Assembly (NCBI GenBank): GCA_003660235.1
Contig: QGON01000071.1
Span: 434,001-498,000, forward strand
Source: a bacterium endosymbiont of Escarpia laminata
Lineage (GTDB): Bacteria > Pseudomonadota > Gammaproteobacteria > Chromatiales > Chromatiaceae
Length of the DNA stretch: 64,000 nt
Direction of reading: 5' to 3'
Below are positions 1 to 64,000 of this stretch, in pieces; position 1 is the first letter of the stretch; every line of letters begins with the position of its first letter. The notes beneath the pieces were generated by a model. It was not told the DNA's origin and did not search any database. It saw only the letters and a list, made by a program, of their open reading frames with translations. Position numbers and translations under genes: made by a program.

Positions 1-1
1 G

Positions 2-406
2 GTCTATCCGCCGGTACATATCTCACCCTCTCTCTCCCGTCTGATGAAGGACGGCATCGGCAAGGACTTCACCCGGGAGGATCACCCCCATGTCTCCAAT
101 CAGCTCTACGCCCTCTATGCCCGGGCATTGGAGACCCGCAACCTGGCCTCCATCATCGGTGCGGATGAACTCTCTGCCAGAGACCAGCGTTATCTCGAAT
201 TTGCCGACGCCTTCGAGAAACGTTTCGTGGCTCAGGGCGAAGATGAGGATCGCAGCATTGTGGAGACCCTGAACCTGGCCTGGGAGCTGCTCTCCCTGCT
301 GCCGCCGACTGCCCTGACCCGCGTCACCGAGACCGAGATGGCCAAATACCACCATCATGCCGGCAACGAACTCCGGCAACCAGTGCAGAAGGAACCCCTT
401 GCATGA
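2..406 (+). CDS. atpB: V/A-type ATP synthase subunit B, C-terminal part
   Basis: Only the last 134 codons are in the window; the reading frame is open to the left edge. The visible start of the fragment reads YPPVHISPSLSRLMKDGIG followed by a TREDH-like segment, which is the conserved region of the non-catalytic B subunit of V/A-type ATPases. It would form the stator-side hexamer of the soluble head with subunit A and help bind nucleotide without hydrolysing it. The stop codon overlaps the ATG of the next gene (ATGA), so the two are translationally coupled. V/A-type ATPases in bacteria may pump H+ or Na+; the fragment does not show which. The call is firm, but the operon upstream is not visible. 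Confidence 0.9.
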   Translation, partial: VYPPVHISPSLSRLMKDGIGKDFTREDHPHVSNQLYALYARALETRNLASIIGADELSARDQRYLEFADAFEKRFVAQGEDEDRSIVETLNLAWELLSLLPPTALTRVTETEMAKYHHHAGNELRQPVQKEPLA

Positions 407-1026
407 CGAGCCAGCTCATCAAGGCCCCACCGACCAAAAACACGCTGCTCAACCTGAAGCGGCAGCTGCGCTTTCTGGATGAGGGGCATAGCCTGCTGGA
501 GCGCAAACGTGAGCTGCTGACCCGACTGGTCTATTCACGCCTGAACGAATACAGAAAACTCCGTACCCAGGCACACGGCGCTATCAAACTGGCTTATCAC
601 TGGCTGAGTCTGGCGCAACTTCGTATGGGTAATCGCGCGCTGCTCCAGGCTGCGTTGGGTATCGAACCGGTGTTGGATATGAAGATCCTGCCGAGACGCA
701 ATCTCGGCGTGGAGTTCCCATCCGTCACCGCGAAACTGCGCCCACTGAAGCCCGTCGGCCTGCTAGGCACCGATCCCAGTTTTGACGAAACCCGGTTACA
801 TTTTGCGGAAACCGCACTATTGTTGGCCAAACTGGGGGAGGCCGAGATGAGTCTGGGGCGTCTGATTTCAGAACGACGCAAGGCGCAAAAGCGGGTTAAC
901 GCCTTGAAATACAACATTATCCCGCGATACAAGAACACTATCCGCTTCATTGAAAACACCCTTGAGGAGGAGGAACGTAACACACTCTTTCAGGTAAAGG
1001 TTCTCAGGGAACAGCAGCGCATCTGA
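403..1026 (+). CDS. atpD: V/A-type ATP synthase subunit D
   Basis: A 207-residue protein with the N-terminal pattern typical of subunit D (PPTKNTLLNLKRQLRFLDEG, then a KRELL heptad stretch). Subunit D forms the long antiparallel coiled coil of the central rotor stalk; here both the N-terminal (about 1-60) and C-terminal (about 145-207) parts are helical and charged, with a small central region, as expected. It starts on the ATG inside the ATGA overlap with subunit B. No further ATPase gene follows; it is the last gene of this operon. Confidence 0.92.
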   Translation: MTSQLIKAPPTKNTLLNLKRQLRFLDEGHSLLERKRELLTRLVYSRLNEYRKLRTQAHGAIKLAYHWLSLAQLRMGNRALLQAALGIEPVLDMKILPRRNLGVEFPSVTAKLRPLKPVGLLGTDPSFDETRLHFAETALLLAKLGEAEMSLGRLISERRKAQKRVNALKYNIIPRYKNTIRFIENTLEEEERNTLFQVKVLREQQRI

Positions 1027-1145
1027 TTCCCCCAACCACCCTTCCGAACCGTCTGATAAACCGTTATCATTCGTCGGGATAACAACCATACCCACGGACG
1101 ATATCTTCAAGGTGAATCTACTGTTCCGAGCCGGATTCAAACCCG

Positions 1146-3626
1146 GTGACTCAGAGTACCCCATTCAATATGAGTAGTGACAACATAGACGTCCGCACCC
1201 GCAAGGCAGAACTGCTGCATGCCTTTATGCAGCAGGTTCCGGGGCGGGTTGCCGCAATCCTGGAAAACTGGCACCGGCTGGTTCAGAGTGACTGGGAGCC
1301 AGAGCTTTTCGCCAAACTGCGCGAGCGTATCAGCACCATTGCGGAGGCTGCTGACAAGTTTGGAGTCAAGCAGATAGAAAACAGCGCCCAATCACTACAG
1401 GCGCATCTGTCACAACACACCGGAACAATGAAAAAACCGGTGCATGACGAGATCGTTACCCTTGACGGGTTGGTGCACGCGTTCAAGGACGCGGCCCTCG
1501 ACTCATGCAAGCAGCTGCCGGCGAAACCACCGACGGAGAGAGAGCAACCTGCCGCCCCCGCATCCACCGAGGCTTGCAAAATCTACCTCCTCGGCATCGA
1601 TGACTCGCAGATCCCAGGGCTAAGCAAACACCTGAAGGCCATGCAATACAAGATCGGCACGTTTGCCAACGCCTCGGACCTGTTGGAAAAAGCAGCGGGA
1701 AGCACCTCTCAAACCTGCGCCCTCATCAGTCATATCCGTTGGTTACCCGAACTCTTTCCTGAATCCAGACAGGGGGGGCTCTGGCACGAAAAAGAGGGCA
1801 GCAACACCGGCATGCCTGTCGCTTTCATCGCCGACTCCAGCGATCTGCAGACACGCTTGCAGGCGATGCGCACCAATGCCAGCGCCTTCTGGGCCAAACC
1901 GATCGATGCCTATACTGTTGCCCAGCGGATGGTTGAGCTGACGACACAGCAACGCCATGTCCCTTACCGTGTACTGGTCGTGGAGGATGATCCGGCCCAG
2001 GCCGTTTTCGCTACGTCCATTCTCAATAAAGCGGGATTTGAAACCCACTCGGTGACTGACCCTTTGCAGGTAATGGAGGTTCTGCACGATTTCAAACCGG
2101 ATCTGATCCTCATGGATCTCTATATGCCCGGCGCCAGCGGAGCAGAGTTGACTGCGGTAATCCGGGAGCAAAATGAGTTTGTCGATACCCCGATCGTCTT
2201 TCTTTCGGGAGAGCAGGATCTGGACAAGCAACTCAAGGCCCTCAGCTTCGGCGGCGAAGACTTTCTCTCCAAGCCCATTGGACCGAAGCACCTGATCTCC
2301 ACCGTGACAAACCGAATCCGCCGGGCCAAGGAGATTCACCACAGGCTCGGCATTCCCGACCGTTTTGATAAAGCCACTGGACTGTTTGCACGTCACTATC
2401 GGCTGGAACGGGTGGAGATGACGCTCAGCACGGATACCCATGTCGCAGATGTTCCCGCAGTGCTCCACATCGAAATCGACAATCCGGAGAAGGCGCTGGA
2501 CGTCGCCGGCATCGGCGGCATGGATGTCATACTTTCCGAGACCGGTAATATCATTTCCGGATTACTGCAACCCCAGGATGTGCTGGCCCGCTTTGGAGAC
2601 AGCAGCCTCGGCCTGCTCGCCTGCCGGGACAAAAAAGAGGATCTGGCCGAACTGGCTGAGCAACTCTGTGAAACTGTCGCGGACAAAATCATTGAACTGG
2701 AACGCAACACGATCGGCATAACGGTCAGCGTCGGTATCTGTATTGTCGATGGAAGTAACCAGGATGCCAGCAGCATTGTTTCCAAAGGGCAATGGGCAAG
2801 TCGCATGGCACACAACGCCGGCGGCAACCAAACTTATCTCTACAACCCGCCAAAGGCTGCAAAGGGAGATGAGGAAGATAATCTATGGCTGGCCAATCTG
2901 GTACAGGAGGCGATACAGAAAAACCTCTTCCAGATCTATTTTCAGCCTATGGTGTCTCTGCAGGGTTCCGCCAATGCCCACTATCAAACACTGCTGCGTC
3001 TGAAATCTCCAAACGGACAGCTGTTGACTGCCGCCACATTCATTTCAGTTGCTGAAGAGCTGGGCGTCATCGGCAAGCTGGATCAATGGACCTCGATGCA
3101 GGCAATTTCGATTATCTCTGAAAACAGAGGGAAATCTCAGGAGGTGCGCCTTTTCGTCTCCCAATCCTCCGCCCTGTTGAACGATTTGGAGCGTATGTCC
3201 TGGTTGCAGGAACAACACAGGATCGGCCGCATTCAGGAGGGTGAACTTACCTTTGAGTTCCGCCTCTCCGACATTATTCACCACCTGAAATCTGCCAAAA
3301 TCTGTTTCGAGACGCTGCATAAAATGGGCATAGGCACTCTGTTGACCGGAGTTTCCAATACGCCTGACGATTTACGGACACTCAAACATCTGGCGCTTCG
3401 CTTTATCAAAATCGATCGTAAGCTGTTGAACCGGGACAACAGTGATCTGAAGGAGTTGATTACTACCGCCCACAATCTGGGCGTCAAGGTTATCGCACCT
3501 CAGGTGGAGGACCCCAGCAGCATCGCCAAACTCTGGAGCAGCGGCGCCGATTTCGTGCAGGGCAATTTCGTACAACGGCCGGAAAACAACCTGATCTACG
3601 ATTTCGACGAATCTGTGCTGCAATAG
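1146..3626 (+). CDS. Two-receiver protein with degenerate GGDEF and EAL domains
   Basis: An 826-residue cytoplasmic signalling protein. Residues about 10-125 look like a histidine phosphotransfer bundle without the usual HxLKG histidine. Residues about 142-265 resemble a receiver that lacks a clear phosphoacceptor. Residues about 274-400 are a full receiver: acidic pair E280/D281/D282, phosphoacceptor D324 in MDLYMPG and K376 in SKP. A GGDEF-like fold follows (about 425-560), but the signature is replaced by FGDSS, so diguanylate cyclase activity is unlikely. The C-terminal EAL fold (about 590-820) has QTLLRL where ExLxR is expected, so phosphodiesterase activity is also doubtful. It is probably a c-di-GMP sensor or scaffold controlled by phosphorylation. 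The start used is GTG at 1146; an in-frame ATG at 1170 is an alternative, and neither has a strong ribosome site. Confidence 0.85.
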   Translation: MTQSTPFNMSSDNIDVRTRKAELLHAFMQQVPGRVAAILENWHRLVQSDWEPELFAKLRERISTIAEAADKFGVKQIENSAQSLQAHLSQHTGTMKKPVHDEIVTLDGLVHAFKDAALDSCKQLPAKPPTEREQPAAPASTEACKIYLLGIDDSQIPGLSKHLKAMQYKIGTFANASDLLEKAAGSTSQTCALISHIRWLPELFPESRQGGLWHEKEGSNTGMPVAFIADSSDLQTRLQAMRTNASAFWAKPIDAYTVAQRMVELTTQQRHVPYRVLVVEDDPAQAVFATSILNKAGFETHSVTDPLQVMEVLHDFKPDLILMDLYMPGASGAELTAVIREQNEFVDTPIVFLSGEQDLDKQLKALSFGGEDFLSKPIGPKHLISTVTNRIRRAKEIHHRLGIPDRFDKATGLFARHYRLERVEMTLSTDTHVADVPAVLHIEIDNPEKALDVAGIGGMDVILSETGNIISGLLQPQDVLARFGDSSLGLLACRDKKEDLAELAEQLCETVADKIIELERNTIGITVSVGICIVDGSNQDASSIVSKGQWASRMAHNAGGNQTYLYNPPKAAKGDEEDNLWLANLVQEAIQKNLFQIYFQPMVSLQGSANAHYQTLLRLKSPNGQLLTAATFISVAEELGVIGKLDQWTSMQAISIISENRGKSQEVRLFVSQSSALLNDLERMSWLQEQHRIGRIQEGELTFEFRLSDIIHHLKSAKICFETLHKMGIGTLLTGVSNTPDDLRTLKHLALRFIKIDRKLLNRDNSDLKELITTAHNLGVKVIAPQVEDPSSIAKLWSSGADFVQGNFVQRPENNLIYDFDESVLQ

Positions 3627-3651
3627 ACTCGCACATATGCCTATAGCGTAG

Positions 3652-3677
3652 GCCCGATCAAGCGAAGCGGATCGGGC
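3652..3677. repeat. GCCCGATC palindrome, terminator-like copy
   Basis: Inverted repeat GCCCGATC...GATCGGGC (3652-3659 and 3670-3677) with a 10-base loop, followed by CGCTTTTAAATTT. It sits 26 bases after the stop of the signalling gene and can act as its rho-independent terminator. Near-identical palindromes occur at 10207-10231 and 55352-55377, so it is also an interspersed repeat. Confidence 0.75.
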
Positions 3678-3753
3678 GCTTTTAAATTTACAGACCCATG
3701 AGGTTGCCGGTTCCGCTGCGCTTGAACCGGGCTACAAAGAAGCTGTTATCGAA

Positions 3754-4152
3754 ATGTTTATTGTAAATCCCAAAGCGATTTCACTCCTCTGGGTACTGTT
3801 GTGCGGAATCACGGTCGGCAATCTCTCTGCGGCCCAGCCGGCTTTTCCGCTCTACCCTCATCCCGACCGCTTTATTATTAACGAGGGGGACGATGCGAAA
3901 ACCTGTCTGGACCTGGACAAAGAGATTGCCATGCTTGAGCGCCGTACATACTCCTACAAGCCGCCGTTTTATGAAGACCCTTTTCATGGCGGTTCGATCT
4001 GGGCTGGGACACTCATATCCCCCGCAGCCTATGGCTACCTCGCCTACTCTGGTGCAGCGGAATATACCGAGCATGCCCGTATTCTTGCAGCTCGGCGCCG
4101 CATCGCGGTTTTACGGCAGATCAAGGCCTATCGTCGCTGCTACGAAGATTAA
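3754..4152 (+). CDS. Small exported hypothetical protein
   Basis: A 132-residue protein with a hydrophobic N-terminus (about residues 8-25) ending in LSAAQP, a likely Sec signal peptide with cleavage after SAA. The mature part has two cysteines (in TCLDLD and RRCYED) that could pair in the periplasm, a Pro/Tyr-rich N-terminal stretch, a small glycine/alanine-rich hydrophobic patch near residues 85-105 and a basic C-terminal helix. I recognise no family. The stop overlaps the ATG of the ABC exporter by one base (TAATG), so the two are probably cotranscribed and it may be an exporter accessory protein, which is inference. Confidence 0.6.
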   Translation: MFIVNPKAISLLWVLLCGITVGNLSAAQPAFPLYPHPDRFIINEGDDAKTCLDLDKEIAMLERRTYSYKPPFYEDPFHGGSIWAGTLISPAAYGYLAYSGAAEYTEHARILAARRRIAVLRQIKAYRRCYED

Positions 4153-5960
4153 TGGCTAAAAACAGTGCTCAAACGGCAGTCCGCAACCGGGACTACTCCT
4201 GGAGTGAACTGACCGGCATGGTCCTGCAGCACCGGCAGGAACTGATTGCTGCAAACATCATTGCCATCTTCGGCGCTATTGCTGCGGTACCTGTCCCCCT
4301 GCTGATCCCACTGCTCGTGGACGAAGTGCTGCTCAACCAGCCGGGACGTGCAATAGCCATTATCGACAGCCTCTTCCCTGCAGGTTGGCAGGGGCCGACG
4401 CTCTATATTCTCGCAGTGTTGGGTCTTACCCTGATACTGCGCCTGATCACCCTGATCCTCGGTGTCTGGCAAACCCGCCAGTTCACCTGCATCGCCAAAG
4501 ATGTCATCTTTCGAATCCGGCGGGACCTGTTGCAACGCCTTGAGCACATCTCCATGTCCGCCTATGAGACCCTCGGCAGCGGCACGGTGGCATCCCACCT
4601 GGTAACCGATCTGGATGCAGTGGACAACTTTGTCAGCACGACTACCAGCAAATTTCTTGTGGCGGTGCTCACCATTACCGGCACCGCCATGGTGCTACTC
4701 TGGATAAACTGGCCGCTTGCTCTGTTCATTCTGCTGCTGAACCCAATAGTCATCTATTTTACGATGGTTTTCGGCCGGCGGGTAAAGCGCCTGAAAAGAG
4801 AGGAGAACTCTGCCTTCCAACTGTTTCAGGAATCCCTGGAAGAGACCCTCGATGCGATCCAGCAGATCCGCGCCAGCAATCGGGAACGTCACTACATTCA
4901 GCGCATCATCGACAAGGCGGAGAGTATTCGCCACCACTCCGCCGCCTTCACCTGGAAGAGTGACGCCGCGGGACGGCTCTCCTTTGTCATCTTTCTTTTC
5001 GGCTTTGATATTTTCCGCGCTGTGAGCATGTTCATGGTGCTCTATTCCGACCTCACGATCGGCGAGATGCTGGGTGTCTTCGCCTATCTCTGGTTCATGA
5101 TGGGGCCGGTGCAGGAGGTGTTGAACGTTCAGTACGCCTACCAGAGCGCACAGGCGGCACTGAGCCGGATCAATCAACTGATGCGGGTCGACCTGGAACC
5201 CGTTTTTCCCCATTTGGAAAACCCGTTCAAAGGTAAAACAACCGTCTCTGTCGGACTGAAAAACATCCATTTTGCCTATGGTGAGGGGCCTCCCGTGCTC
5301 AACGATATTTCATTGCAAATATCCGCCGGAGAAAAAGTGGCCCTGGTGGGTGCGAGCGGTGGAGGAAAAACCACCCTGGTGCAGATTCTGCTCGGACTCT
5401 ACCCTCCCGCTTCGGGAGAGGTGCTGTTCGATGGTGTACCTGTCAACCGAATCGGCATGGACGTGGTAAGAGATCATGTGGCAACCGTGCTGCAACACCC
5501 TGCGCTGCTAAACGACAGCGTGCGGGTCAATCTTACGCTTGGCCGCGATGTACCTGAAACAGAACTCTGGCAGGCGCTGAAAATCGCTCAGCTCGATGCA
5601 ACGATAGAGAGAATGGATCAGGGGTTGGAGACACTGATCGGCCGTTTCGGCGTGCGTCTCTCCGGCGGCCAGCGGCAACGGCTGGCAATTGCCCGTATGG
5701 TTCTGACCAACCCCAGTGTTGTCATCCTTGATGAAGCCACCTCCGCCCTTGACACCACAACCGAGGGAAACCTCCACTCGGCGCTGCAGCAGTTTCTGGC
5801 GGGTCGCACCACTATCATCATCGCCCATCGTTTGAGTGCGGTAAAACAGGCCGACAGGGTTCTGGTATTCGAAGACGGCAGGGTTGTGGAGCAGGGAAGG
5901 CATGATGAGCTGATCGCAAACAATGGACTCTACTCCTCTCTATACGGTCAACAGCAGTAA
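4152..5960 (+). CDS. ABC exporter half-transporter (membrane and ATPase fused)
   Basis: A 602-residue half transporter of the type that works as a homodimer in the inner membrane. Residues about 35-330 hold six membrane helices (type I exporter fold), and about 355-602 the nucleotide-binding domain. Walker A is GASGGGKT at 400-407, the signature LSGGQ at 503-507, and Walker B VVILDEA with D527/E528; an H-loop histidine follows in IIAHRLS. All catalytic motifs are intact. The family includes MsbA-like lipid flippases and bacteriocin or drug exporters; the substrate cannot be told from sequence alone. It starts one base inside the preceding gene's stop. Confidence 0.93.
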   Translation: MAKNSAQTAVRNRDYSWSELTGMVLQHRQELIAANIIAIFGAIAAVPVPLLIPLLVDEVLLNQPGRAIAIIDSLFPAGWQGPTLYILAVLGLTLILRLITLILGVWQTRQFTCIAKDVIFRIRRDLLQRLEHISMSAYETLGSGTVASHLVTDLDAVDNFVSTTTSKFLVAVLTITGTAMVLLWINWPLALFILLLNPIVIYFTMVFGRRVKRLKREENSAFQLFQESLEETLDAIQQIRASNRERHYIQRIIDKAESIRHHSAAFTWKSDAAGRLSFVIFLFGFDIFRAVSMFMVLYSDLTIGEMLGVFAYLWFMMGPVQEVLNVQYAYQSAQAALSRINQLMRVDLEPVFPHLENPFKGKTTVSVGLKNIHFAYGEGPPVLNDISLQISAGEKVALVGASGGGKTTLVQILLGLYPPASGEVLFDGVPVNRIGMDVVRDHVATVLQHPALLNDSVRVNLTLGRDVPETELWQALKIAQLDATIERMDQGLETLIGRFGVRLSGGQRQRLAIARMVLTNPSVVILDEATSALDTTTEGNLHSALQQFLAGRTTIIIAHRLSAVKQADRVLVFEDGRVVEQGRHDELIANNGLYSSLYGQQQ

Positions 5961-6133
5961 ATCCATGAAGTTTGGCGTCAAACCGCACAACTCTATTCCA
6001 CTTGCCAGAAACGCAGTCCAGTTCGACTTCAACCCCTGTAAGCACCCCCACCATGAAAAAGTTAAAGTTGAAGACAGATATACACGAGTGCGACAATCAC
6101 CCCGGACCAGCCACGGACGAGATAAGAGCGATA

Positions 6134-6496
6134 ATGTTCAATCAGGCACTCTCTTCACAAGCAAACTGCGCATCAACAATTCCGGCTTTAACCGGATTGT
6201 GGCCGATTTTAATTATTCTCTGCAGCAGCTCGTTGGTGTTCGCAAACGACCCCCTGCCCCAAGCATCGGGACTGGATCTCTCCGTACCCGACATGGAGCC
6301 GGCCGTCACATTGGAGAAACACCACAACCGCACGGTGGAGGAGTACCGCGTCAACAATAATCTCTATATGATCAAAGTGACCCCGAATATCGGCCCCTCA
6401 TATTATATGGTTGATCCGGACGGCAGCGGCGAAATGGAGATGAAACGCGGCCCAGCCGAAGTCAATGTGCCTAAATGGACACTTTTCAGTTGGTAA
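6134..6496 (+). CDS. DUF2782 family exported protein
   Basis: The C-terminal half contains the DUF2782 pattern: acidic PEVT-like stretch, VEEYRVNNNLYMIKVTP, then GPSYYMVDPDGSGEM. This is a short gammaproteobacterial periplasmic family of unknown function. The reading frame is open from 5972, but the ATG at 6134 puts a hydrophobic signal segment (LWPILIILCSSSLVFAND) near the N-terminus, giving a 120-residue protein like the rest of the family, so I prefer it. No gene follows closely on this strand before the binding protein at 6547. Confidence 0.75.
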   Translation: MFNQALSSQANCASTIPALTGLWPILIILCSSSLVFANDPLPQASGLDLSVPDMEPAVTLEKHHNRTVEEYRVNNNLYMIKVTPNIGPSYYMVDPDGSGEMEMKRGPAEVNVPKWTLFSW

Positions 6497-6546
6497 CTCA
6501 GCGCAACCTCAAAACCGGCACATGAGCCAATCAAAACGAGAACACC

Positions 6547-7572
6547 ATGAACAGTAATAGAATCATGCGATGGATACTGACCGGACTCCTGTTGGCAGCA
6601 GCCAGTACAACCGCGCTTGCGAACACGCTCGAAACCGTTAAAAAACACGGAACACTACGCTGCGGCGTCAACACAGGCTTGCCTGGGTTTGCGCTGAAGA
6701 GTAGTTCAGGTCGCTGGGAAGGCATGGACGCCGATTTCTGTCGGGCAGTGGCAGCTGCAGTCTTCGGCGATGCCGAAAAAGTTGAATTCATTCCCCACAC
6801 AACCAAAACACGTCTGCAGGCATTGCAGAATGGCAGCATCGATCTACTGGCGCACAACGTCACCTGGACCATGAGCCGAGATCTCGGCACGGGTCTCGAC
6901 TTTGTCGGCATCTACTATTTTGACGGCCAGGGTTTCATGGTACGCAAGGATATGAAAGTACGCAGCGCCCTCGCCCTGAATGGAAGCAGCATCTGCGTCA
7001 TCGGCGGCACCACAAGTGAAGCCAACGTAAAAGAGTATTTCATCAGGCATCAGATGAAACTTCGCCTGGTGAGTTCAGATACCTCACTGGATGCACTGAA
7101 GAATTTTGAGCAAGGCAAATGCGACGTCCTCACCAGCGATCTGTCACAGCTCTACGCCCTGCGCACCCACACACAAAAACCCGGCGATTATAAGGTGCTG
7201 CCGGAACCCATTTCCAAGGAGCCCCTCGGCCCAGTGGTGCGTGAAGGTGACGATAACTGGCGCGACATCGTCCAATGGACGCTGTTTACCCTGATCAACG
7301 CCGAGGAGATGGGAGTCAGCTCCCACAACATCGACCGTGTTCTGGAGATCGCACACACCCCTGAGGTTCTGCGTCTGCTTGGCAAAACGGGCGCTGCAGG
7401 CAAATCTCTAGGTCTGAAAAACGACTGGTCCTATCAAATCATCCGCAAGGTCGGTAATTACGGCGAGATTTTCGAGCGCAATCTGGGAAAAGACACTCCG
7501 CTCAAAATGAGACGTGGATTCAATTCAACCTGGCAAAATGGCGGACTGCTCTATGCGCCTCCCGTACGGTAA
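6547..7572 (+). CDS. Amino-acid ABC transporter substrate-binding protein (AapJ-like)
   Basis: A 341-residue periplasmic binding protein: signal peptide at residues 1-25 (cleavage near ALA-NT), then the family opening TLETVKKHGTLRCGVNTGLPGF, a GMDADFCRAVAAAVFGD segment and the long type of lobe structure seen in general L-amino-acid binding proteins (AapJ/BztA group). The permease and ATPase genes expected beside an aap operon are absent here, so it is an orphan receptor. It may serve a transporter elsewhere or a sensory role. Confidence 0.88.
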   Translation: MNSNRIMRWILTGLLLAAASTTALANTLETVKKHGTLRCGVNTGLPGFALKSSSGRWEGMDADFCRAVAAAVFGDAEKVEFIPHTTKTRLQALQNGSIDLLAHNVTWTMSRDLGTGLDFVGIYYFDGQGFMVRKDMKVRSALALNGSSICVIGGTTSEANVKEYFIRHQMKLRLVSSDTSLDALKNFEQGKCDVLTSDLSQLYALRTHTQKPGDYKVLPEPISKEPLGPVVREGDDNWRDIVQWTLFTLINAEEMGVSSHNIDRVLEIAHTPEVLRLLGKTGAAGKSLGLKNDWSYQIIRKVGNYGEIFERNLGKDTPLKMRRGFNSTWQNGGLLYAPPVR

Positions 7573-7590
7573 TAATCTAGGAGGCCAGCA

Positions 7591-8247
7591 ATGTTCACAG
7601 GCATCGTTCAGGGGACAGCAGAGGTCGTCGAGATCATCGAAAAAAGTGGCTTTCGCACCCACAAAGTCCGTCTGCCAGGCAATCTCCTGGATGGACTGGA
7701 ACCCGGCGCCTCCGTGGCTCATAACGGTTGCTGTCTGACGGTTACCGGAATCGAGGACGATCGGGTCAGTTTTGACCTGATGCAGGAGACCCTGCGGGTT
7801 ACCAATCTCGGCGAGGTGAAAACGGGCGACCGGGTGAATGTGGAACGGGCCGCCCGCTTCGGGGATGAGATCGGCGGTCATCAAATGTCCGGCCATATCC
7901 TCTGCACAGCGGTTGTGATCGATGTGGTCGCAACCGAAAACAATCATCAGGTTCGTTTCAGACTGCCTGATGAGTGGAAAAAATACCTCTTTACCAAAGG
8001 ATACATCGGCATCGACGGTATCAGTTTGACCATCGGTGAGGTATCCGGCAACGAATTCGAGGTCAATCTGATTCCCGAAACCCTGGCACGCACCAACATC
8101 GGCCGTCGCAAACCCGGGAACCGGATCAATATCGAGGTCGACCCGCAAACCCAAGCTATCGTTGATACCGTGGAACGGGTTTTGGCAAAAACGCCTAACC
8201 CGGTCGATTTTGGGGAAGCAGGTTCCGAGAAGAGAAAACGATTGTAA
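7591..8247 (+). CDS. ribE: Riboflavin synthase alpha chain
   Basis: A 218-residue protein beginning MFTGIVQG, the invariant N-terminus of riboflavin synthase, with two tandem lumazine-binding barrels (about 1-97 and 98-195). NGCCLTVT in the first and DGISLTIG in the second are the equivalent binding loops. The enzyme dismutates two 6,7-dimethyl-8-ribityllumazine molecules to riboflavin. A strong ribosome site (CTAGGAGG) precedes the ATG by seven bases. The usual neighbours ribBA, ribH and nusB are not in this window. Also named ribC in Escherichia coli. Confidence 0.95.
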
Positions 8248-8409
8248 AATCACGCGCAAATAATCGCCCAAAATACCGCTCCAGTCTCACTTGGCCCTGT
8301 TCATTCATCGATTTGTGACGCAAAATATTGCCTATCTGTAACGAACAGAGTCTCGGCTGATCTCCGCGACCCATGTCGTCTTCGTCTTCGATTCCAGATA
8401 AATACTTTG

Positions 8410-9613
8410 ATGCAGGCAAGTGAAACAACCATAGAGGCTCCACCCGTTCGCGTCGCAGCCTTGGGCGTCGACGATCGTATCAAAAACAGCCTGCGCCTAT
8501 TTTTCCACGAATCCTGCAAGGATCGATTCCAACTGGTGGAAGATGAGGCAGCAGACACCGTCATCATCGATCTCGACCATAAAATAAGGGGTAAGACTGG
8601 CACAGGAGCAGCGACAGCTTCATCCATCCACACCGGTCATAGTAATCTCCCAGGATCTGCGGGAGACAGGCAGCCTCATAAGCCTGCTCAAACCACTGAA
8701 AAAACGCAGTCTTGCAAAAGCACTGTTACGGGCTGAAGCTCAGGCGAAAGACCCACAGAATCTCTCATCAACCCTGCCCAGCCTGCAAATTGCATCAGCG
8801 CCTGTCGCGCCTGCTGAAGAGAGTGGCGACGATGTGGTCATGGAGGGGGCACCTCCCACCAGCGCAGGCTATCAGATCGCCCGCCACCTTGCGGAAAAGG
8901 ATATCCAGGCTTTCCTGGGGTCAACCCCCGATATCGATACGACTAGTGCCCAGCAACTGGCCAATATCCGCTACGACCCGGATAGTTTTTTCCAGGGAAA
9001 ACTACGCCAAATCACTGCCATGATGAAACAAAAAGGGCAGGCGGTGCGACTGCAGTTTTCCGAGGAAGAGTTCATTATCCTCTATCCCGACGAAGAGATT
9101 GCGCAGATAAATATGAGTGAATCCAGGTTAGGGGCTCTCTCCGCTGCCCCCATATCACCGGGTGGTCTCTCATTCACTTTTTGCGATGATCTCTTCTCAC
9201 CGGATGATGGGGCTGCGGATTCAATAATGCGCCTAGACGCTCTCATGTGGAAAACAGCACTTTGGGCCTCACGGGGCCGTATCCCCTACGAAACCGATCT
9301 CCACAGAGCGGTTGCCCTGGATCGCTGGCCAAACCTGACCCGTCTGTTGTTACTGCCCAACACCCTTGAGATTGCCGCACTCTGGGCGGAACAACCGCAC
9401 TCACTCATCGAAACGGCTGCAAAGCTAAAAATCCCGCAGCGCTACGTTTTCGGCTTCTACAGCGCAGTTTTCGCCTTGGGGCTGGCAAATACAGGAGAGA
9501 CGATGAAGGCCCTCGACTATATCCCGATTGCTGCCGATGTGGGGGAAAAACAACCGGTCTCTACCAGTTGGCTCAGCAACTGGATACCATTTTTCCGCAG
9601 TAAAAACGGATGA
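8410..9613 (+). pseudogene. Receiver-like protein gene interrupted by one frameshift
   Basis: Two frames make one coherent protein. Frame one from the ATG at 8410 gives a receiver-like start (VRVAALGVDDRIKNSLRLFF ... DTVIIDLDHKI) and runs out at 8736. Frame two is blocked by a TAA at 8585-8587, but after it reads VRLAQEQRQLHPSTPVIVIS, then SLLKPLKKRSL, the expected receiver C-terminal part with a KP motif, and on through a conserved-looking helical domain to 9613. Ignoring one G in the GGGG run at 8588-8591 joins them (about 400 residues). It ends in an overlap with the GTPase ATG (9610), which suggests a regulatory partner. The cause may be a real mutation or a homopolymer sequencing error. 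I do not recognise the C-terminal domain. Confidence 0.75.
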
Positions 9614-10149
9614 AAAAAGACCTCAAAATCATCTTTACCGGGCCGGTGGGGGCAGGCAAAACCACCGCGATCAACGCCATCAGTGATACTGATACCGTAT
9701 CCACCAATGAATCCTCCACGGACGAACTCCGCTATCGTAAAAACACCACCACAGTCGCAATGGATTACGGCATCATCAACATGGTGGACAGCAAGCGGGT
9801 GCATCTCTACGGAACACCCGGTCAAGCGCGTTTCGACTTCATGTGGGACATCCTGATTCAGGGTGGCATGGGACTGGTCCTACTGGTGGATAATGCCCGC
9901 CCCGACCCTCTGGAAGACATGCAGTTTTTTCTGCAGCGATTCGGGGACTTCATCCAACGCACCCGAGTCGCTATCGGTGTTACCCGGATGGATATTTCCA
10001 GCACACCCAGACTGAACGAATACCAGACACTGTTGAATAACCAGACGCGAAATATCCCACTTTTCGAAGTGGATGCCAGAGTCAGGCAGGACGTATCCAT
10101 CCTGCTGCAGTCGTTGCTTCATTCTCTGGATCATCAGAAGCGCGAATAA
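9610..10149 (+). CDS. Ras/MglA-like small GTPase
   Basis: A 179-residue single-domain GTPase. G1 is GPVGAGKTT (residues 11-19), the switch II motif is YGTPGQARF in place of canonical DxxGQ, and the base-recognition motif is TRMD rather than NKxD. The central strands (VHLYGTPG, GLVLLVDNARP, RVAIGVTRMD) are well formed. Bacterial GTPases of this MglA/SRPRB-like group act as polarity or regulatory switches, often with a partner encoded next to them. The overlapping upstream receiver-like gene is the obvious candidate partner. Confidence 0.88.
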   Translation: MKKDLKIIFTGPVGAGKTTAINAISDTDTVSTNESSTDELRYRKNTTTVAMDYGIINMVDSKRVHLYGTPGQARFDFMWDILIQGGMGLVLLVDNARPDPLEDMQFFLQRFGDFIQRTRVAIGVTRMDISSTPRLNEYQTLLNNQTRNIPLFEVDARVRQDVSILLQSLLHSLDHQKRE

Positions 10150-10206
10150 TCAGAGTGCAGACCGCTCAACCGGCAGCCCAGCAATACCCTTTGTCACTCC
10201 AGAAAT

Positions 10207-10231
10207 GCCCGATCCGCTCGCTTGATCGGGC
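10207..10231. repeat. GCCCGATC palindrome (second copy)
   Basis: Inverted repeat GCCCGATC (10207-10214) and GATCGGGC (10224-10231), in the opposite orientation to the copy at 3652-3677. It lies 57 bases after the GTPase stop and may help end transcription, although no T run follows directly on the plus strand. Confidence 0.7.
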
Positions 10232-10430
10232 CTGCCCCTCCATTCATTGATTACCATATTAGAAAATATCGATGACTTTTGCGCCGTCTCGTGCTATTTT
10301 TCCGCATCGGTTTCAAGGTCAGATTCATCGCGTATCGGCACCCGCCAGCGTGCACTTTGTCAGACCAAAAGGCACACCGGCTTCTAGGAAAATCCGGCGT
10401 ACCTGATATTTTCACCTTCCTGATTGGGTC

Positions 10431-11900
10431 GTGATGGGTTCGCTCACTCAACTACTGATTACACCTGTCGCCACAGCGGTGCTTATCGCCCTGCTTCCTG
10501 GGCAGAATCAACGTCTGATCCGGGGGGTCGCGCTCTTCGGCTCTGCCATCGCCTTGCTGCTCTCCTGGCGCTTATTCGCCGGCTTTGACAACTCCCTTGC
10601 AGATATGCAATTCATGGAGATTGTGCCCTGGAACCCGCGCCTCGGCACCTCTTATGCCGTCGGCATTGACGGTATCTCCCTCTCCATGATCCTGCTGGCA
10701 ACCCTGCTCAGTCTGGTCGCCCTGGCCGCTTCGGCCAGCATCACCAAGCAGGTGAAAGGCTACTACATACTGGTGTTGGTGCTGGAATCCGCCATGCTTG
10801 GGGTATTCATGGCCCAGGACTGGTCGCTATTCTATGTCTTCTGGGAGCTGACTCTGATCCCGCTCTTCTTCCTCATCGATCGCTGGGGAGGGAAAAATCG
10901 TCAGGGTGCGGCACTCAATTTCGTGCTCTACACCATGGGCGGGTCGGTCTTTATGCTGCTTAGCCTGCTGGTGCTTTTCGACACCCTGCCGGGCCACTCC
11001 TTTGCCATGGATCAGATGCGTGCCGGCGCGCATCTGATTTCCGAACAGAAACAGGTCCTGATCTTTTTGGGTTTTCTCATCGGTTTCGGGGTCAAGATGC
11101 CGATCTTTCCGATCCACGGCTGGCTGCCGCTGGCCCACGTCGAGGCACCGAGTCCTATCAGCATCCTGCTCTCCGGCATCCTGTTGAAGATGGGGTCCTA
11201 CGGCCTGATCCGTGCCGCACAGACCCTGCCCGATGCCGTCATCTCCCTGCAGGGGGTACTGGTTGCCATCGCGTTGGTAAGTCTGGTCTACGGTGGTCTG
11301 TTGGCCTGGCGGCAATGGGATCTGAAACGGATGATCGCCTACTCTTCGGTCAGCCACATGGGTGTGGTATTACTGGGCATCGCAACCCTCAATTTCGCCG
11401 GTCTGACCGGAGCGGTCATGCAGATGATGGCGCATGGATTGGTGGCGGGCGCCATGTTCCTGCTGATCGGACTGCTCTATGAACGCACCCACACGCGCAA
11501 CATCAACGACTACAGCTCTCTGCTGCGGGTAGCACCACGCTTTGCCTTCTTCACCACGATTGCTTTTATCGGCGCCGTTGGCCTGCCCGGCACTTTTGGT
11601 TTTATCGCCGAACTACACGTCCTGATTGGCGGTTTCGAACGTTGGGGCTGGCTGGTGGTACTGCTGACCCTGGGCGTATTGATCAGCGCTGCCTATGCGA
11701 TACGCACTATCGGCCGTCTCTTCACCGGGCCTGTTCGGAAGGAGATGCAGGATATCGAAGACCTGCGGCCCAGCGAAATGGCGGGCGCCATCGTGTTGAC
11801 TGGCGGCATTGTGTTATTGGGCGTCTTCCCAGCTCCGGCACTGGAGCTGATATCCGCCTCCATCACCCAGTTGAGCGCCACCTTCGCGGCCCATCTGTAA
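10431..11900 (+). CDS. NuoM/MrpD-like proton antiporter subunit of the DAB operon (first)
   Basis: A polytopic membrane protein of 489 residues (488 if the ATG at 10434 is used instead of GTG at 10431). It has the Proton_antipo_M family landmarks: FWELTLIPLFFLIDRW with the transmembrane glutamate, VKMPIFPIHGWLPLAHVEAP with the pumping lysine, and LLKMGSYGLIR with the second lysine. By family knowledge it would translocate cations. Its position directly before dabA suggests it supplies ion coupling to DIC uptake rather than to complex I, whose peripheral NADH-oxidising subunits are absent. Confidence 0.88.
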   Translation: MMGSLTQLLITPVATAVLIALLPGQNQRLIRGVALFGSAIALLLSWRLFAGFDNSLADMQFMEIVPWNPRLGTSYAVGIDGISLSMILLATLLSLVALAASASITKQVKGYYILVLVLESAMLGVFMAQDWSLFYVFWELTLIPLFFLIDRWGGKNRQGAALNFVLYTMGGSVFMLLSLLVLFDTLPGHSFAMDQMRAGAHLISEQKQVLIFLGFLIGFGVKMPIFPIHGWLPLAHVEAPSPISILLSGILLKMGSYGLIRAAQTLPDAVISLQGVLVAIALVSLVYGGLLAWRQWDLKRMIAYSSVSHMGVVLLGIATLNFAGLTGAVMQMMAHGLVAGAMFLLIGLLYERTHTRNINDYSSLLRVAPRFAFFTTIAFIGAVGLPGTFGFIAELHVLIGGFERWGWLVVLLTLGVLISAAYAIRTIGRLFTGPVRKEMQDIEDLRPSEMAGAIVLTGGIVLLGVFPAPALELISASITQLSATFAAHL

Positions 11901-11919
11901 TCAAGCGAGGAGAAAACCT

Positions 11920-14900
11920 TTGTCCGCCGCCAGCCATGAGACAGATTCCGCCGATATCCGCAGCCGTCTGCACCATGTTATCGAGCACTTCGAACATGTA
12001 CTGCCGGGACAGGCGCCGATCAAGGACTTCGTCCACCACAACACGCTGCACGGCTTCCAGCATCTGGAATTCACCGAGGCACTGGCCGAGGCGGAACGCA
12101 TCACCGGTGCCAGGGGCTATCTGCCGGATGAGCGTTTCCGGGAGTTCTACGCTGAGGGGCGCATCACCCTGGAAGATCTGCGGGCCGTCATCGATGAGAC
12201 CCCGGCACTGGAGCCCGACGAGATCCTGCTGGAGAATATCGACGGCGCACTGACCCACCGTGATGTCACCATTGCCGCACTGCTCCACCCCCTGAAGACA
12301 ATTACCGCCTGCCAGTTCAACTGGCAGGTCGAGGAGTTGGATGTCCTGCAACGTTTTCAGTCAGATGTCGACAACAATACCCGCAGGCATATTCTCGAAG
12401 CCGCCGCCGAGCAGGGTCTGAGCGACGAAAAGGCCGCCATCTCCGATCTCTGGGCCACCTGCCTCGAAACCTTCGGTCTGGAGGAGTTCCACATGCACCC
12501 GGAGGAGCTGATTGATCTCTCTCCGGAGCAGGCGGAGCGCATGTTGCACACCCTGACCATTGAGGACGACAGCTTCAGCAGCGTTCACTACCGGGTGCGA
12601 AAAGAATCAGCCAAGCAACTCGACCGAACGCTATCGCGGGTCGGACCGGAAATCACCCTGCGTGGCCTGTTGCTTGAAGTGACTGGCAAGGATCTGCTTG
12701 ATGAGATCCGTCCACTGCTCATCCGTTTCATCGCCAGTTTTCTCGACCAGGGTCAGGCGGCATGGCAATTCCCCGAGCGCGAAACAGGCTTTTACACCAC
12801 TTGGCGCCGCAGCGTCGCCGTCTCTCTGACCGGCTTCTTCAACGAAATGCCGGAGTGGCAGGACGAGATCGCGATTCTCGACGAAGACCCGATGGCGGCC
12901 GTGATCTCCGAGCTGCAGCGCATGGGGCTCCCCGAAGCACGCTGGGAATCCTATCTAGAAAGACTCGCTCTGGAGCTGCCCGGCTGGTCCGGCATGTTCC
13001 TCTATCGACACAACCATCCCGGCTACGAAGGCTCTCACGATGTCTCCGTGGAGATGCTGGACTATCTCGCGGTACGCCTGGTGATGGAACGCCTTTTCGC
13101 CCAGCGACTGTGCGATCAGCAGTGGCAAATCGCGTCCAACCTGGACATGCTGCGCTGGTACTTCCGAAGACGCCGCTCCGAGTTCATGGTGCGCCACAGC
13201 CTGCACAACAACCGGTTGCCGGAGTATCTCGTCAGCCATGCGCAACAGCTTCAACAGCAGACGCCCACACCCAGCGATGACTATCCCCAGTGGCGTCAAC
13301 TGGCTGATATGATCTGGACATGGCGTCAAAGTCCCGCCTCCGACCGCCCAAGCGGGTATTCGATCTACGGCAGCGCCTGGCGGCTCTTTCGTCTGAGCCA
13401 GCATCTGGGACTCATCGGGCAGGATATCGTTAACCTTGGCGAACAGGGCGTAAAAAAACTCTTTGATTGCCTGCAACGCCTCACTCCCGATACCCAAAGT
13501 TTCCTCTGGCTGCAGGCCTACGAGCGCAACTACCGCGAGCAAATCTTCAACGCGATCGTCAACAATGAGGGGCGGGGCCGCTGGAAGAGCCGCGAGACCA
13601 CACCCGCCGCGCAAATCGTCTGGTGCATGGACGATCGTGAAGAGGGCATCCGCCGCCACCTGGAAGTCATCAATCCCGCCATCGAAACCTTTGGTGCGGC
13701 TGCCCACTACAACGTCCCGCACAACTGGCGGGGCTTCACCGACGAGAAGATTTCCGGACTCTGTCCGGTGGTCATGGTGCCGGCACACGAGATCAGGGAA
13801 ACAGTACATCCCGGCGCGGAAACCCAGGCAAATCAGCGCCATAAACGGCACAAGAAACGGCTTTGGCTGAAAGATCTCCTGATGCAGGAGACCCGCCGCA
13901 ACCTGCTGGGATCGACCGCACTGATCGCGCTGGCCGCCCCCGCCACTCTCGGGATTCTGGTAGCCAAGGTGTTGGCGCCGCTAAAGGTTGGCAAACTCTC
14001 TGCCAAACTGCGTGATACTTACGAAACCGCCGTGCAGACCGACATTGCCGTCACCGCAGCACCAGATGCACCCGAAGGTACGATCGAACACAACCGTCTC
14101 GGTTTCTCGGATGAGGAACAGGCCGACCGGGTAGAGACATTTCTACAAAACATCGGTCTGGTGGATGGCTTCTCACCACTGCCCATCATCATGGGCCACG
14201 GCTCCAGCAGCGAGAACAATCCGCACCGCGCCGCTTACGACTGCGGCGCCTGCAGCGGCCGTCACTCCGGTCCCAATGCGCGTATTCTTGCCGCCATCGC
14301 CAACCGCCCGGAGATCAGAGAGATCCTGTCTCAACGGGGAATCGATATCCCCAAGAACAGCTGGTTCATCGGCGCCTTCCACAATACCTGCGATGAGAGC
14401 TTCGACTGGCTCGATATGGACAAGGTGCCAAAGTCCCATCAGCAGATTCTCTCGGTTATCCAGAGAAATGTGGACGAAGCCAGTCGCCATTCGGCCCATG
14501 AGCGCTGCCGTAAATTTTTCTCCGCCCCGAAACAACCCAACCTGAAGCAGGCACTTGCCCATATCCAGGGGCGCGGCAACGACTTCAGCCAGGCACGTCC
14601 TGAACTGGGCCATGCCACCAACGCCTGCGCCTTCATCGGCCGCCGCTCCATTACCCAGGGTGCCTTCTTCGACCGCCGGGCCTTCCTTATCTCCTACGAT
14701 CCCACCATCGATCCCAACGGAGAGATCGTCGAACGTCTGCTGTTGGCCAATGGACCGGTGGGCGCGGGCATCAGTCTGGAGTACTACTTCTCCACCGTGA
14801 ACAACGACGAGTACGGCTGTGGTTCCAAGGTAACCCACAACATCACCGGCCTCTTCGGCGTCATGGAGGGGACCAGCTCCGACCTGCGCACCGGCCTGCC

Positions 14901-15216
14901 ACGGCAGATGATCGAAATCCACGAGGCGATGCGTCTGCAGGTCATCGTGGAGCAGAAGATCGATCTGCTGACTGAGATCTATATGCGACAGCCTCCGCTA
15001 CAGGAGTTGGTGGGAAAAGGTTGGTTACTTCTCAGCGCCAAGGATCCTGACAGCGACCGAATCGATCTCTTCTATCCCGACAGAGGCTGGGTGCGCTGGG
15101 AGGGCCAAGTCAACGAACTGCCGACAGTAAAAGACTCCGCCGACTGGTATGCAGGGCACATGGAGCCTCTGACACCAGTGTTGCTGAAACAACCCGGAGA
15201 GACCCGTCATGCCTGA
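11920..15216 (+). CDS. dabA: Inorganic carbon transporter subunit DabA (DUF2309/UPF0753)
   Basis: A 1098-residue soluble-type protein of the DUF2309 family. It carries the beta-carbonic-anhydrase-like zinc-site residues described for DabA: C569 and D571 in WCMDDREEG, H760 in IMGHGSSSENN, and C775/C778 in DCGACSGRHSG. In Halothiobacillus and other autotrophs DabA pairs with a NuoL-like DabB to convert CO2 vectorially into bicarbonate with cation gradient input. The protein is longer than the roughly 800-residue type form. The start is TTG at 11920, chosen because GCGAGGAG lies eight bases upstream and the frame has no better start. The stop overlaps the next gene's ATG by eight bases, which indicates coupling. 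Confidence 0.93.
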   Translation: MSAASHETDSADIRSRLHHVIEHFEHVLPGQAPIKDFVHHNTLHGFQHLEFTEALAEAERITGARGYLPDERFREFYAEGRITLEDLRAVIDETPALEPDEILLENIDGALTHRDVTIAALLHPLKTITACQFNWQVEELDVLQRFQSDVDNNTRRHILEAAAEQGLSDEKAAISDLWATCLETFGLEEFHMHPEELIDLSPEQAERMLHTLTIEDDSFSSVHYRVRKESAKQLDRTLSRVGPEITLRGLLLEVTGKDLLDEIRPLLIRFIASFLDQGQAAWQFPERETGFYTTWRRSVAVSLTGFFNEMPEWQDEIAILDEDPMAAVISELQRMGLPEARWESYLERLALELPGWSGMFLYRHNHPGYEGSHDVSVEMLDYLAVRLVMERLFAQRLCDQQWQIASNLDMLRWYFRRRRSEFMVRHSLHNNRLPEYLVSHAQQLQQQTPTPSDDYPQWRQLADMIWTWRQSPASDRPSGYSIYGSAWRLFRLSQHLGLIGQDIVNLGEQGVKKLFDCLQRLTPDTQSFLWLQAYERNYREQIFNAIVNNEGRGRWKSRETTPAAQIVWCMDDREEGIRRHLEVINPAIETFGAAAHYNVPHNWRGFTDEKISGLCPVVMVPAHEIRETVHPGAETQANQRHKRHKKRLWLKDLLMQETRRNLLGSTALIALAAPATLGILVAKVLAPLKVGKLSAKLRDTYETAVQTDIAVTAAPDAPEGTIEHNRLGFSDEEQADRVETFLQNIGLVDGFSPLPIIMGHGSSSENNPHRAAYDCGACSGRHSGPNARILAAIANRPEIREILSQRGIDIPKNSWFIGAFHNTCDESFDWLDMDKVPKSHQQILSVIQRNVDEASRHSAHERCRKFFSAPKQPNLKQALAHIQGRGNDFSQARPELGHATNACAFIGRRSITQGAFFDRRAFLISYDPTIDPNGEIVERLLLANGPVGAGISLEYYFSTVNNDEYGCGSKVTHNITGLFGVMEGTSSDLRTGLPRQMIEIHEAMRLQVIVEQKIDLLTEIYMRQPPLQELVGKGWLLLSAKDPDSDRIDLFYPDRGWVRWEGQVNELPTVKDSADWYAGHMEPLTPVLLKQPGETRHA

Positions 15217-16801
15217 ATTCAGCCACTCCATCTGGTATGCCCCGCTCTTCGCACTAATCCCGATGATACCGCTGCTGCCCCTGCTGGCGGCCGGCTGGAT
15301 TGGTCTCTCCTATGCCTACGAAGGCAACCGCGGCGAGTCCGGTGAGAAAATCACGGCACGGGTGGCGCTTGGCGCCAGTCTTCTCTCCCTGATCTGCCTT
15401 CTGCTGGTCGATCTCTATGCCCTGCTTACCGGACATGCTCCGGGACAGGTGCACATAGCGGAGTGGCTCAACAGCGGCGACTACCGGATCAATATCAGCT
15501 TCACACTGGATGCCCTGGGCCTATCCATGGCCACTCTGGTGGCAACCATCTCGCTCATCACCCTGCGTTTTTCGGTCAACTACCTGCATCGTGAAGCGGG
15601 ATTCCAGCGTTTCTTCATGATCCTCTGCCTCTTCATGTCGGCGATGCTGCTGATCGTAATGAGTGGCAGTGCGGTGATGGCGTTCATTGGCTGGGAGTTG
15701 GCAGGCGTCAGTTCCTACCTGCTGATCGGCTATTCACTCGACCGCCCCACCGCCACCAACAACGCCACTCGCGCCTTTGTCACCAACCGTATCGGCGATG
15801 CAGGCTTCATTCTGGCGATCTTCCTTGCATTGACGTGGATCGGTGATGTCGAGTGGCCGGGCATCCTCTCGGGTGTCTCGGGAATGTCGACCCTGACTGC
15901 CGGCCTTCTGGCCTTTGGATTCCTGCTCGCCGCCCTGGTGAAATCAGCTCAAGTGCCGTTCTCGCCCTGGATCGCCCGCGCACTGGAAGGCCCAACCCCT
16001 TCCAGTGCGGTGTTTTACGGCAGTCTGATGGTACATGCCGGCGTGTTCCTGGTAATCCGACTGCAGCCGGTCTTCGAACAGACCCCTCTGATGATGATTT
16101 TTCTCATCATTTTTGGAGCGACGACTGCGCTCTATGGCTATCTGTCGGGATTGGTGCAGACAGATGTAAAGAGCATGCTGATCTTCTCCACCATCGCGCA
16201 GGTGGGCCTGATGTTCGTGGAGTGCGGTCTCGGCCTGTTCGACCTGGCCGCCTGGCATCTGGCCGCCCACGCGATCTGGCGCGCGTATCAGTTCCTCAGT
16301 TCCCCCGCCCATATGCACCTAATGTCACGTCCCACCCGACCGGTACCGGCATGGCTGGGCAGACGCCGCTGGCTCTATACCGCCGCCGTCAATCGCTTTT
16401 GGCTCGGCTCCATCGGCGATTGGCTGCTGACGCGCCCCACCAAAAAATTGGCCCAGGACGCGCAGAATTTCGATGACAAGGTCATCATTCCGTTGGTTGG
16501 TTTGCCGACCCAGGCAGACGCGATAAGTTCGCTGGCGCAATGGGAGCGGCATAAAGGTGGACACCGTCCTCTGGCTGAAGGCGACATTGGGCTGGGCCAC
16601 GGATTGGCAGGAAAATTGATGGAGGGTATCGCCTCTCTCCTGTACTGGTTCGAGGAGCAGTTGGTGCTGAAAGGTGGTGGTGAGGGACTGACCAATATGA
16701 TTCGACGTGTCGGTGGCCAGATGCAGAAGATCGAAGTGCTGCTGAGTCAACCTCGTTACCTTTTGCTGCTGATCATGGCCACCTTTGCGGTGATTATCTG
16801 A
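15209..16801 (+). CDS. dabB: NuoL-like subunit, probable DabB
   Basis: A 530-residue polytopic membrane protein of the NuoL/MrpA group. The landmarks are WELAGVSSYLLIGY with the TM5 glutamate, KSAQVPFSPWIARALEGPTP (the most typical NuoL segment, lysine intact) and VQTDVKSMLIFSTIAQVG. It overlaps dabA by eight bases. A NuoL-like protein beside DabA is the definition of the two-component DAB pump, so this is the best candidate for DabB, although three other antiporter-like subunits flank it. The C-terminal 150 residues after about 375 are mostly hydrophilic and amphipathic, as in NuoL's lateral helix region. Confidence 0.85.
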   Translation: MPEFSHSIWYAPLFALIPMIPLLPLLAAGWIGLSYAYEGNRGESGEKITARVALGASLLSLICLLLVDLYALLTGHAPGQVHIAEWLNSGDYRINISFTLDALGLSMATLVATISLITLRFSVNYLHREAGFQRFFMILCLFMSAMLLIVMSGSAVMAFIGWELAGVSSYLLIGYSLDRPTATNNATRAFVTNRIGDAGFILAIFLALTWIGDVEWPGILSGVSGMSTLTAGLLAFGFLLAALVKSAQVPFSPWIARALEGPTPSSAVFYGSLMVHAGVFLVIRLQPVFEQTPLMMIFLIIFGATTALYGYLSGLVQTDVKSMLIFSTIAQVGLMFVECGLGLFDLAAWHLAAHAIWRAYQFLSSPAHMHLMSRPTRPVPAWLGRRRWLYTAAVNRFWLGSIGDWLLTRPTKKLAQDAQNFDDKVIIPLVGLPTQADAISSLAQWERHKGGHRPLAEGDIGLGHGLAGKLMEGIASLLYWFEEQLVLKGGGEGLTNMIRRVGGQMQKIEVLLSQPRYLLLLIMATFAVII

Positions 16802-16811
16802 GGAGTCCTGA

Positions 16812-18332
16812 ATGATGATGACCGAAATCCATTGGACCGCCCAGTCGACCTACCCGATCCTCACCACGCTGCAGTTGCTGCCACTGGTCATAATGATGGC
16901 AATCCTGACCATGCGGGAGAACCGGTTGGTGCCTTTGATCGGTATTGCCGGCGCGGTAGCGGAACTGCTTCTGGCCATCAACCTCTGGCTTAATTACGAC
17001 ACCCATCAGGGCGCCATGCAGTTTGCCGAACGGGCTGAGCTGTTTGGCCCGCTGGCCTACCACGCCACAGTCGATGGCGTCAGTGTGCTGTTTATCCTGC
17101 TCACCGCACTGATTACATTGCTGATGGTGATTTACGGGCAGGTGCGGCAACTGCTGCCCCATGCCTGGTTCCTGTCTCTGGTGTTCGCAGTGGAAGCGGC
17201 GCTGATGAGTATGTTCGTCACCGTCGATCTGCTCTGGTTCGTTCTGATATCCGTTGTGGAGTTGGGGCTGGTGGGTATTTTGCTCGCCCGCTGGTCGACC
17301 TCACCTGAATCGGAACTTGCCCAGACCCGTTACTACCAATTCATGAGCACCGGCATTCTGTTACTGCTGGTCGGTATCGTCATCCTGGGTTGGAACCATG
17401 CAGACGCAACCGGTGGGCGCTGGACTTTCGATCTGTTTGAACTCGCCCAGGCGCCTGTCTCAGCCGGGTTTCAATCAGTGGTCTTTTTCCTCTTTTTCTA
17501 CGGGTTGGCAGTACGTATTCCGATCTTCCCGTTACACGGATGGCTTCCGTTGGTCGCTGAACACGGTACCGTCGCTGCCGCGCCGGTTTTTCTCATCGGT
17601 CTCAAGATTGGTATCTACGGCATGCTGCGCTTTATATTGCCACTAATGCCCGAGGCGGTGATGCAGTGGCATGAGTTCATCGTTACCATCTCTGTTGCAG
17701 GTATCTTTTACGCCGCGTTACTGGCGATGTTGCAGGTCAATCTGCGCCGGCTGCTGGCCTTTGCCGTGGTCTCCCATACCAGTGTGCTGGTAATCGGGCT
17801 GTTTAGTCTCAATCAGATGGCTTTCGAAGGCGCTGTCATGCTGTCGATTAATTTTGGCCTGGCGATCACCGCGTTGCTTTTTATGCAGGGTTTCGTCTAT
17901 CGGCGTACCCGTACGCTGGTGATGGCGCGCCTTGGCGGACTCTTCGACAGCATACCGATAATAGGCATTACATTTCTCATAGCAGGACTCTCCATTGTCG
18001 GCATGCCGGGAACCCCAGGCTTTGATGCGGCCCATCTGATGCTTGAGGGTGCCATTCACCGCTATGGCGCATTGATCACCATTGCCGCCGCCCTGGGCAA
18101 TGTGGTGGCTGCCGGTTTCCTGCTCTGGGCATTCCAGCGTGCTTTTCTTGCGCCTCAGGATGAGTCACAGCCTGTACGCAAGGTGGATCCGACCACATCG
18201 ACGGAACTGCTCATCTCGGGCGTGATGATTCTGGTTCTGCTGGGTGCCGGATTTTACTCCGAACCCTGGCTCGACCTAATCGAGAAATCTCTGGAAGGAC
18301 TGAGCGCGCTCTACACGACGCCTCACGTTTAG
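16812..18332 (+). CDS. NuoM-like antiporter subunit of the DAB operon (second)
   Basis: A 506-residue polytopic membrane protein of the Proton_antipo_M family, 10 bases after dabB with AGGAG before its ATG. The TM5 glutamate region is divergent (LISVVELGLVG without the FWE tryptophan) and the pumping lysine of the VKxPIFPxH motif is replaced by arginine (VRIPIFPLHGWLPL). The second lysine survives in LIGLKIGIYGMLRF. These changes suggest altered or lost ion transport in this subunit, which may be structural. Context places it in the same complex as DabA. Confidence 0.85.
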   Translation: MMMTEIHWTAQSTYPILTTLQLLPLVIMMAILTMRENRLVPLIGIAGAVAELLLAINLWLNYDTHQGAMQFAERAELFGPLAYHATVDGVSVLFILLTALITLLMVIYGQVRQLLPHAWFLSLVFAVEAALMSMFVTVDLLWFVLISVVELGLVGILLARWSTSPESELAQTRYYQFMSTGILLLLVGIVILGWNHADATGGRWTFDLFELAQAPVSAGFQSVVFFLFFYGLAVRIPIFPLHGWLPLVAEHGTVAAAPVFLIGLKIGIYGMLRFILPLMPEAVMQWHEFIVTISVAGIFYAALLAMLQVNLRRLLAFAVVSHTSVLVIGLFSLNQMAFEGAVMLSINFGLAITALLFMQGFVYRRTRTLVMARLGGLFDSIPIIGITFLIAGLSIVGMPGTPGFDAAHLMLEGAIHRYGALITIAAALGNVVAAGFLLWAFQRAFLAPQDESQPVRKVDPTTSTELLISGVMILVLLGAGFYSEPWLDLIEKSLEGLSALYTTPHV

Positions 18333-18380
18333 ACTGTTCATCGGTGGCTATCAGTCACTCAACACTGGAATCGAGAAACG

Positions 18381-19892
18381 ATGGTTGAAACAATCCAGGC
18401 ACTGACAAACGGCGTTCCGTTGATCAGCCTGCTGATCCTCTCGCTACCGATCGGCGCAGCATTGATCTGGCTGATTCCAGGGAGTGAAAGATCCCGTTGG
18501 GTGGTACTTGCGACGGCGCTTGTCGATCTGGTGCTCGCCACCCTGATACTTCTGGGTTTTGACGCAACACAGAGCGGCTTTCAGTTTGTCGAAACGGCAA
18601 GCTGGATACCCTCTCTCAATGTCCACTACAAGGTGGGCGTGGACGGCGTTTCTGTGCTGTTCCTGCCTTTAACCGTGCTGCTCTTCCTTGGCGTGATTCT
18701 CAGCTCATGGACCAGCGTACGCACCCTGCCCCGACTCTACTACACACTGCTGTTGCTGCTGGAAAGCGCGACCCTGGGCATTTTTGTCTCCCTCGACACC
18801 ATACTCTTTTTCCTTTTCTGGGAACTGACGCTGATCCCGCTCTATTTTCTCATTAGTTTCTGGGGAACCGGTGCAAACCGCCGTTATGCCGCGGTGAAAT
18901 ATACCCTCTTCATGCTGGCCGGCGGCGTGCCGCTGCTGTTCGGATTCATGCTGCTCGCCTTCAATCATGCCGAGATTGCCGGAGCCACCTTTCCCGGCGG
19001 GTTGGTCTTCGACATGGAAACCCTGCTCAGCCAGCCGCTGCCCGCTGAAATGCAGACCATCATCTTCCTGCTGCTGCTGGCAGGCTTTGCCTTCAAGACG
19101 CCGATATTTCCCTTCCACACCTGGCTACCGGTAGTAGCCATGGAGGGTCCCATAGCCGTCGCGGCCCTGATGACCGGTCTTAAACTCGGCGCTTACGGCA
19201 TCATCCGCTTTGTTGTACCCATGGCACCGGCTGCTGCACAGGATTTTCACTGGCTGCTTGCCGGTCTCGGTGTCATCGGCATCCTCTACGGTGCAATGAT
19301 GGCCATTGCCCAGACCAACCTGCGGCGCATGCTCGCCTACTCAAGCATCAGTCATGTAGGGCTTGTAATATTGGGTGTCGCCTCATTGAATATCCAGGGT
19401 ATCCAGGGCGCGCTGTTCCACCTGTTGAACTTCACCATCGTGGCTGGCGGCCTTTTCATCCTGACCGGTTTTCTGCACCACCGCACCGGTTCCACCGACA
19501 TCATCAGCCTGGGGGGGGTTGCCCAACGGATGCCGCTGTTAACCGCGTTCTTCTTCCTCTTTGGACTAGCCAGCATGGGGGTTCCGGGTACCAACGGTTT
19601 TCCCGCAGAGTTTCTGGTGCTGGTCAGCGCCCTTGAGACCCACACCGGGGCCGGTCTGGCAGCGCTCTTTGGGGTTGTGCTAAGCGCAGGTTACTTCCTG
19701 TCGATCTATCGTCGCGCCTTTCTCGGACCCATCACCTCTCCGGTGGTGGATGAAGCCCTGGATCTGCGTCACCGTGAACTTTTGGTGGTAAGCGCCATGG
19801 GACTGCTCATCCTCACGGCAGGACTCTACCCTAATGCTGTACTCGACCTGACCCGGGTGGCCAGCGAGCAATGGGTGGCAGGAATGAGATAG
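18381..19892 (+). CDS. NuoM-like antiporter subunit of the DAB operon (third)
   Basis: A 503-residue polytopic membrane protein with all canonical NuoM landmarks: FWELTLIPLYFLISFWG, FKTPIFPFHTWLPVVAMEGP with lysine intact, TGLKLGAYGIIRF, and a histidine-containing SSISHVGLVILG segment. It is the last antiporter-like gene of the cluster; the next gene starts 34 bases later and is unrelated (PEBP). Together with the other three it would form a Mrp- or complex-I-like membrane arm linked to DabA. Confidence 0.88.
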   Translation: MVETIQALTNGVPLISLLILSLPIGAALIWLIPGSERSRWVVLATALVDLVLATLILLGFDATQSGFQFVETASWIPSLNVHYKVGVDGVSVLFLPLTVLLFLGVILSSWTSVRTLPRLYYTLLLLLESATLGIFVSLDTILFFLFWELTLIPLYFLISFWGTGANRRYAAVKYTLFMLAGGVPLLFGFMLLAFNHAEIAGATFPGGLVFDMETLLSQPLPAEMQTIIFLLLLAGFAFKTPIFPFHTWLPVVAMEGPIAVAALMTGLKLGAYGIIRFVVPMAPAAAQDFHWLLAGLGVIGILYGAMMAIAQTNLRRMLAYSSISHVGLVILGVASLNIQGIQGALFHLLNFTIVAGGLFILTGFLHHRTGSTDIISLGGVAQRMPLLTAFFFLFGLASMGVPGTNGFPAEFLVLVSALETHTGAGLAALFGVVLSAGYFLSIYRRAFLGPITSPVVDEALDLRHRELLVVSAMGLLILTAGLYPNAVLDLTRVASEQWVAGMR

Positions 19893-19925
19893 AATCGCCT
19901 GGAGAAAACCTCACAGGAGGAGAGC

Positions 19926-20513
19926 ATGAGAGCCATTTTCACCAGCACCCTTTTGCTTTTGGCATTTACCGCCCAGGCAGATCCATCATTTCAACTGACG
20001 AGTCCCGACATCAAGGCAGGCGTGATGCTGGACAACGCACAGGTTTTCAATGGCTTCGGTTGTAACGGCGGCAATATCTCTCCCCAGCTCAACTGGTCCG
20101 GCGCGCCGGAGAACACAAAGAGTTTCGCCGTAACGGTTTATGACCCCGATGCGCCAACCGGCAGCGGCTGGTGGCACTGGGTGATTTTCAATATTCCTGC
20201 CAATGCCGCTGGACTGGCCCGCAATGCGGGTAACCCAACATCCCATCTGGCACCGGAAAGCAGCGTCCAGAGTCGCACTGACTTCGGCAGTACGGGATTT
20301 GGTGGCGCCTGTCCTCCGAAGGGGCATGGCAAACATCGTTACCAGTTCAAGGTTCATGCCCTGGATGTTGAAAGGCTCGACATCGGCCCCGACAGCAGTG
20401 GAGCACTGGCCGGCTACTATATCAACGCCCATCAGCTGGGCGTGGCGGATATCGAGGCGATCTATGAGCGTCCAGTCTCCCCTGTACCACCGGTAAATTT
20501 CAGCGTGAAATGA
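19926..20513 (+). CDS. YbhB/YbcL (PEBP) family exported protein
   Basis: A 195-residue protein with a signal peptide (residues 1-18, ending AQA) and the phosphatidylethanolamine-binding fold: NISPQLNWSGAPENTKSFAV, the DPDAPTGSGWWHWVIFNIP motif and GYGGACPP-like GFGGACPPKGHGKHRYQFKVHALD. Bacterial members are periplasmic, and their ligand and role are unclear. A very strong ribosome site (CAGGAGGAG) precedes the ATG. The stop overlaps the next gene (ATGA), so it is coupled to sprT. Confidence 0.92.
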   Translation: MRAIFTSTLLLLAFTAQADPSFQLTSPDIKAGVMLDNAQVFNGFGCNGGNISPQLNWSGAPENTKSFAVTVYDPDAPTGSGWWHWVIFNIPANAAGLARNAGNPTSHLAPESSVQSRTDFGSTGFGGACPPKGHGKHRYQFKVHALDVERLDIGPDSSGALAGYYINAHQLGVADIEAIYERPVSPVPPVNFSVK

Positions 20514-21061
20514 GTCGATTCAAACAATTGGAGCAGGCAAGCGACAAGACAATCGACGAATTGCAGCGAACCGCGCTGGCCCGCACCAAAGCCTTGCTGG
20601 AACAGGCTGTACACCACTTTGGGCGGCCTGTCCCCGAGGTAAAAATTAATTTCGACCTGAAAGGCCAGGCTGCGGGAATGGTGCGTTTTCCAGCTTTGGG
20701 AGAGGCGCAAATCCGCTACAACGCCCTTCTCCTGAATGAAAATGCCGAGGATTTCCTCAAACGGACCGTTCCGCATGAAGTAGCCCATGTCATCGCCCGT
20801 GTTTATTACAGCAGAAATATCCGTCCTCACGGCACCGAGTGGCAATCAATCATGCACTTTTTTGGCGCCGATGCGAGCCGCTGTCATAGTTACGATACAC
20901 AACGCGCCTCGACCCGGAAGCTCCAACAGTTCCGCTATGCCTGCGACTGTACCGAACATCTGTTGACCAGCATACGGCATAAGCGAAGCCTGGCCGGGCA
21001 GCTCTACCGCTGTCGAAAGTGCAAAAATCCACTAAAGTTGGTGGTAAGCACCGATTTGTGA
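20510..21061 (+). CDS. sprT: SprT-family zinc metalloprotease-like protein
   Basis: A 183-residue cytoplasmic protein with the HEVAH zinc-protease motif at residues 89-93 inside an SprT domain, followed by a C-terminal zinc ribbon (CDC near residue 144 and CRKCKN near 171). Eukaryotic SPRTN relatives cleave DNA-protein crosslinks; the bacterial role is not established. The length agrees with the family, and it is translationally coupled to the PEBP gene. Confidence 0.9.
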   Translation: MSRFKQLEQASDKTIDELQRTALARTKALLEQAVHHFGRPVPEVKINFDLKGQAAGMVRFPALGEAQIRYNALLLNENAEDFLKRTVPHEVAHVIARVYYSRNIRPHGTEWQSIMHFFGADASRCHSYDTQRASTRKLQQFRYACDCTEHLLTSIRHKRSLAGQLYRCRKCKNPLKLVVSTDL

Positions 21062-21070
21062 GAGATCTCT

Positions 21071-21382
21071 TTGAAAACCTTGCTGGTAACCCTATTGCTG
21101 ACACTCTGGTCTCAGCAGACCTACGCCTTTTTTTGCTTTACCTTCAATGGCGGTGGCGCAGAGCGGCATTACCGTCAGAGAGCTTGGTTACCTCCTGCCT
21201 ATTTTCCACCTGCTCCCCTTAGTCCGAGCTATCCGTTGGAGGGTGATCCTCAGCCACCCCCGATCCGCCCGGCAAAAAAACCCGTCGAACAGGAGGTGGA
21301 TATCATCAATGGCTATCGCTTTCGAGCGCTTGGTAGAAACCGCACTAACGAACAGGCTAAAATCCCCCGTCTCAACCATTAA
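21071..21382 (+). CDS. Small proline-rich exported hypothetical protein
   Basis: A 103-residue frame starting at TTG 21071, with a signal peptide (MKTLLVTLLLTLWSQQTYA, cleavage before FFCF). The mature part has a glycine patch, a proline-rich middle (PPAYFPPAPLSPSYP and PPPIRPAKKP) and a polar C-terminus. The good signal peptide is the main reason to accept it despite the weak start codon; a weak AGAGAT ribosome site lies upstream. Proline- and tyrosine-rich small envelope proteins of this sort are usually unannotated, and the function is unknown. Confidence 0.55.
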   Translation: MKTLLVTLLLTLWSQQTYAFFCFTFNGGGAERHYRQRAWLPPAYFPPAPLSPSYPLEGDPQPPPIRPAKKPVEQEVDIINGYRFRALGRNRTNEQAKIPRLNH

Positions 21383-21426
21383 ACTCATCTGATCATTTTT
21401 TAGAAAGCATACTTTAGGAGTTTTCC

Positions 21427-22836
21427 GTGGCAGAAAAGAACGTTGATGTTGCCATCATCGGTTCCGGCACCGCCGGTCTGAATGCAACCAGTAAGGTCGG
21501 TCCTGCCGGCAAAAGTTTTGTGCTGATCAACGGTGGAGAGCCAGGCACCACCTGCGCACGGGTCGGCTGCATGCCCTCGAAGGCACTGATTCAGGTGGCA
21601 GAGGACTACCACCGGCGCACCCATCTTGGCCGCTACGGGGTGGATGGCCACGAAGAGTTGACCATCGATATTCCCGAAGCGATGGAGCATGTACAGGATA
21701 TGCGGGACAACTTCGTCGACCGGGTACTCTCCAACAGCACCGATAACATGGGCGATAAGTTTATCGAGGCCTATGCGAAATTTGTCGATCCCCATACCCT
21801 GGAACTCGATAACGGCGACCGCATCCATGCAGAGAAGATCGTTATCGCCACCGGCTCACGTCCGGTAGTGCCACAAGCCTGGCAGGCATTCGGTAACAAA
21901 GTGATAACCACCGACAGCTTCTTCGAGCTGGAGAATCTGCCCGAATCCATGGCCGTCGTAGGACTGGGTGTGATCGGTCTCGAACTGGGTCAATCCATCA
22001 GCCGTCTCGGGGTCGATGTCACCGGCTTCGACCTCGCTGAGCAGATCGGCGGGATCACCGACCCTGAAGTCAGCAATGTCGCCCTGGAGATCATGCGCCG
22101 GGAGTTTCCCATCCATCTTGGAACAGCCGTGGAGATTAGCGGGGAGGGAGACAAACTGCGGGTCACCGCGGGTGACATCTCGGTGGTGGTGGATAAGGTT
22201 CTGGCCAGTATGGGCCGGATTCCCAACGTGGACAATCTGGCCCTGGAAAACGCCGGTATCGAACTGGATGAACGCGGCGTCCCCCACTACAACTCCAACA
22301 CCATGCAGATTGGCGACTCCCATATCTTTATCGCCGGCGACATGAACGGCGACCGGCAGATTTTGCATGAAGCGGGAGATGAGGGAAAGATCGCCGGATA
22401 CAACGCGTCCAGTGATACCGTGCAGGGTTTCAAACGCAAGGTTCCCCTGGGGATCACCTTCTCAGATCCCAACATCTGCCTGGCGGGTGCGCGTTTTTCG
22501 GAGCTCGATCTGGAAACCACCGCAATCGGCGAGGTACGTCTGAATCCGGTTGGCCGCGCCATGATCATGGGGCAGAATCGGGGCATCATCCGGGTTTACG
22601 GTGACAAGGCGAGCGGCCGGATGCTGGGAGTAGAGATGGTCAGCGTACGGGGAGAAAACCTGGGGCACCTGTTGAACTGGGCGATTACCCAGGAATTGGG
22701 CGTCGGCGATCTGCTGCGCATGCCCTTCTATCACCCCGTGATCGAAGAGGCGTTACAGGCAGCACTCAACAACCTCTATGCCAAGGTCGAGAGCAAGAAC
22801 GAAGGGCCGATCAAGGAGTTGATTCCGCTGGATTAA
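21427..22836 (+). CDS. Dihydrolipoamide dehydrogenase-like flavoprotein
   Basis: A 469-residue class I pyridine-nucleotide disulfide oxidoreductase. The FAD-binding start is VAIIGSGTAGLNA, the redox-active pair is in TTCARVGCMPSKAL (CxxxxC), the NAD-binding motif is VVGLGVIGLELGQ, the second FAD motif is HIFIAGDMNGD and the C-terminal catalytic dyad lies in YHPVIEEAL. It starts at GTG with a TTAGGAG site six bases upstream. No 2-oxoacid dehydrogenase E1/E2 or glycine cleavage gene is adjacent, so the lipoyl partner is unknown; the active-site flank differs from textbook GGTCLNVGC. A compact palindrome follows the stop. Confidence 0.85.
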   Translation: MAEKNVDVAIIGSGTAGLNATSKVGPAGKSFVLINGGEPGTTCARVGCMPSKALIQVAEDYHRRTHLGRYGVDGHEELTIDIPEAMEHVQDMRDNFVDRVLSNSTDNMGDKFIEAYAKFVDPHTLELDNGDRIHAEKIVIATGSRPVVPQAWQAFGNKVITTDSFFELENLPESMAVVGLGVIGLELGQSISRLGVDVTGFDLAEQIGGITDPEVSNVALEIMRREFPIHLGTAVEISGEGDKLRVTAGDISVVVDKVLASMGRIPNVDNLALENAGIELDERGVPHYNSNTMQIGDSHIFIAGDMNGDRQILHEAGDEGKIAGYNASSDTVQGFKRKVPLGITFSDPNICLAGARFSELDLETTAIGEVRLNPVGRAMIMGQNRGIIRVYGDKASGRMLGVEMVSVRGENLGHLLNWAITQELGVGDLLRMPFYHPVIEEALQAALNNLYAKVESKNEGPIKELIPLD

Positions 22837-22854
22837 TACCCATCCAACAAACTT

Positions 22855-22878
22855 GTAGGAGCGGGGCGCCGCTCCTAC
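22855..22878. repeat. REP-like palindrome, compact form
   Basis: Perfect 10-base arms GTAGGAGCGG and CCGCTCCTAC around a four-base loop, between two convergent genes. It has the same head (GTAGGAGCGG) as the REP elements at 31896, 35301, 36937 and 37510, and may work as a bidirectional terminator. Confidence 0.8.
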
Positions 22879-22889
22879 TCAGCCACTGA

Positions 22890-23894
22890 CTAGGACCGCA
22901 TCTCTTTGTAGTCCTGAAAGGTCACAGGTTCGATCTCGGGATGCGCCAGCAGAAACGCTTCGAGTTTTTTCAGTGAATAGGGGCTCATCGCCTTGGGGTG
23001 TCCCATCACGTTGAAGATCGGCTCGCGCCCGGAGGCCAGCAGGCTCCTATAGGACTTCTCCAACAGACCGGCCTTGGCGCCATCGATGGAGGTAACGGTG
23101 TTGGTGACCTTGGTCAGAAGTTCCCGGTAGTAGGCGACATTGGCCACCATGGCAGCGCCATCGCCATAGGGTTTGAAATTCCCCCGCGCAAACTTTTTGA
23201 TGAATACCATCTTCCAGTAAAAAGAGGGCCAGACCCTGCATGCGGTGATGGGAATCTCCAGAAAACGTCCCCGCTCCACTTCTTTAACCGGATCACTTTC
23301 GAACCGCCAGAGAGACTTTTTCGGTGCGCCACGAAAATCGAAACCCCGTATATCGTCCGGCGACATACCCTCTTCGTAGACCGTGCTGTCGAGCCAGATA
23401 CCCTGATTCTGGAGCGCGTCGCCGATAAAATCGAAGGGCTGCATGCACCAGCCGCCGGCACGGTAGGCAAAAATTGAGTCGCCCACAATATCGGTCAGCG
23501 CTTTTTTATAACGCACGACGATCTCTTCGACCGCCTCGGGTGCATAGTCATGCAGACGGTAGCGACTCGTGTCGATTCGCCAGCCGCCATCCACGTACTC
23601 CGTATCCTCCCAGTGGGGATGGATATGCAGCTGCACATCATGCCCATCCTTCGTAAGCCGTTGAAGCTGCTCACTGATAACGGCGTAATCCTGCTGCAAA
23701 TCATCATTATCAGACGCAGCACGCTTCAGCTTGTCCAGATAACCGGCATCCACAAAAAGCGTCAGCTTGGCACCAAAACGATCGACCAGTTTTGCCAATT
23801 CATCAATGGGGTGGATCATGCAATTGTGGACACTGCCCACTTCCCGACCAAAGAAGAGCTCATAATCCAGGGTAATAAGCAGACGCGTGCCCAT
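22890..23894 (-). CDS. Polysaccharide deacetylase-like (NodB fold) protein
   Basis: A 334-residue protein with a NodB-like pattern: ITLDYELFFG with the catalytic/metal Asp, then VQLHIHPHWED, giving the His-x3-His metal pair, and YRAGGWCMQP, a typical RxGG segment near the third motif. Such proteins in surface-polysaccharide loci (WbmS group) remove N-acetyl groups or act as pseudo-enzymes. The start is the ATG at 23894; a TTG one codon upstream is possible. No polysaccharide gene cluster surrounds it, and the substrate is unknown. Confidence 0.7.
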   Translation of the reverse strand: MGTRLLITLDYELFFGREVGSVHNCMIHPIDELAKLVDRFGAKLTLFVDAGYLDKLKRAASDNDDLQQDYAVISEQLQRLTKDGHDVQLHIHPHWEDTEYVDGGWRIDTSRYRLHDYAPEAVEEIVVRYKKALTDIVGDSIFAYRAGGWCMQPFDFIGDALQNQGIWLDSTVYEEGMSPDDIRGFDFRGAPKKSLWRFESDPVKEVERGRFLEIPITACRVWPSFYWKMVFIKKFARGNFKPYGDGAAMVANVAYYRELLTKVTNTVTSIDGAKAGLLEKSYRSLLASGREPIFNVMGHPKAMSPYSLKKLEAFLLAHPEIEPVTFQDYKEMRS

Positions 23895-23962
23895 CAAAAA
23901 CTATCCGTGCCAACCAAATCGGTTATTATCGCAAAACTTACCGCTTCCTGGGCAAATTTTTG

Positions 23963-24937
23963 TCACGCATCTGCCAGGAATATCGCCCGGCGTGGTGCAG
24001 GCAGACCTTCAATAGTCTGTGAGGCATCCGGCAGGTCAAGGTAGTCCGCCAGAGACTCAAACTGCATCCATTCAGTGGAGCGCTGCTCCTCCACAGAGGT
24101 TCGGCCCACATCGATCAGACGGATATTGCTGAATCCCGCCCGCCGCAACCAGCTCTCAAGGGTTGCAGGCGAGGGCAGAAACCAGACGTTGCGCATCTTG
24201 GCGTAGCGTCCCTCCGGCACCAGCACCTCCCCCAGTCCCCCTTCGATGACCAAGGTCTCCAGCACCAGCTCCCCACCCTTACGCAGACAGCCTTTCAGTT
24301 CCGACAGATGCGCAAATGGGGAGCGGCGATGGTAGAGAACCCCCATGGAAAAAACCGTATCAAAGGCCTGTAGATTGGGGGGCAGATCCTCGATACCCAG
24401 GGGCAGCACCTCCACCGGGAATTGCCGTCCCAGGAAGTGACGGATCGCCTCGAACTGTTTGACGAAAAGCTGCGTGGGATCGATGCCGATCACCTGCCGG
24501 GCGCCCTCCCCAACCATGCGCCAGCAGTGGTAACCATTTCCACAGCCCACATCCAGCACCAACCGATCCCTTAAAGGTTGGATGTGGCCTTGCAGACGCA
24601 CCCATTTCCAGTCTGAACGCCACTCTGTGTCAAGCCGGATAGCAAAAATGTCAAATGGCCCTTTGCGCCAGGGATGGAGCTGTTTCAGCAGACCGGCGAT
24701 CTCCTGCCGAATTTCTTCGTCACACGTCTGCTCCGTCCTGACAGTCACTGCACTGGAGGTAAGATCGATCTGTGATGGTTCGATGGAAGGCAGTGCGGCG
24801 ATCGCCTCAGACCACTTCTGCATATCGCCGTGGGACTGCTCCCTCCAGACAGACTCAATCTGTTCCGGCAACAGTTCCAGCCAACGCCCCAAGGGGGTTC
24901 TCATCAGCGGCACCATCCACTGCCAGTCGCCGTTCAT
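23963..24937 (-). CDS. cmoB: tRNA U34 carboxymethyltransferase CmoB
   Basis: A 324-residue protein that transfers the carboxymethyl group from carboxy-SAM to 5-hydroxyuridine at tRNA position 34, giving cmo5U. It contains an SAM-fold motif VLDVGCGNGYHCWRMVGEGA and the CmoB hallmarks FSMGVLYHRRSPFAHL and AFDTVFSMG. The frame is open further upstream, but the ATG at 24937 overlaps the cmoA stop (ATGA) and gives the normal family length (about 323 in E. coli). Confidence 0.95.
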   Translation of the reverse strand: MNGDWQWMVPLMRTPLGRWLELLPEQIESVWREQSHGDMQKWSEAIAALPSIEPSQIDLTSSAVTVRTEQTCDEEIRQEIAGLLKQLHPWRKGPFDIFAIRLDTEWRSDWKWVRLQGHIQPLRDRLVLDVGCGNGYHCWRMVGEGARQVIGIDPTQLFVKQFEAIRHFLGRQFPVEVLPLGIEDLPPNLQAFDTVFSMGVLYHRRSPFAHLSELKGCLRKGGELVLETLVIEGGLGEVLVPEGRYAKMRNVWFLPSPATLESWLRRAGFSNIRLIDVGRTSVEEQRSTEWMQFESLADYLDLPDASQTIEGLPAPRRAIFLADA

Positions 24938-25659
24938 TTGATGGCCAGCAGAGAGACGAAATTGAAACATTGAAACCAGACTTCCACGGTATTGAAACCA
25001 GCTTGAAACAATCTGTCCTGGTGGGTAGCCAGGGTTTCGGGAAGCAGCACATTCTCCAGTGCGGTACGCTTCTGGCTGATCTCCAGATCCGAGTAGCCCT
25101 GGCCTTTTTTGAAGGCATGGTGCATGTCGGTGAAAAGGGCCTGCACCTGAGGTTTTCCCAAGGCAATCTTTTCCGACAACACCAAAATTCCACTTGGCAG
25201 CATACCGTCGAAGATATGCTGCAACAGTCCGGAACGCCGCTCCGGCGGCACAAACTGAAGCGTAAAATTGAGCACTACCATGGAGGCTTTCTCTACCCTG
25301 ATATCCTGAATATCGGCACACACAAAATCCACAGGCGCCTTTCCAGTATCGGCCTCAAGAAACTCCCTGGCCCGTGCCAGCATGGCAGGAGAGTTATCCA
25401 CCGCAATGACACGGCAATCTCTGTCACCGATGCCTGATCGCATGGCTAAGGCAGCGGCACCCAAAGAACAGCCCAAATCGTAGCAAAGGCTCTCAGACTG
25501 CACCCGCCGGGCTGCCAGGGTGGCAATCATATTGATGATGGTTGCGTAACCCGGGACCGAACGCTGAATCATGTCAGGGAATACACCTGCCACCGCCTCA
25601 TCGAAAACAAAGTCGGTGACCAGTGCTTGGGGGGTTGCGTAAATATTGTCTTTACCCAT
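24934..25659 (-). CDS. cmoA: Carboxy-S-adenosyl-L-methionine synthase CmoA
   Basis: A 241-residue enzyme that makes carboxy-SAM from SAM and prephenate for CmoB. The diagnostic segments are VTDFVFDEAVAGVFPDMIQR followed by SVPGY, CYDLGCSLGAAALAMR and VVLNFTLQFVPPERR. The frame opens at 25680, but the ATG at 25659 has AGGACAGCA just before it and matches the family N-terminus. It is upstream of and coupled to cmoB. Confidence 0.95.
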   Translation of the reverse strand: MGKDNIYATPQALVTDFVFDEAVAGVFPDMIQRSVPGYATIINMIATLAARRVQSESLCYDLGCSLGAAALAMRSGIGDRDCRVIAVDNSPAMLARAREFLEADTGKAPVDFVCADIQDIRVEKASMVVLNFTLQFVPPERRSGLLQHIFDGMLPSGILVLSEKIALGKPQVQALFTDMHHAFKKGQGYSDLEISQKRTALENVLLPETLATHQDRLFQAGFNTVEVWFQCFNFVSLLAIK

Positions 25660-25875
25660 TGCTGTCCTGTATTCGACCAAAACACATCAATATCCAGAGG
25701 CTCTTCCGGGTGGTCAGATTCATAGTGCCGTAATCAGTTACTAAAGGGTGCATAGGATAGCCTTCTCCATAGCAGTCTGAGTTCTATTAATGATTTTCAG
25801 ACCTGCATTTTACGCAGATTTCCACTTGAGTGATGCAATCGAATAGAATGCCTTTTACAGTAGAAGGAGTAACCC

Positions 25876-26160
25876 ATGGGCCTGTTTGACTTCCTCTTAA
25901 CCGACCAGATGAAACGCGGCAAAATCGCCACTGAGATAGGCCTGAAAACAGGCATCTTCGTTGAATGCCCAATTTGCCGGGATGTCACGGAAGCGCCAAA
26001 TCATGAAGCCTTCAGGGAACAGACTGAGGTCTATATCAGGGCGCTGGTGGAGAATCTGGATGGACAGACGAAATTATTCGACAATGATGAAACAGAGATA
26101 ATCCGCACCATCGCGGAGGTCGGAAAAAAACTGCCATACAACTGTATGTGTCACATTTAG
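25876..26160 (+). CDS. Small conserved-looking protein with CPxC motif
   Basis: A 94-residue soluble protein with an excellent ribosome site (AGAAGGAGTAACCC). It has CPICRDVT in the middle and CMCHI at the extreme C-terminus, so four cysteines plus a histidine could bind one zinc or an Fe-S cluster. The rest is charged and helical. No family is recognised. It is transcribed convergently with the MFS gene and the two stops overlap by four bases. Confidence 0.7.
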   Translation: MGLFDFLLTDQMKRGKIATEIGLKTGIFVECPICRDVTEAPNHEAFREQTEVYIRALVENLDGQTKLFDNDETEIIRTIAEVGKKLPYNCMCHI

Positions 26161-27428
26161 CCCGCTGAAAATGAACGGGCTGCCGCCTCTCCCTCGACCA
26201 CATCGACCCGGCTCAATAGCAGTGCTCCCGCTACAAAGAGTATCGCCACCGAAAGAATGGCTATGCGTGCATCCCCAGTAATCACGCCAACCCAGCCCAT
26301 CAAGAGGGGACCAAATACCACTGCAAACTTGCCCAGCATATTGTAGAAACCGAAAAACTCTCCAGCCTGATCCCGCGGTATCAAGCGTGCATAGAGCGAG
26401 CGGGAGAGCGACTGAATCCCTCCCTGCACCAACCCGATAGCCACAGCCAGTGCGTAGAATTCCCAGACCGAGTCCATGCGGTAGGCCCAAAGCAGAATCA
26501 ATAGATAGATGAAGATCGCCAACAGAATCCCTTGCCTGGGACCTCTTCTTGCACCCAGCCGCCCGAACAGAATAGCCGCAGGGAAACCGACAAACTGGGT
26601 GATCAGCAGGGCTGTCATCAAATTGTTGGCATCAAAGCCGATAGAGAGCCCGTAATCCACCGCCATGCGCACGATGGTATCGACCCCGTCGATATAGAGC
26701 CAGTAGGCCAACAGGAAGAGGAAGGTCATGCGCAACTGCCGCAGCTTGCGCAGCGTCGACAGCAGCTGTCGAAAACCGGCCAGCAGATGACTGCCCTCAC
26801 CACGCTTTTTTTGGGGTTCCTTAACGAACAGAAAGACAGGAATCGAGAACAGGCCCCACCAGAGAGCGACCGTGATAAATGAGAGTCTGACCGCCTCGGC
26901 AGTGCCGCTGAGACCGAATGACTCCGGATAGAGCGTCATCACCACATCGAAGGCGAAAAGCAGCCCTCCCCCCAGGTAGCCGACGCCAAAACCCAGGGCG
27001 GAGAGCCGGTCGTAATCCTTCTCCTCCGCCACCGACACCAACAGAGAGTCGTAGAAGATAACACCCCCGGAAAAACCCAGAATCCCCAGTCCGTAGAGTG
27101 TCAGCGCCATCACCCAACTGCCCTGTCCAACCAGATAGAGGGCTCCGGTCATGACTATGCCCATTGAGGTGAAGAAGAGCAGGAAGCCTTTTTTTGCCCC
27201 GGCCTGATCTGCAATCGATCCCAACAGGGGCGCCAGACAAACGATGATGAGGCTTGCCAGAGAATTGGCCATACCCAGACGTAAGGTACTCTCCGTGGCT
27301 TCGACGCCCGCACTCCAGTACTGCTTGAAAAAAAGCGGAAAAAAACCGGCCATCACTGTTGTGGCGAAGGCTGAATTCGCCCAGTCATAGAAGACCCAGG
27401 CGAGCGCGCCTGTACGAATCTTCCGCAT
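26157..27428 (-). CDS. MFS transporter of the UMF1/Atg22-like family
   Basis: A 423-residue permease with about twelve membrane helices. The N-terminus LAWVFYDWANSAFATTVMAGFFP is the hallmark of the UMF1 (Atg22-like) family; QGGIQSLSRSLYARLIP with an acidic loop is the second typical segment. Yeast Atg22 exports amino acids from the vacuole; bacterial substrates are unknown. It is six bases downstream of the response regulator gene, so it may share a transcript with the two-component system. Confidence 0.88.
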   Translation of the reverse strand: MRKIRTGALAWVFYDWANSAFATTVMAGFFPLFFKQYWSAGVEATESTLRLGMANSLASLIIVCLAPLLGSIADQAGAKKGFLLFFTSMGIVMTGALYLVGQGSWVMALTLYGLGILGFSGGVIFYDSLLVSVAEEKDYDRLSALGFGVGYLGGGLLFAFDVVMTLYPESFGLSGTAEAVRLSFITVALWWGLFSIPVFLFVKEPQKKRGEGSHLLAGFRQLLSTLRKLRQLRMTFLFLLAYWLYIDGVDTIVRMAVDYGLSIGFDANNLMTALLITQFVGFPAAILFGRLGARRGPRQGILLAIFIYLLILLWAYRMDSVWEFYALAVAIGLVQGGIQSLSRSLYARLIPRDQAGEFFGFYNMLGKFAVVFGPLLMGWVGVITGDARIAILSVAILFVAGALLLSRVDVVEGEAAARSFSAG

Positions 27429-27434
27429 GAATGT

Positions 27435-28070
27435 CTACTCTTCCTCTTTCACATGTTCCTTGACTATATTGGCCAGAACCGCCATGCGCACTAGCTTGGC
27501 CAGCGATCCCGCTTCCATCTTCTCCATCACCCGGGCACGATGAGCCTCAACCGTCTTGGCACTGACACCGAGGGTGGTGGCAATCTCTTTGTTGGCCTTG
27601 CCGCTTGTCACCATCTCCATCACCTCATGTTCCCTGGGGGTGAGCCGGGCAAGACGGGTGGCGATCTCAGCCAGTTGAGACTGATGATCCCGCTGCTGCT
27701 CATCAAGTGACAGGGCATGCCGGATACTCTCCAGCAACAGTTCATCATTGAAGGGTTTCTCGATGAAATCCACAGCACCCGCTTTCATCGCCCGTACCGC
27801 CATCGGCACGTCGCCATGTCCGGTAATGATGATGACCGGGATCGCAATCTGATGATTCATCAGGTACTCCTGCAGCTCCAGCCCGCTCATGCCCGGCATA
27901 CGCACATCGAGTAACAGGCAGCCTGAGCGTCCAGGATAGTAGCTTGAGATAAAAGCACTCGCAGAGTCGAAGGTCTCCACCTGCATGGCCACGGACTCGA
28001 TCAGCCATTTCAGGGAGTTACGCATGGCCTGGTCGTCGTCAACAACAAATACCGTCGGTTCATTGCTCAT
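27435..28070 (-). CDS. FixJ/TodT-type response regulator
   Basis: A 211-residue regulator: receiver at 5-120 with acidic pair in VVDDDQAM, phosphoacceptor D55 in LLLDVRMPG, threonine in IIITGHGD and lysine in IEKPF; LuxR-type helix-turn-helix at about 140-200 (LTPREHEVMEMVTSGKANKE, VSAKTVEAHRA). The frame extends upstream, but the ATG at 28070, just after the kinase stop region, gives the standard N-terminus. It is the output partner of the kinase encoded four bases upstream. Confidence 0.93.
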   Translation of the reverse strand: MSNEPTVFVVDDDQAMRNSLKWLIESVAMQVETFDSASAFISSYYPGRSGCLLLDVRMPGMSGLELQEYLMNHQIAIPVIIITGHGDVPMAVRAMKAGAVDFIEKPFNDELLLESIRHALSLDEQQRDHQSQLAEIATRLARLTPREHEVMEMVTSGKANKEIATTLGVSAKTVEAHRARVMEKMEAGSLAKLVRMAVLANIVKEHVKEEE

Positions 28071-28074
28071 AGAT

Positions 28075-30627
28075 TCAGTATCCCGGTAGTTCCAGCTTTG
28101 GATCGGTCGGTAATATAACCGTAAATTCAGTGCCATGTCCCAGCTCGGTAGTCACGAAAATATCACCCTGGTGATCCTCGATAATCTTGCGGCTGATGGC
28201 CAACCCCATGCCCATCCCACTCTCCTTGGTCGAGAAGAAGGCGTCGAACAGGTGTTCCATGATATCAGGTGAAATACCGGGTCCGGTATCCCGAACCTGT
28301 ATCTCCACCTGCCTCTCATCCAGCCTGCAAGTCACCAGCGTCAGTCTTCTCTGGCTCACCTCTACCTGCTGCAGCACCTGAATGGCGTTGCGCACCAGAT
28401 TGAGCAGCACCTGCTCGATCTGCACCAGGTCGACCTTCACCGGCAGGCCTTCACCTGCCAGGTCGAGAATAATTTCGACAGATCGCTTGTTTGCCTCGTA
28501 CTCCACAAACGAAGCAACTTCAATAACCAACTCATTCAGGTTGACCAATATCTGCTCATGGGGCTTCTTACCCACCAGACTGCGCAGACGTTTGATGATC
28601 TCTCCAGCCCGTTCCGCCTGAACGGTGATCTGGGCCATTGCATCCACCAATTCCGCCTCACCGCCGATCCCCGCCTGTAGACGGCGCACGCAGCCACTGG
28701 CGAAATTAACAATGGCGGCAAGCGGTTGGTTCAACTCATGCGCCAGTCCGGTGGCCATCTCACCCATAGTACTGACCCGGCAAACATGTACCAGTTCCGA
28801 CTGGTGCTGACGGCTTTGCTGTTCAGCACTTCGCACCTGGGTAATATCCCTGCCGTAAATATTGACGTAACCAAGTTCAACAATCGGCGCCAGCAGCAGG
28901 GAGAAAATCTGCCCATCACTGGCAAGTTCATACTCCCTGTTATGGCCCACCTCCAGTGTCTCCAACACCAGATTGCGCCAATACAACGGCAGCGTCTGGG
29001 CCAATTCACACCCCCAATAGTCGAGCAGGGGTTCGCTTGCCGCATTGGCATAGGTGATCACGCCACGGTTGTTTATGCGCAACACCGGACTAGGATTTTC
29101 ACTGGTAAACTTTGCCAGGCTCTGAATCTCCCGTTCTGCCTTGCGCCGTTCACTGACATCCCGTAAATAGAGGGTAAAGAGCCTCTGTTCGTGCATGTAG
29201 ATAGGCACTGCAGAGCACTCGACAGGCTTCTCGACACCATTGACATCCGTCGCCAAAAAACCCTCTGGGGAACAGGCGCTCGCACCTTTCGGCAGGCTGC
29301 GGCAAGCCTCCAGAAGCTTCCTGAAACGTGCCCTGTCATCCGTGTGGATCAGCTGCTGTGTGATGGATTGTCCTAACAGATGGTCACGCTCAAAGCCAAA
29401 GGTCCGTTCTGCGGTTGCATTCACCTCGACCACTTTCGCTGCCGAGTCCACCGTAATAATTGAGTCCAGCGCTGTATCCAATAGTGTGCTTTTCAGCACC
29501 TCGGAATCGTGAATCTGCGTCTCATGTTCGCGCTGCACCTCATCCTGCGCCGCGCCAACACGCTGAAAATAGTCCTGAATCCAGGCTTCCAGCACCAGTA
29601 ACTGGTTGCCCCGATCCTGCACTGGCTGTTCGATGTTCAATGCACGCCGACCAAGGATGGATATTCGATGAAGAAAGTGATTGAGCCGGGCGGAAACAAA
29701 GAAAAACAGCAGAGAGAACACTGCCACAAAAGCGGCAGCTTCAAGCAACCGTTCGCGCCGCTCGCTTGCAAGAATTCGCTGGCTGGTCTGCTCCACCCGC
29801 TTACGGGATATCAATGTGGCAAACTGAATATTTTGGTCTGACCCCTCATAAGCCGTAAATGACTGTGAGGTAACGAGATAGTTATCTTCCCATTGGCTCA
29901 GTTTTGAATTGCGCAATACCCGTTTCTCGTCGCTGCTCGAAAGCAACACTTGGCGGTCCGCATCCAACAAACCCACAACGCTACCGTCATCAGTCACTGC
30001 CTGTTGGGATTCAAGCAGAAACTGTTCGTCGATGGGGATGACCAGCATCAAAACGGCCCTCTTCCGACCATGTGGATCGTCAATGGTCGCCCAGGCAATC
30101 AGGTAGGGGGCTTGCCAGACATTTGTCACCACAGCGCCATCTCTGCCTGAATATCCCTTGGCCGCTCTCGCTACCGGGAAAGGTGTGTCCTGCTGATGAA
30201 AGATCTCCCGCACCCTATCTTTGGCATCCAGCAGCACCACCTGACTCGGCGCCACAGAACCAACCATTGGATGCCCCATCTCCAGCCATGCGGGCTGTGA
30301 TTCTATATAGGTTTTGGGGTATAGCTGGCGACTTTCCCAATCAGGCAATTGAACATGATTGACCAGGCGCCAATGCTGCGACAGACCATGCGCTGCAATC
30401 TGCCACTGCCGTAGATACTGCTCGAACCGGTAACGGGAGTCGCGCGCACGTCGATCCAGTTGCAGTTCGAGTTCGCCCTGAAAAATTTCGCTCAGCGCCC
30501 GGCTTTGTATGGGGTCCAGCACCAACCAGACCAACAGTCCACAGAGCACGCCCACAAGGATTGATATCCACTGCAACGGAATGCGCTCAAACCAGCGAAA
30601 AAACCTGCCTCTGCCCGTGTGCGCCAT
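28075..30627 (-). CDS. Membrane sensor histidine kinase, FixL/TodS-like
   Basis: A 850-residue kinase. Residues about 18-40 and 290-315 are membrane segments enclosing a large periplasmic sensor domain. Two PAS domains follow (about 375-495 and 500-605), then HisKA with the phosphorylated histidine H630 in LAHELNQPLAAIVNF, and an HATPase domain (N box NLVRNAIQVL, G1 DTGPGIS, G2 GMGMGLAI). The HELNQPL motif is typical for kinases paired with FixJ-type regulators, as found next door. The start is the ATG at 30627 (a TTG precedes it). The ligand is unknown. Confidence 0.93.
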   Translation of the reverse strand: MAHTGRGRFFRWFERIPLQWISILVGVLCGLLVWLVLDPIQSRALSEIFQGELELQLDRRARDSRYRFEQYLRQWQIAAHGLSQHWRLVNHVQLPDWESRQLYPKTYIESQPAWLEMGHPMVGSVAPSQVVLLDAKDRVREIFHQQDTPFPVARAAKGYSGRDGAVVTNVWQAPYLIAWATIDDPHGRKRAVLMLVIPIDEQFLLESQQAVTDDGSVVGLLDADRQVLLSSSDEKRVLRNSKLSQWEDNYLVTSQSFTAYEGSDQNIQFATLISRKRVEQTSQRILASERRERLLEAAAFVAVFSLLFFFVSARLNHFLHRISILGRRALNIEQPVQDRGNQLLVLEAWIQDYFQRVGAAQDEVQREHETQIHDSEVLKSTLLDTALDSIITVDSAAKVVEVNATAERTFGFERDHLLGQSITQQLIHTDDRARFRKLLEACRSLPKGASACSPEGFLATDVNGVEKPVECSAVPIYMHEQRLFTLYLRDVSERRKAEREIQSLAKFTSENPSPVLRINNRGVITYANAASEPLLDYWGCELAQTLPLYWRNLVLETLEVGHNREYELASDGQIFSLLLAPIVELGYVNIYGRDITQVRSAEQQSRQHQSELVHVCRVSTMGEMATGLAHELNQPLAAIVNFASGCVRRLQAGIGGEAELVDAMAQITVQAERAGEIIKRLRSLVGKKPHEQILVNLNELVIEVASFVEYEANKRSVEIILDLAGEGLPVKVDLVQIEQVLLNLVRNAIQVLQQVEVSQRRLTLVTCRLDERQVEIQVRDTGPGISPDIMEHLFDAFFSTKESGMGMGLAISRKIIEDHQGDIFVTTELGHGTEFTVILPTDPKLELPGY

Positions 30628-30799
30628 CAAATACCCAAATGATCAACCCTATGATTTCAATGATATACGAAACCATCATGAGACTGATCATAGGACTTTC
30701 ACAGGCCGCTGGATAGTCCAAAGGGGTTTTGATCTTATATTGCCTCCCTCTACTGAGGTGGCGAAATCAACCCCTGAAACCAAAACCGATCTCTTTCCC

Positions 30800-30825
30800 A
30801 AAAAAAGAGGCGCTATTTGCGCCTC
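30800..30825 (-). terminator. Rho-independent terminator of the PilZ gene
   Basis: On the minus strand: GAGGCGC, a five-base loop, GCGCCTC, then TTTTTTT. It lies about 58 bases after the PilZ gene stop, inside the 253-base gap before the kinase gene. The rest of that gap holds no gene I can support, and presumably the kinase promoter. Confidence 0.8.
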
Positions 30826-30883
30826 ATTCGAAGATTCCAGGTATTTCCCGGATAGAAAAAATATCGGCCAAATATGAAGTCTA

Positions 30884-31321
30884 TCAGATTCCGATTGCCC
30901 TGCCGGGACTCGGGGCAGGCACCAGTCCAGGTCTCGTAATCGCTGTATCAGCCTGCCCATTCAGGACTCGCCTGAGCATCTGACGGACATTGGTATCCAA
31001 TTCACTGAACATGAGGCCGACACCATCCGCCCTATGGTGAACTACCAATGCCTTGGCTTTGCACTGCATGCTTTTCGTGGGGCATTTGACTGGAAAAGTG
31101 ATGTCTACCAAGGCATTGATTGCCAACTTGACACGCCCGACATTGATGAACATGCCACCCAATCCCACATCCTGGGTTTTTCCACTGATCAAACCAAGCC
31201 CACGGTAATTGAGCGTTACGTCAAGCGCGATAGGTTTACGCACGGCACAACGGTGTTCCACAGTTTCTATCCTGGATAGATTGCAATATTCTGAATCTAG
31301 GGAGTGGTAAGGGTAGTTCAA
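30884..31321 (-). CDS. PilZ domain protein
   Basis: A 145-residue protein with a PilZ domain: the c-di-GMP RxxxR motif appears as RCAVR (HRCAVRKP) and the second motif DVGLGGMFI replaces D/NxSxxG. Both are close enough for binding, with the second missing the serine. Residues from about 118 (PGLVPAPSPG) form a short tail. The TTG at 31321 is the only start of the full frame and has a weak ribosome site; a GTG in front of EHRCAVR would leave a short N-terminus. It may be the effector partner for c-di-GMP proteins. Confidence 0.8.
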   Translation of the reverse strand: MNYPYHSLDSEYCNLSRIETVEHRCAVRKPIALDVTLNYRGLGLISGKTQDVGLGGMFINVGRVKLAINALVDITFPVKCPTKSMQCKAKALVVHHRADGVGLMFSELDTNVRQMLRRVLNGQADTAITRPGLVPAPSPGRAIGI

Positions 31322-31410
31322 GGATCAGAATTGACAAGTCCGGGGTTTTGCCTGTCTGACCAAGGGATCTTCCCTATCACAAACCATTACTACTCCGGTA
31401 GAATTCCAGG

Positions 31411-31854
31411 ATGCATGAACAATACCCTGTAAATCTTGAAGAGGCGGTCCCCCCTGGGTTTTTTCGACGGATTGCTGCAATGCTATACGACGGCCTGCTC
31501 CTGGTGGCATTGATGGCCGTGGCCACGACACTCATTACGCTGCCGCTGGGGATGCCAAGCGGCAGCTTACTCATCGTCTACCAGCTTTTTCTATTCGAAG
31601 TCATACCCTTGGCGTTTTTCACCGGATTTTGGGCCTGGGGTGGCCAGACGCTGGGTATGCGGGCCTGGCGACTCCGTCTGGTGCGCGCCGACGGCGGCAA
31701 ACCCACCTGGGGTGATGCCCTGAAACGCCATCTGGCCGCCATCTTCTCCTGGCTGATCTTTGGCCTGGGATTCCTGTGGATATTTTTCGACCCGGAAAAA
31801 CTTGCCTGGCATGACCGAATATCCGGCACCCGGCTGGTGATTCTTGCGAAATAG
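31411..31854 (+). CDS. RDD family membrane protein
   Basis: A 147-residue inner-membrane protein of the RDD family: PPGFFRRIAAMLYDGLLL carries the R-x-D-like start (R-R and D), GQTLGMRAWRLRLVRADGG is the conserved central motif, and the end reads DPEKLAWHDRISGTRLVI. Two to three membrane helices. The function is unknown (some members are proposed Na+/H+ or Li+ antiporters). Convergent with nothing; a REP remnant follows. Confidence 0.88.
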   Translation: MHEQYPVNLEEAVPPGFFRRIAAMLYDGLLLVALMAVATTLITLPLGMPSGSLLIVYQLFLFEVIPLAFFTGFWAWGGQTLGMRAWRLRLVRADGGKPTWGDALKRHLAAIFSWLIFGLGFLWIFFDPEKLAWHDRISGTRLVILAK

Positions 31855-31895
31855 GTTCCTTCTGATATAACGTCAAGGATGCCGGGCAGTAAATC

Positions 31896-31946
31896 GGAGC
31901 GGCGCCTCGCCGCGATATAACCCTCTACGGAGCCATCGTGGCGGGG
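31896..31946. repeat. REP remnant upstream of the DGR target gene
   Basis: The left arm GGAGCGGCGCCTCGCCGCG, the spacer TATAACCCTCTACGGAGCC and a decayed right arm TCGTGGCGGGG. The spacer is the same as in the intact REP pair at 36937-37002 except for one base, and the right arm has lost its far end. It ends 30 bases before the DGR target gene. Confidence 0.75.
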
Positions 31947-31975
31947 AATAACATCCACAGAGATGGAATCGGTTC

Positions 31976-34888
31976 ATGGACTCAGATATTGACAATGATA
32001 CTGCGTTGATCGGAAACGGAAGCCCGGAACCCTTCAGGATATTCCTCGCCTCACCAGGTGACGTGCCACTGGAGCGCAAGCTGGCCCGTGAAGCCATCAT
32101 CCACATAGGCAACGAGCGCCGTTTCCGCGGCCGCTTCGACATCGAAATCGTCGCTTGGGATCAACCCGGTGCAGCCGTGGCCATGGAAGCGGGACTGACG
32201 CCACAGGAGGCTATCACACAAGGTCTGCCCAAACCGGAAGCGTGTGACCTTGCGGTCATCGTTTTATGGTCACGCATCGGCACCCAGCTTCCCATCGACT
32301 TCGAGCTGAAGGAGGACGGGACACCCTATCTTTCGGGCACCGAGTGGGAGTATCTCAACGCCCTCAAGGGCTACCGAAGCAACCGTAAACCGGCGGTTTG
32401 GGTCTATCGCCGACAAGGTGCGCCAAAATTTGCAGCCGACGATCCTGAGCTATCCATCAAGCTCGATCAGTGGAACAAACTGGAAAGCTTCTTCTCCGCT
32501 TTCAGCAACCCGGACGGCTCCCTAACAGGGGGCATTAACAGCTACGAATCACCGGACGATTTCCGCAAGCAGTTTGAACATCACCTGCGCGACAGGCTGG
32601 ACAAACTGTTGGAAACACTGCCCACAATTGAATCGGTTCAGCCAGACAACCGGGGCGCACCCCGCTGGACCGCCTCGCCCTACCCTGGGCTGGAGGCATT
32701 CACGCCGGAGCAGGCACCAATCTTCTTTGGCCGTGGCAAGGAAACCGACCAACTGTTACAGCACTTCACCGACCTGGAGGTGCGGTTTGTCGCCGTCGTC
32801 GGTGTCTCGGGATCGGGTAAGTCCTCTCTGGTCAAAGCCGGACTTCTGCCGCGACTGCGCACCGGTATCATCGGCAACGCACCCTGGATTGATCTCTGCT
32901 TCAAACCTGGTGAGCGGGGGGACAACCCCTTTCTGGCACTCTCCTTCGCGCTCAAGTCTGCGCTGGAAATCCCCGGCCAGACAGAGCAGGAGATCGCCCG
33001 TGAATTACAGACCGATAACAACGTTGCGCCCAAACACCTGACTAAACTGCTGGAGCAACATGGGTCAGCCGGTGAACTCCTGCTCGTGGTGGATCAGTTC
33101 GAGGAACTGTTCACGCAGACGGCGGCGAATCACCGTCAAGGGTTTCTCACGCTGCTGGATCACATCATCACCCAACCACGCCTGCGTGTCATCGTCACGA
33201 TGCGTGCCGACTTTTATGCCCGGGCCATTGAAGAATCCACCTTGGCAAAACTGCTGCGCCGGGATCGCAGCACCTTTCCACTGGATCCCCCCGGCATAGG
33301 CGCCATTCACCAGATGATTGTCAGGCCTGCCGAAGCCGCAGGTGTGGAGTTGCAGGAAGGATTGGCGCAACGCCTGCTGGATGACGCAGGTGAAGGCCCC
33401 GGCTCAATGGCACTGATCGCTTTTACCCTGAACCAGCTTTATCAGCAAGAACAAAGTTCACGTTACCTGAGCATTGATGCCTATGAGACCTTTGGCGGTG
33501 TGAAGGGCGCGGTACAAAAACGGGCGGAGACAGCACTGCAGGGACTGCCTGCAAATAGCGACATCGCATTGCCTAAACTGTTCGCCGGCCTGGTCGAGGT
33601 CAACGAGCAAGAGATGGCGACCCGCCGCAGGCTACTGCAGTCAACACTAAACAGTGACGATAAAATTGTTGGCGCTGCACTCACTGAAGCACGCCTGCTG
33701 GTCACCGGTGAAGGCGCAAAGAAACAGCCAACGCTGGAGGTGGCCCACGAAACCATACTCACCGGCTGGAAGCAACTGCGTGAGTGGATCCGGGACCATG
33801 CCGAGGCCTTGCGCGCCCGTCGTGACCTGGAACGGGTAGCCAGCGAGTGGGACAATTCAGACCGCCCCGGTGGCGCACTGCGCACCGGCAAACTTCTACA
33901 GCGTTATCTCGGTGCCGCCGAGCCACGCTCCGCGACTGCGGATGACTACCTGGTGGCCTGCAAACGGCGCCGCAACACGGCGCGCGTCGGATATGCCATG
34001 CTGGGCCTGTTGGTCATTGCCATGCTCGGCATTCTCTTCCACGTCAACAACTCCGACTACCCGCCATCCCTCGCCGCCAGGGCGCTTTTCGTCCAGTTGG
34101 GGGTGTGGCCGGCAGCACAACCGGAGATGGAGAGGATCCCCGCCGGCGAATTCGAGATGGGCGATCTCTCCGGGGATGGAGACAGCGATGAGCGCCCCGT
34201 CCACACCGTGCGGTTCGCGCAACCATTCGAGATGGGCAGATATGAGGTAACCTTCGAGGAGTACGACCTGTTTGCCGCCGCCACCGGGCAGGACAAACCC
34301 AATGATGAAGGTTGGGGGCGCGGTCGCCGCCCGGTGATCAATGTCAGCTGGATCGATGCAGGGGCTTATACCCAGTGGCTTTCAGAACGTACCGGCCTGA
34401 AATACCGCCTGCCGTTAGAGGCGGAGTGGGAATACGCCGCGCGCGCGACGACAACGACGCCACGTTTCTGGGCTGAAAATGCCGAAGATGAAGTGGATGC
34501 CGCCTGTGCCTACGCCAACGTATTCGACAAGAAAAACGAATCACGCTTGAAAAGCAGCTACAACATAACTTGGGAGCCGTTTGGTTGCGCGGATGATTTC
34601 CCGTTCACGGCACCAGTGGGAGAATTTCGAACCAACGACTGGGGACTGCATGACATGCTCGGGAACGTCTGGGAGTGGAATCAGGACTGCTATATTGCTA
34701 GCTACGAGGACGCCCTCGGGGATGGTTCGACCCGTGGTCCTGCGGATGGCGGCGAGTGTGCTCGCCGTGTGTTGCGCGGCGGCTCGTGGGGCGACGTGCC
34801 GCAGTTCGTTCGTTCCGCTTCCCGCGTCAGGGTCACGCCGGATTACCGCGGCACCCGTGTTGGTTTTCGGCTTGCCAGGACGCTTTGA
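31976..34888 (+). CDS. DGR target: STAND NTPase with variable FGE/C-type-lectin domain
   Basis: A 970-residue protein. Residues about 17-215 form an N-terminal domain (FRIFLASPGDVPLERKLARE) like the DUF4062 or TIR-related modules of conflict proteins. SPYPGLEAF at 234 opens a STAND (nSTAND1-type) NTPase, with Walker A GVSGSGKS at 276-283 and Walker B LLLVVDQFEE with D373. A helical region follows, then one membrane helix at about 671-690. From 718 (MERIPAGEFEMGD) to the end is a formylglycine-generating-enzyme/sulfatase-modifying fold (DMLGNVWEWNQD, VLRGGSW), used as a C-type-lectin-like scaffold in DGRs. Codons 929-968 are the variable repeat. The start is ATG 31976. It is probably a membrane-attached sensor whose ligand-binding tip is diversified, inferred from family knowledge. 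Confidence 0.93.
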   Translation: MDSDIDNDTALIGNGSPEPFRIFLASPGDVPLERKLAREAIIHIGNERRFRGRFDIEIVAWDQPGAAVAMEAGLTPQEAITQGLPKPEACDLAVIVLWSRIGTQLPIDFELKEDGTPYLSGTEWEYLNALKGYRSNRKPAVWVYRRQGAPKFAADDPELSIKLDQWNKLESFFSAFSNPDGSLTGGINSYESPDDFRKQFEHHLRDRLDKLLETLPTIESVQPDNRGAPRWTASPYPGLEAFTPEQAPIFFGRGKETDQLLQHFTDLEVRFVAVVGVSGSGKSSLVKAGLLPRLRTGIIGNAPWIDLCFKPGERGDNPFLALSFALKSALEIPGQTEQEIARELQTDNNVAPKHLTKLLEQHGSAGELLLVVDQFEELFTQTAANHRQGFLTLLDHIITQPRLRVIVTMRADFYARAIEESTLAKLLRRDRSTFPLDPPGIGAIHQMIVRPAEAAGVELQEGLAQRLLDDAGEGPGSMALIAFTLNQLYQQEQSSRYLSIDAYETFGGVKGAVQKRAETALQGLPANSDIALPKLFAGLVEVNEQEMATRRRLLQSTLNSDDKIVGAALTEARLLVTGEGAKKQPTLEVAHETILTGWKQLREWIRDHAEALRARRDLERVASEWDNSDRPGGALRTGKLLQRYLGAAEPRSATADDYLVACKRRRNTARVGYAMLGLLVIAMLGILFHVNNSDYPPSLAARALFVQLGVWPAAQPEMERIPAGEFEMGDLSGDGDSDERPVHTVRFAQPFEMGRYEVTFEEYDLFAAATGQDKPNDEGWGRGRRPVINVSWIDAGAYTQWLSERTGLKYRLPLEAEWEYAARATTTTPRFWAENAEDEVDAACAYANVFDKKNESRLKSSYNITWEPFGCADDFPFTAPVGEFRTNDWGLHDMLGNVWEWNQDCYIASYEDALGDGSTRGPADGGECARRVLRGGSWGDVPQFVRSASRVRVTPDYRGTRVGFRLARTL
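34761..34878 (+). repeat. DGR variable repeat (VR)
   Basis: A 118-base segment inside the target gene, colinear without gaps with the template at 36480-36597. By hand alignment 97 of 118 bases agree and all 21 differences lie at template adenines (11 to G, 7 to T, 3 to C). The first 29 bases and the last 21 bases are identical. The changes alter 11 residues: 939, 940, 941, 944, 949, 951, 953, 957, 959, 960 and 961. The identical 3' end ends in CTTGCCAG and then diverges; it plays the part of the initiation site for mutagenic homing. Confidence 0.97.
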
Positions 34889-34920
34889 CTTTTTTCTCTT
34901 TGCTTTTTCCCTTTGGGGGT

Positions 34921-34950
34921 ATGGGGGCGTAGCCCCCATCGGAATTTTTT
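34921..34950 (+). terminator. Hairpin with T run after the DGR target gene
   Basis: Perfect 8-base stem ATGGGGGC / GCCCCCAT around GTA, then CGGAATTTTTT. It is 32 bases after the target stop and 43 bases after the VR. It can terminate transcription; it also occupies the place where DGRs carry a stem-loop that helps homing. A decayed copy of the same segment lies at 36883-36920. Confidence 0.75.
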
Positions 34951-34951
34951 A

Positions 34952-35203
34952 ATGGCCAGAAGCGCACTACCTAAAGCGGTTCAGGACTGTCACAACCTGT
35001 TGGTCTGGTTGATTCCGCTGCTGGACAGTTTCCCTCGCAATCGAAGGTTTACGCTCGGCGAACGCATTGAATCAGGTTTGCTTGAGATACTAGAACTACT
35101 GGTGGAAGCGGCCTATGCTAGAAACAAGCGTGACACCCTGAAACGGGCAAACCTGCGGATTGCAGTGGTTCGGCACCTCTGGCGGTTGGCTGAAGAGTGT
35201 TGA
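34952..35203 (+). CDS. avd: DGR accessory protein Avd, apparently truncated
   Basis: An 83-residue basic helical protein (PKAVQDCHNLLVWLIPLLDS, FPRNRRFTLGERIE, ELLVEAAYARNKRDTLKRAN) matching the DGR four-helix-bundle accessory protein, which binds the reverse transcriptase and template RNA and is needed for homing. Family members are usually about 110-125 residues; this one ends after RLAEEC, so most of the fourth helix is missing. The stop is seven bases before an inverted-repeat element that probably replaced the tail. The ATG at 34952 lies next to the terminator T run. Confidence 0.85.
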   Translation: MARSALPKAVQDCHNLLVWLIPLLDSFPRNRRFTLGERIESGLLEILELLVEAAYARNKRDTLKRANLRIAVVRHLWRLAEEC

Positions 35204-35209
35204 TACGGC

Positions 35210-35406
35210 ATAAATTAAGGTGATTAGATACAAAGCTCAGTGGGATTCACAAATTGACTCACCCCTGGTGAACAGGGAAACCAAAGACAGCTTCCCTACT
35301 GTAGGAGCGGCGCCCTCGCGGCGATGCCACGGTTCGAGCCTGGATCGCGGCGAGGGCGCCGCTCCTACCCACCTGCTGAATTTTGCAACTAATCACCTAA
35401 ATTAAT
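35210..35406. mobile_element. MITE-like 197-base inverted-repeat element
   Basis: Terminal inverted repeats of 25 bases (35210-35234 and 35382-35406) match at 21 of 25 positions, with a perfect core GGTGATTAG / CTAATCACC. No coding capacity. It encloses a REP pair at 35301-35368 and lies exactly between the shortened avd and the reverse transcriptase gene. Confidence 0.6.
35301..35368. repeat. REP pair inside the avd-RT spacer
   Basis: Arms GTAGGAGCGGCGCCCTCGCG and CGCGGCGAGGGCGCCGCTCC(TAC) form a nearly perfect long stem with a 20-base loop. The head GTAGGAGCGG matches the other REPs of the window; the central spacer differs from that at 36937. Confidence 0.8.
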
Positions 35407-35415
35407 CATTGCAGC

Positions 35416-36469
35416 ATGAAACGTCTGGGAAGAATCTGGCCTGAAGTGATCAGCTTTGACAATCTGCTCAGTGCCTACCGCAAGGGCAAGCAATCGGTCC
35501 CCGCAGTGACCGAATTCACCCTGAACCTGGAAACAGAACTGCTCAGCCTGCAGCAGGAATTGGCCAGTTTCACCTATCGTCCCGGTGGCTACCGACTGTT
35601 CACCATTTACGAGCGCAAAAAACGCCAGATTGCCGCTGCACCGTTCCGTGACCGCGTGGTGCACCATGCAATTATCAATATCATCGCCCCCCCATCGACC
35701 GACGTTTTATCTTCGACAGCTATGCCTACCGGAAGAACAGGGGCGTGCATGCCGCGGTAAACCGCTATCAACATTGGTCCAGGCAATATCCCTATGTTTT
35801 GAAGATGGATGTCGAGCAGTATTTCCCTTCTATCGATCACGATATCCTCAAAGCAAAACTGCGTCGCTACCTGAAAGACCGTTATGTTCTTGCGCTGCTG
35901 GATAACCTCATCGATACGGCACCAGCCGAAACCGGCAGGCCTGATGCTGTCTATTTTCCGGGAGATGCATTATTGGCACCGCTGGAACGAACAACCGGGC
36001 TGCCCATAGGTAATCTGACCAGCCAGTTTTTGTGAATCTATACCTGGATTCCATGGACCATTTCATCAAGGAGCAACTCCGGGTTCGCGCCTATCTGAGG
36101 TACGTTGACGATCTGGTGATCCTGGGCCGGGACAAGGTGCGGCTGCATGAGATTCGGGAAACCATTCGCGAACGCCTGGCGGAAGACCGACTGCGGCTGC
36201 ATCCGCGCAAGGCGCATATCTATCAGGCGGCGCGGGGTATCGATCTGTTCGGCTACCAAGTGTTTCCGCATAAGCGGAAATTGCGCAACGACAATGGCCA
36301 TGCTTTTCGCCGGCGACTTTGCAAAATGCCCCGCCAATATCATGACGGTATGCTGGATTGGGAGGAGATACATCCACGGGTAAGAAGCTGGATCGGTCAT
36401 GCCATTCACGGAGAAACGGAAGGTTTGCGCAAGACACTGTTCGCGTCTACAGTATTTAACCGAGGGTGA
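35416..36469 (+). pseudogene. DGR reverse transcriptase, interrupted by two one-base frameshifts
   Basis: Three frames make one retron/DGR-type RT of about 351 residues: frame one from ATG 35416 (MKRLGRIWPEVISFDNLLSA), frame three from about 35694 (IDRRFIFDSYAYRKNRGVHA, KMDVEQYFPSIDHDIL), frame two from 36032 (NLYLDSMDHF, LRYVDDLVILG). The DGR-specific motif GLPIGNLTSQF is at 36000-36029 and the catalytic YVDD at 36101-36112. The first break is at C7 (35687-35693): one more C restores the frame. The second is at T5 (36027-36031): one more T gives SQFFVNLYLD. Both deficits lie in homopolymers, so either the gene is newly dead, the sequence is wrong, or slippage rescues it. It precedes the template repeat by 10 bases. 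Confidence 0.92.
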
Positions 36470-36479
36470 TGCCGAGCCT

Positions 36480-36597
36480 CTCGCCGTGTGTTGCGCGGCG
36501 GCTCGTGGAACAACGAACCACAGAACGTTCGTTCCGCTAACCGCAACAGGAACACGCCAGATAACCGCAACAACAATGTTGGTTTTCGGCTTGCCAG
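36480..36597 (+). repeat. DGR template repeat (TR)
   Basis: A 118-base non-coding copy of the VR, 10 bases downstream of the RT stop. It has 29 adenines, nearly all in AAC/AAT codons: in the target frame it would read SWNNEPQNVRSANRNRNTPD then NRNNNVGF, the asparagine-rich pattern typical of TRs. Adenine-rich codons allow replacement by up to 15 residues without stop codons. It would be transcribed as the RNA template. Confidence 0.97.
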
Positions 36598-36600
36598 TCC

Positions 36601-36770
36601 GCCCGCCTAGAGCCGGAGTTCTCGGTGCCTAAGGGTATCGGAAGCGCGCCAGCGGGTGTCCATGGCGTCACCTTCAGGCTTATCAGGATGATGCAGCCGA
36701 ATAGCCTCCGCAGGGCAGCGGTGAAGCGGGGTGAGTAGCAAGTGCGAAAATCCCGTTTCGTTTATTGTTG
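36601..36770. other. Gene-free stretch after the template repeat
   Basis: No gene is supportable between the TR and the lptG remnant. It holds the 3' flank of the template, which would include the IMH* region and any 3' part of the template RNA. It belongs to a 339-base gap without an intact gene (36598-36936). Confidence 0.6.
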
Positions 36771-36882
36771 TCAATGCATCCTGCGAAAAAGCCAAAACGC
36801 CAAAACGCCAAAAACAGGCAGAGCATGTGTCGGGAAGGATACCGCAAGCAACGGGTTGATATCATAGACTACTACCAGACAG
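36771..36882 (-). pseudogene. Decayed duplicate of the 3' end of lptG
   Basis: This stretch aligns with 37560-37662, the last 34 codons of lptG, in the same orientation. Shared runs include GTGTCGGGAAGGAT and GGGTTGATATCATAGACTAC. The copy has an extra eight-base unit (CCAAAACG repeated), a one-base insertion (CATGTGT for CAGTGT) and scattered substitutions, so it no longer encodes the protein. It lies 677 bases from the true gene end, with the RAYT and its REPs between them. Confidence 0.85.
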
Positions 36883-36920
36883 GGGTATGAGAGCTTAGCC
36901 CCCATCGGATTTTTTCATGG
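36883..36920 (+). repeat. Decayed copy of the post-VR hairpin segment
   Basis: GGGTATGAGAGCTTAGCCCC followed by CATCGGATTTTTTCATGGC matches the segment at 34918-34955 (GGGTATGGGGGCGTAGCCCC, CATCGGAATTTTTTAATGGC) with few changes. The changed bases break the stem. It directly abuts the lptG remnant. Confidence 0.75.
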
Positions 36921-36936
36921 CACATAATTGCCCTGC

Positions 36937-37002
36937 GTAGGAGCGGTGCCTCGCCGCGATTTAACCCTCTACGGAGCCATCGCGGCGAGGCGCCGCTCCT
37001 AC
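36937..37002. repeat. Intact REP pair on the 3' side of the RAYT gene
   Basis: Arms GTAGGAGCGGTGCCTCGCCG and CGGCGAGGCGCCGCTCCTAC with the spacer TTTAACCCTCTACGGAGCC. One mismatch in the stem. The right arm (36979-37002) is identical over 24 bases to the single arm at 37510-37533, so the RAYT gene is enclosed by direct copies of one REP arm. Confidence 0.88.
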
Positions 37003-37025
37003 AAAATGCGGGTTGCGATGATCGA

Positions 37026-37478
37026 TCATAACCACATCGCATCCCATAGCGGATAATCACTCACCCGCTTCACCAAACCGGCGCGTATCGGATTGGCCAC
37101 CACATAGCGTGCAACCAATTTCACATCCTCGTCCCGGCGCAGGGCATGATCATGGAATCCTGCCTGCCATACCGGACGATGAATACCCAACGACCGGTTG
37201 ATACTGTGTGCGCTGGCAGATTTGACACCCTGTACAACGCTGGAGAGACTCACTTTCTCCAACTGCATAAGCCAGTGAAGATGGTCGGGCATAATGACAT
37301 AACAGAGCGTCGTTGCAGGGGCGTTACGCAAGGTCGAGACCAACACTCTGCCAAGTTGGAGATTTGTAAACAGCGCGGATCGTTCATGGGTCACTGCTGT
37401 GATCAGATAGATACGGCCTGGTTCACTAAAGCGGCCTTGACGTAATGTATGGCCTTTGGGGCTGTTGGGTTTATCCAT
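37026..37478 (-). CDS. REP-associated tyrosine transposase (RAYT)
   Basis: A 150-residue Y1-type single-strand transposase of the IS200/IS605-related TnpA-REP family. The HUH motif is PDHLHWLMQL, the catalytic tyrosine lies in LVARYVVANPIRAGLV, and the N-terminus (RQGRFSEPGRIYLITAVTHE) is typical. RAYTs nick and join REP hairpins and are single-copy domesticated enzymes. The coding sequence is intact and flanked by REPs of the same sequence on both sides, as expected for a RAYT and its cognate REPs. The start is ATG 37478. Confidence 0.93.
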   Translation of the reverse strand: MDKPNSPKGHTLRQGRFSEPGRIYLITAVTHERSALFTNLQLGRVLVSTLRNAPATTLCYVIMPDHLHWLMQLEKVSLSSVVQGVKSASAHSINRSLGIHRPVWQAGFHDHALRRDEDVKLVARYVVANPIRAGLVKRVSDYPLWDAMWL

Positions 37479-37509
37479 TTTCAGACATCCTTATCTGATT
37501 CGGCGGGTT

Positions 37510-37533
37510 ATCGCGGCGAGGCGCCGCTCCTAC
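37510..37533. repeat. Single REP arm on the 5' side of the RAYT gene
   Basis: A 24-base arm ending CGCCGCTCCTAC, identical to 36979-37002. It lies 31 bases upstream of the RAYT start and 26 bases beyond the lptG stop. Confidence 0.88.
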
Positions 37534-37559
37534 AAAAAAACTAGGGTCAGATCATGCCA

Positions 37560-38627
37560 TCAATGCACCCTGCGAAAAAACCAAAACGCCAAAAACAGAC
37601 AGAGCAGTGTCGGGAAGGATGCCGCGAACAGCGGGTTGATATCATAGACTACCGCCAGATAGGAGAAGGCCCGATTCACCAGGTAGAAAACCGTACCTAT
37701 GACCGCACCGGTAAAGATACGTTGGCCAATGCTGACGCTACGCAAAGCGCCGAACACAAAGGGCACGCTCAGAAACAGCATGACTAATGTCACCAGGGGT
37801 GACACCAGCTTTCCCCAGAAAGCCACCTCGTAGGTCGCGGCATCCTGCCCGTTTTCATTCAGGTAGCGGATATAGCTCCAGAGATCCCAGGCCGGCAGCA
37901 TGTGTGGCTGGACCGTCACCACATCAAGCAACGCAGGTTCCAGCAGGGTTGACCACCGCATACGCTCCAATCGATTCGTGGTAATCCGTCCGGCGCCAAA
38001 TTCGCTCTGCTCCACACCATCCAGTTCCCATTCAGGATCGGCATATCGGGCAGTGTCAGCATGGGTGGCCCGCAGCAGTTTTCTTCCCGCGCCATACTCG
38101 TAAATCGAGATATCAGCCAACGTCGAGTCGGGCAGAATACGGCGGATATTGATGAAGGTATTGCCGTCCCTCGCCCAGAATCCGTACTTGGTCTGCAACG
38201 TCACCTGGTTCGACAGCGCATCCATCTTCATACGCTGGGCCCGCTGTTCCGTTACCGGCGCCAACAGCTCCCCGACCGCCAGTATGAGCAGCAGCATGAC
38301 CAAACCTGTCTTGAGGACAGCACCTACGATACGGGATATCGACACCCCCGCAGCACGCATAGCGATCAGTTCGGAGTTGTTCGCAAGCACCCCCAGGCCG
38401 ATCAGACTGCCCAGCAGGGTGGCGACGGGAAAGATCTCGTAGGTATAACGGGGCAGAATCAGGAGCACATAGGTAAAAGCCTTGGAGGTTGTGTAACTCC
38501 CTTTACCCACCTCTTCCAGTTCCCCCAGCACGGAGAAAAAACCCAGCAGCACCAACAACAGCGCCAGGACCATCAACATCCCCAGTGCCACGGAGCGGCC
38601 GATATAACGATCCAGCAGGTTGGTCAT
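37560..38627 (-). CDS. lptG: LPS export permease LptG
   Basis: A 355-residue inner-membrane protein of the YjgP/YjgQ family with three N-terminal and three C-terminal membrane helices around a periplasmic beta-jellyroll. Conserved pieces: MTNLLDRYIGRS start, LGVLANNSELIAMRAAGVS coupling-helix region for LptB, and SPLVTLVMLFLSVPFVFG. With LptF and LptB it extracts LPS from the inner membrane. The frame opens upstream, but the ATG at 38627 overlaps the lptF stop (ATGA) and gives the right length. Its 3' end is duplicated at 36771-36882. Confidence 0.95.
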   Translation of the reverse strand: MTNLLDRYIGRSVALGMLMVLALLLVLLGFFSVLGELEEVGKGSYTTSKAFTYVLLILPRYTYEIFPVATLLGSLIGLGVLANNSELIAMRAAGVSISRIVGAVLKTGLVMLLLILAVGELLAPVTEQRAQRMKMDALSNQVTLQTKYGFWARDGNTFINIRRILPDSTLADISIYEYGAGRKLLRATHADTARYADPEWELDGVEQSEFGAGRITTNRLERMRWSTLLEPALLDVVTVQPHMLPAWDLWSYIRYLNENGQDAATYEVAFWGKLVSPLVTLVMLFLSVPFVFGALRSVSIGQRIFTGAVIGTVFYLVNRAFSYLAVVYDINPLFAASFPTLLCLFLAFWFFRRVH

Positions 38628-39727
38628 GCCCGAGTCCAACGCAGGCGACGGCGCCAGCGGCGATACCAAACCCGGTCAGGCAGCAGCATAACCAGTGCCA
38701 ATACCCCCATCGAAAGGTGTACCCACCACATGCCCAGCCAGGCAGGGGTCACCTGATCCTTCATCCAATTTTCGGAGACTCCCTGAAGACTGAGATAGAT
38801 GGTGTAGATCAGAAATGCCAGGGCCAGACGGCCAAAGGGTCCCTGGCGCGGCAGCGAACGGCTCAACGGCAGACTCAGCAGAGCAAAGGCCAGCACCCCC
38901 AGTGCCGGTGACAGGCGGTATTGAAATTCGGAGCGGTCGTAGATGTCCTGCGATGCCAGCAGGACATGGGTCGGCAGGCTGTTACGGGGACGATTGCCCA
39001 CTGTGGGCACCGCCTCTCTGATGCGCAGGGCATAGGCACCAAATTCACTCACCACATAATCCGCCCGACCGGGCTGACCTTTGTAGCGGAACCCATCCTC
39101 CAATACCAGAAAACGGTCACCCGTCTCCGGGTCCACCCGCTGAAAACCGGTCTCGGCGGTCACCAAGCCCAGGTCATCCCCCTGTCGGGTCTGCACAAAG
39201 ATATTGTGCAGACGATGGTCCTCCGAGATCGACTCTACGTAGAAGACCAGATCGCCCTTGCTGTATTCGTTGAACCGTCCCGGACTCACCCCCGCCAGTT
39301 CCACCGACTGGCCCGTCTGCCCGCTGATGATCCGTGCAATCAGCTGACTCGACCAGGGCTGCACTCCCATGGAGAGCCAGGCCACCAGCAGAGAAACCGG
39401 CGCTGCCGCCAGCAGGATGCTGCGAAAGATACGCAGGCTGCCCACACCACAGGACTCTAGGGCGATCATCTCGCTATCCCGGTACATCCGGCCGACAGCG
39501 TAGAGCACTGCGAAGAAGAAAGCGGGCGGAATCAGGCGGGCAAGATAGCGAAATATCTGCAGTCCCAGCAGTTGGAAGAGGACATCCGCGCTTACCTCTC
39601 CCACCGCCACCTGCTGTAAAAAACCGATAAAACTATGGCTGACCAATACCAGCAGCAGTATCAAGAGGATCGCAAACAGCGCCTTGAATACTTCCTGCAG
39701 CAGATAACGGTCGATGAGAGAGATCAC
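38624..39727 (-). CDS. lptF: LPS export permease LptF
   Basis: A 367-residue partner of LptG, matching the E. coli length. It starts ISLIDRYLLQEVFKALFAIL and carries YRDSEMIALESCGVGSLRIF, the coupling-helix region. The frame is open far upstream, but GTG at 39727 gives the normal N-terminus; no strong ribosome site is seen there and an ATT or more distal codon cannot be excluded. It is divergent from pepA with a 117-base gap that must contain both promoters, a conserved arrangement in Gammaproteobacteria. Confidence 0.93.
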   Translation of the reverse strand: MISLIDRYLLQEVFKALFAILLILLLVLVSHSFIGFLQQVAVGEVSADVLFQLLGLQIFRYLARLIPPAFFFAVLYAVGRMYRDSEMIALESCGVGSLRIFRSILLAAAPVSLLVAWLSMGVQPWSSQLIARIISGQTGQSVELAGVSPGRFNEYSKGDLVFYVESISEDHRLHNIFVQTRQGDDLGLVTAETGFQRVDPETGDRFLVLEDGFRYKGQPGRADYVVSEFGAYALRIREAVPTVGNRPRNSLPTHVLLASQDIYDRSEFQYRLSPALGVLAFALLSLPLSRSLPRQGPFGRLALAFLIYTIYLSLQGVSENWMKDQVTPAWLGMWWVHLSMGVLALVMLLPDRVWYRRWRRRLRWTRA

Positions 39728-39844
39728 GGCAATGGTAAATCGTTGCTGTTTAGGTAGACTACAATGGTTTCGGAACCCTATCCTATCAAGAATTGCGACC
39801 TGGATAGACATCATCTCCACCAAAATTTCGAGGACCGGTAATAT

Positions 39845-41344
39845 ATGGAATTCAGCATCAAGTCTGGGGATCCCACCAAACAACGCACCGCCTGCCTGGT
39901 ACTTGGCGTCTACTCCCATCGTCGGCTTTCACCCATTGCGCAACAAGTGGACAAGGCCGGCAAGGGATACCTTACCAAGATTCTGAAGCGTGGCGATATG
40001 AATGGTGAGTCCGGCGAGCAGGTGATGCTGTACGACGTACCTGGTAGCCTGGCAGAAAGGGTGCTCCTGGTCGGCCTGGGAAAAGCCCGGGAGTTTACCC
40101 TTAAGCAGTACCGCAAGACCCTCTCCTCTACTGTAAAGAGTCTGGACAAGAGCCACGCTGCTGAAGCCGTTTGTTGTCTGAGTGACCTGGAACTTCAGGA
40201 CGGCAACCTCTATCAGACAGTACGAGACACGGTCATCTCCGCCGAGGAGGCGTTATACCGCACAGACGAACTGAAGAGTGAGCGCAAAACACCCAAACGT
40301 CCACTGAAGCGCCTGACCCTTTTTCTCGGTGACCGCCGCCGGTTGAAAACTGCGCAAAAGGCAGTGAGCCATGGTCAGGGCATCGCCAACGGCATGAACC
40401 TGGCCAAGGACCTCTCCAATCTTCCTGGCAATATCTGCACCCCGACCTACCTCGCTGATCAGGCGCGTAAACTCAGCAGAAAATCCCGCCACCTCAAGGT
40501 GCAGGTACTGGATGAAAAACAGATGGAGAAACTGGGCATGGGCGCCCTGCTCTCCGTCTCCCGCGGCAGCCGCCAACCCGCCAAACTGATCATCATGGAA
40601 TACAAAGGTGGCAAACCCGGCACCAAACCCGTCGTACTGGTCGGCAAGGGATTGACCTTCGACGCAGGCGGCATCTCCCTCAAACCCACGGCGGGAATGG
40701 ATGAGATGAAATACGACATGTGCGGCGGCGCCAGCGTCATCGGCACCCTGCAGGCCTGCGCCGAGATGGAGCTGCCGCTGAATGTCATCGGCGTAGTCCC
40801 CTCATCCGAAAATCTGCCGGATGGTGATGCCAATAAGCCCGGTGACATCGTCACCAGCATGTCCGGCCAGACCATTGAGATACTCAACACTGACGCGGAA
40901 GGCCGCCTGATCCTCTGCGACGCCCTGACCTATTGCGAACGTTTCGAGCCTGCGGCCGTCATCGATATCGCCACCCTTACCGGTGCCTGCATCGTCGCCC
41001 TGGGAAAACACGCTTCTGGTCTGATGGCCAATAATGACGCGCTCGCCGACGAGGTACTCAACGCCGGCAGCCACAGCGGCGACAGGGTCTGGCGTCTGCC
41101 GCTTTGGGAGGATTATCAGTCGCAACTCGACAGCAACTTTGCCGATATGGGAAATATCGGCGGCAAGGGCGCGGGAACCATTACCGCCGCCTGCTTCCTC
41201 TCCCGTTACACGAAAAAGTTCAAGTGGGCTCATCTGGATATTGCCGGTACCGCCTGGCTTTCGGGCAACGCCAAAGGCGCGACCGGACGCCCAGTGCCGC
41301 TGCTGGCCCAGTTCCTGCTGAAACGCAGTGGACAGAGTGACTAA
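39845..41344 (+). CDS. pepA: Leucyl aminopeptidase PepA
   Basis: A 499-residue M17 dimetal aminopeptidase. The catalytic domain signature is NTDAEGRLILCDALTY; metal ligands occur in GKGLTFDAGGISLKP and the YDMCGGASV segment; the N-terminal domain (about 1-165) is the alpha/beta domain that in E. coli PepA also binds DNA for Xer recombination. Length is normal. It is followed by a long palindrome and holC, the usual pepA-holC order. Confidence 0.95.
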   Translation: MEFSIKSGDPTKQRTACLVLGVYSHRRLSPIAQQVDKAGKGYLTKILKRGDMNGESGEQVMLYDVPGSLAERVLLVGLGKAREFTLKQYRKTLSSTVKSLDKSHAAEAVCCLSDLELQDGNLYQTVRDTVISAEEALYRTDELKSERKTPKRPLKRLTLFLGDRRRLKTAQKAVSHGQGIANGMNLAKDLSNLPGNICTPTYLADQARKLSRKSRHLKVQVLDEKQMEKLGMGALLSVSRGSRQPAKLIIMEYKGGKPGTKPVVLVGKGLTFDAGGISLKPTAGMDEMKYDMCGGASVIGTLQACAEMELPLNVIGVVPSSENLPDGDANKPGDIVTSMSGQTIEILNTDAEGRLILCDALTYCERFEPAAVIDIATLTGACIVALGKHASGLMANNDALADEVLNAGSHSGDRVWRLPLWEDYQSQLDSNFADMGNIGGKGAGTITAACFLSRYTKKFKWAHLDIAGTAWLSGNAKGATGRPVPLLAQFLLKRSGQSD

Positions 41345-41373
41345 TATGGCGTCTGTCCGGATACAGAAAAAAA

Positions 41374-41477
41374 GGAACGCAGAGGTCGCAAAGGAGCGCG
41401 AAGGTCGCAAAGAAAATTTAACTATTTCAATAGATAAACTTTGCGTCCTTTGCGGTTCTCCGCGTTCTTTGCGTTCC
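41374..41477. repeat. Long imperfect palindrome between pepA and holC
   Basis: GGAACGCAGAGGTCGCAAAG at the left and the complementary CTTTGCGGTTCTCCGCGTTC TTTGCGTTCC at the right, around an A/T-rich centre. The whole of 41374-41477 can fold as one hairpin. It is an interspersed-repeat type found in many bacterial genomes; it may end pepA transcription. Confidence 0.75.
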
Positions 41478-41519
41478 AAATGCTTGTTTTCAAACGGACA
41501 CTAAATAATTCCCAATACC

Positions 41520-41948
41520 ATGACCCAAGTCGACTTTTACATCCTCAAGGAGCAGTCCAGAGCCAACCGCTATATGCTCGCCTGCCGACTGGTGGAGAAG
41601 ATCTATCATCAGGGGAGAAGGGTCTTTATCCACACGGTTTCCAATGAGGAGGCCAGGCATATGGACCGTCTGCTCTGGACCTTTCGTCAGGGCAGTTTCG
41701 TCCCTCATGCCCAGCTGCAGGATGCGAACAGTGCCGTCACCCCTGTTATTATCGGCTGCGGTGGAGATGCGGCGGAAGAGAGCGATGTGCTGATCAATCT
41801 CACCACAGACGTACCAAACTTTTTCAGTCGCTTTGAAAGAGTGGCCGAAGTGATAGACAAAGAGCCTGAACTCAAAACTGCTGGTCGCGAACGATTCCGT
41901 TTCTATCGCGATCGGGGCTACCCACTCAAAACCCATGAGATCAGCTAG
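41520..41948 (+). CDS. holC: DNA polymerase III chi subunit
   Basis: A 142-residue protein starting MTQVDFYILKEQS, with the chi landmarks RLVEKIYHQGRRVFIHT, LDRLLWTF-like MDRLLWTFRQGSFVPHA and DVLINLTTDVPNFFSRFERV. Chi links the clamp loader (through psi) to SSB. It lies 175 bases after pepA in the standard order. It is followed immediately by an unknown gene. Confidence 0.95.
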   Translation: MTQVDFYILKEQSRANRYMLACRLVEKIYHQGRRVFIHTVSNEEARHMDRLLWTFRQGSFVPHAQLQDANSAVTPVIIGCGGDAAEESDVLINLTTDVPNFFSRFERVAEVIDKEPELKTAGRERFRFYRDRGYPLKTHEIS

Positions 41949-42323
41949 ATGAACCCGACCGATCCTGAAAATATCGATCTGAATGAGCTGGACATCCCTC
42001 TGCTTGATGATGTCGTCCAATCCGAGGCTTTCATCTCTCCTACGAGTGAGCCGTCAGCAGGGAGTATCGATGCTCAGACTGATGTCCAATCACTGCCCGA
42101 TCACGACGCTATCGTCAGCATCGTTCGGGAGGGTTTGCAGAATCAGATCCAGCACGAACTCACCGCCATCGTTCAACAGGCTGTAGAGCAGGCAGTCACC
42201 CAAACCACCAGCCACTTGAAACAGGTTATCGAGGACGAGGTGACCAGTTCCCTGGAACGGCGCATAAAGCAGCTCATCGAGCGGGCGCTTGATAAAAAAT
42301 TCGGAGACTTTTCGCAACAATAG
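41949..42323 (+). CDS. Acidic hypothetical protein after holC
   Basis: A 124-residue acidic protein starting on the base after the holC stop. The N-terminal half (LNELDIPLLDDVVQSEAF) is short-motif rich and probably unstructured; the C-terminal half (about 50-120) is a long amphipathic helix with heptads (IVQQAVEQAVTQTTSHLKQV) and may form a coiled coil. It fills the slot before valS in this neighbourhood, which suggests a replication or chi-associated role, but I recognise no family. Confidence 0.7.
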   Translation: MNPTDPENIDLNELDIPLLDDVVQSEAFISPTSEPSAGSIDAQTDVQSLPDHDAIVSIVREGLQNQIQHELTAIVQQAVEQAVTQTTSHLKQVIEDEVTSSLERRIKQLIERALDKKFGDFSQQ

Positions 42324-42405
42324 AAAAACATGCGTAATTCAGAGCGTAGATTGCAAACAAGAGGTAGTGGTTTCTCCGCGACCTCTTTTCATTGGGGCTG
42401 ATCCC

Positions 42406-42903
42406 GTGAAAAAAAATCAGATCATCACTCATCTCTCCCTGGAACCTCATGTCGAGGGTGGTTTTTTTCATCGAACCTATCAGTCAGAACATCAGACGAC
42501 CCCTACTGATATTGAGAAATCACGCCCACTGCTCACCTCGATCTATTACCTGTTGAGCGATGACAGCCCCATCGGCTACCTGCACAAAAACCGTTCCGAC
42601 ATCATCCACTACTTCCATTCCGGCTCGCCGCTGACATACCACATCATCCATCCCGACGGGACGATCGAGCGGATTGTGATGGGGAACGATCTGGCGTCTG
42701 GCCAACAGCTTCAACTCATCGTCAAAGGCGGTTGCTGGAAGGCGACAGAACTCACCGCAGGCGAGTATGGACTGGTCAGCGAGGCAGTCAGTCCCGGGTT
42801 TGAGTATGCAGATATGGAGCTGGCTGAAAGGGAGACCATCCAGATCCTGTTCACGGATCTCCCAGACGAACTGGAGAGTTTAATCAAACCGGCTGCTGGC
42901 TGA
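42406..42903 (+). CDS. Cupin family protein (DUF985)
   Basis: A 165-residue cupin of the DUF985 group: LSLEPHVEGGFFHRTYQSEH, SIYYLLSDDSPIGYLHKNRS, DIIHYFHSGSPLTYHIIHPD and LVSEAVSPGFEYADMELAER are the family segments. Function is unknown. The frame is open from 42289, overlapping the preceding gene, but GTG at 42406 (KKNQIITHL) gives a family-like length and follows a GGGGCTGATCCC stretch. The 3' end overlaps the convergent arnD by 20 bases. Confidence 0.85.
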   Translation: MKKNQIITHLSLEPHVEGGFFHRTYQSEHQTTPTDIEKSRPLLTSIYYLLSDDSPIGYLHKNRSDIIHYFHSGSPLTYHIIHPDGTIERIVMGNDLASGQQLQLIVKGGCWKATELTAGEYGLVSEAVSPGFEYADMELAERETIQILFTDLPDELESLIKPAAG

Positions 42904-43813
42904 CCTGTTTTTCAACAGCAATACTCTGCATGGCAAGATAGCCGGAACGCCCTTCGAGTTCGCCCCAGCCGATCTGGTGCTTGGGCAAGGAGGAAAGGTC
43001 CAGGGAGTCATAGGTATCCCCCACTGCCTGGACAGTGCCTTCGAACCCTTTCCACATCACCAGCAGTTTCTCCATGGTCGACAACAACTGCATTCCTTCC
43101 AGTTCGGCATGTAGTGTGTAGACGTGGCCATTGGGCAGGATATACTGGCTCTCCGCATAGATGTATTCGTGTACATTCTCTTCGGTGATGCCGTCGCGGC
43201 CGATTAGTTCATCAAGGGTGGGAAGCGTGGTGGGGATCTGCGGACATTTGGATTCGATGCCCTGTAGCACAGGATAGAAGGCACTCTTGCCACGGACATC
43301 ACTGGCGTACTTGAGACCGGCCTCCTCCTCCCATTTCAAGGTATGGGCATTGAGCTGCCAACCTGCGGCACCGTGGGTAGTCGCAGCATGGCCGAAAACT
43401 TCCTGGAAGGTCTCTGCCGCCAGATCCAGCTCTCGACGGGTCCATTGCTCATCCTTGTGGGCAACATAATCCTGCCAGCGCACATGATCATAACAGTGGA
43501 TGCCAACCTCGTGACCCGCCTCGGCCACAGAACGCATCACATCACCCGCTTTACGGCCGATATGTGGTCCGGGTAGCAGCACTCCGTACATCAGGGTTTT
43601 GAGGCCGTAGTTGCTGGCCACTGAGGTACGCCGCACCTTTTGCAGGAATCCGGGACGGAAGATGCGCCGCAGGGCACGGCCGGTGTGGTCTGGTCCCAGA
43701 CTGAAGAGAAAGGTGGCGCGGACTTGATACTCATCGAACAGACGCAACAACGCCGGCACCCCTTCCAGGGTGCCGCGGTAGGTGTCTACGTCAACTTTGA
43801 GTGCGACTGTCAT
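42884..43813 (-). CDS. arnD: 4-deoxy-4-formamido-L-arabinose-phosphoundecaprenol deformylase ArnD
   Basis: A 309-residue NodB-fold deformylase that removes the formyl group from undecaprenyl-phosphate-Ara4FN. Visible: KVDVDTYRGTLEGVP at the N-terminus with the catalytic/metal Asp, GHEVGIHCYDHVRWQD with the metal HxxxH-like region, and AAGWQLNAHTLKWEEEAGLKY. It is the last gene of the arn operon on the minus strand; it lies 435 bases from the preceding arn gene, with a palindrome between them. Confidence 0.93.
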   Translation of the reverse strand: MTVALKVDVDTYRGTLEGVPALLRLFDEYQVRATFLFSLGPDHTGRALRRIFRPGFLQKVRRTSVASNYGLKTLMYGVLLPGPHIGRKAGDVMRSVAEAGHEVGIHCYDHVRWQDYVAHKDEQWTRRELDLAAETFQEVFGHAATTHGAAGWQLNAHTLKWEEEAGLKYASDVRGKSAFYPVLQGIESKCPQIPTTLPTLDELIGRDGITEENVHEYIYAESQYILPNGHVYTLHAELEGMQLLSTMEKLLVMWKGFEGTVQAVGDTYDSLDLSSLPKHQIGWGELEGRSGYLAMQSIAVEKQVSQQPV

Positions 43814-44167
43814 GAGGCGACCTTACAAGTGAGTCTTCGACCTCGTGATAGATTTTGGGACATCCCAGTCCCCAAAATCGACTCGGCCTTCGACAACCTG
43901 TTTGTGCCCCGGCCGTCCCGGTCACTGGCACTACGCGACAACCTCGCAAGCTCGTTGCCGCTCCGTTGCCAGCTCCCGATGACTGGACGCCGCGCTCGGA
44001 TGCCTACTTTGCTTCCCCTCTGGCGCAAGGCACGCCGGGTAAGCAGTGCGGCCTCGCGGCTACCGGGGACTACCAGCCTTCGCTTCGCTCTCCATGGCTG
44101 GCAGCGACTGAAAATGAGCCCCTTAAACCACCGGTGGCTCTCTTCTGACGTGCAGTAACCAACTTGA
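43814..44167. other. Gene-free stretch within the arn operon
   Basis: About 350 bases between arnA (dehydrogenase) and arnD with open frames on both strands but no start, ribosome site or protein family that I can support. Composition is unlike the neighbours. It may be a degenerate repeat or vestigial sequence. Confidence 0.5.
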
Positions 44168-44240
44168 TGTAGGATGCTGGTGAGGAACGAACCGCATCGA
44201 TCGCGAATGATGCGGTTCGCAAGCTCACCAGCATCCTACA
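44168..44240. repeat. Perfect 17-base inverted repeat in the arn operon
   Basis: TGTAGGATGCTGGTGAG (44168-44184) pairs perfectly with CTCACCAGCATCCTACA (44224-44240); inner arms CGAACCGCATC and GATGCGGTTCG extend the hairpin. A different repeat family from the GTAGGAGCGG REPs. It lies between arnA-C and arnD and may be a transcription attenuator or mobile repeat. Confidence 0.85.
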
Positions 44241-44248
44241 TTCCAAAG

Positions 44249-45292
44249 TCAATCGTCGAGCAGCGCGCCGGCCTCGGCGACCTCATGACGATAGGCCTCG
44301 AAGATCTTGTGCAGGGCGTCGCGCACCTCGACCTTGGGCGCCCAATCCAGTTCCTCTTTGGTATTCCCGATAAAGGGCACGCGGGTCTGAATATCCTGAT
44401 AACCCTCGCCATAGTATTTTCCGGATGAGACTTCCCGCAGTTCAACCTTCGCCGCGCCAGGCGCATACTCCGGAAACTCTTTGGCGATCTCGATCATCAG
44501 CTCCGCCAGTTCACGCACCGACAGATCATTCGCGGGGTTACCGATATTGTAGATATTGCCGGTGGCACAGCCGTCCTTGTTCTCGATGATCTTCATCAGC
44601 GCGCTGATGCCGTCGCTGAAGTCGGTAAAGCTGCGGCGCTGGCTGCCGCCATCCACCAACTGGATCGGTTCGCCACGCGCAATGTGTCCCAGGAACTGGG
44701 TAACCACTCGCGAACTACCCTCTTTAGGCGTGTGGATGCTGTCGAGCCCGGGACCAATCCAGTTGAAGGGCCGGAACAGGGTGTACTCAAGTCCCTCCTG
44801 CTGGCCGTAGGCACTGATCACCCGATCCATCAACTGCTTGGCACAGGAGTAGATCCAGCGCGGCTTGGTCAGCGGACCCAGCACCAGATTGGACTCATAG
44901 GGATGAAATTCACTGTCTGCCGACATGCCGTAGACCTCAGAGGTCGACGGAAACAGCACCCGCTTGCCGTATTTGACACAGGCCCGCACAATCGGCAGGT
45001 TGGCCTCGAAATCGAGTTCGAAAACCGACAGTGGATTGGTGACATAGGTGGCGGGTGTAGCGATCGCCACCAGCGGCAGAATCACATCACACTTTTTGAC
45101 GTGGTACTCCACCCACTCGTGGTTGATGGTGATATCACCCTCGAAGAAGTTGAAGCGTTCGTGATCAACGAACTCCTGCACCCGTTCGGAATGCATATCC
45201 ATGCCGTAGATATTCCAGTCGGTGGTTTCGAGGATACGGCGGGACAGATGGTGTCCGATAAAGCCGTTCACTCCCAAAATCAGGACATTCAT
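44249..45292 (-). CDS. arnA: UDP-glucuronate decarboxylase (ArnA C-terminal domain as a separate gene)
   Basis: A 347-residue SDR-type enzyme with the NAD-binding GVNGFIGHHL glycine motif, active-site PSTSEVYG and YSCAKQLMDRV with the catalytic YxxxK. It matches the dehydrogenase/decarboxylase half of E. coli ArnA, which makes UDP-Ara4O from UDP-glucuronate. In E. coli both halves are one 660-residue protein; here the formyltransferase is a separate upstream gene. Distance between the two is 34 bases. Confidence 0.9.
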   Translation of the reverse strand: MNVLILGVNGFIGHHLSRRILETTDWNIYGMDMHSERVQEFVDHERFNFFEGDITINHEWVEYHVKKCDVILPLVAIATPATYVTNPLSVFELDFEANLPIVRACVKYGKRVLFPSTSEVYGMSADSEFHPYESNLVLGPLTKPRWIYSCAKQLMDRVISAYGQQEGLEYTLFRPFNWIGPGLDSIHTPKEGSSRVVTQFLGHIARGEPIQLVDGGSQRRSFTDFSDGISALMKIIENKDGCATGNIYNIGNPANDLSVRELAELMIEIAKEFPEYAPGAAKVELREVSSGKYYGEGYQDIQTRVPFIGNTKEELDWAPKVEVRDALHKIFEAYRHEVAEAGALLDD

Positions 45293-45326
45293 AACAGATA
45301 CTTCTCCAGTTTCACTTTATTCAAGG

Positions 45327-46256
45327 TCAGAGCTTCAGTTCTTTACCGAACTGTTGGGTAAACGCCGATTCGTCCAGCACCTCACCCTCAAGCTCCAAGC
45401 GGGTCAATTCGATTCGCTTTCCATCGGCGCAGTCCGCATAACAGCGGCCAGCTTCCCAGTAAAGCCGGGTATTATCGCCTTTTCCTGTCTCATTGCGCCA
45501 GTAACTGCCCATCAACAACAGATTTCTACCATTCACATCGGTAAAAGCGCCTGGGTAGGGCGGTGCCACCGCCCGGATCAGGTTGTGGATCTGCCAGGCA
45601 TTCCGGCTCCAGTCCACCCGGCCATCTTCCGGTCTGCGGCCGCCAAAGTAACTGCCTTTCTGAAGATCCATCGGGGTCCCTTCAGGTGAACCCTCCAGCA
45701 AACCAGGCAGTGACCGAAACAGGAGCGTCTCTGCCGCGCAGACCAGCTTCAAGAACAGGTCCTGCGCCGTATCGTTGGGCAAAATGGTCACCGCCTGTTG
45801 ACCGACCAGATTACCCGCATCGGGTTTGATCTCCATGCGGTGCAGGCTGGCGCCACTCTGAGTTTCACCATGGATTATCGCCCAATTCACCGGCACACGC
45901 CCCCGGTAGCGGGGCAGCAGAGAACCGTGCATGTTGTAGGCACCCTGAGCAGGGATCGACAGCAGATCGGCTTTGAGCATGTGCCGGTAGTAGAAGGAGA
46001 AGAAGAGATCCGGTTCACAGGCGCGCACCTGCTCGATCACTTCCGGGGTATTGAGATCATCCGGCGTAATCACGGGAATGCCTGCTCGACCGGCCAGTTC
46101 GGCGACGGATTCCCACCAGACATTCTCATTGGGATTATCCTGATGTGTCACCACCAGCCGTACATCCACCCCCTTAGCCAACAGCACAGAGAGGCAACGC
46201 ACGCCCACCTGGTGGTAGGCGAAGATCACCGCACTACGCGGAGTAACTGCCTCCAC
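45327..46256 (-). CDS. arnA: UDP-Ara4N formyltransferase (ArnA N-terminal domain as a separate gene)
   Basis: A 309-residue formyltransferase: VIFAYHQVGVRCLSVLL start, catalytic NMHGSLLPRYRGRVPVNW (N-H-D type site with the D in IKPDAGN), and the C-terminal small domain. It formylates UDP-Ara4N. The start is GTG at 46256, sharing a base with the arnC TAG stop. Split arnA is seen in other bacteria and is consistent with independent function of the domains. Confidence 0.9.
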   Translation of the reverse strand: MEAVTPRSAVIFAYHQVGVRCLSVLLAKGVDVRLVVTHQDNPNENVWWESVAELAGRAGIPVITPDDLNTPEVIEQVRACEPDLFFSFYYRHMLKADLLSIPAQGAYNMHGSLLPRYRGRVPVNWAIIHGETQSGASLHRMEIKPDAGNLVGQQAVTILPNDTAQDLFLKLVCAAETLLFRSLPGLLEGSPEGTPMDLQKGSYFGGRRPEDGRVDWSRNAWQIHNLIRAVAPPYPGAFTDVNGRNLLLMGSYWRNETGKGDNTRLYWEAGRCYADCADGKRIELTRLELEGEVLDESAFTQQFGKELKL

Positions 46257-47236
46257 TAGGCTTCTTCCCCGGTTTCAGGCTGGTCGTTTTTCTCAAGCAC
46301 CATGCGCACCAGATAGCGGGGACGCCCGCGGGCCTGCACATAGATGCGTCCCACATACTCGCCCAGCAGGCCGATGCCGAAGAGCAGGATACCGATCAGA
46401 AAGAAGACAATGGCGAACAGGGTGAACACACCCTCCACTTCCGGTCCGACGATAAGACGACGCATTATCAGAAAAAGCACGAAGGCAAAAGAGACAATGG
46501 AGATCCCCATTCCCATCAGAGAGAAGACCTGCAACGGCATCAGAGAGAAACCGGTCATCAGATCGAAGTTGAGATGGATCAGCTTGTAAAGCGGATATTT
46601 CGACTCCCCGGCCGCCCGCTCTTCGTGTTCCACCACTACCTCAACCGGATTGCCGGAGTAGAGGTAGGCCAGCGCAGGAATAAAGGTGTTCGACTCTTTG
46701 GAGTCGATGATGGCGTTGATAATGTCCCGGTCATAACCACGCAGCATGCAGCCCTGGTCAGTCATGTGGATGTTGGTGATACGTTCACGCAGCCGATTCA
46801 TCGCCTTGGAGGCAATATTCCGCCAGGCGCTGTCCTGCCGGTTGCGGCGGATGGAACCGACATAGTCGTGCCCCTTGTCCAATTCGGCCAGCAGCTTGCC
46901 GATCTCCTCCGGCGGATTCTGCAGATCGGCATCCAGGGTCACCACGAAGCGGCCACGGCAATGCTCGAACCCCGCGATGATGGCGGCATGCTGGCCGGCG
47001 TTGGCCCGCAGGCAGACCACCCGGGTCTCCTCGGGGCGCACCTGATACTGCTTGCGCAACAGCGCGACAGAACGATCGCGGCTGCCGTCATCGATAAAGA
47101 TGATTTCATAGCTACGTTCCAACGCATCCAGTGCTGGATAGAGCCGGGAAAACAGCGACGGCAGCACCGCCTCTTCATTGTAGACCGGGATCACAACCGA
47201 CAGATCGGGACGCCCTTCCAAAGTTTGCTCCGTCAT
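46256..47236 (-). CDS. arnC: Undecaprenyl-phosphate Ara4FN transferase ArnC
   Basis: A 326-residue GT2 glycosyltransferase with LSVVIPVYNEEAVLPSLF, the DxD-like VTLDADLQNPPEE and QGCMLRGYDRD; two membrane helices near the C-terminus (about 240-300) attach it to the inner membrane. It transfers Ara4-formyl-N from UDP to undecaprenyl phosphate. It overlaps arnB at its start by four bases. Confidence 0.93.
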   Translation of the reverse strand: MTEQTLEGRPDLSVVIPVYNEEAVLPSLFSRLYPALDALERSYEIIFIDDGSRDRSVALLRKQYQVRPEETRVVCLRANAGQHAAIIAGFEHCRGRFVVTLDADLQNPPEEIGKLLAELDKGHDYVGSIRRNRQDSAWRNIASKAMNRLRERITNIHMTDQGCMLRGYDRDIINAIIDSKESNTFIPALAYLYSGNPVEVVVEHEERAAGESKYPLYKLIHLNFDLMTGFSLMPLQVFSLMGMGISIVSFAFVLFLIMRRLIVGPEVEGVFTLFAIVFFLIGILLFGIGLLGEYVGRIYVQARGRPRYLVRMVLEKNDQPETGEEA

Positions 47237-48354
47237 GGAGTGACTTCTCCGCTAAGTAGTTTGTTCAGGGCATCGCACACCTGATCCAGTTCATCATCGG
47301 TCATCGTTGGAAACAGGGGCAGGGTCAGTGTCTGTTCACCGATCCGTTCCGCAACCGGAAAATCACCCGGTCCATAACCATAGTGCCGATAGAGAGAGAA
47401 CAGATGCATCGCGGGATAGTGGATGCCGGTTCCGACACCCATCGCCTGCAGTTGTTCCTGAAAGGCCTTCCGGGAGGTGCCCAGGGAGAGATAGTCGATA
47501 CAGACGGCGAACATATGCCAGCTGTGTCCCGGCACATCTTTGGGAATTACCAGGGCCGGATGCTTGCGCAGACGTTCGATATAACGCAGTGCCAACTCGC
47601 GGCGACGGTGGTTGAAACCCTCCAGTTTGGGCAGCTGCACCAGCCCCATGGCAGCCCCCACATCCGGCATATTCATCTTGCCGCCCCACTCCGGCACATC
47701 CATCCCGCCCTCGGCGTCCCGCTCGATTCCGTGGAAACGAATGCGCTCGATGCGGCGGATAAATTGGGGATCGCCACTGGCCAGCGCCCCGCCTTCAATG
47801 GTGGTGATGTTCTTGTTCGGATGGAAACTGAAACAGACCGGATTACCGGAAGCACCAACTTTGTGGCCGCCGATACCGGTGCCGATCGCTTGGGCGGCAT
47901 CCTCGATCACCAGCAGATTATTCCGCTCAGCCAGATCGTAGATGGCGTGCATCTCCACCGCCAGACCCGCAAAGTGAACCGGCATAATGGCGCGGGTGCG
48001 AGGTGTCAACGCGGCTTCCACAGCCTTCACCGTGAGATTTCGGCTCACCAGATCGACATCCACAAAGACTGGGACGGCACCCACCCGAACGACCACATTG
48101 GCGCTGGCGGTAAAACTCATGGCGGGGACAATCACCTCATCCCCCGATCCGACACCGGAAGCGATAAGTGCGGCTTCCAGGGCGCTGGTCCCGGAGTTGA
48201 AGGCACGTACCTTGACGTCGCCGCCAATATAGGCCTCCAGTGCAGCCTCGAAGGCTTTCACCTTGGGACCGGTGGTGATCCAGCCGGACTCAAGCACCTC
48301 CTTGACAGCCTGCTGCTCCTCTTCACCTACAGTAGGGCGGGTAAATGGCAACAT
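47233..48354 (-). CDS. arnB: UDP-Ara4O aminotransferase ArnB
   Basis: A 373-residue PLP-dependent aminotransferase of the DegT/DnrJ family: NSGTSALEAALIASGVGSGD phosphate loop, EDAAQAIGTGIGGHKVG with the D, FSFHPNKNITTIEGGALAS with the catalytic lysine. It makes UDP-Ara4N from UDP-Ara4O. Length is usual. It lies two bases from the small flippase gene. Confidence 0.93.
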   Translation of the reverse strand: MLPFTRPTVGEEEQQAVKEVLESGWITTGPKVKAFEAALEAYIGGDVKVRAFNSGTSALEAALIASGVGSGDEVIVPAMSFTASANVVVRVGAVPVFVDVDLVSRNLTVKAVEAALTPRTRAIMPVHFAGLAVEMHAIYDLAERNNLLVIEDAAQAIGTGIGGHKVGASGNPVCFSFHPNKNITTIEGGALASGDPQFIRRIERIRFHGIERDAEGGMDVPEWGGKMNMPDVGAAMGLVQLPKLEGFNHRRRELALRYIERLRKHPALVIPKDVPGHSWHMFAVCIDYLSLGTSRKAFQEQLQAMGVGTGIHYPAMHLFSLYRHYGYGPGDFPVAERIGEQTLTLPLFPTMTDDELDQVCDALNKLLSGEVTP

Positions 48355-48356
48355 AA

Positions 48357-48728
48357 TCAGCTCCTGGCGAGGATAAGCACACCGAGGATAATGACCCCGA
48401 TACCAGAGAGACGCGCAATGCTCAGCACTTCACCAAACAGCGCCCAGGCGGCGAATGCATTCACCACATAACCGATGGAGAGCATCGGATAGGCAATCGA
48501 GACATCCACCCGTGAGAGCGCCAGAATCCATACGATGACGCTGATGCCGTAACAGAAGAGTCCGACCCAGAGCCAGGGTTCTCCCATCAGCCGCAAGGCC
48601 ACAGCGCCGGAGTCGGCCATTTTCAGTTCGATGGCCCCCATGCTATTCACACTCGCCTTTAGTGCCAGTTGGGCGACGGCGTTGAGCAGCACGCCGGTCA
48701 AGATCAGGGAAAAACTTACCAGGTTCAT
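48357..48728 (-). CDS. SMR/EamA-type Ara4N-phosphoundecaprenol flippase subunit
   Basis: A 123-residue protein with four membrane helices of the small multidrug resistance/EamA type (NLVSFSLILTGVLLNAVAQL, LWVGLFCYGISVIVWILALS, ISIAYPMLSIGYVVNAFAAW-like VSIAYPMLSIGYVVNAFAA, ALFGEVLSIARLSGIGVIIL). In the arn pathway ArnE and ArnF form a heterodimer; only one such gene is present here, so it could act as a homodimer. It overlaps arnT by four bases. Confidence 0.85.
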   Translation of the reverse strand: MNLVSFSLILTGVLLNAVAQLALKASVNSMGAIELKMADSGAVALRLMGEPWLWVGLFCYGISVIVWILALSRVDVSIAYPMLSIGYVVNAFAAWALFGEVLSIARLSGIGVIILGVLILARS

Positions 48729-50368
48729 CGGCGTATCACCGCTAATTTGCGTGGATCTCTGTAGATAATCTGCATCGGCATCTCATCAAAGTTAAATCTC
48801 GAAAAACTCTCTGCATCGAAAACAGCTATGGCCTGTTCATCCTGCAGCCAGCGCGATTTGAACGCAGCGAAACTTGGAATCCATTTCTCGGGTTCCTGAC
48901 GAATGCCCATATCCAGTTCACTGCGCATAATGGCCAGTTTCACAGGTTTTCCGAGATAGAAGGGCAATGACTGAGGATAGGTCTCCACAGTATAAACCGG
49001 TGCACCGGCATCGACATAAGGACGAATCTGCTCAGCCAACGCCCGACTGGAACGGGAACTGCTCAGGGTCTGATAACCCCAGGAGAGCAGTTGCACTGAA
49101 AGCAACGCGGTCAACGCCAGCGCAGTTATGGCCTTTGGTCCGGCAGCGCCAAAATGCCTCACAAGCCAGAAACCACCGAACATCAGCCCTGTTGCGGCCA
49201 ACCACCAGGGGCGATAGGTATGGAGCAGTTCAGCCGGCAGTGCGCTGGTCGCTACCAGATCGATCTGCCAGGCAGCACCCAGAAACACCAGGCCCACAAC
49301 CGGCATCAGCCAGATCTCCGGACCAAGACGGGGATTTTCCGCCAGGGTTTTTCCGATCATCAGCGACAGCGCGGGAAACATCGGCAGCAGATAGGCGGGT
49401 AGTTGGGAGCTGCCCATGGAAAAAAAGACAAAAATGAATACCGCAAAGACCCAGAGAAAACGGATGGGATCGAAAAACGCCGTTTTCGCGGGTAACCAGG
49501 CAAAATCCGGTTTAAACAGATTTTTCGTTACCGCGCTGATCCAGGGCACCGCACCCAAAAGCAGAATAGCGAGGAAATACCACCAGGGCTTGTCCCGCAT
49601 ATGAACCGTGGAGGTATAACGGTCGAAGTGTTCGTGGATAAAGAAGAACTCCGGGAATTCCGGATTCGCCAGACTGACGGCGATAAACCAGGGGGCCGTC
49701 ACCAGCAGAAAGAGCAACAGCCCCTTTCCCAAATGAAGATGCTTCCATAGCGCCCAGTCCCGCATCCACAGCGAGTAGAGCACAATTGCCGCACCCGGCA
49801 GCACCAGACCAATCAACCCCTTCGTCAGGGTAGCAACACCCAAGGCAGCCCAACCCAGTAGCATCCAGTTACGCACCTGGGTCGAATTCTCCCGGTCCGA
49901 CTGGGCGATCAGCAGCGCCCCCACGCCAATGCCGAGAAACACGCTGACGGTCATGTCCAGCGTGATGATATGCCCCATTGCCACATAGAGCAGTCCACTC
50001 ACCGACACCAGAAAAGCGTAGAATCCCGCCGCCTCTCCCCAGAGCCTGCCCGCCACAAACATCACCCAGAGCGCGCCCAGAAACGAGATCAGCGCCACCC
50101 AAAGCCGGGCTGTCGCGTTGCTCTCGCCAAACAGGGAGAAGCTGACCGCCGTCATCCAGTACTGGAAAACGGGCTTTTCAAAATATTTGAGGTCGTTGAG
50201 CCGGGGCGTGGTCCAGTCGCCCGTCGCCACCATCTCCCGGGGTATCTCCGCGTAACGCCCCTCGTCAGGCTCCATCAGGTCGCGGTATCCGAGCAGGGAG
50301 AACCAGATCACCGCAGCAATCGCCACGATCATCCATTTGGTGCTGGAGGTAAGGGAGAGATCAGACAT
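48725..50368 (-). CDS. arnT: Lipid A Ara4N transferase ArnT
   Basis: A 547-residue GT83 polytopic glycosyltransferase. The first periplasmic loop carries RDLMEPDEGRYAEIPREM (catalytic D/E region), followed by about eleven membrane helices and a C-terminal periplasmic domain from about 430. It moves Ara4N from undecaprenyl phosphate to lipid A, which gives resistance to cationic peptides and polymyxin. It is the first gene of the minus-strand operon; the 227-base gap to trhP must hold the operon promoter. Confidence 0.92.
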   Translation of the reverse strand: MSDLSLTSSTKWMIVAIAAVIWFSLLGYRDLMEPDEGRYAEIPREMVATGDWTTPRLNDLKYFEKPVFQYWMTAVSFSLFGESNATARLWVALISFLGALWVMFVAGRLWGEAAGFYAFLVSVSGLLYVAMGHIITLDMTVSVFLGIGVGALLIAQSDRENSTQVRNWMLLGWAALGVATLTKGLIGLVLPGAAIVLYSLWMRDWALWKHLHLGKGLLLFLLVTAPWFIAVSLANPEFPEFFFIHEHFDRYTSTVHMRDKPWWYFLAILLLGAVPWISAVTKNLFKPDFAWLPAKTAFFDPIRFLWVFAVFIFVFFSMGSSQLPAYLLPMFPALSLMIGKTLAENPRLGPEIWLMPVVGLVFLGAAWQIDLVATSALPAELLHTYRPWWLAATGLMFGGFWLVRHFGAAGPKAITALALTALLSVQLLSWGYQTLSSSRSSRALAEQIRPYVDAGAPVYTVETYPQSLPFYLGKPVKLAIMRSELDMGIRQEPEKWIPSFAAFKSRWLQDEQAIAVFDAESFSRFNFDEMPMQIIYRDPRKLAVIRR

Positions 50369-50595
50369 CTATCGGGCCGGGAAACCTGGAGGTGAAAAAA
50401 CCGGGCATGATAGCGGTGATTGCGTAAAAATACCAGAAATTCAGTAGATTATGCGACCTTTGAGCTATGATCGACTCTTATTCGACATATCTCCATGCCT
50501 CACCCCTTCAGGTTTAGCATTGTAAGGACCGTTGGCAGCAGGCTTCATGGCAGGCGCAGTGATTAGTTGACCCACCACAGACGCGAATTAAAATT

Positions 50596-51894
50596 TCAAT
50601 CCAGGTAGCGACAGATCAGTCCAAGATTCACCTCATCCACCGGCAGTTTTACCCGCACCTGATAACCGCCGCCCAGGGCCTCTGAGATCAGATTGCCCTG
50701 GCGATCCTGCATCTCTTCAAGGATAAACGTCGTGTTGCCGGCCTGGGTCATCAGCTCCAGGCGATCACCCACCCGCAGCTTGTTTTTGATATCCAGATCG
50801 ACCAGCCCGCTTCCTTTATCGACACCTGTCACTTCAGCGACAAAGATCTGCCGGTCGGCGCTGGAAGCACCGTTACGATAGTTCTGTAACTCGCTCGATT
50901 CATGGCGCTGATAGAAACCGTCGGTATAACCCCGGTTGGCAAGCCCTTCGAGATCGACCATCAATTCAGACTGGAAGGCGCGGCCCGCCACCGCATCGTC
51001 GATGGCTTGGCGATAGACCTGAGTGGTACGGGCGGTATAGTAGTGGGACTTGGTGCGCCCTTCGATCTTCAGGCAGTCGACACCGATCTCCACCAGCCGC
51101 TGCACATGTTCCACCGCACGCAGATCCCGGGAGTTCATGATGTAGGTTCCGTGCTCATCCTCAAAGATCGGCATCAGCTCGCCGGGACGCCCCTTCTCCT
51201 CCAGATAGTGAATCGCATCGGCTTCCGGCTGGTGGGTCATTTCGGCCACATCGAGGGGTTCATCCGGCCCGGCCACCGGTTGGCTGACCTTGTACTCCCA
51301 GCGGCAGGCGTTGGTACAGCTCCCCTGGTTTGCATCCCGGTGGTTGAAATAGCCCGAGAGCAGGCAACGCCCGGAATAGGCGATGCAGAGCGCCCCATGC
51401 ACAAAGACCTCCAACTCCATATCGGGACAGGCCTGGCGAATGGCCTCGACCTCATCCAGGGAGAGCTCACGGGAAAGTATCACCCGTGTCAGCCCCTGCT
51501 GCTGCCAGAAACGCACTGCGGCGGCATTTGTGGTGTTGGCCTGAACCGAAAGATGCACCGGCATATCAGGCCAGCGCTCCCGCACCATCATGATCAAACC
51601 TGGGTCGGACATGATCAGCGCATCCGGCCCCATCTCCACTACCGGCGTCATATCGTCGATAAAGGTCTTCAACTTGGCCCCGTGAGGCATGATGTTGGTG
51701 GCCAGGTAGAAGTGCTTGCCCTGCCGATGCGCCTCATCGATACCAATTGCCAGATTTTCCGGAAGAAAGTCATTATTGCGCACCCGCAAACTGTAACGGG
51801 GCAGACCGGCATAGACGGCGTCCGCACCATAGGCGAAGGCGTAGCGGGCGTTCCTCAGGGTACCGGCAGGTGAGAGCAGTTCGGGTTTTTTCAT
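50596..51894 (-). CDS. trhP: tRNA hydroxylation protein TrhP (U32 peptidase family)
   Basis: A 432-residue U32 protein: KPELLSPAGTLRNARYAFAYGADAVYAG, HLSVQANTTNAAAVRFW, EVFVHGALCIAYSGRCLLSG and NQGSCTNACRWEY with the cysteine cluster. TrhP (YegQ) makes 5-hydroxyuridine at tRNA position 34, the substrate CmoB modifies, so it is functionally linked to the cmoAB genes at 24-25.7 kb. The start is ATG at 51894; a TTG two codons upstream is possible. Confidence 0.9.
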   Translation of the reverse strand: MKKPELLSPAGTLRNARYAFAYGADAVYAGLPRYSLRVRNNDFLPENLAIGIDEAHRQGKHFYLATNIMPHGAKLKTFIDDMTPVVEMGPDALIMSDPGLIMMVRERWPDMPVHLSVQANTTNAAAVRFWQQQGLTRVILSRELSLDEVEAIRQACPDMELEVFVHGALCIAYSGRCLLSGYFNHRDANQGSCTNACRWEYKVSQPVAGPDEPLDVAEMTHQPEADAIHYLEEKGRPGELMPIFEDEHGTYIMNSRDLRAVEHVQRLVEIGVDCLKIEGRTKSHYYTARTTQVYRQAIDDAVAGRAFQSELMVDLEGLANRGYTDGFYQRHESSELQNYRNGASSADRQIFVAEVTGVDKGSGLVDLDIKNKLRVGDRLELMTQAGNTTFILEEMQDRQGNLISEALGGGYQVRVKLPVDEVNLGLICRYLD

Positions 51895-51932
51895 GGTCAA
51901 TTTTTGGAGTGAGGTTGAGTGGGCGGACGCAA

Positions 51933-53087
51933 CTACCGCAGTTCAACCTCTATTGTGTGATTTGCACTGCCGAGGAACGGCCAGGTCCTCCGCACTACCA
52001 CATCCACTTTTTCGCCAGGCAGGCTATCCATCAGCGCAATACGCACATCTGCATAGCTTTTGATTTCATGTTCGCCGACTCGGAGAATTCTGTCGCCCTT
52101 TCGTATACCCACCTTCTTAGCACCACTATGAGGACTGAAACCGCTTACCTTAATAGGTGATTCTTCAACATCCAGAAAGACACCCAGCTTACCGGTGGGA
52201 TGCAGCCGGTTGGGTTTCGTCATCATTACAAAATCACCCATTGCCGGGTCGAGTTCGCTAGCCGTGGAGGCGTTGATTACAATCGCAGTGGTAACCGGCA
52301 CCCGGCGCTTGAGCCGATTGGGGATCCCGGAACCATAGGCGATGTGGCCGCCACCAGCCAGAATCACCATATGCCCCTGCGGATTCTCACGAAACCAGAC
52401 CGCTGCCCGTTCCGCCATACCTTCGTCCCAAAGCAGTTGTACATCCATGAAGTGATCGAAATTTCGTTTCTCCGGATGAGGATGCATCTGAAAGACGGAT
52501 TCCAGCCGCTGCCGGTAAGCTGTATCACTGCGATCTATCTCTTTCGGGATACGCAGCTTCAGGGTTTTTTCAATGCTATCTATACCCCCGGCGGATGCCT
52601 GACTCGTAATCTCCTTTTCAAGATTCAGGGCGATCAGGGGGATACCCTTTTCCTTGGCGTAGCGAAAGATCGGCCGGTAGAGCCGGTAGTCATAGCGCCA
52701 GCGATCGAAATATTCTGACTCCCGAAGCAGTGCGTTTTCGTCGATCTCACCGCTGATGTAACGATCCAGCACCGGCTGAAACGGTTGCTGAAAAAATTCC
52801 AGACCGATCACCATATCCGGATGCTTTTTGTACATTCCCTGGATGATCGCCAACTGGTTCAGGTGATGTTCGTAACGATCATGGGTCTCGCCGACAAAGA
52901 TTGCCTGCCGATCTTCAATCTGTTCCATCAACCGTTCAACATTCATCAGTTCAGAGAGCGCCACTACGGTAGCCTGTTGCTGCGATCCATGAGCCGGTTT
53001 CTCATCGGCCAAAACATCTGTGGCGCTAAACAAGCCAACCACGCCAAAAACCAGCAATAAAACGCTATAGTTGAGTGACTTCGACAA
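51933..53087 (-). CDS. ChaN-family protein with C-terminal PDZ domain
   Basis: A 384-residue exported protein: signal peptide at 1-27, a ChaN/DUF399 domain at about 45-275 (AIFVGETHDRYEHHLNQLAI, WRYDYRLYRPIFRYAKEKGI, ILAGGGHIAYGSGIPNRL) and a PDZ domain at about 295-384 (LGVFLDVEESPIKVSGFSPH, VGIRKGDRILRVG). ChaN-like proteins bind iron or heme. The TTG start has AAGGGG six bases upstream. It is divergent from the M1 peptidase gene with 60 bases between them, so a shared promoter region is likely. Confidence 0.85.
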   Translation of the reverse strand: MSKSLNYSVLLLVFGVVGLFSATDVLADEKPAHGSQQQATVVALSELMNVERLMEQIEDRQAIFVGETHDRYEHHLNQLAIIQGMYKKHPDMVIGLEFFQQPFQPVLDRYISGEIDENALLRESEYFDRWRYDYRLYRPIFRYAKEKGIPLIALNLEKEITSQASAGGIDSIEKTLKLRIPKEIDRSDTAYRQRLESVFQMHPHPEKRNFDHFMDVQLLWDEGMAERAAVWFRENPQGHMVILAGGGHIAYGSGIPNRLKRRVPVTTAIVINASTASELDPAMGDFVMMTKPNRLHPTGKLGVFLDVEESPIKVSGFSPHSGAKKVGIRKGDRILRVGEHEIKSYADVRIALMDSLPGEKVDVVVRRTWPFLGSANHTIEVELR

Positions 53088-53147
53088 TTTATTCCCCTTT
53101 TATTAAACCGCTTCCGATCAGGTTGTGATGTCGTAGAATAGAAATCC

Positions 53148-55340
53148 ATGAACAATACGACCCACAATCGTCTATTACGTTTCATCCTGCCGATGATCTT
53201 ACTACTGGCCTCCCGCACCCTCTTGGCGCAGCCTGTAGTCGATCACAGGATCGAGGTGAGCATCGATCCCGAGACAGGGAGTCTCCGCGTCAAGGATACC
53301 GTCACCCTGCCCAACAACGGCAACACCGGGTTTACCCTTCATGCCGGACTCAAGCCACGTATTCTAACCCCCGGCGTACAACTCTCCCAAACGAGTCGCG
53401 CCAACCGGGAGATTCCGCTGCAAGGCTATCGTGTCAGCCTGCCCCAAGGCGTGAAGCAATTCACCCTGGAGTATGCAGGGAAGATCGAGCACGGTTTCAC
53501 CACCACCCACGAAAGTACCGGCCGCAGCCGACAGAGACTTGCAGGTACCATCTCGTCAGAGGGAGTATTTCTCGATGCCGGTGTTGCCTGGTATCCCCGG
53601 TTCGGCGACACTCTGAAAACCTTTTCTCTCAGTGTCGATCTGCCCGATGGCTGGCTGGTGGTCAGTCAGGGCAGTGGCCCCGGAAAAGCGCAAGGCAGCG
53701 GCGCAACGGTTTGGTCCGCCAATCTGCCCCAGGACGACATCTACCTCATCGCAGCGCCTTTCCACTTCTACTCGAAACAACAGGGAAATACCGAAGCACA
53801 GGTTTTTCTGCGCCAAAAGGATCCGAGCCTGGCGAACCGGTATCTGCAGGCTACCAGCCGCTATCTGACACTCTATGAAAAACTAATCGGCCCTTACCCC
53901 TACGCCAAGTTCGCACTGGTGGAGAACTTCTGGGAGACCGGCTACGGCATGCCTTCATTCACCCTTCTGGGTTCACGGGTGATCCGCCTGCCTTTCATCA
54001 TATACACCTCCTATCCTCACGAAATTCTGCACAACTGGTGGGGCAACGGTGTCTATGTCGACTATGCGCAAGGCAACTGGAGCGAAGGGCTGACCAGCTA
54101 CCTGGCGGACCATCTTCTGAAAGAGCAGCGGGGTCAGGGACTGAGCTACCGACGTTCTGCCCTGCAGCGTTATGGAGATTTCGTCCGCGACAGCAACGAC
54201 TTTCCCCTCACCAACTTCCGCAGCCGCCACACCAGCGCCAGCCAGGCTGTGGGTTACGACAAGGCATTGATGTTGTTTCACATGCTGCGCCGCAAACTCG
54301 GTGACGAACCGTTCATCCAGGGACTGCGCCGCTTCTACCGCATCAACCTGTTTAAGCAGGCCGGTTACGCCGAGCTGCGCGGCGCATTCGAGCAGGTCAG
54401 TAGCGGCGATTTGAGAGTCTTTTTCCAGCAATGGACGGAACGAAACGGTGCACCCAGACTGGAACTCAGCGAACTCAAAGTGGCAGTACAAGCCGATGGT
54501 TACCGGCTATCCGGCAAGCTACGTCAGACTCAGGCAGCAGCCCCCTTTGAACTCGACATCCCCGCTATCATCTATCTGGCAGATGCACCCCCGCTGCGAA
54601 TGACCCTGCCGATGCGAGAGCATTCATTGGACCTCGATTTCACCCTGCCAGAAAAACCCCTGCGTCTCGAAATCGATCCCTGGTTCGACCTTTTTCGTGA
54701 GCTGCACCCGGACGAGGTTCCCCCTGTCTTCAGCAAACTGTTTGGCGCAGAGCAGTTGCTCATCCTGCTGCCTGCCGATGCCCCAAAAACGCTGTTCGAA
54801 GGTTACCGGCAACTCGCAAACCAGTGGGCATCCGGGAACAACAATATAGAAATCAGACTCGACAAGGAGTTGAGCCAACTCCCGCAAGATCGACAGATCT
54901 GGCTGATGGGCAGGGAGAACCAATTTCTAGATATATTCAATAATACTTTGAATAACAATGATTATTCTGCGTCAGATAAAGCTATTTCTATCAAACAGAA
55001 AACCTTTTCCCGATCCGGTCACAGCTTTGCCTTTGCGGGGAGATCCGACTCAGGAAACACCATCGCCTGGCTGACCAGCGACGACCCGGCAAGTTTGCCG
55101 GGACTGGCGCGCAAACTGCCCCACTATGGGAAGTACAGCTACCTGGTGTTCGAAGGGGAACGACCCGATAACCGTGCCAAAGGCCAATGGGAGGTGAGCC
55201 AATCTCCACTGCAACGACAGATCTTCAATGGACCCATTGATCGTATCGCTCCTCCTGCACCACTATTGGAAGCCCTGGACAACCTTCCACACCCAAGCGC
55301 CGAAGGGACGGAGTCGACCTTGCAAGAGTTGAAGATGTGA
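53148..55340 (+). CDS. M1-family-like peptidase, exported
   Basis: A 730-residue protein with a signal peptide (1-25) and a central gluzincin domain: H291-E-I-L-H295, then NWWGNGVYVDYAQGNWSEGL with E313, giving HExxH-x17-E, one residue shorter than the canonical M1 spacing. The N-terminal part (30-200) resembles the M1 beta-sandwich, and the C-terminal part (from 430) is of unclear fold. It is probably a periplasmic or outer-membrane-side aminopeptidase; the missing residue may alter but does not necessarily abolish zinc binding. It is followed by a palindrome. Confidence 0.85.
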   Translation: MNNTTHNRLLRFILPMILLLASRTLLAQPVVDHRIEVSIDPETGSLRVKDTVTLPNNGNTGFTLHAGLKPRILTPGVQLSQTSRANREIPLQGYRVSLPQGVKQFTLEYAGKIEHGFTTTHESTGRSRQRLAGTISSEGVFLDAGVAWYPRFGDTLKTFSLSVDLPDGWLVVSQGSGPGKAQGSGATVWSANLPQDDIYLIAAPFHFYSKQQGNTEAQVFLRQKDPSLANRYLQATSRYLTLYEKLIGPYPYAKFALVENFWETGYGMPSFTLLGSRVIRLPFIIYTSYPHEILHNWWGNGVYVDYAQGNWSEGLTSYLADHLLKEQRGQGLSYRRSALQRYGDFVRDSNDFPLTNFRSRHTSASQAVGYDKALMLFHMLRRKLGDEPFIQGLRRFYRINLFKQAGYAELRGAFEQVSSGDLRVFFQQWTERNGAPRLELSELKVAVQADGYRLSGKLRQTQAAAPFELDIPAIIYLADAPPLRMTLPMREHSLDLDFTLPEKPLRLEIDPWFDLFRELHPDEVPPVFSKLFGAEQLLILLPADAPKTLFEGYRQLANQWASGNNNIEIRLDKELSQLPQDRQIWLMGRENQFLDIFNNTLNNNDYSASDKAISIKQKTFSRSGHSFAFAGRSDSGNTIAWLTSDDPASLPGLARKLPHYGKYSYLVFEGERPDNRAKGQWEVSQSPLQRQIFNGPIDRIAPPAPLLEALDNLPHPSAEGTESTLQELKM

Positions 55341-55351
55341 ATGCTGTACGT

Positions 55352-55377
55352 GCCTGATCCGCTACGCTTGATCAGGC
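55352..55377. repeat. GCCTGATC palindrome (third copy)
   Basis: GCCTGATC (55352-55359) pairs with GATCAGGC (55370-55377) around CGCTACGCTT. A variant of the palindromes at 3652 and 10207 with T:A in place of one C:G pair in the stem, preserving pairing, which suggests selection or copying for the hairpin. It lies between the convergent M1 and TlpA genes. Confidence 0.8.
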
Positions 55378-55392
55378 CTACAACCCCAGCAG

Positions 55393-55941
55393 CTATTTGG
55401 GATCATCCAGCAGAGGCAGGATCTTCTGTTCAAAGGTCTGGTCATCAATGACCCCCTTGTGTGCCCCAGACAGTTTTCCAGTTTTGTCGAAGAAAACTGT
55501 GTAGGGGATCAGTCCACTGGCATTGCCCCACTTGGCAAGCAGTTTGCGATTGCTGCCTGGTTCCGCCACCAGCACCGGATAGTTGATTCCAAGGGTGCGC
55601 GCAACATTTTTCAGCCTGCGCGCTTCATCCAGACCCAGACCGATAATCTGTAAACCTTGCTTTCCATACTGCTCCTGGTAGTGAACAAACTCCTTGATTT
55701 CATTCAGACAGGGCGCACACCAACTGGCCCAAAAATTGAGCATTACAACCTTCCCATTCCATTCGGTTAGTGAGTGCATTTCTCCGTCCAGCCCTTTATA
55801 GCTGTAATCGGGCAGGCTGGGAGCCTGCTTTTCCTTTGACTCCGCCCCACTGCCCGTCGCCGAACCTGACCCGGCAAAACTGCTGGAAACAACAGTAATC
55901 AATACCGCCCCCAGCAGAGTGACCCATTTCTGTCTATTCAT
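55393..55941 (-). CDS. TlpA-like periplasmic thiol-disulfide oxidoreductase
   Basis: A 182-residue exported thioredoxin-fold protein: signal peptide (1-24), NFWASWCAPCLNEIKEF with the redox CxxC, and a cis-proline region in LIPYTVFFDKTG. It probably serves cytochrome c maturation or general periplasmic reduction. A gene three bases upstream encodes the remains of a parvulin, so the pair may once have been a small folding operon. Confidence 0.93.
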   Translation of the reverse strand: MNRQKWVTLLGAVLITVVSSSFAGSGSATGSGAESKEKQAPSLPDYSYKGLDGEMHSLTEWNGKVVMLNFWASWCAPCLNEIKEFVHYQEQYGKQGLQIIGLGLDEARRLKNVARTLGINYPVLVAEPGSNRKLLAKWGNASGLIPYTVFFDKTGKLSGAHKGVIDDQTFEQKILPLLDDPK

Positions 55942-55944
55942 GGC

Positions 55945-56282
55945 CTACTGTTTCTCAATCTGCGCCTGCCTCTCTCCAATCAGATTCCACACCACCTTGT
56001 AGCGTTCACTGAGTTCACTGATATATTCAGCAGACTTTTCTGTAATCAGGCTCTGTGCAACCTTGTCAGGCATACTCACAAAACTGCGTTTGAGGCTGGG
56101 ACGGCGTTCAATGATCATCACAAGATGAAACCCTGCAGGGGTCTGCACAATCTCACTTAGCTGATTATCTTCAAGACCGCTGACGGCCTTCTCGCTGTCA
56201 GGATGACCTGACCCCTCCTTGACCCAACCCATGTCGCCCCGCATCTGTTTGCCGTAGGGGTCAACGCTTCCAGGATGGAACA
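55945..56282 (-). pseudogene. Parvulin (PpiC-type) prolyl isomerase, C-terminal fragment
   Basis: On the minus strand the frame reads HPGSVDPYGKQMRGDMGWVK, then EDNQLSEIVQTPAGFHLVMI and a C-terminal helix, which is the second half of a PpiC/parvulin domain. The N-terminal half and start codon are absent. Upstream in the same frame the sequence is low-complexity nonsense, because that DNA encodes a different protein (cytochrome c) in another frame. The breakpoint is near 56283, so the piece was joined to the cytochrome fragment by a deletion. Confidence 0.8.
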
Positions 56283-56540
56283 GATGTCGCCTTGAGGTTG
56301 GCAATCCAGTCAGATGCACCCAGTGCCTTCCAGAAGGCCTTCTCCTGTTTGTAGAGGATGTACTTGTCACCATTACCGGTCTCATTCGAGTGGCAGTTGG
56401 AGCAGTTGGGCACATCAACAGGGTTGGTACCCACGAAGGTGATTGGCTTACCGCTGTGTCTTCACAACAGGCTGCTGAGTGGTACAACCCACAGCCACTG
56501 CGACAGTGAGTGCCGTGAGCACAAAGGTATTTCTCCCCAT
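56283..56540 (-). pseudogene. Cytochrome c lipoprotein, N-terminal fragment with frameshift
   Basis: ATG at 56540 (preceded by AAGGGG) opens a lipoprotein signal ending VAVGCTTQQ; the frame hits TAA after KTQR. Skipping one base there gives KPITFVGTNPVDVPNCSNCH, a heme-c CxxCH motif, and QEKAFWKALGASDWIANLKA, before the sequence switches to the parvulin fragment. So it is a truncated, frameshifted cytochrome gene. Function of the intact form is unknown. Confidence 0.75.
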
Positions 56541-56773
56541 TAGAAACCCCTTTTGGTTTCTATTTTCTACTTAGGAAAACCCAATTGAATGGGATGGTAT
56601 TAAATGAAAAAACCCCGAATACTGCTTATCATTAACTGGAGCTGGGAAAACTATAGCAATCACATGGGAAAATCACAATTTTCCCTATGAAATCAATAGG
56701 TTGTTAATTTAAGAATATAATGATTTTCATTATCGACTGACTGTAGCCTGCAACAAACCATAGAGAGACAAAC

Positions 56774-57448
56774 ATGCCGTCAGAATTAATGTTCAGAATA
56801 AAGATGATAGGCTGGGACGGGTTGTCAACTTTCTTTCTCTCAACGCTGATTGTCCTGCTATCGTTGGGATTGAGCCTGATACCATCACTCCGCACAGTCT
56901 ATCTAACCGCAAGAAAGACGCCCTCAACCGCTCCCGACAAAGCACTGCTTATCGTGCTGGGTGCGCAACTTGTGCAAGATGCCGTCTCTGCCCATTTTAT
57001 TACACGGCTGCAGCGGGCATTGAACCTGTACAATCTGGCACCTGGACCGATATTGATCCTGGGCGGCATTACCGGCAAAAACCATTTCAGTGAGGCGGAA
57101 CGAGGACGCGACTGGCTGGAGTCTGAAGGAGTCAGTAGCAATGATATCCAATTGGAGATGCGCTCACGCAATACCCTGGAAAATCTGAAGCATGCCCGCG
57201 ACCTGATAGATCAAATCCAGCGGGTTCCCGTTTTCATCACAAGCCGTTTCCATCTAGCCAGATGCGCAGCCATGGCCAATGGCCTGGGGCTGCCATACCA
57301 GCTCTGTGCGGCGGAGGAGAAGCTGGTATTTAGACCCTCACTCATTTTTTTATGTCTGATGGAGGCCTTCTATCTGCATTGGTACCAAGTGGGAAAATTC
57401 TGGTCCAGATTGACCCAAAACAGAAAAAGCCTGGAACGGATCAGCTAG
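56774..57448 (+). CDS. DUF218/YdcF-like inner-membrane protein
   Basis: A 224-residue protein with an N-terminal membrane segment (about 17-40) and a DUF218 domain: LIVLGAQLVQDAVSAHFITR, ILILGGITGKNHFSEAERGR, RNTLENLKHARDLI and ITSRFHLARCAAMANGLG. Homologues SanA, ElyC and YdcF act in envelope polysaccharide or lipid-carrier metabolism. It precedes the aryl-polyene-like cluster by 103 bases on the same strand and may belong to it. Confidence 0.85.
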   Translation: MPSELMFRIKMIGWDGLSTFFLSTLIVLLSLGLSLIPSLRTVYLTARKTPSTAPDKALLIVLGAQLVQDAVSAHFITRLQRALNLYNLAPGPILILGGITGKNHFSEAERGRDWLESEGVSSNDIQLEMRSRNTLENLKHARDLIDQIQRVPVFITSRFHLARCAAMANGLGLPYQLCAAEEKLVFRPSLIFLCLMEAFYLHWYQVGKFWSRLTQNRKSLERIS

Positions 57449-57551
57449 GATCTTTTGTTGACAGTCACCACCCCAGAAAAGAGAATATCCGCCCATTCAA
57501 TGTGGGATGTCACTTATCCCGTTACTTTTTTGCTATTGAGCCATACCCGAA

Positions 57552-57803
57552 ATGCTGGAAAACGAAGTCGCCACGCTGATTATCGAGACCCTCAACCTGC
57601 GGGTCGACCCCTCATCCATCGACCCTCAGGCCCCCCTGTTCACCGAAGGACTCGGGCTGGACTCTATCGATGCGCTTGAACTCGCCATGTCGATCTCGAA
57701 AAAATACGGCTTTCAACTCCGTTCCAATGACGAGAACAACGCCAACATCTTCGCCTCACTCAGCTCCCTGAGCAAACACATCGAATCCTGCCGCACGACG
57801 TGA
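57552..57803 (+). CDS. Acyl carrier protein of the aryl-polyene-like cluster
   Basis: An 83-residue ACP with the phosphopantetheine serine in GLGLDSIDALELAMSISKKYG. Aryl polyene clusters usually encode two tandem ACPs; only one is visible here. The stop overlaps the next gene by GTGA. Confidence 0.9.
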   Translation: MLENEVATLIIETLNLRVDPSSIDPQAPLFTEGLGLDSIDALELAMSISKKYGFQLRSNDENNANIFASLSSLSKHIESCRTT

Positions 57804-58438
57804 ACGTCGACACCTCCCATGTCCGGGGCCTGCGGCCACTCGTCATGGTGATGACCTTCAGTTACCCGGTAACGCTACACCTCGCTATCATCAATGGTTT
57901 TCTGCAACTGGCGGTCTGGATACTGTTGGCGATTGCAGTGGCACACTCTCTTCTTCTATTGAATTCGTCGAAACGCAAACTGACCGACCTGTTCCCCCCA
58001 TTTGTTGCGGCACTGGCAGTCATCTGTCTGCTGCTGAAAGTCGAAACCGCCCTCTATCTGCCGCCGGTTCTAATCTCCAGTCTACTGTTCTATCTTTTTG
58101 GCCGGACCCTGTTGCCCGAACAGGAACCACTCATCACCCGCATCGCCCGCAGAATGGGTGACAATGATCTGCCTCACCGCCGCTACACACATGTACTTAC
58201 CTGGGTCTGGACGCTCTTCTTTGCAGCTATTCTCATCGAGTCCGTACTACTGGCCCTGTTCGCGAGCATAGAGGTCTGGTCCCTCTTCACCAATTTCATC
58301 AACTACCTGTTGATCCTGGTACTATTCCTGTTGGATTATCTGGTCTTCCGGGTCATCTATTTCCGCCGACCACCCTCTCTCAACGCGGTCAGACGTGTAC
58401 TGCGGGAGAGAAACCTGCAACGGATAGTGCGAGATTGA
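57800..58438 (+). CDS. Membrane protein of the aryl-polyene cluster (COG4648-like)
   Basis: A 212-residue polytopic protein with about five helices, including LLLLNSSKRKLTDLFPPFVA and YVTHVLTWVW-like RRYTHVLTWVWTLFFAAILI. It matches the small membrane proteins placed between ACP and ligase in aryl polyene loci. It starts at GTG 57800 inside the ACP stop. The exact role is unknown. Confidence 0.75.
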   Translation: MNVDTSHVRGLRPLVMVMTFSYPVTLHLAIINGFLQLAVWILLAIAVAHSLLLLNSSKRKLTDLFPPFVAALAVICLLLKVETALYLPPVLISSLLFYLFGRTLLPEQEPLITRIARRMGDNDLPHRRYTHVLTWVWTLFFAAILIESVLLALFASIEVWSLFTNFINYLLILVLFLLDYLVFRVIYFRRPPSLNAVRRVLRERNLQRIVRD

Positions 58439-59769
58439 GCCACCTGCCTCTGATAACTTCAGCCGATCCGGAAAGGATCGTCGCCTGGCGTAATAATGAA
58501 CCCTGCAGCCTGTCGCGACTGCTGATGGATGCAAAAACCCTAGCCGGACAGTTGCCGGATCGATCCTGCCTGATCAACCTCTGCGAAAACCGCTACCGAT
58601 TTCTCGTTGGCCTGATTGCCGGCATTCTAAAAGGACAGAAAACCGTGCTGCCGCCAGGACGGGCAAATGAAGATCTCAAACGCCTGCAGCAGCGTTACGA
58701 ATCGATCTATTGCCTGACCGACACAGATACACGGCTGGGTGACATAGAGATTCACCGCTACGTCGATCCCATCTCTAGTGACCCAGTTGAACAAGCAACA
58801 CCCGAGGTACCCTCAGCCAAACCGCTCATCGAACTCTTCACATCCGGCAGCACCGGCAAAGCCACGCCCCAGCAAAAAAGCTGGGGCACCCTCTGGGAAG
58901 GCGCCCGGCTGACCGGTGTGCGACTGGGACTCGACAATCTGACCCAAGCGGCCGTACTCGCCACCGTCCCGCCGCAGCATATGTTCGGACTGGAGGCATC
59001 CATCCTGTTGCCGCTGCGATGGGGACTCTCAGTCTCATCCGAACAGCCCCTCTTTGCCGCTGACATCGCTGCATCGCTGGAAAAACTGCCCGCACCACGC
59101 ATCCTCATCACCACCCCACTCCATCTGCGTAACTGTGTTGAGGAAGGGATCAAGCTACCGCAAACCGCCTTCATTCTGTCGGCTACATCAACCCTCTCTC
59201 CTACGCTGGCAGCCCAGGCTGAGAAACTGTTCGATACCCAGGTGCTCGAAATCTACGGCTCCACTGAAACCGGCGCAATCGCCACCCGCCGTCCAGCGCT
59301 GGAATCAGACTGGTCACTACTACCGGGCATAACCCTGAATCAGGAAACGAAAGCGTGGCGGGTGACAGCCGCCCATCTCGCGGAATCGATACTGCTCAGC
59401 GACCATCTGAAAAAAACGTCGGAACACCACTTCATCCTGCTTGGCCGGGATAGCGACATGGTAAAAATCGCAGGTAAACGTGCTTCCCTTGAGGATCTCA
59501 ACCTGCGGCTTCAATCTCTCGATGGTGTAGAGGATGGCGTCTTTTTCCTTCCCGGCCGGAGATCAGCTTCGGTCCCCCGGCTCACCGCCTTTGTTGTCTC
59601 AAATATTTTGGACGAGCAGGAGATTGCCCAGGCATTGCGTGAACAGCTTGACCCGGCGTTCCTGCCCCGCCCGCTGTTTATAGTCGACCGATTGCCAAGG
59701 AACGCAACAGGCAAACTCCCGCAGAGTGCATTGGTGGCTCTGTTCAAACAGTGTGGGGCAAAGCAATGA
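58435..59769 (+). CDS. AMP-dependent acyl/aryl ligase
   Basis: A 444-residue adenylating enzyme: P-loop ELFTSGSTGKATPQQKSWG, adenine motif EIYGSTETGAIA, hinge GRDSDMVKIAGKRASLEDLN and catalytic lysine in LPRNATGKLPQSAL. It is shorter than standard acyl-CoA synthetases, as is usual for the ligase that activates the aryl starter (4-hydroxybenzoate or similar) in these clusters. It starts at TTG 58435, overlapping the preceding TGA. Confidence 0.85.
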   Translation: MSHLPLITSADPERIVAWRNNEPCSLSRLLMDAKTLAGQLPDRSCLINLCENRYRFLVGLIAGILKGQKTVLPPGRANEDLKRLQQRYESIYCLTDTDTRLGDIEIHRYVDPISSDPVEQATPEVPSAKPLIELFTSGSTGKATPQQKSWGTLWEGARLTGVRLGLDNLTQAAVLATVPPQHMFGLEASILLPLRWGLSVSSEQPLFAADIAASLEKLPAPRILITTPLHLRNCVEEGIKLPQTAFILSATSTLSPTLAAQAEKLFDTQVLEIYGSTETGAIATRRPALESDWSLLPGITLNQETKAWRVTAAHLAESILLSDHLKKTSEHHFILLGRDSDMVKIAGKRASLEDLNLRLQSLDGVEDGVFFLPGRRSASVPRLTAFVVSNILDEQEIAQALREQLDPAFLPRPLFIVDRLPRNATGKLPQSALVALFKQCGAKQ

Positions 59770-60044
59770 TCATCCCTGCAAACCACCCTGCCCTGGCCGG
59801 CCACTTCCCGGATAACCCCCTGGTTCCCGGCGTGGTGATGCTGGATTTTGTATTGCAGAAGGCCAGGAAAAAGGGGCTGAAAGTAACCGGTATCAGCCGT
59901 ACAAAATTCATCGCCCCCTTGCGGGCCGATACCCCCTTCGAGATTGAGATCACCCTGTTGAAACAGGGCTGTGAGTTTCGTGTTCTGGCTATGGGCGACA
60001 CCCTCGCGCACGGCACACTGAACTGTCCGGATCACTTTTCATGA
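59766..60044 (+). CDS. 3-hydroxyacyl-ACP dehydratase-like hotdog protein
   Basis: A 92-residue hotdog-fold protein: PANHPALAGHFPDNPLVPGV with the catalytic H, and a small C-terminal sheet. ATG at 59766 overlaps the ligase stop (ATGA); a GTG at 59751 is less likely. It would dehydrate the 3-hydroxyacyl intermediates of polyene chain extension. Confidence 0.85.
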   Translation: MIIPANHPALAGHFPDNPLVPGVVMLDFVLQKARKKGLKVTGISRTKFIAPLRADTPFEIEITLLKQGCEFRVLAMGDTLAHGTLNCPDHFS

Positions 60045-60949
60045 GTCGCCACTGGCTGAAACAATCCGAACGCGGCAGCCTGTTTCTGATCCGTTTGATC
60101 ACGCGCATCACCCTGCTCCTCGGTCGCCCGGCAGGCAGGCTGTTGCTCTACCCCATCACACTCTACTTCGTTCTCTTCTCCCGTAAGGCGCGTAATGCTT
60201 CGCGGAATTATCTTAAACGGGTGTTGCCACAACCGATCGGTTTGCGTCACATATTCCGTCACTACCACACCTTTGCCGCCACCATCCTCGACCGGATCTA
60301 TCTGCTCTCCGGCAGGCAGGACTATTTCAACATCGATATCAGGGGTGAAACCCGGCTTCTGGAGCAGTTGAAAGATGGCCGGGGCTGTATGCTGCTGGGC
60401 TCCCATCTGGGCAGTTTCGAATTGCTGCGCAGTCTGGCGGCAACCCATCCGGATATATCAGTAAAGGCGCTGATGTATGAAGAGAATGCGGAGAAGATCA
60501 ATCAGGTCATACAGGCACTGAACCCGGAGATCGCCGATATGATCATCCCTATCGGCAGGCCGGACAGCCTGTTTGAGGTTCAGGAGGCAGTCGAGCGGGG
60601 CGAGGTCATCGGTATCCTCGGCGACCGTATCGCCCTGGACGACAAACAGGTCAAGGTTCGTTTCTTCGATCAGACATGCCGTTTTCCCGCCGGACCCATG
60701 CTGATTGCCGGACTGTTGAAGATTCCTGTGGTGCTGTTTTTCGGCATCCACCAAGGCGGCCGGGACTATACAATCCACTTCGAACTACTCACTGAAGGCT
60801 TTCATCTCGACCGGGAAGAGCGTTGGCAACAGATCACCGAATGGACACAGCGTTACGCAAACCGGCTTGAACATCACACCCGGCAGGCTCCCTACAACTG
60901 GTTCAATTTCTACGATTTCTGGGACGAAACAGGGAACACACCGAAGTGA
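60041..60949 (+). CDS. LpxL/HtrB-type acyltransferase
   Basis: A 302-residue inner-membrane acyltransferase with the GSHLGSFELLRSLA catalytic HxxxxE motif and ILGDRIALDDKQVKVRFFDQ. In aryl polyene loci such an enzyme attaches the polyene acyl chain to a lipid. It overlaps the preceding gene (ATGA) and the following one (GTGA). Confidence 0.85.
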   Translation: MSRHWLKQSERGSLFLIRLITRITLLLGRPAGRLLLYPITLYFVLFSRKARNASRNYLKRVLPQPIGLRHIFRHYHTFAATILDRIYLLSGRQDYFNIDIRGETRLLEQLKDGRGCMLLGSHLGSFELLRSLAATHPDISVKALMYEENAEKINQVIQALNPEIADMIIPIGRPDSLFEVQEAVERGEVIGILGDRIALDDKQVKVRFFDQTCRFPAGPMLIAGLLKIPVVLFFGIHQGGRDYTIHFELLTEGFHLDREERWQQITEWTQRYANRLEHHTRQAPYNWFNFYDFWDETGNTPK

Positions 60950-63258
60950 ATCCAGCGGCGAAAAAAAACGGCCTGATCTGGCTGCTGCTGGTGATCGCCT
61001 CGGTCTGGATCATTGTCACTGCCCCTCCGCTCGAAAACGATATGGGTCAGTTTCTGCCCAGTGCGGTAACGCCGCAGCAGGCACTGCTGCTGGATGAGAT
61101 CAGCCAGGGGACGGGATCACGTCTTTTCCTGCTGGCAGTCTCAGGTGGGGAACCGGCTCAGCTGGACGAAACAAGCCGCGCACTGAAACAGAAACTGTCA
61201 AAAACCAGCCATTTCCAACAGGTATTGAACGGCGAATCCCTGATCGACGAAAAAACCCGCCAACTACTCTTTGACTATCGCTATCTGCTGATAAAAACAG
61301 AGATCACCCAGGAAACCCTGCACAACGCCCTGCAGAAACGGTTACGGGAACTCACCTCTCCAGTAGGTATGCCCGGCAGACGCTATCTACCCAATGATCC
61401 CACTGCCGCTTCCCGGGAGATATTGACTCGATGGGCATCAAACAATGGGGCTATAGAGACCCGGGGAATCTGGCGTTCACCGGACAATACTCAGATTTTG
61501 CTGATGCTGCAGAGTAACTATCCGGCGACGGCACTCGATCAGCAGGCGGCTGCCATCGAAAGTATCAGGGCTGCATTCGGTACCCTGCCCGGCCATGAAA
61601 GGCTAAACCTGACCATCACCGGCCCCCCGTATTTTGGGGTGGAGTCGCGCCGCATCATCCGCCAGGAAGCGCGGTCGATGTCACTCTACGCCTCTATCGG
61701 CGTCGCCCTGCTGTTACTCTTCTCCTTCCGTTCATTGCGGCTGCTGCTGCTGGCGGCACTGCCACTTGCCAGTGGTGTGCTGGCCGGAACCGCAACGGTT
61801 TTACTCGCTTTCAACAGCATGCACGCCATCACCCTGGCCTTCGGCATCACCTTGATCGGCGTAGCGGTGGACTACCCGATTCACCTCTTTACCCATCTGC
61901 GCGATGGTGAACGCGGAGAGGAGGCCATGCGAAGAATCTGGCCCATCCTCAGACTCGGACTGATCACCACCGCACTGGGATTCAGCGCCTTGCTGCTGAC
62001 CGATTTCGGCGGACTGGCTCAACTCGGCGCGTTTGCGGTGGCCGGTCTGTTTGCGGCGGCCCTGTCGACCCGATATCTGCTGCCCACGCTAACGCCGGAA
62101 AGTGTACAGCCCAATCCATTTGAACGGCCTGTCAGATGGCTCTTCTCTGCCCAATCACCCACCCGCCGCAGGCCTGCCATCCCACTGGTTATACTGGTAT
62201 TGTCCGGCCTCACGCTTTTCCTCTCGGAGGAACAACTCTGGGAGCATGACCTGAGGCGGCTCAGCCCAATTTCAGCCGAGACACGGGAACAGGACCAGCA
62301 ACTGCGGCAGCAATTGGGAGAAGCGGATGCTGGCCGTCTGCTGATCATTTCCGGCACATCCGCCGAAGATGTCCTGCTGCAGAGTGAGCAGTTGGAGGGT
62401 TTGCTGGAGCATGCCGTCAAGAAGGGGCTATTGAGCCGATTCGATCTGCCCTCCCGATTGCTGCCGAGCCACCGCATCCAGCTTGAAAACCGAAATCTAC
62501 TACCTGATCGTAACTCACTGCAAAAAGATCTGGCGCAGGCAGTAGCGGGCATGCCCTTCAAAGCCGGGCTTTTTACCCCCTTTCTGGATGACGTGTCCGA
62601 GACTCGCAAGCGTACCCCCCTCAGCTTCGAACAACTGGAATCCTCTCCACTGGGCCTGCGTCTCTCCGCCCAACTACAACGGAAACCGGATGGCAAATGG
62701 CGGGGGCTTGTCCCGCTGACCGGCGTGAGTGACGAAGCCGCTCTGGAACAGTTGGTACAGCAGGCAGGCATCTCTATCGCCTATCTCAACCTGCACCGGG
62801 ACACCTCGGACCTGGTGGGCAGCTACCGGGACGAGGCCCTGCGCCTCGCAGGCATGGGTGGGGTGGTTATCCTGTTTGTGCTGCTCTTCGCGCTGCGTAA
62901 TCTGTCTCAGTTTGTCCGGGTGATTCTCCCGGTGGCCACCGCAGTTCTCACCACTGCCGCCCTGCTGGCATTTCTGGGAGAGCAGCTCTCCCTCTTCCAC
63001 ATCGCCGCCCTGTTGCTGGTCTTGGGAATCGGTCTCGACTATGCGCTCTTCGTGGCGTACACGCCGACCTCCGACCCGGCATTCCCCGCCACTCTGAGTT
63101 CACTGCTGATCTGCAATCTGTCTACCCTGCTGGTTTTTGGACTACTGGCTGCAACCAGTGTGCCCGTTCTGAGCGCCATTGGTCTCACGGTCCTCACAGG
63201 CGCTGTTTTCAGCCTTATTTTCAGTGTTTCGATGGTGCATAATGAGACGCATCCATAG
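60946..63258 (+). CDS. MMPL/RND-family exporter
   Basis: A 770-residue membrane protein with two MMPL halves: helices at about 10-30, 245-390 and 415-435, 630-770, separated by two large periplasmic domains. GIALIGVAVDYPIHLFTHLR-like GITLIGVAVDYPIHLFTHLR and LGIGLDYALFVAYTP are the conserved TM4/TM10 segments. It probably moves the polyene lipid to the outer membrane. The start is GTG 60946. Confidence 0.9.
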   Translation: MNPAAKKNGLIWLLLVIASVWIIVTAPPLENDMGQFLPSAVTPQQALLLDEISQGTGSRLFLLAVSGGEPAQLDETSRALKQKLSKTSHFQQVLNGESLIDEKTRQLLFDYRYLLIKTEITQETLHNALQKRLRELTSPVGMPGRRYLPNDPTAASREILTRWASNNGAIETRGIWRSPDNTQILLMLQSNYPATALDQQAAAIESIRAAFGTLPGHERLNLTITGPPYFGVESRRIIRQEARSMSLYASIGVALLLLFSFRSLRLLLLAALPLASGVLAGTATVLLAFNSMHAITLAFGITLIGVAVDYPIHLFTHLRDGERGEEAMRRIWPILRLGLITTALGFSALLLTDFGGLAQLGAFAVAGLFAAALSTRYLLPTLTPESVQPNPFERPVRWLFSAQSPTRRRPAIPLVILVLSGLTLFLSEEQLWEHDLRRLSPISAETREQDQQLRQQLGEADAGRLLIISGTSAEDVLLQSEQLEGLLEHAVKKGLLSRFDLPSRLLPSHRIQLENRNLLPDRNSLQKDLAQAVAGMPFKAGLFTPFLDDVSETRKRTPLSFEQLESSPLGLRLSAQLQRKPDGKWRGLVPLTGVSDEAALEQLVQQAGISIAYLNLHRDTSDLVGSYRDEALRLAGMGGVVILFVLLFALRNLSQFVRVILPVATAVLTTAALLAFLGEQLSLFHIAALLLVLGIGLDYALFVAYTPTSDPAFPATLSSLLICNLSTLLVFGLLAATSVPVLSAIGLTVLTGAVFSLIFSVSMVHNETHP

Positions 63259-63290
63259 CCCAATGCCGATAGGCGCCATTTGAATCGTTG

Positions 63291-64000
63291 ATGGACCCAC
63301 TCCAGATAACTGCATACACCACCGTCAGTGCCGCTGGAGATGGAAAAGAGGCACTGCAAAGCGCACTGCTCGAAGGCAAAGGGGGACTCCAGCCCAACGA
63401 CTTCGGCCATGCCCCACTCGACACCTGGATCGGGCGCGTGGCTGATCTGGAAAACCGGCCATTGGATGAGGGCGACCGGCAGTTCGAGTGCCGCAACAAC
63501 CGTCTGGCCCTGATGGCACTCCAGCAGGACGGCTTTCTAACTGCAGTTGAGTCCCTCAAATCCCGCGTTGATCCAACCCGCATCGGGCTTTTTCTCGGCA
63601 CCAGCACCTCAGGTATCCTCAGCACTGAGCAGGCCTATCTGGAGTTGCGTAAGAGTGGACGCTGGCCTGCTGGATATCACTTCAAAGGCAGCCACGATCT
63701 CTTCTCAGCAACCCATTTCGTGCGGATGAAACTGGGTCTGAAAGGCCCCGCATTCTCAATCTCCACCGCTTGTTCATCCAGTGCCAAGGTCTTCTGTGAC
63801 GCCCACCGGTTCATCTCCACCGGACTCTGTGATGCCGCCATCGTCGGCGGTGTCGACACGCTTTGTCTCACGACACTTTTCGGATTCAACTCACTGGAAC
63901 TGGTCTCCAGGCAACCCTGCCGCCCTTTCGACCAGAACCGGGACGGGATCTCCATCGGTGAGGCAGCAGGTTTTATGGTCCTGGAAAAAAACAGCATGAC
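63291..64000 (+). CDS. Beta-ketoacyl-ACP synthase, N-terminal part
   Basis: The frame is open from ATG 63291 to the right edge (236 codons). It carries the ketosynthase signature with the active-site cysteine in FSISTACSSSAKVFCDAHRF and the RPFDQNRDGISIGEAAGFMV segment. It fits the chain-extending KS of aryl polyene clusters. The catalytic histidines lie beyond the window. It begins 32 bases after the exporter stop. Confidence 0.88.
   Translation, partial: MDPLQITAYTTVSAAGDGKEALQSALLEGKGGLQPNDFGHAPLDTWIGRVADLENRPLDEGDRQFECRNNRLALMALQQDGFLTAVESLKSRVDPTRIGLFLGTSTSGILSTEQAYLELRKSGRWPAGYHFKGSHDLFSATHFVRMKLGLKGPAFSISTACSSSAKVFCDAHRFISTGLCDAAIVGGVDTLCLTTLFGFNSLELVSRQPCRPFDQNRDGISIGEAAGFMVLEKNSM

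What the first reader, a model, noticed from the sequence alone, without database searches (positions are those of the whole stretch)
34761..36597. Diversity-generating retroelement with pure adenine-directed VR/TR divergence
Aligning 34761-34878 with 36480-36597 gives 118 columns without gaps and 21 mismatches, every one at a template adenine (21 of 29 A changed; 0 of 89 other bases changed). This cannot be ordinary drift and matches the mutagenic retrohoming signature of DGRs. The order target-VR, avd, RT, TR and the LPIGNLTSQ motif of the RT agree. The 11 altered residues are confined to the tip of an FGE/C-type-lectin fold.
Basis: partly seen in the sequence, partly recalled or inferred. 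Interest (0 to 1): 0.95.

Follow-up and report, generated by a model that had tools for sequence, protein, structure and literature searches.

The report
Decaying gene-diversifying element beside immune-like receptor
A bacterium carries a known kind of self-mutating cassette that once rewrote the sensor tip of an immune-receptor-like protein; here its copying enzyme looks broken, which may have frozen one version of the sensor, and its template ends in a conserved folded RNA tail that matches no family in the RNA library searched.

Summary
It is a diversity-generating retroelement (DGR) of known type. The target is a 970-aa NLR-like protein: DUF4062-like domain, nSTAND1 NTPase, hydrophobic segment, and the FGE/C-type-lectin sensor that carries the VR.

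The RT is split over three frames, both breaks at short homopolymer runs, and Avd is cut short beside a MITE-like repeat with a 91% copy elsewhere in the genome. The five congeners examined lack the cassette at this site. A second, complete DGR lies elsewhere in the genome. I read the locus as a recently disabled ("frozen") DGR; assembly error in the RT is the main rival.

Beyond the finding, a structured RNA sits directly 3' of the TR (36594-36711). A model built from 7 loci found 13 further places in samples of 369 and 96 genomes (overlapping), plus one at the host's second DGR. All 14 lie beside DGR or FGE parts, with strong covariation and no Rfam match. Of 17 assessable loci with this element, 7 have a damaged or missing RT.

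The parts
31976..34888 (+). target gene, 970 aa, NLR-like
   Evidence: one open frame; nSTAND1 E 9.9e-102 and FGE-sulfatase E 5.9e-53
32033..32620 (+). DUF4062-like N-terminal domain (residues about 20-215), candidate effector
   Evidence: PF13271 E 0.015 for this protein, 5 of 5 alignment members match, best 2.6e-5; PADLOC PDC-S60 E 7.4e-7 over residues 20-215
32678..33868 (+). nSTAND1 NTPase (residues 235-631)
33983..34045 (+). hydrophobic, probably membrane-spanning segment (residues 670-690)
   Evidence: hydropathy
34121..34879 (+). FGE/C-type-lectin domain (residues 716-968)
   Evidence: 2y3c match over 880-967, E 4.5e-10
34761..34878 (+). variable repeat (VR)
34921..34939 (+). 8-bp GC-rich hairpin with 3-nt loop downstream of the VR; could also be the target gene's terminator
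34952..35203 (+). avd, 83 aa, truncated
   Evidence: NF033474 E 5.6e-18; L029 homolog has 116 aa
35217..35399 (+). MITE-like repeat following the truncated avd, REP-like palindrome inside
   Evidence: inverted ends; 91% copy on G000:C25
35416..35760 (+). RT, first frame (homology to L029 over the first 92 residues)
35745..36035 (+). RT, second frame
36032..36469 (+). RT, third frame, with YVDD
   Evidence: RVT_1 E 2.4e-8
36480..36597 (+). template repeat (TR)
36594..36711 (+). conserved structured RNA element 3' of the TR
36771..36883 (+). partial duplicate of the lptG 3' end, at the right edge of the cassette
37026..37478 (-). Y1 (IS200-like, REP-associated type) transposase inside the inserted stretch
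   Evidence: PF01797 E 1.3e-8; absent from the same site in five congeners

Best explanation
This is a chromosomal DGR that sits at a site where its congeners have none. The TR transcript, ending in a structured 3' RNA, was copied by an error-prone RT with Avd, and the adenine-mutated cDNA replaced the VR in the FGE sensor domain of an NLR-like receptor (DUF4062-like effector, nSTAND1 switch, hydrophobic anchor, lectin-like sensor). Shown by sequence: the TR/VR pattern, the gene identities, the occupied and empty sites, the conserved RNA element. Inferred: transcription, retrohoming, and that the receptor detects a ligand (possibly phage), nSTAND1 oligomerises and the DUF4062-like domain acts as an NADase that stops the cell. 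As assembled, the RT is broken in two places and Avd is cut short, so the most likely present state is a recently disabled DGR with one VR allele frozen. TR and RNA tail look undamaged.
For: 21 of 21 changes at A. Avd, RT and target homology. RT piece 3 groups with L029 and L030 (100/100) among the DGR rows, apart from seven group II RTs. RT in three frames against one frame of 354 aa in L029. Avd 83 aa against 116 aa, followed by a repeat with a 91% copy on C25. Empty site in 5 of 5 congeners. Flanking ORFs not split: 13 of 18 align over about 95% or more of their length to one ORF in at least three of five congeners. Past constraint on avd and RT pieces, dN/dS 0.07-0.16 where computable and correctly aligned, and a short end branch for piece 3 (0.079): the damage is recent. 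RNA element with covariation in loci not used to build it. Degenerate DGR loci with MITE-like repeats are described in Thiohalocapsa PB-PSB1 (PMC10907252).
Against: Both RT breaks lie in homopolymer runs (C7, T5), a usual place for sequencing error. No reads were seen. The VR has no non-adenine difference from the TR, so the last retrohoming was recent, which also fits an RT that still works. A cruder test of flanking ORFs flagged 9 of 88 matches for a frame change or stop; by position I take them for antisense or extended ORFs. The DUF4062 match is weak, and no solved TIR-like structure was found by sequence or significantly by fold.
Confidence: 0.75

Rival explanations
1. The DGR is intact and active. 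The two RT frame breaks are sequencing or assembly errors at homopolymer runs, and the shortened Avd is still good enough.
For: Both breaks lie in homopolymer runs. RT pieces are well conserved, with catalytic YVDD. The VR has 0 of 89 non-adenine changes.
Against: The Avd truncation and the repeat after it do not depend on homopolymers. Flanking ORFs are not split. Six other loci with the same RNA element also have a damaged or missing RT.
Confidence: 0.17
2. The VR is now diversified in trans by the second, complete DGR on contig C15.
For: That locus has TR, NACHT-FGE target, Avd and an RT in one frame. Trans activity is proposed for PB-PSB1 (PMC10907252).
Against: Its TR is only 71% like this one, so it is not the template. 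This VR matches its own TR at all 89 non-A sites. The second RNA tail scores 24 bits against 113 with the model, and the RTs are distant (34% over piece 3), so cross-use of this TR by that RT is doubtful.
Confidence: 0.06
3. The RT is made from three frames by programmed ribosomal frameshifting.
For: Frames overlap at both breaks and each break has a run of one base.
Against: The nearest intact relative encodes the RT in one frame, as do nine others with this RNA element.
Confidence: 0.01
4. The repeat pair diverged by drift, gene conversion or a deaminase, not by a DGR.
For: None found.
Against: 21 of 21 changes at A with G, T and C outcomes: an adenine deaminase would give A>G, and drift would also hit the other 89 sites. 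Avd and a DGR-type RT are adjacent.
Confidence: 0.01

Closest known systems
Cellular DGRs of Thiohalocapsa PB-PSB1 with STAND targets (DGR 6: EAD8-nSTAND1-FGE; DGR 3: NACHT-CLec), RT clade 5D (PMC10907252)
   Same: DGR-diversified FGE/CLec sensor fused to a STAND NTPase, several DGRs in one genome, MITE-like repeats and degenerate loci.
   Different: N-terminal DUF4062-like domain here (the term does not occur in that paper's main text); RT split in three frames; clade membership not tested.
Bordetella phage BPP-1 DGR
   Same: Adenine-directed TR to VR transfer, RT, Avd, a folded RNA after the TR (PMC12875486 passage) and a GC-rich hairpin after the VR (PMC3240598 passages).
   Different: TR lies after the RT here. 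The RNA model does not match the BPP-1 stretch at E <= 1. The hairpin loop is GTA, not the 4-nt GRNA reported for phage DGRs. The target is a cellular receptor, not a tail protein.
DUF4062 TIR-like NADases: bacterial Swarozyc and human TEP1 (preprint PMC13174449)
   Same: DUF4062-like domain beside a STAND-type NTPase (in TEP1 a NACHT); conserved glutamates in GTExE are candidate catalytic residues.
   Different: Weak sequence match; the sensor here is a DGR-variable FGE domain. Neither 'DGR' nor 'FGE' occurs in that preprint's main text.

Membership tests
Diversity-generating retroelement | TR/VR pair differing at template adenines only | tested here: met
   21 of 21 mismatches at A
Diversity-generating retroelement | VR at the C-terminus of a C-type-lectin-fold target | tested here: met
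   FGE domain 716-968, variable residues 939-961, 2y3c match; fold itself by homology only
Diversity-generating retroelement | RT of the DGR group with the SQ motif | tested here: met
   IGNLTSQ at the end of the second frame and in the relatives; tree
Diversity-generating retroelement | RT encoded in one open frame, able to work | tested here: not met
   three frames as assembled; sequencing error not excluded. The claim is therefore a degenerate DGR, not an active one
Diversity-generating retroelement | accessory protein Avd | tested here: inconclusive
   homolog present, about a third missing
Diversity-generating retroelement | hairpin downstream of VR, not of TR | tested here: inconclusive
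   8-bp stem present, 3-nt loop, T-rich after it. The scan found such hairpins after 7 of 17 VRs and 1 of 14 TRs
Diversity-generating retroelement | structured RNA after the TR | tested here: met
   covariation in 7 and, separately, 14 loci
Diversity-generating retroelement | mutagenic retrohoming | not testable with these tools
   needs reads or experiment
DGR RT clade 5D (PMC10907252) | RT placement in that reference tree | not tested
   reference set not held; the nSTAND1-FGE target is the only pointer
Antiviral STAND-type receptor | tripartite effector - STAND NTPase - sensor architecture | tested here: met
   nSTAND1 and FGE strong, N-terminus DUF4062-like but weak
Antiviral STAND-type receptor | phage defence activity | not testable with these tools
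   experiment
DUF4062 TIR-like NADase | DUF4062 sequence match with conserved Glu and TIR-like fold | tested here: inconclusive
   E 0.015 for this protein, 5 of 5 alignment members match, best 2.6e-5; GTExE invariant in 5 rows; no PDB sequence match at E <= 1; fold search with a weak model (pLDDT 61.5) gave nothing at E <= 0.001, a plant TIR domain at rank 30

The most novel reading that the evidence does not exclude
The structured RNA 3' of the TR is the cognate priming and recognition RNA of a whole DGR-RT lineage in Gammaproteobacteria. In that lineage the RT is repeatedly broken while TR, RNA tail and an adenine-pure VR persist, as if a receptor allele (here with an NADase-type effector) is diversified for a time and then locked by losing the writer.
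Probability: 0.35. Interest if true: 0.7.

Novelty: new member of a known kind. Interest (0 to 1): 0.5.

Why it matters
DGRs that rewrite STAND-type receptors are proposed to give bacteria a form of adaptive immunity, and the authors of that proposal say it remains to be tested (PMC10907252, abstract). This locus links such a receptor to a candidate NADase effector, shows a writer that appears switched off, and supplies a covariance-supported RNA model that finds templates of this lineage and can be tested for RT-Avd binding and priming.

Tried and rejected
Drift, gene conversion and deaminase readings were rejected by the substitution spectrum. Programmed frameshifting of the RT was put aside because L029 and nine other loci with the RNA element have the RT in one frame. 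A terminator reading of the hairpin after the VR stays open. Viral or plasmid origin: the RNA motif pattern and a 24-base A-free TR pattern have no exact match in the viral collection; the plasmid search gave two distant partial matches. The single-sequence fold of the RNA region is no more stable than its shuffles (z 0.21); the case for structure rests on covariation only. Helix 4 of the RNA model is weak (77% of cells paired, 82%). In one search the comparisons of RT piece 3 with L030 were discarded because a stop symbol shifted the alignment. In one search, 18 of 27 sources had no match at E <= 1 (L008, L031-L035, L040, L042-L048, L096-L099), so the element is bound to a lineage and is not a general DGR feature at this sensitivity. 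Sister-strain VR alleles could not be sought (one genome per species; no metagenome scan). The FGE model (mean pLDDT 66.6) was too weak around the VR to place the variable residues, and I did not search with it. A fold search with the N-terminal model gave no significant match.

Full report
Observation. The genome (G000, 71 contigs, 4.25 Mb, unnamed) holds this TR and VR, the TR of a second DGR at 71%, and a 36-base match in another FGE gene.

Target. The gene 31976-34888 (970 aa) has nSTAND1 at residues 235-631 and FGE at 716-968, a hydrophobic segment at about 670-690 and a DUF4062-like N-terminus. The N-terminal match is weak for this protein alone (E 0.015, below the curated cut-off), but the five aligned homologs all match PF13271, best 2.6e-5, and residues 20-215 match the candidate defence model PDC-S60 (E 7.4e-7). 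The homologs include a NACHT-FGE protein elsewhere in this genome (L111), two NACHT-FGE proteins on the DGR locus of a congener (L043) and a NACHT protein (L110). A 2026 preprint (PMC13174449; abstract and passages seen) reports DUF4062 to be a TIR-like NADase family with antiphage activity; in human TEP1 it lies beside a NACHT. From this I infer the mechanism: variable FGE sensor, STAND switch, NADase output. The chain is inference. A fold search with a low-confidence model was inconclusive.

Machinery. Avd is recognised (NF033474) but ends at 83 aa where its 79%-identical homolog in L029 has 116. The stretch that follows (35217-35399) is a repeat with inverted ends and a 91% copy on contig C25. 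The RT lies in three frames; the frame changes fall in a run of seven C and a run of five T. L029 (a Methylococcaceae MAG) has the same RT in one frame of 354 aa, and L030 (a gammaproteobacterial MAG; by contig number and length the same contig as G050:C243) has one stop late in the gene. In a tree that holds piece 3 only, the window groups with L029 and L030 (100/100) among the DGR rows, which include BPP-1, apart from seven group II RTs (100/100); the program warns of long branches. The best PDB match of the L029 RT is 8ub7, which I recall as the Bordetella phage DGR RT.

Insertion. In five of five congeners the RDD gene (ends at 31854 here) and lptG (from 37560 here) are neighbours with less than 200 bases between them and without this cassette. 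The inserted stretch carries a Y1 transposase and a duplicate of the lptG 3' end. One congener, G001, has a related DGR at another site (RT 55% identical over piece 3). In 142 relatives searched, 22 had a match to piece 3 at E <= 0.001, the weak ones being other RTs.

Is the RT really broken? Of 18 flanking ORFs (longest non-overlapping, some probably not genes), 13 align over about 95% or more of their length to a single ORF in three or more of five congeners; five differ at their ends. A cruder test flagged 9 of 88 matches for a stop or frame change; by position I take them for antisense or extended ORFs. RT and avd pieces show past constraint (two RT comparisons were saturated at synonymous sites and two more misaligned and dropped). 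So the breaks, if real, are recent. Error at homopolymers stays possible, but the avd truncation does not depend on it.

RNA element. The sequence directly after the TR (36594-36711) is conserved in 7 loci of the nearest RT group. The proposed fold has 27 pairs, 94.7% of cells paired, 31 cells changed on both sides, and covariation 0.580 against 0.284 in shuffles and at most 0.169 when slid; it was derived from these sequences. The independent test: a covariance model run on 369 genomes of the class matched in 5 of them (own and four others; 5 places outside the own genome), and on 96 genomes of the family in 11 (13 places, 5 of them training loci). The two samples overlap. The 13 new places plus the second DGR of this genome (24 bits, E 0.0008) gave covariation 0.615 against 0.243, with 72 double-changed cells and 0 of 500 shuffles as high; that alignment is fitted to the model, which favours it. 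12 of the 14 follow a TR-like stretch with at least 9 AAC/AAT in 100 nt; L142 and L143 have 6 each. All 14 have an RT, TR/VR or FGE part on the fetched locus; for L142 and L146 it is an FGE part only. No Rfam match at E <= 1 covers the element in the window or in the loci searched. One paper states that the spacer after the BPP-1 TR folds and recruits RT-Avd (PMC12875486, passage), another that the trailing RNA is predicted to be structured (PMC8867640, passage), so the idea is known. I found no description of this RNA in searches, which cover open papers only and were read as listings apart from the papers named.

RT state across loci with the element (7 training + 14): one open RT in 10 (L007, L029, L036-L039, L041, L115, L117, L148); damaged or missing in 7 (window, L028, L030, L113, L116, L144, L145); not assessable in 4 (L114 and L143 run off the held stretch; L142 and L146 show no RT within about 1.5 kb). 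Four damaged loci besides the window have adenine-biased VRs: L113 21 of 23, L116 16 of 17, L144 21 of 22, L145 14 of 15 and 17 of 17 mismatches. Most are draft assemblies, so part of the damage may be artefact.

Known context. DGR-diversified nSTAND1-FGE and NACHT-CLec receptors, several DGRs per genome, MITE-like repeats and degenerate loci are described for Thiohalocapsa PB-PSB1 (PMC10907252: abstract, first of three parts of Results, first part of section 11, section 14 and passages seen). The finding is therefore a new member of a known kind. What it adds is the DUF4062-type N-terminus (searches listed no paper that joins it to a DGR; open papers only), a nearly complete but damaged unit, and the RNA element.

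Noticed in passing
L007 (G000:C15:48000-66000): 5738-10413: Second, complete DGR in the same genome: TR 5738-5851 before a NACHT-FGE target (5841-8915), Avd 8976-9359, RT 9343-10413 in one frame; 17 of 18 mismatches at A, with a small indel.
   Followed up: partly
window 34916-34973 and 36882-36939: The stretch between VR and avd, with the hairpin and the avd start, has a decayed 74% copy about 285 bases after the TR, perhaps the rest of an older second copy of the cassette.
   Followed up: no
window 31896-31946, 35299-35368, 36940-36999, 37026-37478: REP-like palindromes around the cassette and inside the MITE-like repeat, with a Y1 transposase beside the TR; related palindromes occur at several places in the genome.
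   Followed up: partly
L113 (G281:C269) 1432-2309; L116 (G318:C25) 5860-7117: L113 has TR, VR, RNA element and a shortened avd but no RT between them; L116 has an RT that lacks about residues 102-327, with TR, VR and avd kept.
   Followed up: partly
L142 (G023:C39) 797-1619: The RNA element directly follows an FGE gene instead of a separate TR, with no RT on the 3-kb locus: perhaps a TR fused into a target, or the reverse.
   Followed up: no
L111 (G000:C17) 456-3317 minus; L043 (G003:C35) 4624-7701 plus and 9673-12795 minus: The DUF4062-like domain recurs in NACHT-FGE proteins, also beside a DGR in a congener.
   Followed up: partly
L102 (G001:C1) 1171-1243 minus: A tRNA match lies about 200 bases after the RNA element of the congener's DGR, a possible integration site.
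   Followed up: no
G000:C23:31225-31260 (L008 6123-8510 minus): Another large protein with a C-terminal FGE domain; only 36 bases match the TR, so it is probably not a remote target.
   Followed up: partly
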